Below, piece after piece: positions 1 through 48,652 of a DNA stretch of 48,652 nt (position 1 is its first letter; each line of letters opens with the position of its first letter). Source of the stretch: Dietzia aurantiaca. Lineage in GTDB: Bacteria > Actinomycetota > Actinomycetes > Mycobacteriales > Mycobacteriaceae. Location: NCBI RefSeq assembly GCF_021033825.1, contig NZ_JAIFXZ010000023.1, positions 1-48,652 of the forward strand. Reading direction: 5' to 3'. Under the pieces are notes generated by a model. That model worked only from the letters and a program-made list of their open reading frames with translations. It had not been told where the DNA came from and searched no databases. The position numbers and the translations under genes are program-made.

Positions 1-77
1 GTCGGCTCGAGGCGTTGGCCATCCAGAAACAGCGTCGGCGTGCCGGTTACTCCGAAGGCTTGCGCGTCTTGTCTGCT
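1..77. repeat. Terminal overlap, left copy (circular contig join)
   Basis: Bases 1-77 are identical to 48576-48652. A 77-base exact end overlap is what a k-mer assembler leaves when a circular molecule is written out linearly, and the DsbA-like gene reads in frame across the join. I therefore treat it as an assembly overlap and not a biological repeat. One copy should be removed, giving a circle of about 48,575 bp. Confidence 0.93.
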
Positions 78-593
78 CTGTTCGACCCTGGCCAAGGTGG
101 CCGGGTCGTTGACATCTGCGCGGAATTGGTCGGTATCTAATCCCAGTTCATCGGCGTAGCCGACGAAAGTGTCCGCCTGGGAGGTGGATTGGTGGCCCCA
201 CTGGTCAACGGAGTCGAACAGTCGCCGATACATGGCCTCGAACTCACCCTGTTCGGCCGCAGCTTCGGCCGCTAGTGCTGCATTGACCGAGTTGTCGTGC
301 AACGGCATGTAACGCACCACGAAGGCAACCCGGTCCCCGTACTTCTCCCGGAGGTCCTCGATCACTGGGTACAGCGCCAAGCACCCTTCACATTCAAAAT
401 CGAGGTACTCGACGAACACTGCTTCCTCGCCCTCGGACAATCGGGGGCTGTCCTCACGCATTAGTTGCGCGGTCGGCTCGTCCCCGACTGCCTCAGGGGA
501 CGAGTCGTCTTGACTGTTCAAGACCAGCATGCCGGCCAGGACGAGCCCAACAATGCCGATCAGGGCCAAGGACAGTGCCAGGTTTCTACTCAC
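1..593 (-). CDS. DsbA-like thioredoxin-fold protein (5' part; continues at 48575-48527)
   Basis: The gene starts at a GTG (593-591), runs to base 1 and continues on the circle from 48575 to a TGA at 48529-48527: 213 aa in all. An N-terminal membrane anchor (about residues 5-26) precedes a thioredoxin-like fold with the active-site CEGC at residues 68-71 and, near the C-terminus, a VTGTP segment giving the cis-proline. The long helical insert is typical of the DsbA/DSBA_oxidoreductase family. It should introduce disulfides into exported proteins. The stop overlaps the start of the VKOR-like gene by 8 bases, so the two are surely co-translated; VKOR is the usual reoxidant of DsbA in actinobacteria. 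It lies 125 bases downstream of the metal ATPase on the same strand. Confidence 0.88.
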   Translation of the reverse strand, partial: MSRNLALSLALIGIVGLVLAGMLVLNSQDDSSPEAVGDEPTAQLMREDSPRLSEGEEAVFVEYLDFECEGCLALYPVIEDLREKYGDRVAFVVRYMPLHDNSVNAALAAEAAAEQGEFEAMYRRLFDSVDQWGHQSTSQADTFVGYADELGLDTDQFRADVNDPATLARVEQSRQDAQAFGVTGTPTLFLDGQRLEP

Positions 594-718
594 GTGACTT
601 CTCTACTTTCAGAGGCTATGCGACCAGACGACCGGACACCGTCTTACGCAGAACTCTTGGGCTTGCTGTAGGCGTACCAGAGGCTCGCGACCGACTTGTG
701 GCGACGCAGATTGCGCGG

Positions 719-2686
719 TCAGGTATGGGCAGCAGTAGTGGACGGCATCGACGTAGACAGTGTGCCAGCGGGGGCCTGGGACGCGGTAACCCCGGTACGG
801 GCAGCCCGGAGACCGTTGGCGATAACGATGACCTCGGCCACCTCGTGGACCAGGACGACCACAGCCAGCCCCAGCACACCGGTGATCGCCAGCGGGAGCA
901 AGACGATGATGATCGCCAGCGACAGGACGATGTTCTGCATGATGATCGCCCGCCCTCTGCGGGCGTGCTGCAGGGCCCGGGGGATCAGGCTCAGATCATC
1001 ACCGGTGAAAGCGATGTCCGCGGACTCCACCGCAGCGTCAGAACCCGTGGCCCCCATGGCGATACCGATATCGGCCGAAGCCAAAGCGGGAGCATCGTTG
1101 ATGCCGTCCCCGATCATCGCCACCGGACCGCGATCGCGCAGTGCGATCACGGCCGCGGCTTTGTCGGCCGGACGTAGCTGCGCCCGGACATCCGTGATGC
1201 CAGCCTCATCGGCCAACGCCTTAGCGGTGCGAGCATTATCTCCGGTGAGCATGGTGACGCCGAACCCCTTGGCGGTCAGGGACTCAACGACGGAGAAGGC
1301 CTCTGGTCGTAATTCGTCGCGCACACCGATGGCGCCGACTGGCTGGCCGTTTTGGTGGACGATGACGACGGTTTCGCCCCGACTCTCCAGATTCTCGACC
1401 TGGGAAGCCAGTGGTCCGGGGGTCAACCAACGGGGGCTGCCGACCGCGATTCGGTCGTCACCAATCACGCCGGTGATGCCCTGGCCCGCAACTTCCGATA
1501 CCTGCCGGGCCACTGGGGCGTGCGGGGCGGCGGCGGTGATCGCCGAAGCCAGCGGGTGAGTGCTGTGCCCCTCCAGTGATGCAGCCCAGCCAAGGATCTC
1601 TGCGTTGCTGGCGTCGCCGACAACGAGCACGCTCGTGACGGTGGGCCGGTTCCTGGTCAGGGTGCCTGTCTTGTCCAGGGCCACATGGCGGATACCTCCG
1701 AGGCGTTCGAACGCGGCACCAGATTTGATGACGACACCGAACTTGCTGGCAGCCCCGATCGCCGAGACCACCGTGACCGGCACCGAAATGCCCAACGCGC
1801 ACGGTGAGGCCGCGACTAGGACGACCAGGGCTCGCTCGATCCACACGCCGGGGTCACCGAGCACAGAGCCGATGACGGCCACCAGGACGGCCAAGATGAG
1901 TACGCCGGGCACCAGCGGACGAGCCAAGCGATCTGCGATACGTGCCCGCTCCCCCTTGTCATGCTGCGCCTGCTCAACGAGTGCAACGACAGTGGTCAGT
2001 GAGTTATCGGTTCCAGCGGCAGTAGCCTCGACCTCCAAGGAACCGGAAATATTGATAGACCCAGCCCTCACCTGATCGCCAGGGCCGACCTCAACTGGGA
2101 TGGATTCTCCGGTGATCGCCGAGACGTCCAGACTGCTGCGACCGGCTCGGACGGTGCCGTCTGTGGCCAGTCGCTCACCGGCGACCAGGCGCAACACGTC
2201 ACCGGGAAGGAGATCCTCCACCGGGACGGACCGGGTTCCGCCGCCAGCGGTGATGATGGTTGCGGTCGAGGGGATCAATGCCAGCAAAGCACGCAGGCCC
2301 GATTGCGCCTTGGTCATCGCCCGGTGTTCCAGCGCCTCGGCGATCGAGTAGAGGAAGGCCAGGGCGGCGGCTTCTTCGATAAAGCCGAGCAGGACTGCAC
2401 CGATCGCGCTGATCGTCATCAGCAGTCCAATACTCAGACGCCCCGATGTGACAAGGCCCCGAAGGGATGAGAGCACGAACTGGGAGGCACCGAGAAGCAG
2501 GGACGCCCAGAACACCGCGGTGACGAGCGGGCCTGAGACTGGAGTCAGCCATTCCAGCGCCAGGCCGATCAGTAGGGCCAGACCGGATGCCGCCGGGATG
2601 AGGATGGCCGAGTCTTGCCACCACTGGCCGGGATCGTGGTGGTCGGCGGCCTTCGGCGAGGACGTGGGGGAACAGCAGGCATCCAT
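719..2686 (-). CDS. P1B-4-type heavy-metal exporting ATPase
   Basis: A 655-aa P-type ATPase. Visible are the actuator TGES (192-195), the transmembrane metal motif SPC (294-296), the phosphorylated Asp338 in DKTGT, the heavy-metal HP dipeptide (377-378), GDGIND (526-531) and HEVAE (614-618) in the last membrane helix. SPC plus an HE motif in the last helix defines subgroup P1B-4, whose members export Co2+, Zn2+, Fe2+ or Cd2+. There is no N-terminal HMA domain; the only N-terminal metal ligands are Cys4-Cys5 and a short His pair. I chose the ATG at 2686 because it overlaps the cmtR stop (TGATG) and because upstream starts would lie inside cmtR. It is co-transcribed with the CmtR-type repressor, which implies induction by Cd or Pb, although SPC pumps are better known for Co/Zn/Fe. 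Confidence 0.92.
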   Translation of the reverse strand: MDACCSPTSSPKAADHHDPGQWWQDSAILIPAASGLALLIGLALEWLTPVSGPLVTAVFWASLLLGASQFVLSSLRGLVTSGRLSIGLLMTISAIGAVLLGFIEEAAALAFLYSIAEALEHRAMTKAQSGLRALLALIPSTATIITAGGGTRSVPVEDLLPGDVLRLVAGERLATDGTVRAGRSSLDVSAITGESIPVEVGPGDQVRAGSINISGSLEVEATAAGTDNSLTTVVALVEQAQHDKGERARIADRLARPLVPGVLILAVLVAVIGSVLGDPGVWIERALVVLVAASPCALGISVPVTVVSAIGAASKFGVVIKSGAAFERLGGIRHVALDKTGTLTRNRPTVTSVLVVGDASNAEILGWAASLEGHSTHPLASAITAAAPHAPVARQVSEVAGQGITGVIGDDRIAVGSPRWLTPGPLASQVENLESRGETVVIVHQNGQPVGAIGVRDELRPEAFSVVESLTAKGFGVTMLTGDNARTAKALADEAGITDVRAQLRPADKAAAVIALRDRGPVAMIGDGINDAPALASADIGIAMGATGSDAAVESADIAFTGDDLSLIPRALQHARRGRAIIMQNIVLSLAIIIVLLPLAITGVLGLAVVVLVHEVAEVIVIANGLRAARTGVTASQAPAGTLSTSMPSTTAAHT

Positions 2687-3048
2687 CAGCTGTGCCCATC
2701 CTGGTTGTTGCAGCAGCCGGGCACGCCGCATTGCGGGTCGAGACACGCTGCGTTGCCATCGACGGCGAGTGTGGTTTCCACCAAGCCATTGAGCGCGTGC
2801 GCGAGGTGGGCATCAGCGATCTCGTAACGGGTGCGGCGCCCCTCGTGCTCGGCGACGATGATTCCGCAGCCCCGCAAGCAAGACAAATGATTGGAGACAT
2901 TCGTCCGGGTCAGACCAAGATCTCGGGCTAGTTCAGCGGGATAACCCGGCCCGCTGAGAAGGGTAAGAAGTATTCGCGATCTGGTCGAGTCCGCCATGGC
3001 GCGGCCCAACCGATTCATCACATCGAGACGGGAAGCAATAGTCAGCAT
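2686..3048 (-). CDS. cmtR: CmtR-type ArsR-family metal-sensing repressor
   Basis: A 120-aa winged-helix ArsR/SmtB protein. The recognition helix region reads TRTNVSNHLSCLRGCG, and Cys57, Cys61 and Cys102 fall at exactly the positions of the Cd(II)/Pb(II) ligands of Mycobacterium tuberculosis CmtR. The C-terminal tail has three extra cysteines (107, 112, 113) that could add or alter a metal site. CmtR represses its own operon with a P-type ATPase and is released by Cd or Pb; the same order is found here, with stop-start overlap into the ATPase. The start codon is only a few bases downstream of a TATGGT hexamer, so the transcript may be leaderless. Confidence 0.9.
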   Translation of the reverse strand: MLTIASRLDVMNRLGRAMADSTRSRILLTLLSGPGYPAELARDLGLTRTNVSNHLSCLRGCGIIVAEHEGRRTRYEIADAHLAHALNGLVETTLAVDGNAACLDPQCGVPGCCNNQDGHS

Positions 3049-3049
3049 G

Positions 3050-3065
3050 CACTGACCATACAGTG
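3050..3065 (-). promoter_or_regulatory. Candidate cmtR promoter/operator
   Basis: Immediately before the cmtR start lies a short inverted repeat, CACTG-N6-CAGTG, and on the gene strand a TATGGT -10-like hexamer. The decamer CTGACCATAC (+ strand 3052-3061) occurs again before the tlpA-like gene (4776-4785). No convincing -35 box is visible. Assignment as a CmtR operator is inference. Confidence 0.4.
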
Positions 3066-3225
3066 AACAATGACCAATCGGCCACCGCTCCCCTCGCAGC
3101 TCTCACCTCACAGGGCAAGGCCGCTCTCCGAGCTCGCCGGCCAGCCAGCGTTCCCCGTCACTAGAGAGGCCTGCGGCGCACCTGCTCGTAGGATTCCCCC
3201 GGGCCGCTAAGCACACGCCTCTGGC

Positions 3226-4083
3226 TCAGATCGGCAGCGTGGTATCCGAGATGGCAAAGTCGCGGAGCCAGTACACGAACTGAGTCCAGATACCACTGAG
3301 CAGCAGCAAGCCCACGATGATGAGCATGACGCCGCCAATGATCTGGATCTTCCGGGTGTGCCGTTGCAGCCACCCCACCGTACGAATGGCCCTCGTCGAC
3401 CCGAACGCCACCACAATGAAGGGCAGTCCCAGGCCCAGGCAGTACGCCACGATAAGGAGCACCCCGCGTGCCGCATCGATTCCGGTCCCGGCGGCCACCG
3501 ACAACGCCGCTGCCAGCGTAGGGCCGAGGCACGGGGTCCAACCCAAGGCGAACACTGCGCCGAGCAATGGTGCGCCCGCCCAGGTCGACAGCGCTTTCGG
3601 CTGCATACGGGTGTCCCGCTGAAGCACGGGTACGACCCCGATGAACACCAGCCCCATCAGGATCGTGACCACCCCGCCGAGCCGCTGCAATAGTTCCTGT
3701 TGGGGGGCGAGATACTGCACAGCGCCCAGCACCATCGCCGATAGCAACACGAACACCACTGTGAAGCCTGCGACGAACAGGATCGCGGCGAGAACAACTC
3801 GCCGCCGAGAGGAAACCTGTTGCTGCTTCTCCTCGAGAGTGAGCGTGCCCGATTCGGCGCGACGTTGTTCTGCCGCTTGCACTGTGGCCGCCGGGCGCTC
3901 TGCGCCGACGACGCTTGCGAGATAGGCCAAGTAGCCGGGCACGAGCGGAACCACGCAGGGTGAGGCGAACGACACGAGCCCCGCAAGAAGGCAGGCACCT
4001 AGCGCGAGCAAAAGTGGGCCGGAGGCCGCTGTTTGCTGAAAGGTTTCGCCGATGGATTGCGCGAGCAACACCGTAGTCGTCAA
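3226..4083 (-). CDS. ccdA: CcdA-like cytochrome c biogenesis thiol transporter
   Basis: A 285-aa polytopic membrane protein of the CcdA/DsbD-beta family. It passes electrons from cytoplasmic thioredoxin through the membrane to extracytoplasmic thiol proteins. The two redox cysteines sit in the family signatures SPCVVP (Cys43) and TPCLGP (Cys185). It is longer than minimal CcdA because of a charged loop (about 58-95) between the first helices. The ATG overlaps the stop of the TlpA-like gene by four bases (ATGA), so this is a two-gene translational unit. In System II cytochrome c maturation the pair keeps apocytochrome CXXCH cysteines reduced. Confidence 0.92.
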
Positions 4084-4739
4084 GCTTCGCTCCCGGTCGG
4101 CTCCGCGAGGAGCATTTCAATGAGCGGCTCCAACTGATAGTCGGTGACCTCCGCCAGAAACACCGCAGCCACCCGATGTTGCTTGTCGAGAATCAGTGTC
4201 GCCGGCACCACCGACGTGGGAAAACCGTGGAGTGCCGCCACAGCGGCCTGGGACGGATCCCAGATCGAGGGATACGTGACGCCGTTGTCCTTGATGAAGT
4301 CAACCGGCTTGTCCCGATTCGGATCACGTAGATTGACGCCGATATTGGTGAACCCTCGGGGTTCGTATTTCTCCTGCAGTCGCTGCAGATCGTCGATCTC
4401 GGCTCGGCACGGCCCACACCACTGGCCCCACAGGTTGATCAGTACCACCTCGCCGGGATAGTCAGCGACGGCCACGTTCACCTCGGGGTCGAGCACGTTT
4501 GGCCCAGACATCGGAGCAATCTTCTCACGCTCCTCGGGAGGGTCATAGAAAATCTGCAGCTTTCCGTCTGGACTGACGAAATTGAACGTCTCACCGGTAG
4601 CGACGGCATCAGTGCCGGTCGCGCAGCCTGTCAGCGCCAGCATGCCGGCCATGACCGCGGCGACTGCTCCGATGGACCTGCGGGCAGGGCGGCTTCGACG
4701 ATCCCGCACTGCTCTACGCCTTATGGAAACTCTCGCCAT
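4080..4739 (-). CDS. TlpA/ResA-like thioredoxin lipoprotein
   Basis: A 219-aa exported lipoprotein: an arginine-rich N-region, a hydrophobic stretch, then the lipobox LTGC with Cys39. The thioredoxin active site is WCGPC (107-111), followed by the TlpA/ResA-type fold with a later [13 protein letters not shown] cis-proline segment. It should reduce apocytochrome c thiols outside the membrane using electrons from CcdA, the next gene. A GGAGAG ribosome-binding site precedes the ATG. About 40 bases upstream is a TATGGT hexamer sharing a decamer with the cmtR promoter, so this gene probably starts its own transcript and does not depend on resB-ccsB, 330 bases upstream. Confidence 0.92.
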
Positions 4740-5068
4740 GCCAACATCTCTCCGCTTCGAAGACCCCCACCTCGGCTGACCATACTGACCCGATCGATGC
4801 TCACCGAACTCGGGCAGCCGGAGTGCTCAACGTCGCCCAGATCGATGTGATGGTCACTGTCCCTCCCCTGGCGGACGAATCCGGTGACCGCCGGGTATAA
4901 GGCGGGTCATTCCCATAACAACAAGGGGCCCGAGCTCCCGAACTGATGCTAAACGCGCGCACCGCTCAGGTACTCGCTACCGAACTCCGCATGGCAACGT
5001 GAGCGCCTGCTGCGAGTTCTCGCGTGTGGTGTGAGGAGGCAGTGGCGTCTGGGGACGGACAGCGCACG
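4740..5068. promoter_or_regulatory. Intergenic region with candidate tlpA promoter
   Basis: This 329-base stretch separates the end of ccsB from tlpA. I see no gene. The + strand decamer at 4776-4785, CTGACCATAC, matches the one before cmtR; on the gene strand it contains TATGGT, a possible -10 box. The rest shows no clear terminator or repeat. Confidence 0.35.
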
Positions 5069-6073
5069 TCAGTTCAGGCCCGCGTACGAGTGCAGGCCTG
5101 AGATCACAATGTTGATGAAGAACAGGTTGAAAAGCAGCACCGCGAAGCCGGCGAGGTTGATCCACGCCGCCTTCTTGGGACCCCAGCCCGAGGTTGCGCG
5201 CGCGTGCAGGTAACCGGCGTAGAGAACCCATGACACGAAAGACGCCGTCTCCTTGGGATCCCAGCCCCAGAACCGGCCCCAGGCGCTCTCGGCCCAGACG
5301 GCGCCAAGCAGGATGCCCACACCGAAGATCGGGAACGCGATGACCGTGGTGCGGTAGGCCAGCCGGTCGAGGGTCTCAGCAGCGGGAAGAGGCCGCGCGA
5401 TCCTGGCGCCCCAGCCCTTCTCCCGGCCCTGCGGCTGCCACACACGGATGAGGTACATGATCGACGCGACACCCGCGATGAGCAGGATGCCCGAACCCAG
5501 CGAGATGATCGAGACGTGAATCGGCAACCAGTACGAACGGAGCGCCGGCACGACCGGGGCGGCCTCGGAGTACAGGTGCGTGCCGCCGAAGAACAGCAGT
5601 GCCAGCACCGGCACCAGTACGTACGGCCAGGCCACCGCCATCGCGGGCTTGCGCAGGAAGATCAGTCCGGCACCGACGCCCAGCAGCGTGGTGGCCAGGA
5701 TGAACTCGTACATGTTGCCCCACGGGAAACGGCTGGTAGCCACCCCGCGCAGTATCAACGATGCCGCTTGGAACAACCACGCGATGATGACGAACAGCTG
5801 CGCGATCCGCGCCCACCGCAGACTGCCCGCCGACGAGCGGTCCTCGTCGCCGTTGTCGGTGAGCGAGACCGACTCCGTCAGGCCGGGTCCACCGGCCCCG
5901 GCCAGCTCGCGGCTCGACTCGGCCACCTTGGCTACGCGGAATCCCGCGTAGTAGATCATCGACGCGAGCAGTGCCAGCGCATACAGCCCGAACGCCGTTC
6001 GGAATGCCAAGTCGCTGTAGTTGGAGAGCGTCTCGTTGACAGGCAGCGCCTGCGCGAGAATCAAGGTGTTCAC
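5069..6073 (-). CDS. ccsB: CcsB/CcsA-type cytochrome c-heme lyase subunit
   Basis: A 334-aa multi-spanning membrane protein of the CcmF/CcsA/CcsB family. The tryptophan-rich WWD heme-handling segment is clear at 260-272 (WAESAWGRFWGWD), followed by PKETASFVSW, with conserved membrane histidines (for example 186 and 290) flanking it. Together with ResB it forms the System II complex that exports heme and ligates it to apocytochrome c. The start overlaps the resB stop by four bases. A hydrophilic loop at about 50-88 is longer than in Bacillus homologues but usual in actinobacteria. Confidence 0.94.
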   Translation of the reverse strand: MNTLILAQALPVNETLSNYSDLAFRTAFGLYALALLASMIYYAGFRVAKVAESSRELAGAGGPGLTESVSLTDNGDEDRSSAGSLRWARIAQLFVIIAWLFQAASLILRGVATSRFPWGNMYEFILATTLLGVGAGLIFLRKPAMAVAWPYVLVPVLALLFFGGTHLYSEAAPVVPALRSYWLPIHVSIISLGSGILLIAGVASIMYLIRVWQPQGREKGWGARIARPLPAAETLDRLAYRTTVIAFPIFGVGILLGAVWAESAWGRFWGWDPKETASFVSWVLYAGYLHARATSGWGPKKAAWINLAGFAVLLFNLFFINIVISGLHSYAGLN

Positions 6074-7770
6074 CGGGTGTCGTCCTTCCGCGGACCGTCG
6101 GGGTGTGTGCCGCGACTAGATGCAGTGTCGTCCGTGTCAGCGGTTTCGGGCAAGACGGGTGTGACAGTCACCTCGGCGACGAGCCGGTCGCGAAGACTAT
6201 CGAACTCACTGCCCCAGCCCGAACGGTCCGTCCGGGCCAGGCCACCCAGGTCGACGCGGGTCACGCCGTCGTCGTCGACACTCACCCGCGCCCAGATCCG
6301 TCGGCGGCGCACCATCAGGCTGAGCACCAGGCCGCCCATCATGACCGCCGCGAACACTCCCACCCAGATCTGGGTGGGATCCTCCGAGATCTGGATGTTG
6401 ATGAACTCCTCGGCGCCGTCGAACCGGACCTCGGTACCGTCGGCCAGCGTCGTGGATTCGCCGGGGAACAGGTTGACTCGGGCCTCGCGGTTGAGCACCC
6501 CGGATTCGATGAGGTCCGGCTCCAGCGAGAAGATCGACTGCGGGCGGCCCGTGTCCAGTCCGGCGTCGCCGCGGTAGACGTCGATCGCCACCGCCGGATC
6601 GTCCATGCGCGGGAACCGCGAGCTCAGGATGGTGCCGTCGAACTGTGCCGTCGGCGCGAACAGCCCCTGGATGGCGATCTGCTGCGTGCGCCGCTCCGCC
6701 AGATCGGGGTACAGACCTGCCGGCGGGTCGAATCGCATGATCCCCGAGGACAGGAACGTCTGCAGCTCCGTCGGCGTCCAGTGCTGGGTGCCCGTGCGGG
6801 TCTCACCGTTCGGGAACGTCACGGTGAACGTGGGCGCGAAACCGTGTCCCTGCAAGTACACGCGGGTGGAACCGACACGCAGCGGGTGGTTGACCCGCAT
6901 CTCGTAGGGCTCCCACGTGTCGGGGTCGGTCGTTGCGATCTCGTCCGTGTAGCGCGCGTTGGAGGTGAACATCTCGGCCTGGCCGTTCTCCAGATAGTCG
7001 GCGCGGAAGTCCTCGATCTTGATGCAGAACTGCTCGAGGTCCGTGCCGTCGACCAGGATCCCTGCGCGGAACGAGTCGTAGGCGCTGGGGGTGGTGTTGC
7101 AGAACGCGGGCGATTCCTCGTTGGCCACGATCACGCGCATGCCCTCGGCGTACACGAACTTGCCGGCCGCGAACATGATCAGCAGTGCGAGCAGTGCGAA
7201 GTGGAAGACGATGTTGCCGACCTCGCGCACGTAACCGCGCTCGGATGAGATCTCGATGGTGCCGGCCACCCGACCGTCGCCGTTATTGCGGCGTACCCGC
7301 CAGCCCCGCAGGGACTTCTGCACCTGATCCGCCGCCTGCTCCGGCGTTGCGGTGGTGCGGTAGGCCGCGTGGTGCGGCAGTCGACCGAGGTTGCGGGGGG
7401 TGAGCGGCGGCGCCGTGCGTAGCTGCTTAAGCAGCTCAAAGCAGCGCGGAGTCAGGCAGCCGACGAGCGAGATGAACAGCAGCACGTAGACGGCCGTGAA
7501 CCACCAGCTGGAGAACACATCGAACAGCTGGAGCTTGTCGTAGGCCTCGCCCAGCCAGCCGTTCTCGGCAATGTACTCATTGACGTTGCCCTCGTTGAGG
7601 CTGCGCTGCGGCAGAAGCGCGCCGGGGATGGCGGCCACTGCGAGGAGGAAAAGCAGGATGAGCGCCGTGCGCATCGCGGTGAGAGTGCGCCAGGAGTTCC
7701 GGAGGAACGCGATGACTGCACCCAACGATGAGCAGGCAGCAGTTGTTCTGAGCTCTGACATGAGGTCCAT
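6070..7770 (-). CDS. resB: ResB, System II cytochrome c biogenesis protein
   Basis: A full-length 566-aa ResB. Three N-terminal membrane helices (the first about residues 34-53, ALILLFLLAVAAIPGALLPQ) precede a large extracytoplasmic domain (about 210-450) and one C-terminal helix (about 468-485) with an arginine-rich stop-transfer and a variable acidic tail. It is the partner of CcsB in heme export and attachment to cytochrome c. The gene heads a two-gene unit with ccsB. In mycobacterial chromosomes the order is usually thioredoxin-ccdA-resB-ccsA; here the two halves are transposed, resB-ccsB lying upstream of tlpA-ccdA. Confidence 0.94.
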   Translation of the reverse strand: MDLMSELRTTAACSSLGAVIAFLRNSWRTLTAMRTALILLFLLAVAAIPGALLPQRSLNEGNVNEYIAENGWLGEAYDKLQLFDVFSSWWFTAVYVLLFISLVGCLTPRCFELLKQLRTAPPLTPRNLGRLPHHAAYRTTATPEQAADQVQKSLRGWRVRRNNGDGRVAGTIEISSERGYVREVGNIVFHFALLALLIMFAAGKFVYAEGMRVIVANEESPAFCNTTPSAYDSFRAGILVDGTDLEQFCIKIEDFRADYLENGQAEMFTSNARYTDEIATTDPDTWEPYEMRVNHPLRVGSTRVYLQGHGFAPTFTVTFPNGETRTGTQHWTPTELQTFLSSGIMRFDPPAGLYPDLAERRTQQIAIQGLFAPTAQFDGTILSSRFPRMDDPAVAIDVYRGDAGLDTGRPQSIFSLEPDLIESGVLNREARVNLFPGESTTLADGTEVRFDGAEEFINIQISEDPTQIWVGVFAAVMMGGLVLSLMVRRRRIWARVSVDDDGVTRVDLGGLARTDRSGWGSEFDSLRDRLVAEVTVTPVLPETADTDDTASSRGTHPDGPRKDDTR

Positions 7771-8274
7771 CTGCGGATCGCGGTGCGCCGACCAGGTGCA
7801 GACAGTGCATGTGACGTGGTCGCGCCCCTGATGTGAATCCGGGGCACACCTGGTAGAGCGCTGATTTTGTAACAGACTAGACGGGCGCGCACCAGCAGCT
7901 TCATTGAGGTCCCGGAAGTTGGCGACGGCAAGCGGTGCGCAGACCTGAGCGGACCCACCGCTACCTCAAGAACCCGTCCGCACTTCGGTCATAAGTCTTG
8001 AGGGGAGGTTCCGCCCTCGCTCGAAGCAGTCGTGACGACCGGCACCGAGTACTTGACGAAACCGTGCGACAAGTGGGTGGGACCACTAGCTCCGCACTTG
8101 GCGCGGTCGCTGGCCTTGGCGGAGGTCGCTCTCGCGGTCAATGAGCCCGCCCGACGAGAAGTACACGGCGCCACTCCGCTGACCACTTCGATGGCGACAG
8201 CCTGGGAGTCGAACTTCTCGCGCCTCATTGCCGCCAATTCCCCTGAAATTGCGGCAAGACCACGGGTCGTGGAT
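7771..8274. other. Intergenic region without a recognised gene
   Basis: About 500 bases between resB and the CDF transporter gene. Open frames exist on both strands (roughly 8030-8270) but none resembles a family I know and none has a clear ribosome-binding site. The resB promoter should lie in 7771-7900, where the sequence is locally AT-richer (around 7862-7875), but I cannot assign boxes. Confidence 0.45.
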
Positions 8275-9210
8275 TCAAGGGTGCCGTATGTCCGGGGGCT
8301 CATGATCTCGGTGGAACCCGGTCTCGAGCTGGAAGGTGGCGTGCTCGATATGGAAATGCTCGGCGACACAATGACGCACTGTCTCGAGGATTTGCGGGGC
8401 ATGACCGTCCTCGAAGCACTCATCGTCAAGGACGATATGGGCGGACAGCGTGGGAAGCCCGGTCGCGACGGTCGAAGCGTGGAGGTCGTGGACCTCCCGT
8501 ACATGGTCGATCGCAAGGATGTGGGCTCGGACCTGGTCGAGGTCAAGACCGGCAGGCGTGAACTCCATCAGGACGTGGGTGGTCTCCCGGATCAGCAGGA
8601 CCGCCCGGGGAATGATCATCAGTGCGATCGCGACAGCAGCGATAGTATCGGCACGCTGGAACCCAGTGGTCATGATGAGCACGGCTGAGACGATCACCGC
8701 CAGCGTTCCCAGCGCATCCATGAGAACCTCCAGGAACGCGGCACGCATGTTGAAGTTCGCACCGCGGCTCGACGCGAGCACGAGCGCGGCGGCGACATTG
8801 AGGGCCAACGCGACGACACCGAAGATCAGCAGCTCTGCGCCCGCGACCTCTGGCGGATTGGACCAACGCTGGACAGCTTCGACCAGGGCGTAGACGCTGA
8901 CGCCGGCCAGCAGCAGCGCCTGGCCGAGGGCCGCTAGCACTTCGATGCGGCGAAAACCCCAGGTTCGCCGCTTGTCGGAGGGACGAACCATCAGGATCGC
9001 CGCGACGAGTGCGACGAGCAACCCGATGGAATCGGTCAACGAGTGGACGACGTCGACGAGCAGTGCGAGGCTGCCGGTGATCCAGGCGCCGACGCCCTGG
9101 GCGAGGACGATGGAGAATACGAGCGCGAAGGCGATGCCGAGCTTTCGGCGAAAATCCGGTGCCGTCGCGGCTTCGTCGGCACTCGGTCCGTGACTGTGTC
9201 CAGCACTCAT
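8275..9210 (-). CDS. czcD: CDF-family Zn/Cd/Co efflux transporter (CzcD/ZitB type)
   Basis: A 311-aa cation diffusion facilitator with six predicted membrane helices and a C-terminal cytoplasmic domain. Helix 2 carries HxxxD (His56, Asp60 in DVVHSLTD); the paired helix 5 site reads ExxxD (Glu161, Asp165), as in many Gram-positive CzcD proteins, where E. coli ZitB has HxxxD. The N-terminus GHSHG is a typical CDF metal-binding start. I chose the ATG at 9210 because it gives that standard start and has a purine-rich GGAGAAGAGG upstream. An upstream ATG at 9267 overlaps the ArsR stop (ATGA) and would add 19 residues; it cannot be excluded. The gene is co-transcribed with the ArsR repressor. Confidence 0.9.
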   Translation of the reverse strand: MSAGHSHGPSADEAATAPDFRRKLGIAFALVFSIVLAQGVGAWITGSLALLVDVVHSLTDSIGLLVALVAAILMVRPSDKRRTWGFRRIEVLAALGQALLLAGVSVYALVEAVQRWSNPPEVAGAELLIFGVVALALNVAAALVLASSRGANFNMRAAFLEVLMDALGTLAVIVSAVLIMTTGFQRADTIAAVAIALMIIPRAVLLIRETTHVLMEFTPAGLDLDQVRAHILAIDHVREVHDLHASTVATGLPTLSAHIVLDDECFEDGHAPQILETVRHCVAEHFHIEHATFQLETGFHRDHEPPDIRHP

Positions 9211-9263
9211 GATGGGCTCAACCTCTTCTCCACTGGTGAATGACTGCAGCGATCGGGGCACAC

Positions 9264-9665
9264 TCATGTCAGTTCCAGGCCGCTCAGCTCGTCGCGATCA
9301 TGGCGATCGCGGTGCTCACGCAGCGAAAGCGAGACACCCGATGCACTCAGCAGCACCGCCGCGGACTCGACCAGGGCCTCCAACCGAGTTGGATCGGCCA
9401 ACGCGAACCAGGACGCTCTACCTTCGGTCCGGAGCGTCACAAGTCCGCAGTCCCGAAGGCAGGCAAGATGCTTACTCACCGTGGACTGCGCCAAGTGCAT
9501 ATGGTCGACCAAATCCCTCACCCGGTGTTCGCCACTAACTAGATGTTCGAGTATCGCCAACCGGGTCGGCTCCGCCAGGGCATGGAACAGTGCCGCGTAC
9601 ACACTGCGATCTTCTAGCTGGAGAGATTCGTTGGTCGACGCATCAGAGTTCATCAGAATCGCCAT
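9264..9665 (-). CDS. ArsR/SmtB-family metal-responsive repressor
   Basis: A 133-aa winged-helix regulator with the recognition helix AQSTVSKHLACLRDCG and a histidine-rich C-terminal segment (REHRDRHDRDE) of the kind that forms the Zn/Ni/Co site in NmtR, KmtR and CzrA relatives. It presumably represses itself and the adjacent CDF exporter; KmtR of M. tuberculosis likewise controls a CDF gene. The first ATG (9665) lies inside a near-perfect palindrome that also contains a GATAAT -10-like hexamer, so translation is probably leaderless or begins at the ATG four codons later (9653). Confidence 0.85.
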   Translation of the reverse strand: MAILMNSDASTNESLQLEDRSVYAALFHALAEPTRLAILEHLVSGEHRVRDLVDHMHLAQSTVSKHLACLRDCGLVTLRTEGRASWFALADPTRLEALVESAAVLLSASGVSLSLREHRDRHDRDELSGLELT

Positions 9666-9690
9666 ATGGCGATATTATCACCATATGGCG
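9660..9690. promoter_or_regulatory. 31-bp palindromic operator of the ArsR-CDF operon
   Basis: The 31 bases read almost identically on both strands: 14 of 15 base pairs of the arms match around a single central T. Each outer arm is CGCCATATGG. CATATG elements of this sort are typical of SmtB/NmtR/KmtR operators. On the gene strand the centre contains GATAAT, so repressor bound here would cover both the -10 box and the first start codon. Confidence 0.75.
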
Positions 9691-10450
9691 TTGTTCGCGT
9701 CCGGGGCGGCATGCCGCCGCACTGGGCAGGGAGAAACTATGCAGTCGCCACTTCAATCACGCCGAAGGTGCCGACCCTTGCCACTCTCATCCAGATATCT
9801 TCATCACCCGTCAGGAACGAGATCACTCTCGAACCCCGCCCACCCAATCTCATCTGACGATCCTCCACTGCGACACACTTGGGCACGCTCCGATCAATGC
9901 TTCCCCCTGTCGGAGCGTTGCGCAGACGTGTCGCACCAGCAAGTCGCACGAAGTACGACCACGTGCGACACACGAATCCGGTGCGCTCTCCCGCCAACTC
10001 GCCCCGGGCCGGCGATGATGCCCTCCAACAAGCGGCCCCCGACGGGCTCTCGAGCAGCGCCGAGAACCAGACGTTATGACAAGTAAAAGGTGTCGAGGTG
10101 TCGATTGTGCGAACTCGACACCTCCCCGAATGGCTCGCAGCTCGTTCGAACTCGGGCTGCGCCTGACCTGCGAGCAGGTGCGCATCGCGCAGATGATCCG
10201 AGGTCTGTCCGACATGGCGAACCCGGGCCGCAGACAGTATGCGAACTACTGCTCTGACCTGCGGTCCTTCATCAGGATTCGCATTTCCTGCGACACATTC
10301 GCAAATTCTGCGAAGCACATAAAAATCAGCCGGAACCCAAACCCGCCCCCACTCCCAGGGTCGGCGTAAAGGAAGCCGTGCGCCATGGCGTCTTGGCCGG
10401 GCCACAGCCGGGAACTCGACACCTCGCAACCCGGCACTTGATCAGTAGGC
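9691..10450. other. Region with no recognised gene; contains GGTGTCGA repeats
   Basis: About 760 bases between the ArsR gene and the broken thioesterase gene. Frames open on both strands, but none shows a domain I recognise or a good ribosome-binding site. The only clear structure is the set of GGTGTCGA repeats described separately. The stretch may be debris from rearrangement. Confidence 0.4.
10089..10124. repeat. Tandem and inverted GGTGTCGA repeats (second locus at 10412-10425)
   Basis: GGTGTCGA occurs twice in tandem (10089-10096, 10097-10104) and then in inverse orientation at 10115-10122, giving a 10-bp-arm inverted repeat (10095-10104 with 10115-10124) around a 10-base spacer. The 14-mer GAACTCGACACCTC at 10111-10124 is repeated at 10412-10425, about 25 bases before the thioesterase remnant. 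It could be an operator, a recombinase site or the scar of a rearrangement. Confidence 0.55.
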
Positions 10451-10860
10451 GTGGTGGGCGCGACTGGACCAGAGAACCCGAATGGACATTTCCTCTCGGT
10501 ACGGCGTGACGGAGACGGCGTCGTCGCACACCACCAGTTCGACCAGCGTCACGTTGGGGCACCCGGCATTGCACACGGCGGCGCGGTAGCGACCGTGATT
10601 GACGACCTATTCGGCTTCTTGCTGTATTCGGTCGGCGAGCTCGCCGTGACGCGCCGTCTCGCGCTCGACTATCTTGCGCCAGCATTACTCGACACCCCGT
10701 ACATCCTGCGCGTGCAGTTCGGTCTCGCGATGGCCGGAAATTGGACCTTAGGTCCACGATGGAGGATGCAGAGGGCCGGACTGTTATTACTGCCACTGCC
10801 CTGTTCATCGCGGTCGAGGTTGAACACTTTTTGCAGTCACAGAGAAACTCGAGGACTTAG
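10451..10860 (+). pseudogene. PaaI/hotdog-family acyl-CoA thioesterase, frameshifted
   Basis: From the GTG at 10451 the frame encodes a typical actinobacterial PaaI-like hotdog thioesterase: GPENPNG, then GAPGIAHGGAVATVIDD (the conserved helix with His-Gly-Gly), LDYLAPALLD and up to QFGL. Near 10729-10735 similarity moves to another frame, continuing DGRKLDLRSTMEDAEGRTV and ending with FIAVEVEHFLQSQ and a TAG at 10858-10860. Loss of one base would explain the shift. As it stands the product lacks its second half. The N-terminus may also be shortened, since related proteins often begin with a CFGCG segment absent here. Confidence 0.75.
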
Positions 10861-10950
10861 GCCAAACTCACCGCCGCGGGAGGCCACCTCCGAGTCGGCG
10901 ACCTCGGCGGCGAGCGGTCCCACCTATCGAACAACAAGGACCGCCTTGAT

Positions 10951-11640
10951 TCAGCAAGGTCCGCCGACGGCGCCTGGGCGGTTCAGATCGTGGCCGAACT
11001 CGGCCGGGATGGGTTTGTCTCCCTGCTTGCGGGCAGCAAGAAAATCATCAACAAGTTGCACGCATCCGTCGTGGTCGACCGTGCAGAGCCCAGTAAGGCG
11101 AGCGAACACGACGGGGCCCAGGAGTTGAACGATCGCGAAGGTGGTGTCGATGTTGCCGAGCTGTGCCTGTACGTCAGGCTGTGTGAGGATGCGGTCAAAG
11201 GGCTGCCGGTACTCCTCGATGACTCGACTGCGCAGTGAGGTGATCGCGGCCGAATCGGCAGGATCGCCGCCGACTGATCCGATTGACAGCCAAGCCAGAG
11301 TCGTAATGTTCAGCGGCGCCTGGTCAATCAGGTCGGCTTGGGCCGTGAGAAGCGCGATGAGTTGGTCTCGTACCGACCCACTGTCGGCAGAGACCTCGAC
11401 GCGAGGCAACAGCCGCTCGAAGGTCGCCGCAAGCAACTGGGCGGTCCCGCCGAAATGCCGATAGAGCGTGGCCCGCGCAACCTTTGACATTCGAGTGACC
11501 GCCTCGACGGTAACCGCCTCTACACCACCAGTGCTCAGGAGATGCGTGGCAGCGTCGAGCAATCGTTTTCGTGAGCGCAGCAGTCGCGGATCGAGCTGAT
11601 CGTCGTCCGTAGCGGGCCGGTCAGCACTCCAGTCGTTCAC
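10951..11640 (-). CDS. TetR-family repressor
   Basis: A 229-aa TetR regulator with an N-terminal helix-turn-helix (about 22-68; VEAVTRMSKVARATLYRHFG) and a helical ligand-binding domain ending in a TetR_C-like segment. The GTG start has a strong GAAGGGGAGAG ribosome-binding site. It is divergent from the MFS exporter gene (start-to-start distance about 117 bases), the usual arrangement for a repressor of a drug pump. Inducer unknown. The 3' end reaches towards the broken thioesterase gene on the other strand. Confidence 0.88.
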   Translation of the reverse strand: MNDWSADRPATDDDQLDPRLLRSRKRLLDAATHLLSTGGVEAVTVEAVTRMSKVARATLYRHFGGTAQLLAATFERLLPRVEVSADSGSVRDQLIALLTAQADLIDQAPLNITTLAWLSIGSVGGDPADSAAITSLRSRVIEEYRQPFDRILTQPDVQAQLGNIDTTFAIVQLLGPVVFARLTGLCTVDHDGCVQLVDDFLAARKQGDKPIPAEFGHDLNRPGAVGGPC

Positions 11641-11757
11641 GCTCTCCCCTTCGGCCGACGGTCACTTCTCGTCCAAGCTAACCTGTCCAGCCAGCCGGAT
11701 ACTGTGATACTACTTGTCTCAGACCAAGACCGATCATCTCACAGCAAGGGGCCGGCG

Positions 11758-13329
11758 ATGCACTCACCCCAACAGACCATCACCGAGTCATCCCGGTGGA
11801 CCCGAGCCGAATGGTGGATGCTCACGGTGTCGTGCCTAGCCGTGGCGTTGGTGGTCGCGGCCATGGCCGCGCTGTATTCGGCATTACCGGAGATTGCGGT
11901 AGAGACTGGAGCGACGCAAGCCCAGCTGACCTGGATCGTCGACGGCTACACGCTGGTACTGGCGTGCCTGGTCCTGCCCGCTGGAGCGATCGGTGACCGC
12001 TATGGCAGACGCGCAGTTCTCGTAATAGGCCTGGCGATATTCACCATGGCATCCGCACTTCCCCTGCTGCTGTCTGACCCGGCCTGGTTGATCGCTGCGC
12101 GAGCGATTGCCGGGGCGGGCGCTGCACTGGTAATGCCCTCGACGCTATCGATTCTGACTGCTGGTTTCGCCGCCGTTCATCGCGGCCGAGCAGTAGGTGT
12201 GTGGGCTGGAGTCGCCGGCTCCGGAGCAGTGTTAGGCATCCTCGGCGCCGGGGTGCTGCTTGAGCGCTGGTCGTGGGTGTCGGTATTTGTCGGACTGACC
12301 GCAGCGGGAGCCCTACTGGCCGCGCTGGCATGCACGATCGCTGAGTCCAGCCAGCATGATCACCCTCCCGTGGACTGGGTGGGCGCGGCGGCAGCTGCAG
12401 TCGCGGTTGCGGGAATCGTATTCGCCACGATCGAGTTTCCCGCGCGGGGCTGGGCCGACCCGATCGTTCTCGCCAGCGCCGGGGCCGGCATGTTGGCGAC
12501 AGCCTTTTTTATCCTGATTGAGCTGCGATCCTCGGCCCCCTTGTTGGATGTTCGGTTGTTCGCCAAGCGCGGCTTCAGCGCCGGCTCGTTGTCGGTGGCC
12601 ATCCAATTCTTGGTCACTTTCGGGGTATTCCTACTCCTGGTGCAGTACCTGCAACTGATCCTGGGATACGGACCGCTGGCCTCGGCGTTGGGATTGGTGC
12701 CGATGACGGTCCCCCTGATCGTGATCTCTGTGATCGCCCCCCGACTGTCACAGCGATTTGGACTACGAGTGATGACCGTCGCCGGTCTGGTGACCATCGC
12801 AGTTGGCCTGATGCTGGTCAGCCGGATGACCGTCGACGCACGTTACCTCGACCTGCTATGGCCGCTGTTGATCATGAGCGCAGGGCTCGGACTATGCACA
12901 GCCCCAGCGACCTACGCGATCATCGCCGAAACTCCGGAGAGCAAACACGGGGTCGCCGCCGCAGTCAACGATGCGGCCCGCGAGATCGGCGCTGCGATGG
13001 GGATCGCAGTGGCCGGCAGTGTGCTGGCCGCCGGATACACCCGCCACATCCAACCCGCCCTGCCTCAGTTACCCGAACCTGCCCGCGGTCCGGTCTCCGA
13101 CTCCCTGGCCGCCGCCCTAGAGATCGCCGCACAAGCCGGACCAATGGCGCAACCATTGGTCGACTACGCCAAAGAGGCATTTGTCAACGGCAGCAGTCAG
13201 GCCACACTTACGTTGGCAATCCTCACCGCCGCAGCCGCAGTCTTGCTAGCGATCCTTGCCCCTGGCACTGCTCCGCGTGACCACAAGACCAGTTCCACAG
13301 CACCGGCACACCGGGACAGCGTCGGATAG
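11758..13329 (+). CDS. MFS drug exporter, DHA2 (14-helix) family
   Basis: A 523-aa major facilitator with about 14 hydrophobic helices. Motif A is present between helices 2 and 3 (GAIGDRYGRRAVL, about residues 74-87) and the acidic DxxW motif near helix 1-2 reads WIVDGYTL. This is the QacA/EmrB/LfrA class of proton-coupled multidrug exporters. The ATG at 11758 is chosen for its AAGGGG ribosome-binding site and family-typical N-terminus; an upstream GTG at 11704 would add 18 residues reaching into the promoter region. Probably controlled by the divergent TetR protein. Confidence 0.9.
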   Translation: MHSPQQTITESSRWTRAEWWMLTVSCLAVALVVAAMAALYSALPEIAVETGATQAQLTWIVDGYTLVLACLVLPAGAIGDRYGRRAVLVIGLAIFTMASALPLLLSDPAWLIAARAIAGAGAALVMPSTLSILTAGFAAVHRGRAVGVWAGVAGSGAVLGILGAGVLLERWSWVSVFVGLTAAGALLAALACTIAESSQHDHPPVDWVGAAAAAVAVAGIVFATIEFPARGWADPIVLASAGAGMLATAFFILIELRSSAPLLDVRLFAKRGFSAGSLSVAIQFLVTFGVFLLLVQYLQLILGYGPLASALGLVPMTVPLIVISVIAPRLSQRFGLRVMTVAGLVTIAVGLMLVSRMTVDARYLDLLWPLLIMSAGLGLCTAPATYAIIAETPESKHGVAAAVNDAAREIGAAMGIAVAGSVLAAGYTRHIQPALPQLPEPARGPVSDSLAAALEIAAQAGPMAQPLVDYAKEAFVNGSSQATLTLAILTAAAAVLLAILAPGTAPRDHKTSSTAPAHRDSVG

Positions 13330-13460
13330 GTGGCCCGTCCGGCTTCCGGCTGCACTGACTCGTGCCTGGAGAAACTGCGCAAGGTCAGCAAGAACCGCGG
13401 TCCCTCCCGAGTGCCGAATCTCGGCGGTCGAGCCGCTGTGGCTAGCGATACCCACCATCT

Positions 13461-14273
13461 TCAGGGCGGGGGCCAGTGGCTGGTGCGTCCACGCCCGCCC
13501 GCTTCAACGCGCTGTAGTGCGCGGTAGAGCGTGGATCGGCCAACTCCGAGATTGCGGGCGATCACTGATGGCCCCTCCCCTGCCTCGATGCGGGCCCGGG
13601 CTTTGTCGACCTGCTCGGCGGTCAGGACTCGCTTACGACCCTTGTACTTGCCCTTCGCCTTAGCGATGGCAATGCCCTCGGCCTGACGTTCACGAATGAT
13701 GGCCCGCTCGAACTCGGCGAACGCCCCGAGCAGCGAGAGCATCAGATCGGCTCGAGGATCTTGGGCGCCGGCGGCGTAGGTAGCCCGTTCATGGACAAAC
13801 TCCACACTCGCGCCCTTGGCAGTGACCTCACCAACGATCTGCTTGAGATCGACCAGGGAACGAGCGAGTCTGTCCATTGACGCGACCACCAGCTCGTCAC
13901 CGTCCCGGAGATACCTAATGCACTCTTCGAGCTTCACGCGATCGGCACGCGAGCGAGCGGACTGTTTCTCGACGTAGACCCGGTCGCACTCCCCCACCGC
14001 CTCGAGCTGACGCGCCTCATTCTGATCCGCAGCCGACACCCGCACATACGCCACCCTCTGCCCGCGCGGACGCGAGGCCCGGCGAACCGACGTCGGATCC
14101 GGCTTCGGCTTCTCCTCGACGATGTTCTCCGAGTCCGTTGACTCCACCCGAAGGCTCCAGTCCAACTCGTCTCGGCGACGGAACCGAGTCCGCATCTTCC
14201 CGCGGCTGACGATGAGCACCTCCTCGCCACCGTCACCCGAACGGTCAAGCAATGTCCCGATCCGATCAGCCAC
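13461..14273 (-). CDS. Serine recombinase (resolvase/invertase family)
   Basis: The catalytic domain begins at AYVRVSAADQ with the nucleophile serine at residue 80 of the 270-aa form. SMDRLARSL and the long E-helix (LLGAFAEFERAIIRERQAEGI) follow, then a C-terminal Hin-type helix-turn-helix (PSVIARNLGVGRSTLYRAL). The GTG at 14273 has a good AAAGGG ribosome-binding site; a TTG at 14321 would extend it by 16 residues. Even so the protein carries about 75 residues before the catalytic domain, unusual for a resolvase and without a recognisable motif. No Tn3 transposase gene is present, so it may serve plasmid multimer resolution or be a leftover from a transposon. Its recombination site is not identified. 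Confidence 0.88.
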   Translation of the reverse strand: MADRIGTLLDRSGDGGEEVLIVSRGKMRTRFRRRDELDWSLRVESTDSENIVEEKPKPDPTSVRRASRPRGQRVAYVRVSAADQNEARQLEAVGECDRVYVEKQSARSRADRVKLEECIRYLRDGDELVVASMDRLARSLVDLKQIVGEVTAKGASVEFVHERATYAAGAQDPRADLMLSLLGAFAEFERAIIRERQAEGIAIAKAKGKYKGRKRVLTAEQVDKARARIEAGEGPSVIARNLGVGRSTLYRALQRVEAGGRGRTSHWPPP

Positions 14274-14635
14274 CAGAAGACCCTTTCGCCGAGCAGATGT
14301 ATCAATACACCCTAGACCCAACGGGACGACGTTTCATAAATAGCAAAACACACCCTGCGACACAGCGCCGATGGCGGCCTCTCGGCCGTCCCGCACGGGT
14401 GTACCCAAAAGGGACGAGGCGGAGCCTCACGTGCCGACGATGTGAACCGAACCGCTATCTGGCGGATGTCTCCGGCGCCAGGTGGCGGTGGAGTGCTCCG
14501 GAAGCTCACACTTTCCGCACAAACGCCGATAGGTCCCGCCAGATGCGCGACTCCGGCGGACGCACGGGAACTGAGGTAGTTCCTCAGTAGTGAACGCCGG
14601 ACGCAACTGGCTCAGGAGTGCGTGCGAACGACGAC

Positions 14636-14664
14636 GTGACAATGCTCCGCAGTTTGGATAACAT
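14636..14664 (+). promoter_or_regulatory. Sigma-70-like promoter with no obvious gene
   Basis: GTGACA (14636-14641) and TAACAT (14659-14664) are separated by exactly 17 bases, a good housekeeping-type promoter by actinobacterial standards. Transcription would begin near 14671. A T-tract terminator follows about 90 bases on, with no conserved gene between. Confidence 0.5.
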
Positions 14665-14670
14665 ACAGGT

Positions 14671-14760
14671 GAGCAATGAGTCGGCCCTCTGGGCTTACGC
14701 CCCGACAGTCGGCCAGGCCCCTAGGTGTAGCTACGGCAGCCAGGGGCTGCTCTTTTTTTA
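14671..14760 (+). ncRNA. Candidate small RNA, about 90 nt
   Basis: The stretch between the promoter and the terminator can fold: GTCG pairs with CGAC around an inner GGGC-TTAC-GCCC hairpin (about 14691-14705), followed by the terminator stem. A short open frame begins at the ATG at 14676 behind AGGTGAG but reads through the terminator, so a peptide is less likely than an RNA. The 3' end abuts, in antisense orientation, the 3' end of the DUF3800 gene. Function unknown. Confidence 0.35.
14735..14760 (+). terminator. Intrinsic terminator
   Basis: GCAGCC-AGG-GGCTGC (stem 14736-14741 with 14745-14750) followed by TCTTTTTTT on the + strand. It is one of the few classical stem plus U-tract terminators in this GC-rich window. 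No annotated + strand gene precedes it, which is why a small RNA is proposed. Confidence 0.65.
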
Positions 14761-14768
14761 CACCTCAT

Positions 14769-15458
14769 CTAGTCCCCGGCCTCAAGAAAATGCACTTGAG
14801 GCTTCACGATCTCGAAGAGCTCGTCGGTTCCGTCTGTGTGAGTGATGGTTCGGCGGAACGCGGATGACACGAGATCTGGAAGCCACAGCAGCCGCTCGGC
14901 ACTTGGAGAGGTCTGCAGGAGTCGCGTGTTTCGTGGGACTCGATTTTCGCGGATCAGTTCTTTGTGGTTCTTGTCATCCTTATTCCGGAAGTTGCTCTGG
15001 TTGCGCTCTTCGAGGATGAGCAACTCTATAGGGCTCCAACTGCCGGCTCGGCCAGCGGCGAGTTCTTCCGCTAACGATCGATAGCAGGCGCGACGAGCGT
15101 CTTCTGCATCATGGTCGACAGGGTCTACGGACACCTGATGGGCAATCACGCAGGTCTCCTTCCCGTCAGCGAGATACCCGAGCATGTCCTCAGTGGCCCG
15201 TCGCCCTCCTGCCGTGAGCAGAGCCTCGGTGGTGTGCCAGTGCGGCGAGCCCGCAATCTCGAGAAGCCCTCCACGCAACTCGTCCATGTCATCTTGAGCA
15301 ACAACAACCGCGGTGAAGAGGTAGAACGTCTTGCGGTGGTGCTCTATCGGGTCCGGCGCCTGATAGGACTCGTCGAGGTAGGCGACGTGACTCTTCGTTC
15401 GGCGGTACGCCTCGGCGACAATCGACGCCTTGCGGTCAGAGAAGCCCATCTGGGGCAT
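14769..15458 (-). CDS. DUF3800-like protein
   Basis: A 229-aa protein with the DUF3800 hallmark near its N-terminus: a beta strand ending AYLDESY (about 25-31), then a hydrophobic strand (FYLFTAVVV) and a C-terminal DLVSSAFRR segment, consistent with an RNase H-like fold. Acidic residues in LDES and ILEE could form a metal site. DUF3800 proteins are often found on mobile elements and next to defence genes; their activity is not established. It follows, on the same strand, a small membrane-protein gene by 105 bases. Confidence 0.7.
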   Translation of the reverse strand: MPQMGFSDRKASIVAEAYRRTKSHVAYLDESYQAPDPIEHHRKTFYLFTAVVVAQDDMDELRGGLLEIAGSPHWHTTEALLTAGGRRATEDMLGYLADGKETCVIAHQVSVDPVDHDAEDARRACYRSLAEELAAGRAGSWSPIELLILEERNQSNFRNKDDKNHKELIRENRVPRNTRLLQTSPSAERLLWLPDLVSSAFRRTITHTDGTDELFEIVKPQVHFLEAGD

Positions 15459-15563
15459 CTTAGACGCGCGCCGGCAGCACGCCTTCGACTTGGCCGCAAT
15501 GTAAACGACGACAACATTAGAACGGCAGACTTCTCCCTACGAGAGTGTTAGGTGCGATTTTTC

Positions 15564-15719
15564 CTAGTCGTCCTGCTTCTTCTTCGCCTCAATCAGTCGG
15601 ATGGCGCGTGCGTTAACGCGATCCGAGATCAAGGGAAGGAGGCGGAGCACAAAGTGCCCGGCCCCAAGGAGCAGGACGGCCGCGAGGTCCAGCTTGTCGA
15701 CGATGTCGAGAACCTGCAT
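15564..15719 (-). CDS. Small membrane protein, 51 aa
   Basis: Begins MQVLDIVDKLDL behind an ideal GGGGAGG ribosome-binding site with the start six to seven bases on. One hydrophobic helix (about 12-31) is followed by a basic tail ending EAKKKQDD. No family is recognised. It lies upstream of the DUF3800 gene in the same direction and downstream of a strong hairpin (15871-15891). Size and topology recall small membrane toxins or regulators, but nothing in the sequence shows that. Confidence 0.5.
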   Translation of the reverse strand: MQVLDIVDKLDLAAVLLLGAGHFVLRLLPLISDRVNARAIRLIEAKKKQDD

Positions 15720-15870
15720 ATCGCAACCTCCCCTCATGGTGGAGAGATGCCACACCTGGCCGATTGCCAGGCTGAGTGCCGCGGCCAGGTATTGGCCAGC
15801 GACCTGAATTGCGCCTAGGCGCGGGCTGCCAGCGTCATGGCCAGCAGGTTGCGGCGGGCGAAATGACGAA

Positions 15871-15894
15871 AACCCGGTCTGTGACCGGGTTTTT
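15871..15894. terminator. Stem-loop with T-tract, possibly a leader attenuator
   Basis: AACCCGGTC pairs with GACCGGGTT around a TGT loop (15871-15891), followed by more Ts on + and by TTTT on -. There is no + strand gene upstream to terminate. On the - strand it stands in the likely leader of the 51-aa gene, so it may limit read-through or act as an attenuator. Confidence 0.5.
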
Positions 15895-16075
15895 GAGCGC
15901 ACGAATCCGCAACAAGAGAAATATAGCATTTTCGACTGTCAGGCTCGGCGAATACTCTAAGCCCAGTCGTTGCGCGAGAATAGGCAGTCTCTAGCGGTGC
16001 GTCCACGAACTTCCCGACGGGGAATGAAGGACAATCGGAGCAACCCCACCGCTTGCATCCTGAAAGGTTGCTCAC

Positions 16076-17617
16076 GTGTCATCGCCTTGGCTCACTACTG
16101 CTGTTTCGGAGTTCGGGCAGCGTTGCAAAGCCAAGTTGGCCGGTCCGGGTGAGGCAGAAGCAGCGATCCGGGCTCCGATCGAACAGCTACTCGCCGCCGC
16201 TGGCGAGCACCTTTCCTTGGATGTGGTCCCACACGACGAGGTCCGCGACGACGACCGTGGAGTTCGTCCCGACTACGCGATCAGCGTCGGCGGTGCGACC
16301 ACTGGGTACGTCGAAGTCAAGAAGCCTGGTGCCAACTTGGACCCGGACTCCATGCGAGGCCACAACCTCAGACAGTGGACGAGGCAGAAGGACCTGCCGA
16401 ACCTGATCTACACCAATGGCACGGAATGGCGGCTCTACCGAGATAGCGAGCCGGTCGGAGATCCGATACACCTTGCCGGCGGGCCGCTCCGCACGGCTGG
16501 AGCGGAGCTTTCCGCGCCCGCAGAGTTCGAGCAGTTCCTGACCGACTTCCTGCGGTGGGAGCCAGCGCCCATCACCAGCGTGATCGCTCTTGTTCGGGCT
16601 ATCGCGCCGCTGACTCGACTTCTGCGCGGTGAAGTCTTGGACCAGCTCGCCACCGAGCAGCGCAAGATCAAGGCAGGAGCTCGACGCGAAGATCAGCCAT
16701 TCCATGGACTCGCCAGGGACTGGCGACACCTGCTATTTCCGACCGCTGACGACGCGACCTTCGCCGACGGCTACGCGCAGACCGTCACGTTTGCCCTCCT
16801 CCTTGCCCGAACCGAAGGCATCACACTCGCCGATGCCGGCGGCCTGCACGCAGTGGGCACGAAATTGGCGGGACAGCACTCCCTCATGGCCCGGGCGCTT
16901 CAGCTGCTGACTGACTACGTCGCAGCTGACTTCAAGGTCACCATCGACCTCCTGGTGCGTGTCATCGACGCCGTGCAGTGGCCGAAGGTCCGCGCCGGCC
17001 GCCGCGACACCTATCTCCACCTGTACGAAACCTTCCTCGACGTCTACGACCCGCAGCTGCGGCAAAAATCCGGCTCGTACTACACACCACGTGAAGTGGT
17101 CGAGCAAATGGTCCGCCTCACCGAAGAAGTACTCGAAACACGATTGGGTAGAACCGCAGGATTCGCAGACCCGGATGTGGTCGTGGCCGACCCCGCGATG
17201 GGCACGGGCACATTCCTACACACGATCATCGAGCACGTCGCGGCCCGAGTGGCCGAGCGAGACGGGCAGGGAGCCGTTGCGGGGGCAGTAAGCCAGCTCG
17301 CCGAGCGGATTGTGGGATTCGAGCTCCAGACGGGCCCATTCGCCGTCGCCGAACTACGAGCCACCGACCTACTCGCCGATCTTGGAGCCAGCCTCCCACC
17401 GGCAGGCCTGGGAATGTACGTCACCGACACCCTCGACGATCCCCACGCCGAGCAGACCCAGCTCGGATCCGGTCTTGAGTTGATCAGTCGGTCTAGGTCA
17501 AGGGCTGCCCGTATCAAGGCCAAGTCCAAAGTCACTGTGGTGATCGGCAACCCGCGGGTTCGCAGACGAGCTGACCACCCCGGGCATCCGAGGGCCGGTG
17601 ACCAGTGCGATCTGTGA
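16076..17617 (+). pseudogene. Type IIG-like restriction-modification protein, truncated
   Basis: Starts at a GTG behind GAAAGG. The N-terminal part has a PD-(D/E)xK-like nuclease signature (RPDYAI, then YVEVKKPG, about 64-85). The methylase part shows YYTPREVV and motif I as DPAMGTGTFL (about 380-389). Similarity stops at motif IV: VVIGNP is followed not by PY but by unrelated residues and a TGA, because an IS30-type remnant is joined there (about 17551-17560, within the palindrome AACCCGCGGGTT). The rest of the methylase and the target-recognition part, expected to be several hundred residues, is missing. Without NPPY it cannot methylate; whether the nuclease half still folds is unclear. Confidence 0.8.
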
Positions 17618-18067
17618 AGCTGTCGTCACCGGGTTGCCATCGCCGACGGTCTCGTGGTTAAGGACTCGCTTCGCACGATCGCGGCACGAATCGGCAAAAA
17701 CGTCTCCACGGTCTCGAGGGAGGTCCGCCGGCACAGCAGCACCGGCCGGCATCTGCCGTACCAGGCCGATCGAGCTGCTGCCGTGGCCAGGTCACGGCCC
17801 AAGCAGGCCAAACTGGTGACGAACGCGGTCCTGAGGGCAGCGGTCGAGGAAGGTCTGTTCCGAAAGCTGTCCCCGGAACAGGTCTCCAATCGTCTGCGCC
17901 GGGATCACCCCGACGACGAAAGCATGCGGGTGAGCCACGAAACGATCTACCAAGCGCTGTACTTCCAAGCCCGGGGCGGCCTCAAACGTGAGGTGAAACT
18001 GGCACTGCGGACCGGTCGCACCAGGCGGAAACCGCAGCGCAAAGAAGGTGAACGGTATCAGCGGTGA
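17562..18067 (+). pseudogene. IS30-family transposase remnant
   Basis: Two frames together give an internal piece of an IS30 transposase. ADELTTPGIRGPVTSAICEAVVTG (17562-17634, first frame) is followed, after a frameshift near 17630-17640, by DSLRTIAARIGKNVSTVSREVRRHSS (helix-turn-helix) and SHETIYQALYFQ. It ends at GERYQR and a TGA, just before where the DDE catalytic domain would begin. Both ends and all catalytic residues are gone. The next 268 bases (18068-18335), up to cydB, hold no gene I can recognise. Confidence 0.8.
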
Positions 18068-18335
18068 TAGTGCCCCATAGAGTGGGACCTTATAGGAGCT
18101 TGTGCAGCGGCCCCATCACTGTCTTGTCCACCTCGTGGTCTGGAGTGTTCCCGCTACCGAGTGCTATTGCCAGCCTCAGCAGCCGCGCCCTGATCTCACC
18201 AACCCGCCCGCACTACCGGAGAACCTCAAGTGGACGAGCCGGACCCGACCGGCCGATCCCGCACGCCCAAAACCCCTCGACCGGCAGACCGAGAGTCACA
18301 CCGCCCTCACGCTCGACATCGGTGGAACGAGTCTC

Positions 18336-19385
18336 TTAGCGCCCGCCGGTCTCGGCCCGCAGAATCGCCGGCAGAACCACGTGTGGCTCGGGGATCATCC
18401 CGGGTGTGACGCGGTGCCGGAATACCCAGTAGCTCCATGCCTGGTAACAGAGGATCACGGGCAGCGCCACGACCGTGATGGCGGTCAACACGCCGAGGGT
18501 ATACGTACTGTGCGCCGCGGACTGCACCGTGATGTCGAAGGCACTGTCGATTGTGGACGGCAGCAGAACCGGGAACATGGCCAGGAAGATCGCGGCCAGC
18601 CCGAACAGGCCGGTGCCGGCATAGCCGGTAAACGCGAGCCCTTCCCGGCCCGCGCGTGCCTGAGCCCATCCGACGCCACCGGAGACCACGGCGAGAAGGG
18701 CGACCGTCCACCCCGCCGGTCCGGCACCGTGCTCGAATTGCACCATCGCAATCCAGACGAGCAGCGGCAGCAGGCAGAGGGGAGCCCACCGGACGGCGAA
18801 ACCGGATGCGCGCCGCCGCACTGGGCCGTCGGCCTTGAGCGCCAGGAACGTGGCGGAGTGGGCCAGGGCAAATCCCACCACGGCGAGGCCACCGACGAGG
18901 GCGGGCCACGAGAGCCAGGCAAAGGGACCGCCGACGCGGTCGCCGTTGCCGTCGATAGGCAGTCCGATCGAGGTGAGCGCGAGCAGCGCGCCGATGAAGA
19001 ACGCGACGGCCGCGGAACCGAGGCCGATCATGTACGTCCAGAACGTCGCCCAGACCCTTGTGCCGACCTTGCCCCGGTACTCGATACCGACGGCCCGCAC
19101 GATGAGTCCGAGCAACGCGAGGGTCAGCGGCACGTAGAGGGCGGACAGTAGCGCGGCGTACCAGGGCGAGAACGCGGCGAAGAGGGCAGCGACGGCGGTG
19201 ATGAGCCACACCTCGTTGCCGTCCCAGACGGGGCCGATGGTGTTGAGCATGACGCGGCGGTCGCGTTCGCTGCGGGTCGAGAAGATCATGTGCATGCCCA
19301 CGCCCAGATCGAATCCCTCGAGCAGGAGGTACCCGGTCCACAGGAGGGCGATGGCGACAAACCAGATGATTGCAAGGGGTTCCAT
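18336..19385 (-). CDS. cydB: Cytochrome bd oxidase subunit II
   Basis: A 349-aa membrane protein beginning MEPLAIIWFVAIALLWTGYLLLEGFDLG, the standard CydB N-terminus, with GPVWDGNEVWLIT soon after and about eight hydrophobic helices. It pairs with CydA in the copper-free quinol oxidase. The ATG at 19385 has GAGG seven to eight bases upstream and lies 20 bases after the cydA stop, so the two form one operon. No truncation or damage is visible. Confidence 0.95.
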   Translation of the reverse strand: MEPLAIIWFVAIALLWTGYLLLEGFDLGVGMHMIFSTRSERDRRVMLNTIGPVWDGNEVWLITAVAALFAAFSPWYAALLSALYVPLTLALLGLIVRAVGIEYRGKVGTRVWATFWTYMIGLGSAAVAFFIGALLALTSIGLPIDGNGDRVGGPFAWLSWPALVGGLAVVGFALAHSATFLALKADGPVRRRASGFAVRWAPLCLLPLLVWIAMVQFEHGAGPAGWTVALLAVVSGGVGWAQARAGREGLAFTGYAGTGLFGLAAIFLAMFPVLLPSTIDSAFDITVQSAAHSTYTLGVLTAITVVALPVILCYQAWSYWVFRHRVTPGMIPEPHVVLPAILRAETGGR

Positions 19386-19405
19386 GGTTGTTCCTCGTCT
19401 CGTGG

Positions 19406-20986
19406 TCAGTAGGCAAACGACAGCACGTCGTCGTGCTCGCCGTCCGGGTCGTCGACGTCGTCGTCGTCCTGACCAACGAGTTCGGGCATCGCACTGGCGA
19501 CTCCACCGCGCGTATACCGCACCAGCAGGTACACCTCGACGACCAGCAGAACCCCGTAGACGGAGCCCAGGGAGATGAGGGAGAACAGCAGCTCCCCGGC
19601 GGTCACACCGGGAGATACGGCGGCCTGGGTGTACATGTACACGGAGTCGGCTCCGGTCACGGCGGGGTTCGGGGCCACGACGAACGGCTGTCGGCCCATC
19701 TCGGTGAAGATCCATCCGGCGATGTTCGCGGCGAACGGTGCGAGGATTCCGGCGAGCGCGAGTCGCATGAGCCCGCGGGATCCGGGGACGGTGCCGCGCC
19801 GGGTGAGCCACAGGGCAACCGCTCCGGCGGCGGCGACTATCCCGCCGAGGCCGATCATGAGGCGAAAGCCCCAGTAGGTCACCCACATGACGGGGACGTA
19901 CTCGATCTGCGCGCCCGCCCGGTCGCCGTACAGGGCGTCGTCCGGAATCGTCTCGCCGTAACGGTCCACGTACTCGGGTTCGAGGTCGCGAATACCCGGC
20001 ATGTCGACGCCCCACTCCCCGGTGGCGAGGAAGCCGAGAACGCCGGGGACCTCGATGAGAGTGGTGACGTCGCGGCAGTCCGTGGATCCCGGGTTGCCCA
20101 GCGAGAGCACCGAGAAGGAGGAGCCGGAGTGGCAGGCGGCCTCGGCGGCAGCCATCTTCATGGGCTGCTGCTCGTACATGAGTTTGCCCTGGATGTCGCC
20201 GGTGACGACTGTGCCGAGGAACCCCACCATGGCGACTATCGCGCCGAATCGCAGGGACCAGATCCAGACGCCGTGGTCGGTGCGGTCGCGTCCTGGTATG
20301 TCCTGGGCCTGCCCCACGATCACGTGCCCGCGCTCGTCGACGGTGTCGATCCCGTCATGCCGGCGGCGCCACAGGTGGTACCAGGCGATCCCGAGCAGGA
20401 ACATCCCTCCCACCACGAGCGCACCAAAGACGGCGTGGGTGAACGCTGCCAGTGCGGTGTTGTTGGTGAGCACGGCCCACACGTCAGTCATGACCGGCCG
20501 GCCGTCCTCGCCGAGCTCGACGCCCACGGGGTGCTGCATCCACGAGTTGGCGACGATGATGAAGTACGCCGAGACCCAGGATCCGATCACCGCGCACCAC
20601 AGGGCCGCGAGGTGCACGCCCTTGCGCAGCCTGCCCCAGCCGAAGATCCAGATACCGAGGAAGGTCGATTCGAGGAAGAAGGCGAGCAGACCCTCGAGCG
20701 CGAGCGGGGCACCGAACACGTCCCCGACGAACCGGGAGTACTCGCTCCAGGCCATTCCGAACTGGAACTCCTGGACCAGGCCCGTGGCCACGCCGAGGAT
20801 GAAGTTGATGAGGTAGAGCTTTCCCCAGAATTTGGTCATCCGGAGAAATTTCTCCTGGCCGCTGCGCACCCAGGCGGTGTGCATCACGGCAACCATCGCC
20901 CCGAGTCCGATAGTGAGCGGGACCATGAGGAAGTGGTAGACGGTCGTGATGCCGAACTGCCAGCGTGCGATCTCGACAACGTCCAT
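19406..20986 (-). CDS. cydA: Cytochrome bd oxidase subunit I
   Basis: A 526-aa CydA. It starts MDVVEIARWQFGITTVYHFL, with His18 in the place of the heme b595 ligand of E. coli CydA; the MGRQPF motif is present in GWIFTEMGRQPF. It oxidises menaquinol and reduces O2 with high affinity and is relatively insensitive to cyanide, NO, H2O2 and metals that poison heme-copper oxidases. The C-terminus is very acidic (QDDDDVDDPDGEHDD). The ATG at 20986 is chosen because the family starts here; an upstream ATG would put translation in the operator region. A BlaI-like operator lies 54 bases upstream. Confidence 0.96.
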   Translation of the reverse strand: MDVVEIARWQFGITTVYHFLMVPLTIGLGAMVAVMHTAWVRSGQEKFLRMTKFWGKLYLINFILGVATGLVQEFQFGMAWSEYSRFVGDVFGAPLALEGLLAFFLESTFLGIWIFGWGRLRKGVHLAALWCAVIGSWVSAYFIIVANSWMQHPVGVELGEDGRPVMTDVWAVLTNNTALAAFTHAVFGALVVGGMFLLGIAWYHLWRRRHDGIDTVDERGHVIVGQAQDIPGRDRTDHGVWIWSLRFGAIVAMVGFLGTVVTGDIQGKLMYEQQPMKMAAAEAACHSGSSFSVLSLGNPGSTDCRDVTTLIEVPGVLGFLATGEWGVDMPGIRDLEPEYVDRYGETIPDDALYGDRAGAQIEYVPVMWVTYWGFRLMIGLGGIVAAAGAVALWLTRRGTVPGSRGLMRLALAGILAPFAANIAGWIFTEMGRQPFVVAPNPAVTGADSVYMYTQAAVSPGVTAGELLFSLISLGSVYGVLLVVEVYLLVRYTRGGVASAMPELVGQDDDDVDDPDGEHDDVLSFAY

Positions 20987-21039
20987 AGGACGCCAACCCC
21001 TTTCACCGGATCGGGTGTCGTGTTCACCCGCCATCGGCA

Positions 21040-21066
21040 TTCTACATAGCGTAGAAATATTTCTAC
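21040..21066. promoter_or_regulatory. BlaI-like operator between cydA and the blaI-like gene
   Basis: TTCTACATAGCGTAGAA (21040-21056) is an inverted repeat with 6-base arms. It overlaps the perfect 16-base palindrome GTAGAAATATTTCTAC (21051-21066), so three alternating half-sites are present. CTAC...GTAG half-sites resemble BlaI/MecI operators. The element lies in the divergent cydA/blaI-like gap and probably controls both. The same inverted repeat recurs before cydDC. Confidence 0.8.
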
Positions 21067-21129
21067 CGAGAGTCGAATTTCTTTCGCCACTGATAGAATC
21101 CGGCTACAAAGCAGGAGGAGAGGATCACC

Positions 21130-21489
21130 GTGGCGACCCTGGGCGAGTTGGAGCGTGCCGTTATGGACGTAATCTGGGACCACAGTGGGCCGGTGACGGC
21201 GTACGACGTCAAGGGCGTGCTCGACAGCTCCCGGGAGCGCCCACCCGCCGTGACCACCCTGCTCACGGTCTTGAGCCGCCTTGCACGCAAAGGTCTGGTC
21301 GTCTCGGATCGCACCGCGCGCCCCCACCGCTACCGCGCTGTGGCCTCGCGGGAGGAGTACACCGCGGAACTCATGCACGAAGTCCTTGGAGACTCCCGGG
21401 ACCGGCACGCGGTACTTGCACGGTTCGTCGGCGGGGTCTCCAACGATGAGGCGGCGGCGTTACGCACGCTACTGAAGGGAAACGGCTGA
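21130..21489 (+). CDS. BlaI/MecI/CopY-family repressor
   Basis: A 119-aa winged-helix protein of the BlaI/MecI family: LGELERAVMDVIWDHSGPVTAYDV, then PPAVTTLLTVLSRLARKGLV as recognition helix and wing, and a short dimerisation tail. It starts at a GTG behind GGAGGAGAGG. It is divergent from cydA and followed after 14 bases by a BlaR1/M56-like gene, the classic blaI-blaR layout. In this family the repressor is inactivated when the membrane protease partner is triggered. Its likely targets here are cydAB and cydDC, both of which carry matching operators. Confidence 0.88.
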   Translation: MATLGELERAVMDVIWDHSGPVTAYDVKGVLDSSRERPPAVTTLLTVLSRLARKGLVVSDRTARPHRYRAVASREEYTAELMHEVLGDSRDRHAVLARFVGGVSNDEAAALRTLLKGNG

Positions 21490-21503
21490 TCCCCCAGTCG
21501 GCG

Positions 21504-22295
21504 ATGTCCACCGGCGCCGTGGGGCTCCTGTTGGCCGGGGTCGCCCTGGCCCTGGCCTGGCCGGTGCCGGTTCTGTTGGCTCGCGCGCGCTGGCCGATGC
21601 ACGCCCCGGCCCGCGCGCTCCTTCTCTGGCAGGCCATCGGCCTGGCCGGCGGGGTCTCGATGATCGGGGCACTCGCGCTGATCGGCCGCGCGGTCGCGCC
21701 GGAGCATCCCCTGGCCGCGGTGATCCCTGCGATCCTGCTGGGCTGTTATCTTCTCGCTCACCTCGGTGCGACCGTCGTCCAGGTCACGCGGCAACGGCGC
21801 CGACATCTGACGCTGCTCCAACTACTCACGGCGCCCCATCCGACCCGCGCGCGAACGCGCGTGATCGACGAGGCCGCACCGGTGGCATATTGCATCCCCC
21901 GTGGCGCCGGTTCCGTCACGGTGCTCTCCCAGGGGCTGCTCGACAACCTGGATCCCGACGAGCTCGCGGCCGTGATTGCCCACGAACGCGCGCACGTGGA
22001 GCAGCGGCACGACATCCTGCAATTGGCGTTCCGGGCCTGGCGGTCCGCACTACCGGGACTTCCCACCGCGGTCCTCGCGGAGACGGAGGTCGCCGCGATG
22101 GTGGAGATGTTGGCCGACGACCGAGCCCGCCGAGAGGTACGGGACGAAGTGGTGGCCCGCGCGATCCTGAGGGTTGGTGCGGCCGACGGTAGCGGCTATG
22201 GCGACCACGACGACCACGACGACTACGACGACGGCGGCCGCATGAGCGATCGACTCCGCCGTCTCGGCGCGCCGGCTCCCGGCCACGAGTCATGA
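21504..22295 (+). CDS. M56/BlaR1-like membrane metalloprotease
   Basis: A 263-aa protein with three or so N-terminal membrane helices and the zinc-protease signature HERAH (HExxH; about residues 161-165) in the sequence AAVIAHERAHVEQRH. A glutamate further on (EMLADDRAR) could be the third ligand. It matches the M56 protease core of BlaR1/MecR1 but lacks the extracellular penicillin-binding sensor domain. The C-terminus has an Asp/His cluster (GDHDDHDDYDDGG) that could bind metal. It probably cleaves or inactivates the adjacent BlaI-like repressor; the signal it senses is unknown. Confidence 0.82.
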   Translation: MSTGAVGLLLAGVALALAWPVPVLLARARWPMHAPARALLLWQAIGLAGGVSMIGALALIGRAVAPEHPLAAVIPAILLGCYLLAHLGATVVQVTRQRRRHLTLLQLLTAPHPTRARTRVIDEAAPVAYCIPRGAGSVTVLSQGLLDNLDPDELAAVIAHERAHVEQRHDILQLAFRAWRSALPGLPTAVLAETEVAAMVEMLADDRARREVRDEVVARAILRVGAADGSGYGDHDDHDDYDDGGRMSDRLRRLGAPAPGHES

Positions 22296-22328
22296 ACAGG
22301 GCGGGCCAAGCGGCTCGCTCCGGCCCGT

Positions 22329-25300
22329 TCAGCTGAGTCGGCCCGCCTGGTCCTCGGGCCGCCGGTCATCGTGGCGGTGCGAGACCAGGATCACCACCTT
22401 GTCATCGGCGGCGGTGCGGAGGTCGCTCATCATGGCGTCGGCTGTCGGCGTGTCCAGGTGCGCAGTCGGCTCGTCGAGCAGGAGGACGTCGGCGCGAGTG
22501 AGCAGTGCTCGCGCCACCGCCAACCGTTGACGCTCCCCTCCCGACAACGCCCGACCACCGGCTCCGACCCGGGTGCCCAGACCGTCCGGGAGCGCGTCGA
22601 GCAGCGGGGTCAGGCCGACCTGCTCGAGGACCCGTCGCATCGCGGCGTCGTCGGGGGCCTGCGCGGACGGCCTGGACAGGAGAAGATTGCCGCGCAGGGT
22701 GGAGTCGAAGACATAGGCGTCCTGTGGACACCAGGCCACACGGGATCGCCATGCCTTTTCGGCGAACGTCGTGATCGGAGAGGTGTCGGCCCGGATCGTT
22801 CCGCCGCTGAGGGGCAGTGCCCCCATCACGGCGGACAGGAGTGTGGACTTTCCCGATCCGGACGGCCCGTCGAGGAACAACCAGCGCCCCGTGCGCGCAA
22901 CAGCATCCACACCCGCCACGGCCGGGCGCGCAGTGTGCGGATACCGAACACTCACTTGCTCCAGCGTCACCGAATTTACGGGCCCGTTCGGCGCACCAAC
23001 GCCCCACGTGGCCTGCGGGAAGGGTCCCAGTACGGAGCCGAGGCTGTGCAGCAGTGAGCGCACGGACGGCACACGGTGCACTGCCGCGACCCACGCGGCG
23101 AGAGGCTCGCCCAGCGCCAGGCACAGTAGAGCAATCACACTGGCTCGTTCCGCGTCCACCGCCGGATCGGTCACTGCCACGAGCACCGCCAGGATGCCCG
23201 TGCCTGCTGTCACCGCCGCCGTGCCGAGCCCGGCGCCGCGGGTCGCGCGCCGTTCGTCGGCGGACTGCTTCCGGTTTATCTCGTCGAGTCGGGCGACCGC
23301 CGCCGCTGCCACCCCGTTACCGCGCAGGTCCGCAGCCGCTGCACTCAATGACGCCGATCCCCGCACCAGACGAGACCGACCCGCGACCCTGGCTACGTCA
23401 CCCCCACGTTCGACCGTTGCCACCAGGCCCGCTCCGAGTGCCATGGTCGTGACCAAGCCCGCCCCCACCAGCACGGTGAACTCAGGAGTGACCAACCAGG
23501 TGGTGAGCGTGGCCCCCAGCAGTACGGCCACTCCGGAGATCAGGGGCGTAACGACCCGGGGGAGTTGATCCCGCAGTTCATCGGCCTGGGTCACGAGGTA
23601 GTCCAGCGGCGCCCCACCTTCGAGCAGTCGCCGGGACCCGGTACCTCGTGCTGCGATCGCCCGCCAGAGCCGCAGTCGGAGATCGTCGATGGTCCGGAAG
23701 GCGGCGTGGTGGGTGAGCAACTGCTCAGCGTATGTGGCCACCGAGCGTCCGATCCCGAACGCTCGGACTCCGACGATCGCCACCAGGAGATACATGATGT
23801 ATTCCTCGACGCTCGATCGGACGATCAACCATCCCGAAAGCGCCGTGAGAGCCAAGCCCAGGGAGGTGGCGAGCACCGAGAGTCCTACCGCCCCCGCCCA
23901 GAGCCCGCCGTGGGCACCGATCAGCGCACCGAGCGACAGACGCCCGGTGCCGCCTACCCCGCTAGACATCGGATCGCCCGCCCCCTCCCGGACTCCCTGT
24001 TCCGGGCTCCGCTCGTGGCGGCCCGGGTCGGCATTGCCGTCCGCAGCGGGGATCCGCGAGACGCCGAGATCACTGCCCGGGACGGCCTCGGGGTCCTGGA
24101 ACTCGGGGTGCCGGGCCATGGGGAGCGCAGATGCGTCGCCGCCTGCACGGCTGGTCGGGCCACAGATCCGGACGGTGCTCGTGGCGAGGTCGAGTGTCTT
24201 CGGTTCGTGGCTCGCAAGCACGATGGTGGCACGCTCGGCTCGGCGCAGGATCGCGCCCCGGACCAGCTCAGCGGCATGGTGGTCGAGGTGGGCGGTCGGC
24301 TCGTCGAGCACGAGCAGGCGGGCGCCGGCGTCCACGCGGGCCAGTGCACGCGCCACAGACAGGCGCCGGAGTTCCCCCGGGCTTAGTTCGGCGGCAGCGG
24401 ACTCGTCGACCCGGGATAGTCCGACCTCGGCGAGCGCGGCCGCGGGATCCGCGCCGTACAACTCGAGTTCCTCCCGCGGGGTGGCACCGAACACCCGCGG
24501 CGACTGGGGTGACCACCCCACGAGGTCCGCTTCGATTCCCATGACTCGCCCGCGCACTGTCGCATCGTCCGGCAGCGCCCCGACCAGAGCCGAGAGGAAC
24601 GTGGACTTACCGGCTCCGCTGGCCCCGGTAACGGCGACGATGCCGCTCAGCTCTGCATCGAGGCCAGTCAATGCCGCGGCCCCACGACCGGAGTATCGGA
24701 TTTCGAGCTCAGCCACGCGGATCGTAGCGCCGTCAGCGTTCCGCAGGTCGGCCTCAGGCGATGTTTCGAGATGTTCGCGCACACGATGCAGTGAGGCGAG
24801 GCCGTCCTGTGAAGCGTGGAACGCCACCCCCACCCGGCGAAGGACCGTAAAGCACTCCGGTGCGAGCAGCAATGCGAGCAGTGCGGGTTGCAGGTCCATC
24901 GTCCCGTTGAGCAAACGGAGGCCTAAGAAGACCGCTACCACCGCCACGGAGAGCGTCGCGATGAGCTCGAGCGCCAGGGCGGACAGGAACGCCCATCTCA
25001 GCGTCTCCCGAGTGCGACGGCCGTAGTTCCGCTGGATGGCGTCAAGTGAGTCCGTCTGCTCCTCGACGCGGCCGAGCCCGACCAGAACGGGCAGCCCACG
25101 AGCCAGTTCGACCAGATGGTCGGACAGCCTGGTCAGCGCACTCAACGCCGCGTCCGTGCGTTGACCGGTGTGCCGGCCGATCAGGACCATGAACAGTGGC
25201 ACCAGTGGGATCGTCACCACGATCACCAGGGCACTGACCCAGTCGGCGGCGAGGACACGGGCCAGGAGAAGCGGGGGCACCACGATCGCCGCGATAATGG

Positions 25301-25763
25301 CAGGCACGGACTGCACGTAATACTGGTCCAGATCGTCCAACCCATCTGTGGCGAGCACCGCGGTCCCGCCCCGGGGGTCGTGCGCTCGCACCGTCCGGCG
25401 CCACAGCCTGCCCCGCAGGCCGTGCTTGACGGCGGTGGCTACCCTGCGGGCACTCGTCTCGGTCGCCCATTCGGCAGCGGCCCGCAGCAGCGCACCGCCC
25501 AGACCGAGTATCAGGATCGCCCGCACCGACCCGGCGGGCAGGGTGCCGGCCGCCAGTCCCGCGATGCCTCGCGCCACAGCCTCCGCCACCAGCACTAGCC
25601 CCAGTGCCCGGAGGGCAGCCAGTAGTCCCAGCGCCACGAGGGCGGAACTCGGCGCGGGCCCGAGGTCCGGGCGTGCGGAAGTCCGCTTCACAGTCCGCTC
25701 GGCCTCGAGCACCCAGGGGTCGATTCCCTCGGCGGGCCGCGCCGTCGACCTGCGCATCATCAT
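22329..25763 (-). CDS. cydDC: CydDC fusion: ABC exporter for cytochrome bd assembly
   Basis: A 1144-aa single chain holding two ABC exporter halves. First half: membrane domain (about 30-320), Walker A GASGAGKST (about 380), signature LSPGEL, Walker B LLVLDEPTAHLD (about 485). Second half: membrane domain (about 620-900), Walker A GPSGSGKST (about 965), signature LSGGERQR, Walker B LLLDEPTAHLD. CydDC is needed for cytochrome bd maturation and is proposed to move thiols or heme. Fused forms are known in actinobacteria. The 3' end converges on the M56 gene. The ATG at 25763 has GAGG eight bases upstream; a GTG at 25769 or the next two ATGs are alternatives. A BlaI-like operator lies about 59 bases upstream. 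Confidence 0.94.
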   Translation of the reverse strand: MMMRRSTARPAEGIDPWVLEAERTVKRTSARPDLGPAPSSALVALGLLAALRALGLVLVAEAVARGIAGLAAGTLPAGSVRAILILGLGGALLRAAAEWATETSARRVATAVKHGLRGRLWRRTVRAHDPRGGTAVLATDGLDDLDQYYVQSVPAIIAAIVVPPLLLARVLAADWVSALVIVVTIPLVPLFMVLIGRHTGQRTDAALSALTRLSDHLVELARGLPVLVGLGRVEEQTDSLDAIQRNYGRRTRETLRWAFLSALALELIATLSVAVVAVFLGLRLLNGTMDLQPALLALLLAPECFTVLRRVGVAFHASQDGLASLHRVREHLETSPEADLRNADGATIRVAELEIRYSGRGAAALTGLDAELSGIVAVTGASGAGKSTFLSALVGALPDDATVRGRVMGIEADLVGWSPQSPRVFGATPREELELYGADPAAALAEVGLSRVDESAAAELSPGELRRLSVARALARVDAGARLLVLDEPTAHLDHHAAELVRGAILRRAERATIVLASHEPKTLDLATSTVRICGPTSRAGGDASALPMARHPEFQDPEAVPGSDLGVSRIPAADGNADPGRHERSPEQGVREGAGDPMSSGVGGTGRLSLGALIGAHGGLWAGAVGLSVLATSLGLALTALSGWLIVRSSVEEYIMYLLVAIVGVRAFGIGRSVATYAEQLLTHHAAFRTIDDLRLRLWRAIAARGTGSRRLLEGGAPLDYLVTQADELRDQLPRVVTPLISGVAVLLGATLTTWLVTPEFTVLVGAGLVTTMALGAGLVATVERGGDVARVAGRSRLVRGSASLSAAAADLRGNGVAAAAVARLDEINRKQSADERRATRGAGLGTAAVTAGTGILAVLVAVTDPAVDAERASVIALLCLALGEPLAAWVAAVHRVPSVRSLLHSLGSVLGPFPQATWGVGAPNGPVNSVTLEQVSVRYPHTARPAVAGVDAVARTGRWLFLDGPSGSGKSTLLSAVMGALPLSGGTIRADTSPITTFAEKAWRSRVAWCPQDAYVFDSTLRGNLLLSRPSAQAPDDAAMRRVLEQVGLTPLLDALPDGLGTRVGAGGRALSGGERQRLAVARALLTRADVLLLDEPTAHLDTPTADAMMSDLRTAADDKVVILVSHRHDDRRPEDQAGRLS

Positions 25764-25821
25764 CCACACACGTCCTCACCGGCAGGTTCACCGCAGACGA
25801 TTCCCGCCTCAGCCGTCTAAA

Positions 25822-25838
25822 TTCTACATACCGTAGAA
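25822..25838. promoter_or_regulatory. BlaI-like operator before cydDC
   Basis: TTCTACATACCGTAGAA differs from the cydA copy (21040-21056) at a single base. Read on the gene strand both sites give TTTCTACG, one variable base, TATGTAGAAT, at 54 and 59 bases before the respective start codons. The shared orientation and spacing suggest that the -10 region lies inside the operator. Confidence 0.8.
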
Positions 25839-25885
25839 ACACTGGTGTGTGCCCCCGCACGCGGGCGCACCGTTGACTCGGCCAC

Positions 25886-26002
25886 GAACGCTCTACGGCC
25901 CGCGTCGTCGGGTGGCAGGTCTCGAAGATCCGGGAAACCGACTTGGCACCGGACGCGTTGAACATGGCGATCTGGCAACGCGCTCACGCCGGTGCCGACT
26001 GA
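25886..26002 (+). pseudogene. IS3-family transposase remnant (+ strand)
   Basis: A short frame reads VVGWQVSKIRETDLAPDALNMA and ends IWQRAHAGAD before a TGA. This is the segment between the first and second catalytic aspartates of an IS3 OrfB. Nothing else of this copy survives. It lies in opposite orientation to the neighbouring IS3 remnant, from which its sequence differs. Confidence 0.7.
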
Positions 26003-26029
26003 ATCGCACTGGGTCTGATGGAGGCTCGG

Positions 26030-26786
26030 CTATTGGATTCCGACCAGGGTCTGGTCGGCCCGTTTCGTAGCGTAGAACGTCTCCTCGAACTCTGCTGGCG
26101 GCACGTCATTAAGATAGCCGTGCAGGCGGTCGTTGTTGTGCCAGTGGACCCAGCTCAAGGTGGCCAGCTCGATGTCCTCGACGGTCTTCCACGGCCGTCC
26201 CTCGCGGGCAGGGCCGCGGATGAGTTCGGCCTTGTAGTAGCCATTGACCGTCTCAGCGAGCGCATTAATCGTAGGAATCTGCGATGGTGCCGATCGAGGG
26301 AGTTGCTCCGATTTCGGCGAGGCGTTCGCCGTAGCGAATCGACGTGAACCGCGACCCGGCATCGCCGTGACACCGCAGGCCGGTCAGCTGGGTGCCGCGT
26401 GACCAGCGGGCCATCTCGATCGCGTCGAGGACCATCGTGGTGCGCATGTGCGAGGCGACCCGCCACCCGACGATCGTTCGTGAGAAGGCGTCGATGATGA
26501 AGCAGACGTAGGCGACGCCAGTCCAGGTCGGGACGAATGTCAGGTCGGTGACCCACAACTGGTTCGGCGCGGTGGCAGTGAAGTCGCGACGCACGAGGTC
26601 AGGGCGGCGCGGCATCCCCGGGTCGGGTTGTGTGGTGCGCACTCGCTTGCTGCGCCGGACGCCCTCGATCCCGCCAGCCCGCATCAGCCGGGCGACCTGG
26701 TCCCGGCCGATGTCGTGACCAGCACGCCCGCGGAACGAAGCCCGGAACACTGTCCACGACGACCCCCAACCCGTGGAAACCTGCAT
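26030..26786 (-). pseudogene. IS3-family OrfB transposase, truncated and frameshifted
   Basis: The frame from 26786 gives IGRDQVARLMRAGGIEGVRR, then WVTDLTFV (first Asp), FIIDAFSRTIVGWRV, CHGDAGSRFTS (second Asp) and TIADSYD before a stop near 26264. The match resumes in the next frame with NALAETVNGYYKAELI (catalytic Glu) and ends near 26030 (RADQTLVGIQ). One extra T near 26272 explains the shift. The N-terminal part of OrfB and all of OrfA are missing; before about 26740 the sequence belongs to something else. It cannot be active. Confidence 0.85.
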
Positions 26787-27172
26787 CTAATGCAAGGGAC
26801 CTGCGGCACGCTGCGCCACGACCACACTGACAGTCCCACCAGGACTAGCGCGGCGATTGGCAGGATCCACCGCCCCAGCAGAAAAGCTTGGAGCTGCCAC
26901 AGCTGCTCGTCACTCAAAAACTGTAGGCCGCTGCCCCGGTCCGCCAGCGACATGTACATCGTCCAGGCACTGGCCGCACTGATCCCCGGTAGCCACATGT
27001 GGAGCGACCCGGCCACCAAGAGCACCGCCATCGGGAAGAACACCCAGAACCACGAGAAGCCCTCGCGATTCTGCGCGGCGTGCCGAGGCGGGACGGCAGC
27101 TCTGACCAGCACGACCATCAACACGGCGAACGTCCACACCCCCACCATCACGCTGCCGGCAACCGCCATCAT
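26684..27172 (-). CDS. Membrane protein, probably 3'-truncated by the IS3 remnant
   Basis: Starts MMAVAGSVMVGVWTFAVLMVVL and has about three to four hydrophobic helices with an intervening SLHMWLPGISAASAWTMYMS segment. No family is recognised. After about residue 128 the frame runs into sequence overlapping the IS3 remnant on the same strand, and the tail (arginine- and glycine-rich) no longer looks native. The original C-terminus is therefore probably lost. Upstream TTG/GTG codons would add six residues at most. It lies beside the plasmid centromere region. Confidence 0.5.
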   Translation of the reverse strand: MMAVAGSVMVGVWTFAVLMVVLVRAAVPPRHAAQNREGFSWFWVFFPMAVLLVAGSLHMWLPGISAASAWTMYMSLADRGSGLQFLSDEQLWQLQAFLLGRWILPIAALVLVGLSVWSWRSVPQVPCIRCRFPRVGGRRGQCSGLRSAGVLVTTSAGTRSPG

Positions 27173-27262
27173 CAATGACACCAGACCCAATCAATCGCGG
27201 TTAGTGCTGGTATGCGCATTTCCGTGGCCTTCGCCGTGGTGGAGGACTGTCAGTCGAGCCGC

Positions 27263-27455
27263 AGTTAGCTACTGTAGCAATGCGCGCAATGCTAGCACTG
27301 CTAGCTAGCCTGGCACGTATAGTTACGTGCGCTTTGCGAGTTTCCATTGCACAGATAACTATGAGAGGTAACGTAGCTAGAGATGCAGCACTAGCTACCA
27401 ACGAGTACCTCAGTGCACATACATGGCCAGCCAAACTAGCGGCTACCTCTGGCTG
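27263..27455. repeat. AT-richer TAGC-repeat region, putative centromere (parS) and parA promoter
   Basis: Unlike its surroundings this stretch is rich in A and T and dense with short TAGC/GCTA elements: TAGCTAC (27266), GCTAGC (27291), GCTAGCTAGC (27300-27309), CGTAGCTAG (27372), CTAGCTAC (27391), CTAGCGGCTAC (27436). ATAGTTA (27319-27325) and TAACTAT (27356-27362) form a further inverted pair. It lies directly before parA, where centromeres of ParA systems with small partners are usually found. Confidence 0.6.
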
Positions 27456-27479
27456 GCATCCACTTCGAGAGGAACGTAC

Positions 27480-28262
27480 ATGATCCGAAAGTTAGCGCTC
27501 TGTAATCAGAAGGGCGGCGTCGGCAAAACTGCAACGACGCTCGGGCTGGCTAGTGCGCTGAGCGCTCAAGGGCGCAACGTTCTGATTGTGGACGTCGATC
27601 CCCAAGGGAACTCCACCACGGGACTCGGTGTCGAAATCACGGACGGCATGATGACCACGTTCGACCTCATGAACCGAACAGCTTCGGGATCTGCGGCCGA
27701 CGCCGTCATCGCAACTCCATGGGACAGGGTTGACCTCATCCCGTCCAACGAAGCACTAGCCAACATCGAATCAGACGGCGCCAACGATTTGATCTTCCGC
27801 CTCGACATCGCATTCGAGGGGCTCGACCTCTCGCCCTACGACGCGGTCCTCTTCGATTGTCCACCGTCACTGGGGAAGTTGCTCTTTGCCGTGCTGTGCG
27901 CAGTCGACGGGGTCATTGCTGTGACCGAGCCGACCATCGACAGCGTCCGGGGGATCGAGAACCTTCAGGAAACGATCCGCAATGTTCAGAGACGACCGAA
28001 CCCCCGGCTCGTAATGGAAAAAATCGTCCTTAGCCGTAAACGGGCCACCGGGGAGCACCAATTCCGCGAACGCGAGTTGCGTAGCACTTACGGAGAACTG
28101 GTCGCGAAGACCGCCATTCCGGAACTTACCGCCCGACAGGACGCACATAGCACTCACACGCCGATCCACAAGTTTACTGGCGGCAAGGCATTGGCTCTCC
28201 AGGTGGCTTACACAGATCTACTTTCCGAGCTGGCGATCGACATCGAAGGAAACGCAGCATGA
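27480..28262 (+). CDS. parA: ParA-type partition ATPase
   Basis: A 260-aa Walker-type ATPase: deviant Walker A KGGVGKTATT (11-20), VDVDPQGNSTTG as A' region and FDCPPSLG as Walker B. There is no N-terminal helix-turn-helix domain, so it is a short (type Ib-like) ParA, whose regulator and centromere binder is normally the small downstream gene. The ATG at 27480 has AGAGG seven to eight bases upstream; an ORF start at 27423 would place translation inside the repeat region. The stop overlaps the next start (ATGA). Confidence 0.92.
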   Translation: MIRKLALCNQKGGVGKTATTLGLASALSAQGRNVLIVDVDPQGNSTTGLGVEITDGMMTTFDLMNRTASGSAADAVIATPWDRVDLIPSNEALANIESDGANDLIFRLDIAFEGLDLSPYDAVLFDCPPSLGKLLFAVLCAVDGVIAVTEPTIDSVRGIENLQETIRNVQRRPNPRLVMEKIVLSRKRATGEHQFRERELRSTYGELVAKTAIPELTARQDAHSTHTPIHKFTGGKALALQVAYTDLLSELAIDIEGNAA

Positions 28263-28567
28263 GCGTCCAGCGTGAACCCGCAATCCGACGAGCTGCCCAC
28301 CCCGCAGCAGACTTGCCAGAGCGGCCTACCCCGGCCACCACACCGGCCGCTGCCGTGCCGCTTCCCTCCCCACAGCCAACCCAGCCAGCTGGGCGAGGGG
28401 AGGAGCGACTGACGGAGCAGCACAATGTCCGGCTGCGCCCATCAACGAAAGCGCGGCTACTCCGCGCTGTCGACAAGCTTCGCTACGAGACAGGCGACCG
28501 CTCTATAAGCATCGCATCTATCACCGACATCGCAATCGTCGAGTACTTGGAGTCTCGAGACTGCTGA
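28259..28567 (+). CDS. Small ParB-like centromere-binding partner
   Basis: A 102-aa protein translationally coupled to parA. The first half is proline- and alanine-rich and probably disordered; the second half (EQHNVRLRPSTKARLLRAVDKL, then ISIASITDIAIVEYLESR) has the length and pattern of a ribbon-helix-helix domain. Partners of short ParA proteins (ParG, ParR-like, Omega-like) have this build: a flexible tail that stimulates ParA and a DNA-binding dimer. It is assigned by context more than by sequence similarity. Confidence 0.7.
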   Translation: MSVQREPAIRRAAHPAADLPERPTPATTPAAAVPLPSPQPTQPAGRGEERLTEQHNVRLRPSTKARLLRAVDKLRYETGDRSISIASITDIAIVEYLESRDC

Positions 28568-28600
28568 TCAGGAATCAACAGTCTTGAGCAGCATCGGATC

Positions 28601-28614
28601 GGGCGCCGGCGCCC
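28601..28614. repeat. 14-bp GC palindrome after the par operon
   Basis: GGGCGCCGGCGCCC is a perfect palindrome about 34 bases after the parB-like stop. With no loop or T-tract it is a weak terminator at best. Its place after the operon suggests a 3' boundary. Confidence 0.3.
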
Positions 28615-28760
28615 ACTAGCGCCCTCCGAATGGCGCTGGTTCTGGTCGATGCTCTCAGACCAATGCCAAACTCGAGTTTCAAGCGAGGATGGCGGGCCGC
28701 CGACCCACGATCGACTGACTCCTGAACTTCAGCCTGCCGTCCCACGCACTATCTACCGTC

Positions 28761-28822
28761 ATTTTTGACGTCGTGAGCGTGTCGCACCCATTTCTGACGT
28801 CAGGCATGCGAATTTTGACGTC
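28761..28822 (+). promoter_or_regulatory. Three TTTTGACGTC-type direct repeats (operator or iterons)
   Basis: ATTTTTGACGTC (28761-28772), ATTTCTGACGTC (28790-28801) and AATTTTGACGTC (28811-28822) occur in direct orientation, the last abutting the start codon of the ribbon-helix-helix gene. A partial fourth copy, AATTTTGACG, lies inside that gene near 29006. They are probably autoregulatory sites for that protein; because the replication gene follows, iterons are an alternative. Confidence 0.6.
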
Positions 28823-29038
28823 ATGGCGACCACACGTTCTGGGCCGGGCAGACCAGCCCTAGGGGAGCGGACACGCATGACGGTCCGCGTACCTTCGGAT
28901 GTTTACGACGCGCTTCGACGTGAAGCCAAAGCACGTGGCATCTCCATGAACCAGTATGTAGCCGAAGTCGCTGCGACACACCTCGGCATGCCCGAAGCCG
29001 TGTCGAATTTTGACGACCAGGAGGCGATCCCAGCGTGA
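28823..29038 (+). CDS. Ribbon-helix-helix regulator, 71 aa
   Basis: The sequence RMTVRVPSDVYDALRREAKARGISMNQYVAEVAATHLG is a clear Arc/CopG-type ribbon-helix-helix domain with an N-terminal GRPALGERTR arm. The ATG follows immediately on a TTTTGACGTC repeat, so bound protein would block its own translation start or transcript; initiation may be leaderless. It lies just upstream of the replication gene and may set copy number, as CopG does. Confidence 0.8.
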   Translation: MATTRSGPGRPALGERTRMTVRVPSDVYDALRREAKARGISMNQYVAEVAATHLGMPEAVSNFDDQEAIPA

Positions 29039-29091
29039 AGTAGTCAGATCTGTGACTGACAACTAAAGATCATGCAATCCGCAAAATGACT

Positions 29092-29123
29092 GATCCCGGC
29101 CCACTGACCGGTGGACCGGGATC
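29092..29123. terminator. Strong stem-loop before rep
   Basis: GATCCCGG (29092-29099) pairs with CCGGGATC (29116-29123), and inside it CCAC pairs with GTGG around TGACCG. There is no T-tract. It could terminate the upstream regulator transcript or be part of rep control or a replication origin. Confidence 0.45.
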
Positions 29124-29182
29124 GAAAGTCAAGAGTTTGAGTTGGCGCTCGAACTCGGGGTTGCTCACCATTTAGGAGAGCT

Positions 29183-31183
29183 GTGCTTCCAGGCACCTCT
29201 CAGGGTAGGTCATACCTTCCGGACGGTCCAGTCGTTCCGGACGGCGTGTCCTATTCTGATACCAGAAAAACCGCATCCCATCAGGCCAACACGTGGTGGG
29301 AATCAGTGGCGAGTGCGTGGAGTCCGCGCCCGTATGTGCGTGTCGATCCACGCAAAGCGCACACCTTCTCGACAACTCGACGCTTCACCGACGGCGCCCC
29401 CGGCCCGGATGTGCCATATGCGCTGCATTTGACCGATGACGCCGGCCGCTTTCGCCTGCTTGCTCTGGACTTTGACGCCCATCACGCCGGCTCAACCGCC
29501 ACCGCAGACCTCGCCAACTGCACCTCCGCTTTGACCGCCACCGGGGTCGAACATCTGGTGTGCTCATCCGGGCCCGGTGGGGGGTACCACGTGTGGATCC
29601 GCCTCAGTGCCGCGATCTCACCGGCCCGGCTCGCACCACTAGTGGACGCATTCGCCGCCGCCTGGCCTTCACTTGACCGCGGACCTCTGGCAAACCCTCG
29701 CACCGGCTGCGTTCGCGCTCCGGGCTCGCCCCACCGCTCCGGCGGAGCCTCGGTCCCTCTCAGTAGCACCGACATTCGCCCCGCATCTCTTCGAGCCTTA
29801 CATCGGGTTACCGAACACCTCGACACGCGTCCGAGTCCCATTTCAGGGCCGCATCCGCAGGTGACGACCCGGCCGGTGCATGTTGATATCCAGGGGCGTC
29901 CGTACCTGGCCGGCCCACGCCGACCGCTCGCCGCCAGGATTCGCGCTCTCGCCGACACCCCGATCGCTGCTGGCACAGATGCTTCAGCGATTGGGTGGTC
30001 AATCCTGCTGGCCTGCGCACATGCCCGTATGCAACACCGAGACCTCGCCGAGGCAGCATTCACGGCGCAGTGGCCGGGTCTGGAGTTCCTGCGCACCCGC
30101 CGCACAGCAGGCGGCCGGACCCCGCGCCTGGACGCCGAGCAGGAGCTCGCACGTCAGTGGACCAAAGCCGTCACCGCGGCCAGCTACACCGGCCCCGCCA
30201 CCTGCACCACCAGCCCAGCCCGGCACACCGTGGAACAGACCGTCGCAGACCTGTTAACCCGAATGGACAGCAAACCGCAGCAGTGGCAGGGAAAAACCGG
30301 GTCCCAGGCACGCCTGGTCCTGCTCGCCCTAGCCGCCCGCACCCTCGATGCCGCCACGGAAGAAGTCCATTTCTCCGAAAGAGATTGGGCCTTGGCAGCG
30401 GGCCTGGCCCGAGACACCGTCGCAGACCGGCTTAAAGACCTGACCGACCGCGGCTGGATCCGGCGCACCCAGCGGGCGGTGGGCCCGTGGGCCGCGACCT
30501 GGGGGCTGGTAGCGCACGGGGGCGGGGAGACAAGAAGTGGCGCAGTATTTTCCCCAGCCCTTGAGCAGCGGCTGCGAGCAGAGCTGGAATCCGCCCGCGC
30601 GGACATCTGGCATGCCCGTTCGCTAGGGGTGCTCGGCTTGCGGGTGTGGGATCTGCTGCGCACGCAGCGCCTGCCGGTGCGGCAGATCGCCGCTCGTCTT
30701 GGGATCTGCGCGGCAACGGTGCGCAGCAAGCTTGGCGCACTCCAGGCGTACGGCTTGTGCACCTCGAACGGGCGCGTCTACCAGGGCCGCTCCCGGTTAG
30801 CCCGGGCAGCGGCGCTAGCTGGGGTGACGGGAGCGCATGCAGATCGGATGCGGTTGTACCGGTTGCAGTCGGCGGTATTTGTGTGGTGGTTCACCACCCG
30901 CTACCAGCAAGATCAATCCGACGCGCTAGGGGAGTGGGGCCACTTCCCGACTCCCGGTGAGGCCGAGCAGGTCCACCCGGTCGACATTGCGCTGGCCTAC
31001 GGAGCAACAGCCACCGGCCCGCCGGTGGAAGCAACCACGTGGGGGGCCGCAATGGCTGCTCAAGACCGGCATCGGGAGGCTGACCCGGCAAGCTGGTGGG
31101 AGCTGGTTGCCGCGGCCCGTGCTGCCCTGCCCGCCCCAGATGTGCTGGCCGCCCCTCACCAGTGGTCGAGCGCCGCAGCCTGA
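29183..31183 (+). CDS. Plasmid replication protein with primase-like (AEP) domain
   Basis: A 666-aa protein. The N-terminal part shows an archaeo-eukaryotic primase pattern: LLALDFDAHH (DxD-like acidic pair, about 92-101) and SSGPGGGYHVWIRL (about 128-141), the sxH-type second motif, followed by a VRAPGSPH segment. The C-terminal part has two winged-helix segments (SERDWALAAGLARDTVADRLKDL and VRQIAARLGICAATVRSKLGAL). This build is seen in replication initiators of Rhodococcus- and Gordonia-type plasmids. The GTG at 29183 has AGGAGAG just upstream, though the spacing is short. It is the only rep candidate in the window. Confidence 0.75.
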   Translation: MLPGTSQGRSYLPDGPVVPDGVSYSDTRKTASHQANTWWESVASAWSPRPYVRVDPRKAHTFSTTRRFTDGAPGPDVPYALHLTDDAGRFRLLALDFDAHHAGSTATADLANCTSALTATGVEHLVCSSGPGGGYHVWIRLSAAISPARLAPLVDAFAAAWPSLDRGPLANPRTGCVRAPGSPHRSGGASVPLSSTDIRPASLRALHRVTEHLDTRPSPISGPHPQVTTRPVHVDIQGRPYLAGPRRPLAARIRALADTPIAAGTDASAIGWSILLACAHARMQHRDLAEAAFTAQWPGLEFLRTRRTAGGRTPRLDAEQELARQWTKAVTAASYTGPATCTTSPARHTVEQTVADLLTRMDSKPQQWQGKTGSQARLVLLALAARTLDAATEEVHFSERDWALAAGLARDTVADRLKDLTDRGWIRRTQRAVGPWAATWGLVAHGGGETRSGAVFSPALEQRLRAELESARADIWHARSLGVLGLRVWDLLRTQRLPVRQIAARLGICAATVRSKLGALQAYGLCTSNGRVYQGRSRLARAAALAGVTGAHADRMRLYRLQSAVFVWWFTTRYQQDQSDALGEWGHFPTPGEAEQVHPVDIALAYGATATGPPVEATTWGAAMAAQDRHREADPASWWELVAAARAALPAPDVLAAPHQWSSAAA

Positions 31184-31215
31184 TCCTGGCCAGAGGTCGT
31201 GGCTCAGAGGGACGC

Positions 31216-31428
31216 TCACCACAGGGCAGGGGAGAAGACGATGGGTTCCTGTTCCGCGGTGTGGGTGTCGTGTTGGTGTTCTGCGGCTCGGTGGCCAAGG
31301 AACAACACAGCGAAGACGCTAGGGGCGTAGTCGGTGCCGGCTGGAGCTTCGGGCGGATCGGAGGTGGCGGTGTCGGTCCGGTGGGAACTGATCACCACTG
31401 CCAGCAAAGTCGCCTGAACGCGCGCCAA
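31216..31428 (-). CDS. Possible small protein, 70 aa
   Basis: An open frame following the XRE gene by 11 bases on the same strand, beginning at a TTG (31428). It has a hydrophobic stretch near the N-terminus and a His/Glu-rich middle (HRAAEHQHDTHTAEQE). There is no good ribosome-binding site and the other strand is open too. Listed only because of its position in a possible operon. Confidence 0.2.
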   Translation of the reverse strand: MARVQATLLAVVISSHRTDTATSDPPEAPAGTDYAPSVFAVLFLGHRAAEHQHDTHTAEQEPIVFSPALW

Positions 31429-31439
31429 CGCACATGTGG

Positions 31440-31679
31440 TCAGGGAGCAGGCGGGCGGTGCAGGCCTTCTACTAGGTGGGCGGGATCGACGCGCAGCGCG
31501 GCGGCAAGACTGAGCAGGTTCAGCAGTCCGACATTGCGTTCACCGCGTTCGACCGAGCCAACGTAGGTGCGGTGTAGACCGCACGCTTCCGCCAACGCCT
31601 CTTGTGACAGTCCGGTACCTGCGCGTGCGGTGCGGACACGAGTGCCGAACTGGGTGAGCAGGTCGGCATCGCAAAGCAT
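31440..31679 (-). CDS. XRE-family helix-turn-helix regulator, 79 aa
   Basis: A single Cro/C1-type domain: FGTRVRTARAGTGLSQEALAEACGLHRTYVGSVERGERN, then a hydrophobic helix pair (LLNLLSLAAALRVD). Size and sequence are those of controller (C) proteins and small plasmid repressors. It is divergent from the 131-aa gene at 31772, with a possible C-box-like operator between. Confidence 0.8.
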   Translation of the reverse strand: MLCDADLLTQFGTRVRTARAGTGLSQEALAEACGLHRTYVGSVERGERNVGLLNLLSLAAALRVDPAHLVEGLHRPPAP

Positions 31680-31711
31680 GCCTTCACAGTCACCCGATGA
31701 ACACTATCGGT

Positions 31712-31728
31712 CTACAGACTATAAGTAG
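31712..31728. promoter_or_regulatory. Candidate operator of the XRE regulator
   Basis: In the 92-base divergent gap the symmetric element ACT-ATA-AGT (31718-31726) lies within CTAC...GTAG arms. ACT/AGT half-sites resemble those bound by C-protein-type regulators. The assignment rests on position and symmetry only. Confidence 0.35.
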
Positions 31729-31771
31729 CATCGAAGGGGAGTGATTACGATAACCACCGATAAGGGAGCAC

Positions 31772-32167
31772 ATGCCTAAATCGAAAGGCAGAAAGACCAA
31801 GAACACTCGGTCCCGAAACCGGGTGGACCCCCGAGCGTCAACAACGTCGACGGTGGCGCCATCTCAGGCGCTGTACCTGCCGTTGCCATACCCTGCCTGG
31901 CAGATGTCCGAGGTCGTGGCGACGATCCAAAAGGTGGTGCCGTCCCTGACTGAGGAGGTGCTGCTGCAGATGCTGCTATCGCACCCGCTGCATCTGCGTG
32001 ATGTTGACGGAGCCGCGCACTCGATCACGCCGCTCGATCTCGTTGGCGATGACCAAGCCAGTGCTAGCGAAGTGCTGGCGTCCCTGAAGGTGCTGCACGA
32101 GCTGGGAATGTTGACCTGGGACGCCACCTCGCGCACCCATCAGCTCGCCGAACCTGGCCACTCCTAA
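31772..32167 (+). CDS. Hypothetical protein, 131 aa
   Basis: Starts at an ATG behind AAGGGAG. A lysine/arginine-rich N-terminal arm (PKSKGRKTKNTRSRNR) is followed by a globular part with a winged-helix-like pattern (LLQMLLSHPLHLRDVDG, then VLASLKVLHELGMLTWDATSRTHQLAE). DNA binding is plausible, but no family is recognised. It is divergent from the XRE gene and convergent with traA. Confidence 0.65.
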   Translation: MPKSKGRKTKNTRSRNRVDPRASTTSTVAPSQALYLPLPYPAWQMSEVVATIQKVVPSLTEEVLLQMLLSHPLHLRDVDGAAHSITPLDLVGDDQASASEVLASLKVLHELGMLTWDATSRTHQLAEPGHS

Positions 32168-32253
32168 CCCTCAACGAGAGGCTCGCGCCGTCACGAGAGG
32201 CTGGTCCAGCCCCTTGGTGGGAGCGCAGCAGTGCCCTGCCGACCTGCAACCTT

Positions 32254-35200
32254 CTACAGTTCTGGCCCCTGTGTCGGTTCCTCAACCGGCCCCGGGGTCT
32301 CGTAGTGCCCGAACTCGGCCGTATCAGGTGAACGGGAGGGGGAGAAAGCGTCTGCGGCGAACGGGTCGGAGACATCGAATGGGTCCGGCCCGCCGAAAGG
32401 GTCCGTAGCGGAGGCAAACACGTTCCCGCGGTGGCTGAGGTAGGACGCGAGGAAGTCGTCAACGTCCGTGGTGGCAGGAGCGTCGACCGGCGCGGTGGTG
32501 AGCGTGTGGCGAGTGTCGGTCAGCCACTTGGCCAGTTCGGGGTCACCGGTGGTGGTTTCTGGCGGGGGAGTGGGCAGTTCGAGCTTCTGACCGGCCTCGC
32601 GGGTCACGTGTCGTATCCGGTGGGCGATGACTGCGCCAGCGGATTTCGCGGTGTCGAGGGTGTCGGTGGCCTCGGACCACATTTCTCGGGGGTCCAGACC
32701 TGCCAGTGCCGCTTCGGTCCAGGCGTGCGCAATCTCGGTGCGCAGCTCGGGGTCAGCATCAATCTGGTGGGCGTAGGCACGAGGGAGGGTGTCGATGTAC
32801 TCGGGCAGGGTGGCTGCGGTGAAGGCGGTGGCGGCAAGGTCTGCGCCGTGGCGGTACAGCGCTTCCAGGCGCTGCGGGTCGGTGGCGTCGGTGTATTCCT
32901 GCCGCAGGGTTTCTACCGCTGAGGTGTGCCGGGTGTCGCGGGCCAGAACGGAGGACAGCACCTCGAGTGCGGTGGGTGCGGGACTATCGCCGGCCGAGTG
33001 CATGTGCCCATCCTCGGCAGCCAGATCCAGGTCAGGCTCGCACACAGCGTAGACGCGGTTCTCTTTCTTGCCTCGGGTCATGGCGACGTACAGGCCGGCC
33101 CGATCGACAGCGGAGTCAATGACAGCGTGAGTGGTGTCGACGGTCGCGCCTTGGGAGCGGTGGATGGTGGACGCGTACCCCAGGTGGATGCTGTCTTTGG
33201 CGTACTTCGAGGGGATCAGCATGTTCTGCCCGTTATTGATGTCCCGCACCGCCAGCGACCCGTCGTCGGCAAGGCCAGTCACGGTGAACAGCTGACCGTT
33301 GATGACCCTGCCCAGGTACTTGCAGTCGTCGGTGTAGAGCTTGGAGTTCTTGCGGGCGAGCACAGTGTCTCCCACTCCCACGGTGTCCCCGCGGGAGACG
33401 GTCGTGGTGCGCACGTCATCGACCAGACCCTCTGCCACTCGGCCTGCCCGGATGACTTCGTTGAGGGTGTCGACGTCCTCATTGCGGGAGGCGATGATCA
33501 GCGACTTGCGGCCTGCCTCACGGTCGGCGATGTAGGCCTGCACTGCATCGGTGAGCATGGACTCGCGGTGCCCACCGGTCACCCAGCCGCGATCTTCGTA
33601 TAGCTGGAGGGCATCGGTGTTGCCGACCCGAACGCCCAGTGTTGCCTGCGCTTGCTCGGTGTCTGCGCCCATGCGCATCACTTGCTCGAGTTCCACGGTT
33701 CCAGGGGTGCGGCACACGTCGGCAAACACTCCACCGGAGTTCACTGCCGACAGCTGGTACGGGTCACCGATGAGGCGAACAACGGCCCCGGCCTCACGAG
33801 CGATTTCGGTCAGCGCGGCGAGGTTCTCGGTGCTGGCCATGCCGGCTTCATCGACCAGGAGCATGTCGCCGGGGTTGATCTGAACTGGCAGTGCCGACAG
33901 GGTTTTACCGGGCTCGGTCGGGTGGAGTCCGCGCCAGGTGAACGTCAGTGAGTCGATGGTGTGCGCGGGGGCGTCGATGTCTTCGGACAAGACGCTCGCG
34001 GCAGCAGCTGAGGGGGCCAGACCGATGACGTTTCGGCCAGTGGCCTGCCAGGTTCTCGCGACGATGGTCATGGAGGCGGTCTTGCCGGTGCCGGCCGGTC
34101 CCACCCCGGCGGCGACCAGTGTTCCTGCGCTCACCAGGTGCTGCGCGAGGGCGTGCTGGCCGGCGTTCAAGCTCCACCCCGACGCGGCTTCATGGGCCTT
34201 CTCGGCGGCGGCGAGGTCTGCCTCGGTCGCGAACACTGTGACCGGGTTTCGTGCCCCGTCCAGCACAGTTGTTTCGGCGTCCAGGACGGCGTGGGTGGTG
34301 AACTTCTCGGAGTTCGCGGGACGGTCGATTCCTCTGCCACTTGTGGCCGTCAGCGTGGTTGGAAGGGTAAGCGGCTCCGGTGGTGTCAGGGGTACAGCAA
34401 TGGCTGTCATCGCATGGTCTAGCACCGCCGTGTGGGCGGCAGCCAGCTCGTCGGACGTAGTGAACCGGTAGCCCTTGAGCGCGGTCGATACGGCGGTGTC
34501 GACGTGAGAGGCCCGGAAGTGTGCGCGCGTCTGGGTGACCTGGCCGATGGCCTGTTCGGCGACGAGCTGGACGTGTTCGTCTGCGACGAACACCGGGCGC
34601 TGGGTCTCGGGATCATTGACTGTCACTGCCGCAATCATCTGCTCGATGGCCTCGGCTCCGACGCGCTGCTCGGCGCTCTGCCGCCATGCCGTGCGGTGAG
34701 CATCCAGGGACTGTGCGGGCTTCTTCCCGTCGCGGGTGTCGAGGATGGCTTTCTGCCACAACGCATACGCCGCCCGCTGTGAGGGCTGCCGGCTGTACTT
34801 GGCGACATAGTCGTCCACCAGCTGGTTGAAAACCGGGCGTGCCAGGGTGCGCCGGGAGGAAAACATCTCGATCAAACGTCGGTCGATTCCGGCGATCTCC
34901 CAGATCGGAGCCTTGTCCGGGTGCGGGTAGTTCGCGGTGAACTCCAGGCCCATCTGCCGGGTCATTTTGTCGTGCAGAATCGCGTCATACCGGGCCGATA
35001 TCGTCTGCTTCATCTGGAAGATCGAACGCCCGTCCAGGGACAGCCAGCGCCCGTCCGGACCCTGGACCTTGTTGGAGATCAGCACGTGCGAGTGCAGGTC
35101 CGGGTCGCCACCACGAGTGTCGAAGTGGGTGAACTCGGAGGCGAGGATTCCACGAGTTGTGACCTGCTCGATCCCGTTCGTCCCAACCCGTGTGTAGATC

Positions 35201-35862
35201 GCGTTCTCCTCCGCCCACGCCAGTGCTTCGGCCACAGCTTCGTGGTGCAACGCGGCGATCTTCGACGATGTTTGCTCGTCCGCGAGTGCCCACAGAACGC
35301 TGACACTTTTCACTGGGGAGAACGTGAAATCAAACCCAGCGACGGCTTGCTGAACCTGATTGCGCTCCCGGTTCACCCACGCAATGACGTCTTTTCCCGA
35401 GGCGTGCTCGTAGCCGAACTTGGCGGTGTAGAACGGGCGACCGACCTGCTCGGCAATCTCGCCACGCTCGAGGGTGGTGGGGCGTCGGAGCTCGGCCTTC
35501 TGGAAGTCCCGCTCCGCGGCGGCGATAGCCTCCAGGACGTCGACACCACCGGAGTAGACGCGGAACGCTCGGCCCAGTTTGCAGTCCTTCAGCGGTGTTC
35601 CGGCGAGCATCTTGGCGTCGGTGTCCGGGTGCAGACCTTCGCCATACAGAGCGGCCATCTGAGCTTCGGTGACGACCGCCCCGGCGGTGGCTGACTCCGA
35701 GTCCAGGCCTTCTAGACCGGAGCCGATCCAGCGTCCTGGTGGGGTGCCCTTGGCGGCGTAGTAGTCCGACAGTGACTGCCCCTGGGGGTCGGCGTCGTGG
35801 GTAGCCACCGAGCGCAGCAGGTACTGGTATCCAGTACCCGCGTGTACCGCCCGAAGACTCAT
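32254..35862 (-). CDS. traA: TraA/MobF-type conjugative relaxase-helicase
   Basis: A 1202-aa protein. The N-terminal TrwC-type relaxase has tyrosines at 12 and 14 (GYQYLL), and the three-histidine metal site lies in HFDTRGGDPDLHSH (about 246-259). The helicase half has Walker A GPAGTGKT (about 588-595), LLVDEAG (Walker B, about 669), RLIGDPYQLSAV and a C-terminal UvrD/RecD-like STIHRSQGATVD. It nicks oriT and unwinds the transferred strand. The ATG at 35862 matches the family start MSLRAVHAG; an ATG four codons upstream is possible, and neither has a clear ribosome-binding site. No VirD4/VirB4-like genes occur in the window, so transfer would need help from another element. Confidence 0.93.
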   Translation of the reverse strand: MSLRAVHAGTGYQYLLRSVATHDADPQGQSLSDYYAAKGTPPGRWIGSGLEGLDSESATAGAVVTEAQMAALYGEGLHPDTDAKMLAGTPLKDCKLGRAFRVYSGGVDVLEAIAAAERDFQKAELRRPTTLERGEIAEQVGRPFYTAKFGYEHASGKDVIAWVNRERNQVQQAVAGFDFTFSPVKSVSVLWALADEQTSSKIAALHHEAVAEALAWAEENAIYTRVGTNGIEQVTTRGILASEFTHFDTRGGDPDLHSHVLISNKVQGPDGRWLSLDGRSIFQMKQTISARYDAILHDKMTRQMGLEFTANYPHPDKAPIWEIAGIDRRLIEMFSSRRTLARPVFNQLVDDYVAKYSRQPSQRAAYALWQKAILDTRDGKKPAQSLDAHRTAWRQSAEQRVGAEAIEQMIAAVTVNDPETQRPVFVADEHVQLVAEQAIGQVTQTRAHFRASHVDTAVSTALKGYRFTTSDELAAAHTAVLDHAMTAIAVPLTPPEPLTLPTTLTATSGRGIDRPANSEKFTTHAVLDAETTVLDGARNPVTVFATEADLAAAEKAHEAASGWSLNAGQHALAQHLVSAGTLVAAGVGPAGTGKTASMTIVARTWQATGRNVIGLAPSAAAASVLSEDIDAPAHTIDSLTFTWRGLHPTEPGKTLSALPVQINPGDMLLVDEAGMASTENLAALTEIAREAGAVVRLIGDPYQLSAVNSGGVFADVCRTPGTVELEQVMRMGADTEQAQATLGVRVGNTDALQLYEDRGWVTGGHRESMLTDAVQAYIADREAGRKSLIIASRNEDVDTLNEVIRAGRVAEGLVDDVRTTTVSRGDTVGVGDTVLARKNSKLYTDDCKYLGRVINGQLFTVTGLADDGSLAVRDINNGQNMLIPSKYAKDSIHLGYASTIHRSQGATVDTTHAVIDSAVDRAGLYVAMTRGKKENRVYAVCEPDLDLAAEDGHMHSAGDSPAPTALEVLSSVLARDTRHTSAVETLRQEYTDATDPQRLEALYRHGADLAATAFTAATLPEYIDTLPRAYAHQIDADPELRTEIAHAWTEAALAGLDPREMWSEATDTLDTAKSAGAVIAHRIRHVTREAGQKLELPTPPPETTTGDPELAKWLTDTRHTLTTAPVDAPATTDVDDFLASYLSHRGNVFASATDPFGGPDPFDVSDPFAADAFSPSRSPDTAEFGHYETPGPVEEPTQGPEL

Positions 35863-35874
35863 CACACACGTCAT

Positions 35875-36117
35875 CGTAAGCGCCCAAGGTCGGCGCGTCT
35901 ACGCGCCGCAGTGCGCAGCGCTGTGACCAGCAGTTTCCCAGTGTCATTCACAATGCACCCTGTGTGTGGCAGTTTGTGACGAGCGACAGCGAGGATGAAA
36001 TAGCGCGGTACGTGCTGGGCGTGGAGCGGCGATCGGGGACCAGGACGGGGAGACGATGACGGCGGCATGGTGGTTGGGGATTGCGGCACGATGGGTGGGG
36101 CAATAGGGTCGGGTGCC
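35875..36117. other. Candidate oriT region between traA and its divergent neighbour
   Basis: A 243-base divergent gap next to the relaxase gene, the usual place for a MobF oriT. It has a hairpin CGGCGCG-TCTA-CGCGCCG (35891-35908), followed by the AT-richer stretch 35930-35980 with repeated TGTGTG/CAGTTT elements. No nic site can be named from sequence alone. Confidence 0.45.
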
Positions 36118-36486
36118 ATGGCGGCTACCAAGACTGATTCACGTTCACAAACCGCACGCGCGAGGGCTCGTCAGGCGATGGCCGACGAGCTGGAGCGGGC
36201 ACGCAAGCGTGAGGCCAAGCTGGTCGCGGTGTTCTCGGCGATCGACGCCCGCAATGACGCGCAGATCGCCCTCGGCCAGGCGCTCATCGAGCTTCGGGAC
36301 CTGGGTGTGGCGCAGGCCGACCTGGCGGAGATGACCGGACTGTCCGCCCGCGAGGTCGGGGCGGCGATCCGCGCCGCCAAGGACAACACCACCGACACCG
36401 ACGACACGGTCAACGATGCCGACGGCGGTGACACGCCAGCGGCGGATCAGACCTCGGCGGACACCAACGGTGACCAACAGCACTGA
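36118..36486 (+). CDS. Small helical protein next to the relaxase (probable mobilization accessory)
   Basis: A 122-aa protein starting at MAATKTDSRSQT (an earlier ATG at 36067 would lie in the oriT-like gap). A basic helical N-terminal half (TARARARQAMADELERARKREAKL) is followed by a helix-turn-helix-like segment (LGVAQADLAEMTGLSAREVGAAIRAA) and an acidic, Thr/Asp-rich tail. Divergent genes of this size beside traA are common on actinobacterial plasmids and are thought to help the relaxase at oriT. Its last 17 bases overlap the next gene. Confidence 0.6.
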   Translation: MAATKTDSRSQTARARARQAMADELERARKREAKLVAVFSAIDARNDAQIALGQALIELRDLGVAQADLAEMTGLSAREVGAAIRAAKDNTTDTDDTVNDADGGDTPAADQTSADTNGDQQH

Positions 36487-37042
36487 GCCCGTCCCCGGCG
36501 GATGGTTCGAGGACATCCCGCTGCCGGGAATGGACGCCTGCCCCCGGCCCCGGCCTGCCCCGAGGCGGTCCAGGCCGTACGACTCATCACTGCCTCCGAC
36601 CGAGGCGGCGGTCGCCGCGTTTGGCTCCCGTGTCGTGCGCGCCCCGGGCAACGGGTGCCACATCTGGACCGGCGCCATCTCCGACGGGTACGGACGGATC
36701 ACCTGGCGACAAGGCGGCGTCAGCAGAACCGAGTACGCGCACCGCTTCGCCCTCCTAGTCGCCGGCCAGCTGACCGCCGAGGCGATCGGTGAGCACCGCT
36801 GCAACGAACCCTTGTGCGTGCGCGTAGACCCGGACCATCTCATCGCCTCAACCCAATCAGCGAACCTGCTCTACGCGGTCGCCTGCGGACGGACCGGCAT
36901 CATCCGCAACACCACCGAACGCCACGACCGGCACGCCCGCTCCCTCGCGGTCCGCGACGCGGTCGCCGGCGGCTGGAACCCCAAGGCCTACGCCCAAGCT
37001 TGCGGCAACACCGCGCCGCTAGAAGAGCCGCCACTGTTCTAG
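36470..37042 (+). CDS. HNH-endonuclease-like protein
   Basis: A 190-aa protein starting at a GTG that overlaps the previous gene. The core resembles the phage/plasmid HNH_3-type fold: NGCHIWTGAISDGYGRITW, then EYAHRFALLVAG, then GEHRCNEPLCVRVDPDHL, with His/Asn/His positioned for a beta-beta-alpha metal site, and a trailing SANLLYAV. Such genes occur in phages and plasmids of actinobacteria; a role in transfer or defence is not shown. It is followed by a very strong stem-loop. Confidence 0.65.
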   Translation: MTNSTEPVPGGWFEDIPLPGMDACPRPRPAPRRSRPYDSSLPPTEAAVAAFGSRVVRAPGNGCHIWTGAISDGYGRITWRQGGVSRTEYAHRFALLVAGQLTAEAIGEHRCNEPLCVRVDPDHLIASTQSANLLYAVACGRTGIIRNTTERHDRHARSLAVRDAVAGGWNPKAYAQACGNTAPLEEPPLF

Positions 37043-37060
37043 AATCGTCTCCAAACACCT

Positions 37061-37099
37061 ACAGCTATGGCCCCACCGCTTCGGTGGGGCCATAGCTGT
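37061..37099. terminator. Perfect 18-bp stem-loop, bidirectional terminator
   Basis: The arms 37061-37078 and 37082-37099 are perfectly complementary over 18 bp around a CTT loop. It lies 18 bases after the HNH stop and 20 bases after the stop of the convergent membrane-protein gene, so it can end both transcripts. No U-tract follows; such stem-only terminators are usual in mycobacteria. Confidence 0.85.
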
Positions 37100-37119
37100 A
37101 TCGGTCGGGGTGGGAAGTG

Positions 37120-37443
37120 TCAGCGGGCGGCCGCCATGCGTCTCTGGCGGCGCAACTGCCAGTAACGCGGAATCGTCCACCGCAACGGCGTCCTATCGAT
37201 CACCACCAGCGCCAGACGGGACCGGTAATGCACATCGTTGCGCACGGCGAACGACCAGTGACCGACGAACCACGCCACCAATCCCAACGCCATCACCGTC
37301 GGCGCCCAGGAGCTCGACTGCACCACCCCACAGAAGCCGATCACGGCGCAGATGCCTCCGATGCCGCGCGCCAACGGCGGCACCAAAAGCGAGGCCACAG
37401 CGACCACCGCCACGGCCTGTACCGCGGTCTGCAGGTCCCACAT
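37120..37443 (-). CDS. Small membrane protein, 107 aa
   Basis: Starts MWDLQTAVQAVAVVAVASLLVPPLARGIGG with three hydrophobic stretches (about 5-22, 28-42, 48-66), then a basic cytoplasmic tail (RYWQLRRQRRMAAAR). No family is recognised. It lies between kfrA (same strand, 141 bases upstream) and the transfer region, converging on the HNH gene. Small membrane proteins are frequent among plasmid transfer genes, but nothing specific is visible. Confidence 0.6.
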   Translation of the reverse strand: MWDLQTAVQAVAVVAVASLLVPPLARGIGGICAVIGFCGVVQSSSWAPTVMALGLVAWFVGHWSFAVRNDVHYRSRLALVVIDRTPLRWTIPRYWQLRRQRRMAAAR

Positions 37444-37584
37444 GACACCCCTCCCGTGTTGGCGTTCCGGCTGTTACGACCCGAACTCAACCGGCGGAGC
37501 TCCGAGCCGCTTGTTCATTGCCTGTCCTGCTCTGTCAGTGTGCTCGCCCGGTCCGACACGACAAGACCATCACGGTGCGGATCG

Positions 37585-38145
37585 CTACTTGTCCTCGGCG
37601 GCCTGCCCGGAGGAACGAAACGCGTCCAGCAGTTCACGCAAGGTGTCCGAGGTGGCCTCGGCCCGCACCCGGGCACGGTCGGCCTCCTCGGCCTGCACGC
37701 GCGCTTGCTCCGCCTCACGCTGGACCGTCTCGAGTTGCTGGCGAACCTGGGTGAGTTCGGAGCGTAGCTGTTCGGCGTCCCGGACCGCCTCGTCTCTGGC
37801 TGCGTCGGCGTCTGCTTGCTGCGCCATGGCTTCCTCCGCCGTGGCGAGGGCGTCGGCCTCGCCCGCGCGGGCGGCATCGAGCGCCACCGCGGTGGCCTCG
37901 TCTGCCTGCTCGGCGGCGCGCTTCCACGCCGCCGCCCACACCGAGGCCACCATCGCCGACATCGGCTCAGACAAGTCCGGGGCCTCGGGAACCTCGCCTG
38001 CTGCGCCCGTGGCGTGCTCGCGCATCCACGCCGCTACCTCGCCGATCCGCACCCCCGCCTGTTTCTGCACCGCCCGCACGGTGACCTTGTCCCCCCGCGC
38101 GACGAGTACGCCGTAGGCGTGAGCGATCTTCTCCGACGTCGACAT
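37585..38145 (-). CDS. kfrA: KfrA-like plasmid DNA-binding coiled-coil protein
   Basis: A 186-aa protein. The N-terminal 45 residues (EKIAHAYGVLVARGDKVTVRAV, then QKQAGVRIGEVAAWMRE) are the KfrA_N helix-turn-helix domain; from about residue 72 to 178 it is an alanine- and glutamate-rich coiled coil. KfrA proteins of IncP and IncU plasmids bind their own promoter, multimerise and aid stable maintenance. A repeat-rich operator stands just upstream of the start. Confidence 0.85.
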   Translation of the reverse strand: MSTSEKIAHAYGVLVARGDKVTVRAVQKQAGVRIGEVAAWMREHATGAAGEVPEAPDLSEPMSAMVASVWAAAWKRAAEQADEATAVALDAARAGEADALATAEEAMAQQADADAARDEAVRDAEQLRSELTQVRQQLETVQREAEQARVQAEEADRARVRAEATSDTLRELLDAFRSSGQAAEDK

Positions 38146-38170
38146 GGCAGCCCTTCCAGATTCAGCGTCC

Positions 38171-38212
38171 GGTAACCGGTAATCGGTAACGTGTTTTGTT
38201 TCCTACGTTACC
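38171..38212. promoter_or_regulatory. kfrA operator: three tandem GGTAAYS heptamers plus inverted copy
   Basis: GGTAACC (38171-38177), GGTAATC (38178-38184) and GGTAACG (38185-38191) are exact head-to-tail heptamers, and CGTTACC (38206-38212) is the inverse of the third. The array lies 26 bases before the kfrA start, where KfrA autorepressors are known to bind. Confidence 0.75.
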
Positions 38213-38353
38213 CATTCTAGGTGACGCCCGCGCCCATGTCGAGGATCGAGCGCTGACCGCTGCTAAGGCGCCCGGCGTCCGGCGGCGAGCACACCGGCGG
38301 CGACATGAGCCGGGTGGACAATTCCACGTACCAACGACTGAACGGAGAAGATT

Positions 38354-38647
38354 GTGGATGCAACAATGCTCGCGCTCACTCTGAGCGTGTGCGCGTACTG
38401 CGCGATCGCGGTGACCGTGATGGTCGCCGTGCCCGCCGGTCGCGGACATCACATTGGCCGTCCGGGGACGTTCGTCGGCATCGCCTCCGGCGTGACAGGC
38501 CTGGGACTGTCCGGAGTCGCCGTCCTGGCGTCGTCGGCGGTCCTGCCCATGGTCGCCGGAGGCGCCATCGGCGCCAGCCTCATCGGAGCTGGCCTCGGCT
38601 TGGCCCTGAGTGAGGCGGTGAAGGCTCTTCCCGCCGGCAGGGATTGA
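38354..38647 (+). CDS. Small membrane protein, 97 aa
   Basis: Starts at a GTG with GGAG six bases upstream. Three hydrophobic segments (about 5-26, 38-56, 60-86), the last very glycine- and alanine-rich (GGAIGASLIGAGLGLAL), leave only short hydrophilic ends. No family is recognised. It lies between kfrA (divergent) and the DUF1016 gene (same strand). Confidence 0.6.
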   Translation: MDATMLALTLSVCAYCAIAVTVMVAVPAGRGHHIGRPGTFVGIASGVTGLGLSGVAVLASSAVLPMVAGGAIGASLIGAGLGLALSEAVKALPAGRD

Positions 38648-38748
38648 ACTTTGAGGGCCCGGCCCCGGCGAGTCGCCATTGACGGGCCTGGCACATCTGC
38701 AGCCGGTTGCTATCCAGCGTGCCGGGGTAAACCTGTCAGGATAGACGG

Positions 38749-39795
38749 GTGACCTCCCGGGACCTGGACCTGCCATCCAACTATGGGCGCCTCGTCGAGG
38801 ATCTCAAGGACAGGGTCCGACGAGCACAGGCCACCGCGCAGCGAAGGGTCAACACCCAGCTGATCGAGCTGTACTGGTCCATCGGACAGGCTGTGCGCGA
38901 GGAGAGCGCCCGGCAGGGGTGGGGTAGCGGTGTGATTCGCAGGCTCGCCGAGGATCTTCGGGCCGAGTTCCCCCAGATGAAGGGCTTTTCTGCCCGAAAC
39001 CTGCAGTACATGGCGACCTTCGCCGGCGCCTGGACTGCCGGACCAATCGCGCAACAGCCTGTTGCGTACTTGCCCTGGGGGCACGTGACTGTCCTGCTGG
39101 ACAAGCTCAGCGCTCAGGACGATCGAGACAAGTACGCAGCCGCGGCCGTCGAGCACGGCTGGTCGCGCAACGTGCTGGCCAACATGATCGCCAGCAGCGC
39201 CCTCGAACGCCGCGGGGCGGCTCCGTCGAATTTTGCGCAACAGCTTGTTGCGCAAGATTCCGAGCTTGCCCAGCAGATCGCCAAGGACCCGCTGATCCTT
39301 GATTTTCTGGACCTGTCCGGCGAGGTCGCCGAGCGTGAGCTCGAGGAGTCCCTGACCGACCGGATCGTCGATACGCTGCGCGAGCTCGGCCCGGGATTCG
39401 CTTTCGTGGGAAGACAAGTGCACTTCGACGTCGGGGGCGAGGACTTCTACGCTGACCTACTGTTCTTCCACGTCGAGCAATTGCGGTACGTCGTCATTGA
39501 GCTCAAGACCGGCAAGTTCAAGCCAGAACACGCCGGGCAGCTGCAGTTCTACGTCGCCCTGGTCGAGGACCGCTTGCGCCGCGCCTCGCATGCCCCGACT
39601 GTCGGGATCCTGGTCTGCGGCAGCCGCAATGATCGTGTCGTCCGCTACGCACTGAACCAAGCCGGCGCACCCCTGGCCGTCTCAACCTTCAGCTATGAGG
39701 CCCTACCCGCCGCAGAGCAAGAGGCACTACCCAGCGAAGACGACCTCACCGCAGCCCTGGCCCAAATCACCGAGAACGACCAAGACCACTCGTAA
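38749..39795 (+). CDS. DUF1016/YhcG-family PDDEXK nuclease
   Basis: A 348-aa protein. The N-terminal helical DUF1016_N part (LVEDLKDRVRRAQATAQRRVN, then LIELYWSIGQAVREE, then PWGHVTVLLDKL) is followed by a PD-(D/E)xK nuclease domain with the triad in EDFYADLLFFH and YVVIELKTGKF (about 230-257), and Q-rich GQLQFYVAL after it. The family is typical of mobile elements and defence islands; its biological role is not settled. GTG start. The gene is intact and stands alone, without a methylase beside it. Confidence 0.85.
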   Translation: MTSRDLDLPSNYGRLVEDLKDRVRRAQATAQRRVNTQLIELYWSIGQAVREESARQGWGSGVIRRLAEDLRAEFPQMKGFSARNLQYMATFAGAWTAGPIAQQPVAYLPWGHVTVLLDKLSAQDDRDKYAAAAVEHGWSRNVLANMIASSALERRGAAPSNFAQQLVAQDSELAQQIAKDPLILDFLDLSGEVAERELEESLTDRIVDTLRELGPGFAFVGRQVHFDVGGEDFYADLLFFHVEQLRYVVIELKTGKFKPEHAGQLQFYVALVEDRLRRASHAPTVGILVCGSRNDRVVRYALNQAGAPLAVSTFSYEALPAAEQEALPSEDDLTAALAQITENDQDHS

Positions 39796-39879
39796 ACAAC
39801 GCTGGAACACACCGTAGCCCCAAAACAGGGCCCGACCAGCCATTACGTTAACGCCGATAACTATTATTATGTAAAGTGG

Positions 39880-39911
39880 TACTTGTCGATAGCGTTAATT
39901 ACTACTTGACG
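39880..39911. promoter_or_regulatory. AT-rich upstream region of the XRE gene with direct repeats
   Basis: TACTTGTCG (39880-39888) and TACTTGACG (39903-39911) are direct repeats 23 bases apart within an unusually AT-rich 39840-39910 stretch that also contains CGTTAACG-like elements. Likely promoter and operator of the following XRE gene. Confidence 0.4.
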
Positions 39912-39940
39912 TTCCCAGGCATACGCGGACACTGGAGGCC

Positions 39941-40207
39941 ATGGAGACCCCTCGCCTGGTCCAACTCATCGACGCCCACAAACGCGCCTACGGCGTCAGC
40001 GAGTCCGAACTGGCCCGCCGAATCGGGATCACCCGCCAGAACCTGCACCTATGGCGCACCCACGGACTACGCGGCCTGCCAGCCCGAACAACGCTCGACG
40101 GCGTGGCCGCCGAACTGCGCCTCCCATATGTCCAAGTTCTCGAGGCAGCCCTACGCGATGCCGCCTACCTCGACGCCACCGACAATGTGACCAGCACCGT
40201 AGCCTGA
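39941..40207 (+). CDS. XRE-like helix-turn-helix protein, 88 aa
   Basis: A single small domain: LVQLIDAHKRAYGVSESELARRIGITRQNLHLWRTHGLRGLP, a helix-turn-helix with SESELARRIGITRQNLHLW as the core, then an alpha-helical tail. The ATG is at 39941, with GGAGG close upstream. Role unknown; the direct repeats before it suggest self-regulation. Confidence 0.72.
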   Translation: METPRLVQLIDAHKRAYGVSESELARRIGITRQNLHLWRTHGLRGLPARTTLDGVAAELRLPYVQVLEAALRDAAYLDATDNVTSTVA

Positions 40208-40241
40208 CCTATCCCCTGAATCGGCCTAAATTCCTGCGCTG

Positions 40242-40418
40242 ATTGCCGCGGCGGTCAATCACCCCGTCGGCGATGATGGCAACTTTCCAGAGGCTGAGGG
40301 TATGCCAAAAGCCCAGAGGCGACAGATCCCTGCCCGTGATGTCGAAGTACCGCTCGACAAATTCTTCTCGGGTGGGAAATCCATCGAGTGTGGAAGCGGG
40401 GAAGTCACCGTCGGCAAG
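40242..40418 (-). pseudogene. C-terminal fragment of an APH-family phosphotransferase
   Basis: The stretch GFPTREEFVERYFDITGRDLS, then LGFWHTLSLWKVAIIADGV, matches the C-terminus of the ACAD11-like aminoglycoside/choline phosphotransferase family of actinobacteria. Everything before is missing: about 60 of some 350 residues remain. It is probably chromosomal debris carried in with the neighbouring cargo block, marking its edge. Confidence 0.6.
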
Positions 40419-40682
40419 TGACCCGCGCCCCGCTCCAGGCGGGGCGTTGCCCCTTCGACGGCGACGGCCTGGAAGCCGCACCTCTAGGGACCTGTTGTCG
40501 CCAGGTCACCAAAAGTTGCGGCCAGACCGGACGTGGAACACGGACCATCACCCGTTTGACCTGCACTGTTTCAAGTCTCAGGAAACTCTCCACGACAGGC
40601 CGATATGAAACTGTTACCGTTTCGAGAGTTATCGGAGACCCCAGTGGGCAGCCGGAAGTTTTACCACGTCGAAGGAATCAGT

Positions 40683-41408
40683 ATGTCGAACTCTTTGCGG
40701 GCTGTGCCGTTCGCAGATCTCATGGTCTCGCTCGGTGTCGAGACCCCTGCGTCCTCCGTTGGACGGCATCGAGCCTCCCACACTGCGGGAATCGGCCGCA
40801 TTGCTGCCATCACACTGGCCGGCGCGGCAATCGCGAGCGGCGCAGCGCTGAGTGCCGCACCTGCCGCCTCCGCGCAGTCGTCTGATCTCGAGCAGATCGG
40901 GCAGATGGTCCAAGAGGTTGGCGCTCAGCATGGCATCGGGGCCGAGCAGGTCCGGGAGTACGCCAGCCAGGTTCCCGGGTTAGATCAGCTCGGCCTCGGT
41001 TCCGTGGAGCTGCCGGTCAGCGGCAATGCGCACAAGCCGACCGACGGCACTGTCACCTCGAGCTTCGGCCCTCGATGGGGCTCCAATCACAGTGGCACCG
41101 ACTTTGGTGCCCCTATCGGCACTCCGTTGTACGCCGCCAAGTCTGGCACTGTCGTTGCTTCCGGACCGGTCGCCGGCTACGGGTTGTGGATCCGCATCCA
41201 GACTGACGACGGCTACCTCCTGGAGTACGGCCACAACAATGCAAATTACGTGGCCGTGGGCGAGCGTGTCACTGCTGGCCAGGTGATCGGTGAAGTCGGT
41301 AATCGCGGTGACTCGACCGGCCCGCATCTGCACCTGGGAGTGCAGAACCCCGCCGGCCAGTGGATCGACTCGGTGTCGTGGCTTGCGGCGAACGGTGTCA
41401 TCGTCTGA
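40683..41408 (+). CDS. Secreted M23 peptidase (LytM-type endopeptidase)
   Basis: A 241-aa exported protein with a long N-region, a hydrophobic signal core (IAAITLAGAAIASGAALSA) and an ASAQ cleavage site around residue 66. The mature part ends in a peptidase M23 domain with the zinc ligands in HSGTDFG (HxxxD) and HLHLG (HxH), so it is catalytically complete. It should cut peptide cross-links in peptidoglycan. The ATG at 40683 follows GAAGGA at good spacing. It is upstream of SURF1 by 73 bases on the same strand. Confidence 0.88.
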   Translation: MSNSLRAVPFADLMVSLGVETPASSVGRHRASHTAGIGRIAAITLAGAAIASGAALSAAPAASAQSSDLEQIGQMVQEVGAQHGIGAEQVREYASQVPGLDQLGLGSVELPVSGNAHKPTDGTVTSSFGPRWGSNHSGTDFGAPIGTPLYAAKSGTVVASGPVAGYGLWIRIQTDDGYLLEYGHNNANYVAVGERVTAGQVIGEVGNRGDSTGPHLHLGVQNPAGQWIDSVSWLAANGVIV

Positions 41409-41481
41409 CGGATGTGCTCACCGCTGTGATCTCGACAAGCGCGAGATCCCAGATGCTGATCGCCTTGTTCCCAGGTCTACC

Positions 41482-42450
41482 GTGAACTGGGTGCAGAGGT
41501 TCTTTCGTGTGATCACGTCGGGATGGCTGATCGCCTTTATCGCCGTCGCGCTTTTTGCGTACGTATGCTTCACACTGCTCGCGCCGTGGCAGTTGGGTAA
41601 GAATGAGGATCTCCAGGCACGCAACTCTCAACTCCGTGAGAGCATTGAGGCCGATCCCGTTCCGCTGGCGGAACTGACAACGGGCGACACTGCGCTGGAG
41701 CAGTCCGAGTGGCACCTCGTGACGGCGACTGGCCGTTATCTTCCGGAGGCAGAAGTTCTTCTGCGTCAACGAGCGATCGACGGCCAACCCGTATATCAGG
41801 TCTTCGCCGCCTTTCGAACCGAGAACGGCACTGATCTTCTCGTCAATCGCGGATGGATTCCAGTCGGCGAGAACAACTCTGTGCCGGCCTATCCCGCTGT
41901 GCCGGCCGATGCCGTGACCATCACCGCCAGGCTCCGTATGGCCACCGATGCGCCAGCCGAGCCCATTGTTCTTCACGGTCGACAGATGGTGCGCAATGTC
42001 GAAACTTCGGCAATAGGCCCACTTGTGGGCCTCGAGCTCGCGCCGCACCATCTCGAACTCCCCGGCGACCAGCCAGGGTCACTCGAACCAGTGCCGACCC
42101 CGACCATCGAGGCGGGCAGTTACCTGTCCTATGGAATGCAGTGGCTCTCGTTCGGGGTCTTAGCACCAATTGGTCTCGGATACTTCCTGTGGAGTGAAAT
42201 CCGGGAACGTCGTCGCAGCCGTGCCGACGACAGTGACCTCGAGAACGGCACTGGCGACAACCCCGAGGGGCGGGGTGACGACAGCGGCGATGCTGCCGCC
42301 GATTCATCAGGCCGTCCCGGTGCAGCCACCGCTAGCGGGCACATCTCGCATGAGCACCTCATGGAAAAGACCGTTCGTGATCGCTACGGCACCAGGTTCG
42401 ACGCGGAACGGCGGCGCCATCTGCGACAAGGGAATCGTCTCGATTTTTGA
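41482..42450 (+). CDS. SURF1-family cytochrome c oxidase assembly protein
   Basis: A 322-aa SURF1 protein: an N-terminal helix with FAYVCFTLLAPWQLGKN, the conserved GRYLPEAEVLLRQRA and LLVNRGWIPVG core segments, a C-terminal helix (SYGMQWLSFGVLAPIGLGYFLWSE) and a long acidic tail after residue 250. SURF1 helps heme a insertion into the aa3 oxidase. I chose the GTG at 41482 because translation then begins directly with the short leader and first helix, as in mycobacterial relatives. No oxidase structural gene is present on this molecule, so it must serve a host oxidase. Confidence 0.88.
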   Translation: MNWVQRFFRVITSGWLIAFIAVALFAYVCFTLLAPWQLGKNEDLQARNSQLRESIEADPVPLAELTTGDTALEQSEWHLVTATGRYLPEAEVLLRQRAIDGQPVYQVFAAFRTENGTDLLVNRGWIPVGENNSVPAYPAVPADAVTITARLRMATDAPAEPIVLHGRQMVRNVETSAIGPLVGLELAPHHLELPGDQPGSLEPVPTPTIEAGSYLSYGMQWLSFGVLAPIGLGYFLWSEIRERRRSRADDSDLENGTGDNPEGRGDDSGDAAADSSGRPGAATASGHISHEHLMEKTVRDRYGTRFDAERRRHLRQGNRLDF

Positions 42451-42690
42451 GTGTTGCTGCCCCAATGTGCTGACCGAACCTTTCCTTTCCGTCGCCGTGA
42501 CCCGCCAGGCGGCTACCCATCGACCTCTCGATTGATCTCGAACGACTCCGGGACCCTCGAGGTGCAACCCGAAGCCTGGTTGGCGACGGCCACGGCGAGC
42601 CGCGCTCACTTTCCTGGCCCACGCCGTCAACAGGCCCCCCATTCGTCGCTGCCCCCCTTCGTCCATTCCGGTTCTCGGTACTGAGCTTTC

Positions 42691-42696
42691 TATGAT
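42691..42696 (+). promoter_or_regulatory. -10 box of the copD-ctaG gene, probably leaderless
   Basis: TATGAT stands seven bases before the ATG at 42703, so the transcript would start on or next to the start codon. No convincing -35 hexamer or ribosome-binding site is seen. The preceding 240 bases after SURF1 show no gene. Confidence 0.45.
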
Positions 42697-42702
42697 GAGT
42701 CC

Positions 42703-44697
42703 ATGAGTTCCCCTGTGGCGGGCGTGCGCCGACCTGTGTGGCCGGTCATTTTGATCCTGCTCGTCATCGGCGCCGCTCTGGCGGTCATCCTGTCCGGACT
42801 ATCAACAGCGCAGGCCCTGGTCCTTCTGGGTATTCCCGATCCGGGGATCCTGACCACGGCGGGACTACCCGCGATGCGGGTGATCGCCGAATTGCTCTGC
42901 ACCGTGGCGGTGGGCACCGCGATGTTCGCGGTGTTTTTCACACCTGCAGCACCCGATGGAACCCTCGACGTGGCCGGGTACCGCGCACAACGAATCTCAT
43001 CGTGGGCGAATCTGGCATGGGCGGCCTCGGCCGCGCTGCTCGTCTTGCTCACCCTCTCCGACACCTCGGGCAGACCCTTGTCAGCCTCGCTTCCGCCGGA
43101 GCAGTGGATTATCGCGGTCGACCAGATCGAGGTCGCCTCCTCGTGGCGGTGGGCTGCTCTGCTGGCTCTAGTTGCTGGCATCGGACAGCGCTTCAGCCTC
43201 TCGTGGCGCTGGTCAGCGGTATGGCTCGCCGTCACCGTTTTGTCACTGCTGCCGGTCGCGGCGACGGGACACGCGGCCGGCGCGGTCGCACACGACATCG
43301 CCACCAATTCGCTCATCCTCCACCTCTTTGCCGCTGCGGCCTGGGTTGGTGGCCTCATCGCCGTGCTCATACACACCTGGCGAGGAGGCAAGAAGGTCGC
43401 GCTCGCACTGCGTCGGTTTTCGGCGGTCGCGACCGTGGCGATCGTGGTGATGGCACTGAGCGGCGTCATCAATCTCTTCACCCGTTTGCATCTGTCCGAC
43501 CTGCTCACCTCCACATACGGGTTACTCGTCGTCGCCAAGCTTTTCGCTCTGGCTCTGCTGGGCTTGTGTGGCTTGCTGGTGCGCGCCCGCATCATCGCCG
43601 ATCTGGACAACCTGGACTCCGACGCACCGCTTCGCCGTCGTGATCTGATTCGGATCACCGGCATTGAGGCTGGATTGATGGCCGCGACCATGGCCATTGC
43701 TGTATCCCTGGGCCGCACCCCACCCCCGGCACCTCGCTACCTTCCGAGCGTCCATGAATCGCTGATCGGCTTCCAACTCCCCGGGCCGATCACGATGGCC
43801 ACGATCGCCGGACAATGGCGATTTGATCTGCTCTTGGGAACTATGGCTGTCGTCGCGCTCGGTCTTTACCTCTGGGGCCTGAGAACGCTGCGGAGGCGAG
43901 GAATCGAGTGGCCGGTCGGTCGCACCCTCTCGTGGGTGGCCGGTTGTGTGTTCCTATTTCTGACCACCAGCTCGGGCTTTGGCATGTACGCACGGGCCGA
44001 GTTCTCCGCCCACATGACCGCACATATATCGCTGTCCATCGTCGTGCCGCTCTTCCTCGTCATGGGGGGGCCGATAACCCTCGCCCTCCGTGCTCTACCT
44101 GCCGCTGCACCCGCAGATCCGGCCGGCCCGCGCGAATGGCTGCTCGAGTTCATCAACAACCCGATCTCCCGGTTTCTCACCCACCCGGTCGTCGTCGCAG
44201 CACAGTTCGTAGCGGGCTTCTACCTCTTCTACCTCGCCGGCATGTACGACGAACTGATCTCTGAGCACATGGGCCACATGTTCATGAACGGGTTCTTCCT
44301 GCTCAGCGGCTACCTGTTCTTCTGGGTGATCATCGGCGCGGACGAGACGCCAAAGCCTGTGACTCCTCGCACCAAGTTCTTCGTGCTCCTGGGTTCAATG
44401 CCATTTCACATCCTCTTCGGGATCATGCTGATCACCTCGCAAACGATCCTCGCCGAGTCCTGGTACAGCGATCTCAACCTGCCGTGGATCCCTGACCTTC
44501 TTCACGCCCAGCAAGTCAGTAGTGCCCTCGCCCTGGCCGCGGGCGAGTCGATGCTGTTCGTCGTACTCCTCATCCTCGGCCGCAGATGGCATTCCAGCAG
44601 CAGACAAACGCGACAACATGCCCACCGCGCCACGGCAGACGAGGGTGCCGAACTGCGCGCCGAGAAGGCACTACAGCAGGGGCCAAGCACCAACTGA
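42703..44697 (+). CDS. CopD-CtaG fusion, copper-handling oxidase assembly protein
   Basis: A 664-aa membrane protein. The N-terminal half (to about residue 340) is a CopD/YcnJ-like copper domain with IATNSLILHLFAAAAWVGGL, the conserved histidine next to AAWVGG. The C-terminal half is a caa3_CtaG domain with SAHMTAHISLSIVVPLFLVMGGP, SEHMGHMFMNGFFLLSGY and MPFHILFGIML, rich in His and Met. Mycobacteria encode the same fusion (Rv0102 type). It is thought to import copper and deliver it to cytochrome c oxidase. A His/Arg-rich cytoplasmic tail follows the last helix. Confidence 0.9.
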   Translation: MSSPVAGVRRPVWPVILILLVIGAALAVILSGLSTAQALVLLGIPDPGILTTAGLPAMRVIAELLCTVAVGTAMFAVFFTPAAPDGTLDVAGYRAQRISSWANLAWAASAALLVLLTLSDTSGRPLSASLPPEQWIIAVDQIEVASSWRWAALLALVAGIGQRFSLSWRWSAVWLAVTVLSLLPVAATGHAAGAVAHDIATNSLILHLFAAAAWVGGLIAVLIHTWRGGKKVALALRRFSAVATVAIVVMALSGVINLFTRLHLSDLLTSTYGLLVVAKLFALALLGLCGLLVRARIIADLDNLDSDAPLRRRDLIRITGIEAGLMAATMAIAVSLGRTPPPAPRYLPSVHESLIGFQLPGPITMATIAGQWRFDLLLGTMAVVALGLYLWGLRTLRRRGIEWPVGRTLSWVAGCVFLFLTTSSGFGMYARAEFSAHMTAHISLSIVVPLFLVMGGPITLALRALPAAAPADPAGPREWLLEFINNPISRFLTHPVVVAAQFVAGFYLFYLAGMYDELISEHMGHMFMNGFFLLSGYLFFWVIIGADETPKPVTPRTKFFVLLGSMPFHILFGIMLITSQTILAESWYSDLNLPWIPDLLHAQQVSSALALAAGESMLFVVLLILGRRWHSSSRQTRQHAHRATADEGAELRAEKALQQGPSTN

Positions 44698-44871
44698 CAT
44701 CGCACTCACCGAGGTAGAGCCGCGTGCCTGCGGGCCAGCGGGCGAATGACCCTCGCACGGGGTGGGCACCGCTCCCCCGATGGTTGCAGGGGCCGGATCG
44801 GCTCGACTACTTTGGTACCGGGTAAGATCACGAAAGTATCACGGTGCAGCGACAGAGGGGACACGGCGGCA

Positions 44872-45729
44872 GTGGAGAGAAGGCGCGCTCGCCGCAACGG
44901 AGACTCGCTCACAGTCGATCACTGGGGGCTTGTCGGCCCGGCTCGGCACCGCGGCGAACATCGCCGCCTCTCTCATCCAACGGCAGTCCGAGATCGGGTC
45001 ATCGTGGTCGCAGTTGCTGCAGGAGCAATCACCTCCTCGGGCAGCGCTCTGGCCATCCAGCATGAAGACGCCTCCGGTGAACACATCGACCTGATCGCAC
45101 ACCAATCCACAATCAGTCCGAGCGTGCCCGACGCGCCACCCACTGCCTCGGTCCAGCCTCAGGCGCCCGTGCCACTTCCTAGCACCCCTGAGCCCGTCAC
45201 TCCACGGGACGAGGCCACGGCAGACGAGGCCAACTCCATGGTCACCTCGTTGATGACCGGCACGGCCATCGATACGCAACGACAGATCATCGAGGAGACC
45301 GCGCGGCGTCCGCAGGCAGCGATGCCGACGAGCGGTTCGCTGACCTCCGGATTCGGTCAGCGCTGGGGCACCCTCCACGGCGGCGCCGATATCGCCAACG
45401 CTATCGGCACACCCATCTTGGCGGCCAGCGACGGCATCGTTATCGATGCCGGGCCAGCGCAAGGATTCGGCAACTGGGTTCGCATCATGTCCGATGAGGG
45501 CACGATGACCGTTTACGGCCACATGGAAGAAGTCCTGGTGTCCACGGGTCAACGCGTACAGGCAGGACAAACCATCGCCCTGATGGGAAACCGCGGATTC
45601 TCCACCGGCCCTCACCTGCATTTCGAGGTCTGGACCAATCAGGGACGAGATCGCGCGGATCCCCTGGAGTGGCTCCGCCAAAAGGGCGTCGACCCGGACT
45701 CCAGCACTTCGCTTTCCGTTCAAAGCTAA
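44872..45729 (+). CDS. M23 peptidase, membrane-anchored or secreted
   Basis: A 285-aa protein. After a basic N-terminus comes one hydrophobic segment (RVIVVAVAAGAITSSGSALA), a proline-rich linker (PQAPVPLPSTPEPVTP) and a C-terminal M23 domain with HGGADIA (HxxxD) and HLHFEVW (HxH), so the active site is complete. The GTG at 44872 is chosen to give the usual short basic leader before the hydrophobic segment; the open frame extends 42 codons further up but lacks family-like sequence there. It follows CopD-CtaG and converges on the DyP gene. Confidence 0.85.
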   Translation: MERRRARRNGDSLTVDHWGLVGPARHRGEHRRLSHPTAVRDRVIVVAVAAGAITSSGSALAIQHEDASGEHIDLIAHQSTISPSVPDAPPTASVQPQAPVPLPSTPEPVTPRDEATADEANSMVTSLMTGTAIDTQRQIIEETARRPQAAMPTSGSLTSGFGQRWGTLHGGADIANAIGTPILAASDGIVIDAGPAQGFGNWVRIMSDEGTMTVYGHMEEVLVSTGQRVQAGQTIALMGNRGFSTGPHLHFEVWTNQGRDRADPLEWLRQKGVDPDSSTSLSVQS

Positions 45730-45826
45730 CGGTGAACTCTTTTCGAGGCACGGACGCCCGCCAGTGCGGTGCACCGCCTCGGGATTTCAACTGACTGTCG
45801 ATGCCACTGGCCAGTACCTCGGGCGG

Positions 45827-47065
45827 TTATCCCTCCAACGCTCCTTGGCCGATATAGCCACCCTCCTGGCATCCGGGCGGAATGGCGAAGACCGCTGATC
45901 CGATCGGCACCGTCCAGGTATTGAGCATGTCCTGCTCGGCTAGTCGTTGCTGGATCGGGAGGTATTGCCGGACCGGATCGGCTTGGTAGGCGGCGAATAG
46001 CAGTCCGGAGTTGCTGATCTGACCCGGCTGCGGGGTGTCGTCGTAGTTGTACGGTCGACGCAGGATCGTCTCGCTGCGGTTACTCGAATGCGCACGGGCT
46101 ATATGCGATTCGGCGGGAATGACGGTCAGTCCGACCTCGTTCATCGCCGTGAAGTCGGCGGGGTCGTGCTCGACCGTGCCAGTGAGCGGCGCACCCGAGT
46201 CCAGTTTCCGTCCCACCGACAGCTCGCGGCTGTTTCGATCGATCTCCTCCCACGTATTCATCGTCATCCGGATGCGGCGCAACACCAGCGACGTCCCCCC
46301 ACGCATCCATGGCCGGTCAGCGCCGTCTGAAAACAACAGCGCCTCGAAATCGGACTCCTCTGGGGCAGGGTTGACGGTGCCGTCGAGCTGACCGAACAGA
46401 TTCCGCTGCGTCCGGCCGGACGGGTCGGTGCCAACTGCCCGCCGGAATCCACGCTGGGCCCACCGCTGAGTGACGACACCACGGACACCAGAAGCCAGGA
46501 CGCGGGCGGCGTGAGCCACCGTGAGGGGGTCATCCGCGCAGATCTGCAGCAACAGGTCTCCACCCGACCACCGGTCCTCGAGACGGTCGATCTGCGGGAA
46601 AGCAGGTAGCGGCCGAAGCCACTGCGGGTTGCGGTCACCGAGTCCGACCTTGTCGAGCAGGTCGGGGCCGAAACCGATGGTCACTGTCAGTCGGGCCGGA
46701 CTCTCGGCCAACTCGGGCTGGAGGTCGGCAAGTCCACTTCGGCCCCGCGCCAACCGGGCGGCGTCGTGGCTCCAGGTGCGCAGCACTCCCGTGAGATTAT
46801 CGCGGTGCGCATCTTTACTGAGGTCGAAGGCGAGGAACACCGCGTGTGCCTGCGGCGCTGTGGTCACTCCGGCCTGTCGGTCGCCATAGAACGGCTCCGT
46901 CGCGTCTCCGACTGCGCGGGAATCGGCGAGGGCCGCTCTGTCGGGGGAGCTGGAACTGGCGGTCCTGTCGCTGACACCGAATCCCACGACGCCGCCGGCC
47001 AGGGCAGCGCCACCGGTCAGAAAGCCCCGACGGCCCAGTGGTGAACCACGGTTCGATGTAGCCAC
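45827..47065 (-). CDS. Tat-exported DyP-type heme peroxidase
   Basis: A 412-aa DyP peroxidase. A twin-arginine signal (GRRGFLTGGAALAGGVVGF) precedes the ferredoxin-like double fold. The distal Asp228 is in FGQLDGT, the likely proximal heme His321 in SHIARAHSSN, and the distal Arg region in ILRRPYNY. In Streptomyces lividans the related DtpA acts with the copper chaperone ECuC (a PCuAC protein) in extracytoplasmic copper trafficking. Here the gene follows the PCuAC gene by six bases, which suggests the same partnership. Iron release from heme (EfeB-like) is the alternative, but no EfeU or EfeO is present. Confidence 0.92.
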   Translation of the reverse strand: MATSNRGSPLGRRGFLTGGAALAGGVVGFGVSDRTASSSSPDRAALADSRAVGDATEPFYGDRQAGVTTAPQAHAVFLAFDLSKDAHRDNLTGVLRTWSHDAARLARGRSGLADLQPELAESPARLTVTIGFGPDLLDKVGLGDRNPQWLRPLPAFPQIDRLEDRWSGGDLLLQICADDPLTVAHAARVLASGVRGVVTQRWAQRGFRRAVGTDPSGRTQRNLFGQLDGTVNPAPEESDFEALLFSDGADRPWMRGGTSLVLRRIRMTMNTWEEIDRNSRELSVGRKLDSGAPLTGTVEHDPADFTAMNEVGLTVIPAESHIARAHSSNRSETILRRPYNYDDTPQPGQISNSGLLFAAYQADPVRQYLPIQQRLAEQDMLNTWTVPIGSAVFAIPPGCQEGGYIGQGALEG

Positions 47066-47071
47066 GTTCGC

Positions 47072-47632
47072 TCACTCCCCGCCCTGATATTCTTCGTTTC
47101 CCCCCTCAAAGGATCGCCCTGGGACGACCATCTCGGCGGTGCTGCCGCCCTCGAATTCAAGGGTGATCGTCACCTGTTGGCCTGTGGTGATTGGATCACG
47201 CAGCCCGATGAGCATGATGTGATTGCCTCCCGGTGCCAGAACGAGTTCACCGCCTGGGGGGATCGCAAACCCTCCCTCGCGCTTCTGCATCGTCGCCGCG
47301 CCGGCCGGGCCCGGCACTGTCTCGTGCAGCTCGGCCTGCTCGGACACTTCGGAGGACGCACCGACCAGCCGGAGGTCGGCGTCGGACTGATTTCGCAGGG
47401 TGCCGAACACCGGCGTCATCACCTCGGTCTGGCGATTCATCTCGCCACCGGAGTGCTCAGCTTCGGCGCCATTCGTGTCAGCGGCTTTGACCCAGACGTC
47501 CTCTGGTACCACCGGGACCACCTCAGCCGGTGCCGATGACGTCGTCGAAGCGTCGCCTGGGGAGTCGGCAGTGCAGCCGGACAGCAGCAAAGTACCGGCG
47601 GTGATCGCCGCAGCGAATACCGATTTACGCAT
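47072..47632 (-). CDS. PCuAC-type copper chaperone lipoprotein
   Basis: A 186-aa lipoprotein (lipobox LSGC, Cys20) of the DUF461/PCuAC family. The copper-site pattern is visible: His in ELHETV, Met after 11 residues (AATMQKREGG) and HIM after 22 more (GGNHIMLIGL). PCuAC binds Cu(I) outside the membrane and hands it to the CuA site of cytochrome c oxidase. I chose the ATG at 47632, which gives a normal lipoprotein signal; a GTG three codons earlier is possible. A TTGCAT/CATACA pair with 17-base spacing about 130 bases upstream may be the promoter. Confidence 0.88.
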   Translation of the reverse strand: MRKSVFAAAITAGTLLLSGCTADSPGDASTTSSAPAEVVPVVPEDVWVKAADTNGAEAEHSGGEMNRQTEVMTPVFGTLRNQSDADLRLVGASSEVSEQAELHETVPGPAGAATMQKREGGFAIPPGGELVLAPGGNHIMLIGLRDPITTGQQVTITLEFEGGSTAEMVVPGRSFEGGNEEYQGGE

Positions 47633-47892
47633 TGTGCTCACTCGAACTCTCCCCCTCCACAACACAGAGGGTTGGGTCCACCGTCGGCGTCTGGCAAACA
47701 CCTCGCACTCACATGAAGGACCAAGTTGAGGCAATTCAAACGGCGGAACGTTACTACCAGTGTATGATCCGCTGCTTTTCCACATGCAAGGGGGCGGTCG
47801 AAGACCTGTGCGTAGCCCCGCGAGCGATGATCCGCGGCGCGGGCGGGGCGCTCAGACCGCGCAAGAGGGGGCCCGGGAGGTAGGGCTGGCGG

Positions 47893-48534
47893 TTACATCA
47901 AGCTGATCCAGTAGTCCCAGAATCGGGCCGCGATCAGTGCGATGACGGCGAGAATCCAGGCGGTGAGAATGACGCCGTGGTACCCCGTGGCGAACTCGAT
48001 GCACTGTCGCGCCCAGCGTGGCGGGGGCCCTTGGAAGTGCTGGAGGTTGAACACGGTGGTGTACCAGAATATCGGGATCGTCACCGCCCACACGATCATG
48101 CAGTACGGGCACAACGCGCCGATCACGTAGAGACTCTGAAAGATCAACCAGTGGACGAACACCACCGCAAAAGTGACACCCACTTGGGTGCCAACCCAAA
48201 ACCAGAGGCGAAATCCGCTGCCGGCCAGGACTGCTCCACCGACGACAGCGACGGCGGCGAAGCCGGCGATTCCGATAATCGGGTTCGGGATGCCGAAGGC
48301 CTCAGCCTGGGGTGTGGTCATGACCGAGCCACACGAGAGAATCGGACTGACGTTGCAGGTGGGTATGTAGTCAGGGTTGACCAGTAGTTCGAGTTTCTCG
48401 ACCAGCAGCACGATCGCTGCGGCAAGTCCAACGAGCCCTGCTCCGATCAGCAGTGCGCCGAGCCGACGAGCGGAAAGGGCACCGGCCTGCGAGTGTGCGG
48501 AGTTCGCCTCTCGCCGTGGGGCGGTTTCAGTCAT
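47893..48534 (-). CDS. VKOR-family disulfide-generating membrane protein
   Basis: A 213-aa membrane protein with about five helices. Loop cysteines Cys60 and Cys68 (PTCNVSPILSCGS) and the active-site CPYC (142-145) are those of bacterial VKOR, which oxidises DsbA and passes electrons to menaquinone. The first 8 bases overlap the end of the DsbA-like gene, so the two make one oxidative unit. In actinobacteria VKOR replaces DsbB. It feeds electrons from protein folding into the quinone pool and so connects with the bd oxidase on this plasmid. Confidence 0.92.
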   Translation of the reverse strand: MTETAPRREANSAHSQAGALSARRLGALLIGAGLVGLAAAIVLLVEKLELLVNPDYIPTCNVSPILSCGSVMTTPQAEAFGIPNPIIGIAGFAAVAVVGGAVLAGSGFRLWFWVGTQVGVTFAVVFVHWLIFQSLYVIGALCPYCMIVWAVTIPIFWYTTVFNLQHFQGPPPRWARQCIEFATGYHGVILTAWILAVIALIAARFWDYWISLM

Positions 48535-48652
48535 TCAGGGCTGCCTCGATGCTGGCTTCCAGGTCGGCAACGGTAGTCGGCTCGAGGCGTTGGCCATCCA
48601 GAAACAGCGTCGGCGTGCCGGTTACTCCGAAGGCTTGCGCGTCTTGTCTGCT
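48527..48652 (-). CDS. DsbA-like protein, 3' part (continues into 1-593)
   Basis: This is the C-terminal end of the gene described at 1-593. The part from 48575 to 48527 is unique; 48576-48652 duplicates bases 1-77. It encodes the VTGTP cis-proline loop and the final helix (DLEASIEAALND). The TGA at 48529-48527 lies inside the VKOR start region. Confidence 0.88.
   Translation of the reverse strand, partial: SRQDAQAFGVTGTPTLFLDGQRLEPTTVADLEASIEAALND
48576..48652. repeat. Terminal overlap, right copy
   Basis: Exact duplicate of bases 1-77; see the left copy. It should be trimmed when the molecule is treated as a circle. Confidence 0.93.

Follow-up and report, generated by a model that had tools for sequence, protein, structure and literature searches.

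A BlaI-like repressor encoded beside the cytochrome bd genes of Dietzia aurantiaca is, with good probability, a dedicated repressor of this terminal oxidase, which would be relieved by a membrane protease that carries no sensor domain. The preliminary description of this DNA had proposed that a BlaI/M56-type pair controls cytochrome bd, and this proposal is now strongly supported, at the level of the sequence, by the conserved gene order, by operators in which only the spacers drift, by the co-occurrence of site and repressor, and by second sites at cydDC genes that stand apart. The genes, the sites, their conservation and co-occurrence, and the lack of a sensor domain can be read directly from the DNA. 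With the main bc1-aa3 branch blocked, actinobacteria can still respire through cytochrome bd, and a sensorless protease that releases its repressor would, if confirmed, represent a new coupling of respiratory failure to gene expression.

Organization and genomic setting of the cyd cluster

The window, i.e., the whole stretch of DNA analysed here, is a contig (C16) of 48,652 bases within the 3.77-Mb genome of D. aurantiaca. Within the cluster, cydB and cydA, both encoded by the minus strand, are followed by operator 1, by the plus-strand genes for BlaI and the M56-type protease, by cydDC, again on the minus strand, and by operator 2. The cydB gene (18336–19385, minus strand; subunit II of cytochrome bd, 349 aa) is a reading frame predicted from the sequence, whose counterpart on plasmid pDK313-98 of Dietzia kunjamensis is annotated as cydB. 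The cydA gene (19406–20986, minus strand; subunit I) is the only CydA match in the genome (PF01654, 499.6 bits); its frame stays open to 21040, and the ATG at 20986 is the likely start. Predicted operator 1, TTCTACATAGCGTAGAA (21040–21056), lies in the divergent promoter of cydA and blaI, as had been described, and a degenerate candidate for a second operator, TTCTACCGAGAGTCGAA (21061–21077, one mismatch), is found 21 bp from it. The blaI-like repressor gene (21130–21489, plus strand; 119 aa) is followed by the gene of an M56/M48-type membrane metalloprotease of 263 aa (21504–22295, plus strand), and then by a cydDC fusion gene (22329–25769, minus strand), which encodes 1146 aa from the GTG at 25769, with an alternative ATG start at 25763. 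Both halves of the CydD-CydC fusion exceed their NCBIfam cut-offs (TIGR02857 and TIGR02868), so that both the CydA profile match and its CydDC partners are present in the window. Predicted operator 2, TTCTACATACCGTAGAA (25822–25838), precedes cydDC.

Of the plasmids in the collection searched, pDK313-98 matches the cluster most closely, covering 97% of positions 18300–26000 at 91.5% identity, and the D. aurantiaca contig may itself be a plasmid. Inspection by eye revealed parA-like and replication-like reading frames (27250–31183), with a TAGCTA-rich stretch just upstream of them (approximately 27250–27440). Transposase-like fragments, also recognized by eye, bracket the cyd cluster at 17654–18067 and 26030–26786, the right-hand one approximately 190 bases from operator 2, and an N-6 DNA methylase-like frame (16076–17617) is seemingly cut short beside a transposase-like fragment (by eye). 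The cluster is plasmid-borne in D. kunjamensis, but genome G178 carries it next to a recombinase-like frame on a contig of 3.88 Mb, which indicates that it is mobile, but not always carried by a plasmid.

Further frames in the window, all assigned by eye, resemble a metal P-type ATPase (719–2746), the cytochrome c maturation-type proteins thioredoxin, CcdA, ResB, and CcsA (3226–7770), and an ArsR regulator with a cation diffusion facilitator (8275–9665). Additional CcdA-like frames are found by eye on contig C35 of the same genome, and an annotated ArsR-CDF pair neighbours the cyd cluster of a Kocuria plasmid (locus L011).

Predicted operators in the window and the genome

The two 17-bp inverted repeats that had been noticed at the outset are indeed nearly identical, with spacers (ATAGC at 21040–21056 and ATACC at 25822–25838) that differ in a single base, and the 54 and 59 bases given as their distances agree with ATG starts at 20986 (cydA) and 25763 (cydDC). 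They are the only two matches in the window when up to three mismatches are allowed, while 100 shuffled sequences gave a mean of 0.04 matches, and none reached two. No other perfect TTCTAC-N5-GTAGAA site exists in the 3.77-Mb genome as a whole, compared with one perfect match for the reversed control pattern. Chance repeats are ruled out by these shuffles and by the whole-genome count of perfect sites.

Allowing one mismatch across the genome adds four places, one of which is the candidate at 21061–21077 in the promoter of operator 1. Given that the total of six forward sites compares with 11 for the reversed control, the one-mismatch sites elsewhere carry no weight, and the sites of the genome that do are the perfect pair and this neighbour. 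A simple consensus scan found no sigma-70 promoter over operator 1 or 2, a result that counts against the preferred reading. When operator 2 is compared with its counterparts at loci L010, L187, and L018, the half-sites are the same, while the far side is wholly different in the window and the cydDC side is partly so; these three loci are nearly identical to one another at this point, and therefore represent a single comparison rather than three. A mycobacterial type of operator was rejected for the window, in which the pattern TAC(G/T)AC-N5-GT(A/C)GTA has no matches with up to one mismatch.

The BlaI-like repressor

The BlaI of the window scores 79.7 bits with PF03965 (cut-off 22.6), and its closest solved structure is 2g9w (E 5e-19), which we take to be that of Rv1846c. 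The profile of its relatives also matches the MecI and BlaI structures (1okr and 1sd4). BlaI proteins are dimeric winged-helix repressors, and a conserved 6-5-6 palindrome, the predicted operator, stands in front of blaI and the cyd genes. Membership in the CopY family was rejected, given that the TIGR02698 (CopY_TcrY) score of 31.2 bits lies under the NCBIfam equivalog cut-off of 121.95.

A second BlaI-M56 pair is found on contig C35 of the same genome (locus L017; blaI at approximately 9668–10237, minus strand), where it adjoins DsbA-like and CcdA-like frames, an arrangement similar to that of locus L172 on a Microbacterium plasmid. The presumed operon of this second blaI is preceded by different repeats, TCGACTA-N7-TAGTCGA, near 10714–10750, which makes the second BlaI an unlikely regulator of cyd.

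The M56-type protease and the proposed relief of repression

The protease gene follows blaI, as the preliminary description had noted, and encodes an HExxH motif. In Pfam, the protein matches PF01435 (M48) and has no match to PF05569 (M56), a profile matched by 37 of the 59 aligned proteins, among which it is included. The residues H160, E161, H164, E201, A204, and D205 are invariant across these 59 M56 proteins, and the membrane gluzincin motif of the BlaR1/MecR1 type (HExxH with a distal E..AD) is present. Three membrane segments are predicted ahead of HExxH, and the AlphaFold2 model has a mean pLDDT of 89.5. The protease has 263 residues in the window and 250–362 in 79 relatives. Among these 79, a C-terminal membrane segment is predicted in 61, followed by at most nine residues, and the 18 proteases that lack this segment have 84–132 residues beyond HExxH; the window protease has no C-terminal extracytoplasmic penicillin-binding domain.

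The lack of this domain bears on two other explanations. One is that BlaI does control cyd, but that its repression is lifted in some way other than by the M56 protein, with BlaI sensing a ligand itself or being removed by another protease. This alternative is unlikely, although the sensorless M56 protein and a difference at the presumed cut site speak for it. In favour of relief by the membrane protease, phenylalanine F99 of BlaI does not vary among 48 sequences and aligns with that of the LNFV segment of MecI, presumably the cleavage site; the residue that precedes this presumed site is Arg in the window BlaI in place of the Asn of BlaI/MecI, which counts against the preferred reading of relief by the membrane protease. 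The alternative is opposed by the tight linkage of the two genes, with M56 directly 3' of blaI in 80 of 80 loci (gap of at most 252 bases) and HExxH encoded in 79, the exception being L056, whose frame of 166 residues ends prematurely on a contig of 4.1 kb.

The other explanation is a classical response to beta-lactams of the bla/mec type that stands next to cyd by chance. BlaI and M56 do belong to the same protein families as the bla/mec components, but there is no penicillin-binding domain, and the only perfect operators of the genome stand before cyd genes and blaI. The preliminary description had noticed no beta-lactamase in the window, and a search of the genome for one family, PF13354, gave matches on two other contigs only, neither of which has a perfect site. 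The classical system was thus rejected on the missing sensor domain, the location of the operators, and the placement of PF13354 on other contigs, and its probability is very small; the linkage with cyd in the relatives described below counts against it as well. The reading of a dedicated cyd repressor relieved by the sensorless protease is retained here.

Conservation and co-occurrence

The closest relatives were found by scanning genome contigs with an alignment of four cyd-linked BlaI proteins from Dietzia and Kocuria, and the locus set is the best 80 of at least 571 confirmed BlaI relatives, i.e., the closest relatives only. Within this best 80 of at least 571, cydA and cydB are divergent from blaI-M56 in 72 loci, and 68 of these 72 have a perfect site between cydA and blaI, the others (L018, L019, L021, and L028) having one-mismatch versions. 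The perfect sites of the 72 loci are concentrated in the cydA-blaI interval, with 135 in 20,184 bases vs. five in the remaining 963,200. Of the latter five, four (in L018, L030, L037, and L022) mark the 5' end of a cydDC located apart, the one in L022 overlapping the first codons of the alignment. The fifth, in L031, is 1.8 kb ahead of a CydC match, in a locus in which the CydD half was not found. The 135 sites have 91 forms of the spacer, with a pyrimidine as the last base in 129, and neighbouring perfect sites are 21–26 bp apart in 44 of the 67 distances. Where 3.8 kb separate cydA from blaI (L091), sites are kept at both. The cyd genes are absent within the locus in eight of the 80 cases (L051, L055, L059, L064, L067, L077, L084, and L085), which counts against a repressor dedicated to cytochrome bd.

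In a class sample of 148 genomes, that of D. aurantiaca included, a perfect site occurs in 19. All 16 genomes with a close BlaI (at least 138 bits, a threshold chosen after the scores had been seen, in the gap that separates 138.6 from 126.2 bits; D. aurantiaca included) have the site, compared with three of the other 132 (Fisher test, 9e-19). The sites number 55 vs. five for the reversed control in the 16 genomes, and four vs. 19 in the 132. In the genus Dietzia, 23 genomes contain 15 cydA matches: an upstream site with at most one mismatch is found in five of the five genes of the window type (at least 93% identity, that of the window included), and in none of the ten divergent genes (49–54% identity) with up to two mismatches, from which the mycobacterial-type site is absent as well.

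A predicted wider regulon in other actinomycetes

The operator pattern was also searched in 19 genomes, all picked because they carry a BlaI of this kind, and TTCTAC-N5-GTAGAA was found in 18 of them, with 90 sites vs. four for the reversed control. From the matches listed, 54 stretches around sites (loci L116–L169) were taken from eight Arthrobacter and Nesterenkonia genomes (G008–G014 and G016), with the blaI and cyd promoters omitted except for L126. Leaving L126 aside, a respiratory or energy gene stands beside or just behind the site in 30 of 53 stretches among the matches listed, as judged by a Pfam hit, by BLAST clustering with a protein that had been scanned against Pfam, or in part by visual inspection (L124, L147, and L150). 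These are hemQ (eight stretches, so that the site precedes hemQ in all eight genomes), qcrC/ctaE (five), flavohaemoglobin (four), SURF1 (three), ctaB-like UbiA, redoxin-ccdA, CopC, and rhodopsin (two each), and sdhC and cydA (one each). The cydA gene of G010 (L129) is on a contig separate from blaI, and has two sites in front.

The remaining 23 stretches involve small membrane proteins, globin-like proteins with no Pfam hit, YceI, ABC transporters, lysS, carD, and ambiguous cases. The lysS and carD genes have no clear respiratory role, and count against the preferred explanation. In five genomes, a small membrane protein with no Pfam hit (one was scanned) is encoded right behind the operator (L118, L125, L148, L163, and L164).

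Beyond these eight genomes, family f18, which belongs to the same class and has larger genomes, has cydA divergent from blaI with sites in G075, G141, and G057, and sites at a cydA distant from its own blaI in G130. Single or repeated sites are also found in this family before CopC/CopD-CtaG, hemE, redoxin, and DUF3817 genes, and before some ambiguous ones. Taken by their sites, the genes of Arthrobacter and Nesterenkonia point to a predicted global respiratory regulon of this BlaI subfamily. In two Arthrobacter genomes (L116 and L128), a perfect operator is followed after 67–68 bases by a bacteriorhodopsin-like gene, which hints that light-driven pumping may come under the control of the BlaI operator.

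The copper and heme genes among these targets favour a further alternative, a regulator of the CopY kind, in which the pair would answer to the supply of copper or heme, and cytochrome bd would be induced because it needs no copper. The weak CopY_TcrY similarity of BlaI and the other metal-transport-like frames seen by eye in the window are compatible with this, but the similarity falls under the curated cut-off, and targets such as oxidases, globins, and succinate dehydrogenase are wider than copper. This alternative, which departs from the preferred reading in the signal only, is considered improbable.

Proposed mechanism and its meaning

For binding, repression, cleavage, and the respiratory state as the signal, we infer the following course from the arrangement of genes and sites. 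A BlaI dimer would sit on TTCTAC-N5-GTAGAA before cydAB, before cydDC, and at its own promoter, repressing all three. Upon failure of the main respiratory branch or a shortage of oxygen, the M56-type protease, which has no penicillin-binding sensor domain, would inactivate BlaI, probably by cutting it, and the oxidase, the CydDC assembly transporter, and the blaI-M56 pair would be released. This signal may be failure of the bc1-aa3 branch, as suggested by the wider regulon with its genes for oxidases, flavohaemoglobins, copper handling, and the assembly of heme and cytochrome c. The Dietzia cassette would then represent a restricted version of a broader respiratory regulon under the same BlaI subfamily elsewhere in the actinomycetes.

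A more general reading can be offered tentatively, with a chance somewhat short of even. The BlaI-M56 pair of the actinomycetes may be, at root, a switch for the respiratory state, with cytochrome bd as its most conserved target and a protease that, lacking a sensor domain, reads the state of the electron-transport chain directly in the membrane; the control of beta-lactamase would be a side branch. The global regulon of Arthrobacter and Nesterenkonia (oxidases, heme and cytochrome c synthesis, globins, and rhodopsin) and the mobile cyd cassette of Dietzia would then be two forms of this switch. If it is true, the protease switch would also explain the mycobacterial BlaR that lacks a beta-lactam sensor. 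The targets that the operator predicts in environmental genomes of Arthrobacter, Microbacterium, and Nesterenkonia make the question of what the M56 protein senses directly testable.

Comparison with known systems

In the available part of PMC5473688, which cites Sala et al. 2009, the BlaI of Mycobacterium tuberculosis is said to bind the promoters of cytochrome bd and ATP synthase and to control blaC as well, and the mycobacterial BlaR is said to lack a sensor domain. The tie to ATP synthase and blaC had been mentioned in the preliminary description, and is found in print. BlaI is likewise named as the regulator of the atp operon in M. tuberculosis in the available part of PMC5874750 (citing Sala et al. 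2009), and rv1305 and atpE as its predicted targets in that of PMC7924339. The preliminary description had also considered a membrane-protease switch for a terminal oxidase to be new. This holds in part: since the portion of PMC5473688 at hand already reports the link with cytochrome bd in M. tuberculosis, the pair of the window is a dedicated variant and not the first case, while a cyd-linked BlaI-M56 module was not found in the sources at hand. No such module, operator, or respiratory regulon was found in a literature search that covered few subscription papers, and this absence is weak evidence. The control of cyd in the window thus looks like a dedicated, gene-linked form of the link reported in M. 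tuberculosis.

In ten genomes of the same family or order as D. aurantiaca, BlaI is more distant and the TTCTAC site is absent. Their half-site is TAC(G/T)AC, unlike that of the window: an exact TAC(G/T)AC-N5-GT(A/C)GTA precedes a cydA match in all ten, and an exact or one-mismatch version precedes the distant blaI in eight, with none in the other two. The sites before cydA fit the BlaI binding reported in M. tuberculosis. One of the ten also has a site of this type near an atpE reading frame (by eye). Across four whole genomes, there are 17 sites vs. 11 controls, with no clear enrichment, and several other places fall inside reading frames, so that this pattern carries weight only before cydA and blaI. 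The M. tuberculosis pair BlaI-BlaR (Rv1846c-Rv1845c), as far as the available text of PMC5473688 goes, resembles that of the window in its M56-type partner with no sensor domain and in its link with cytochrome bd. The ten genomes also differ from the window in gene linkage, given that, in nine of them, the best BlaI is located away from the cydA match.

The BlaI-BlaR1 and MecI-MecR1 systems of Staphylococcus aureus share with the window a repressor of the BlaI/MecI family and a membrane zinc metalloprotease encoded beside it. Unlike BlaR1 and MecR1, the window protease has no C-terminal beta-lactam sensor, and, unlike in the bla/mec operons, no beta-lactamase or PBP gene stands behind the perfect operators of the window. 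The likeness to the CopY/TcrY copper repressors is limited to the weak profile match of BlaI (31.2 vs. 121.95 bits). The systems that resemble the window in both gene order and operator are those on plasmids of Kocuria rosea and D. kunjamensis, in which cydAB is divergent from blaI-M56 and the sites are of the TTCTAC-N5-GTAGAA form. Kocuria differs from the window in that cydA, cydB, and cydD(C) form a single unit, with no second operator before cydD.
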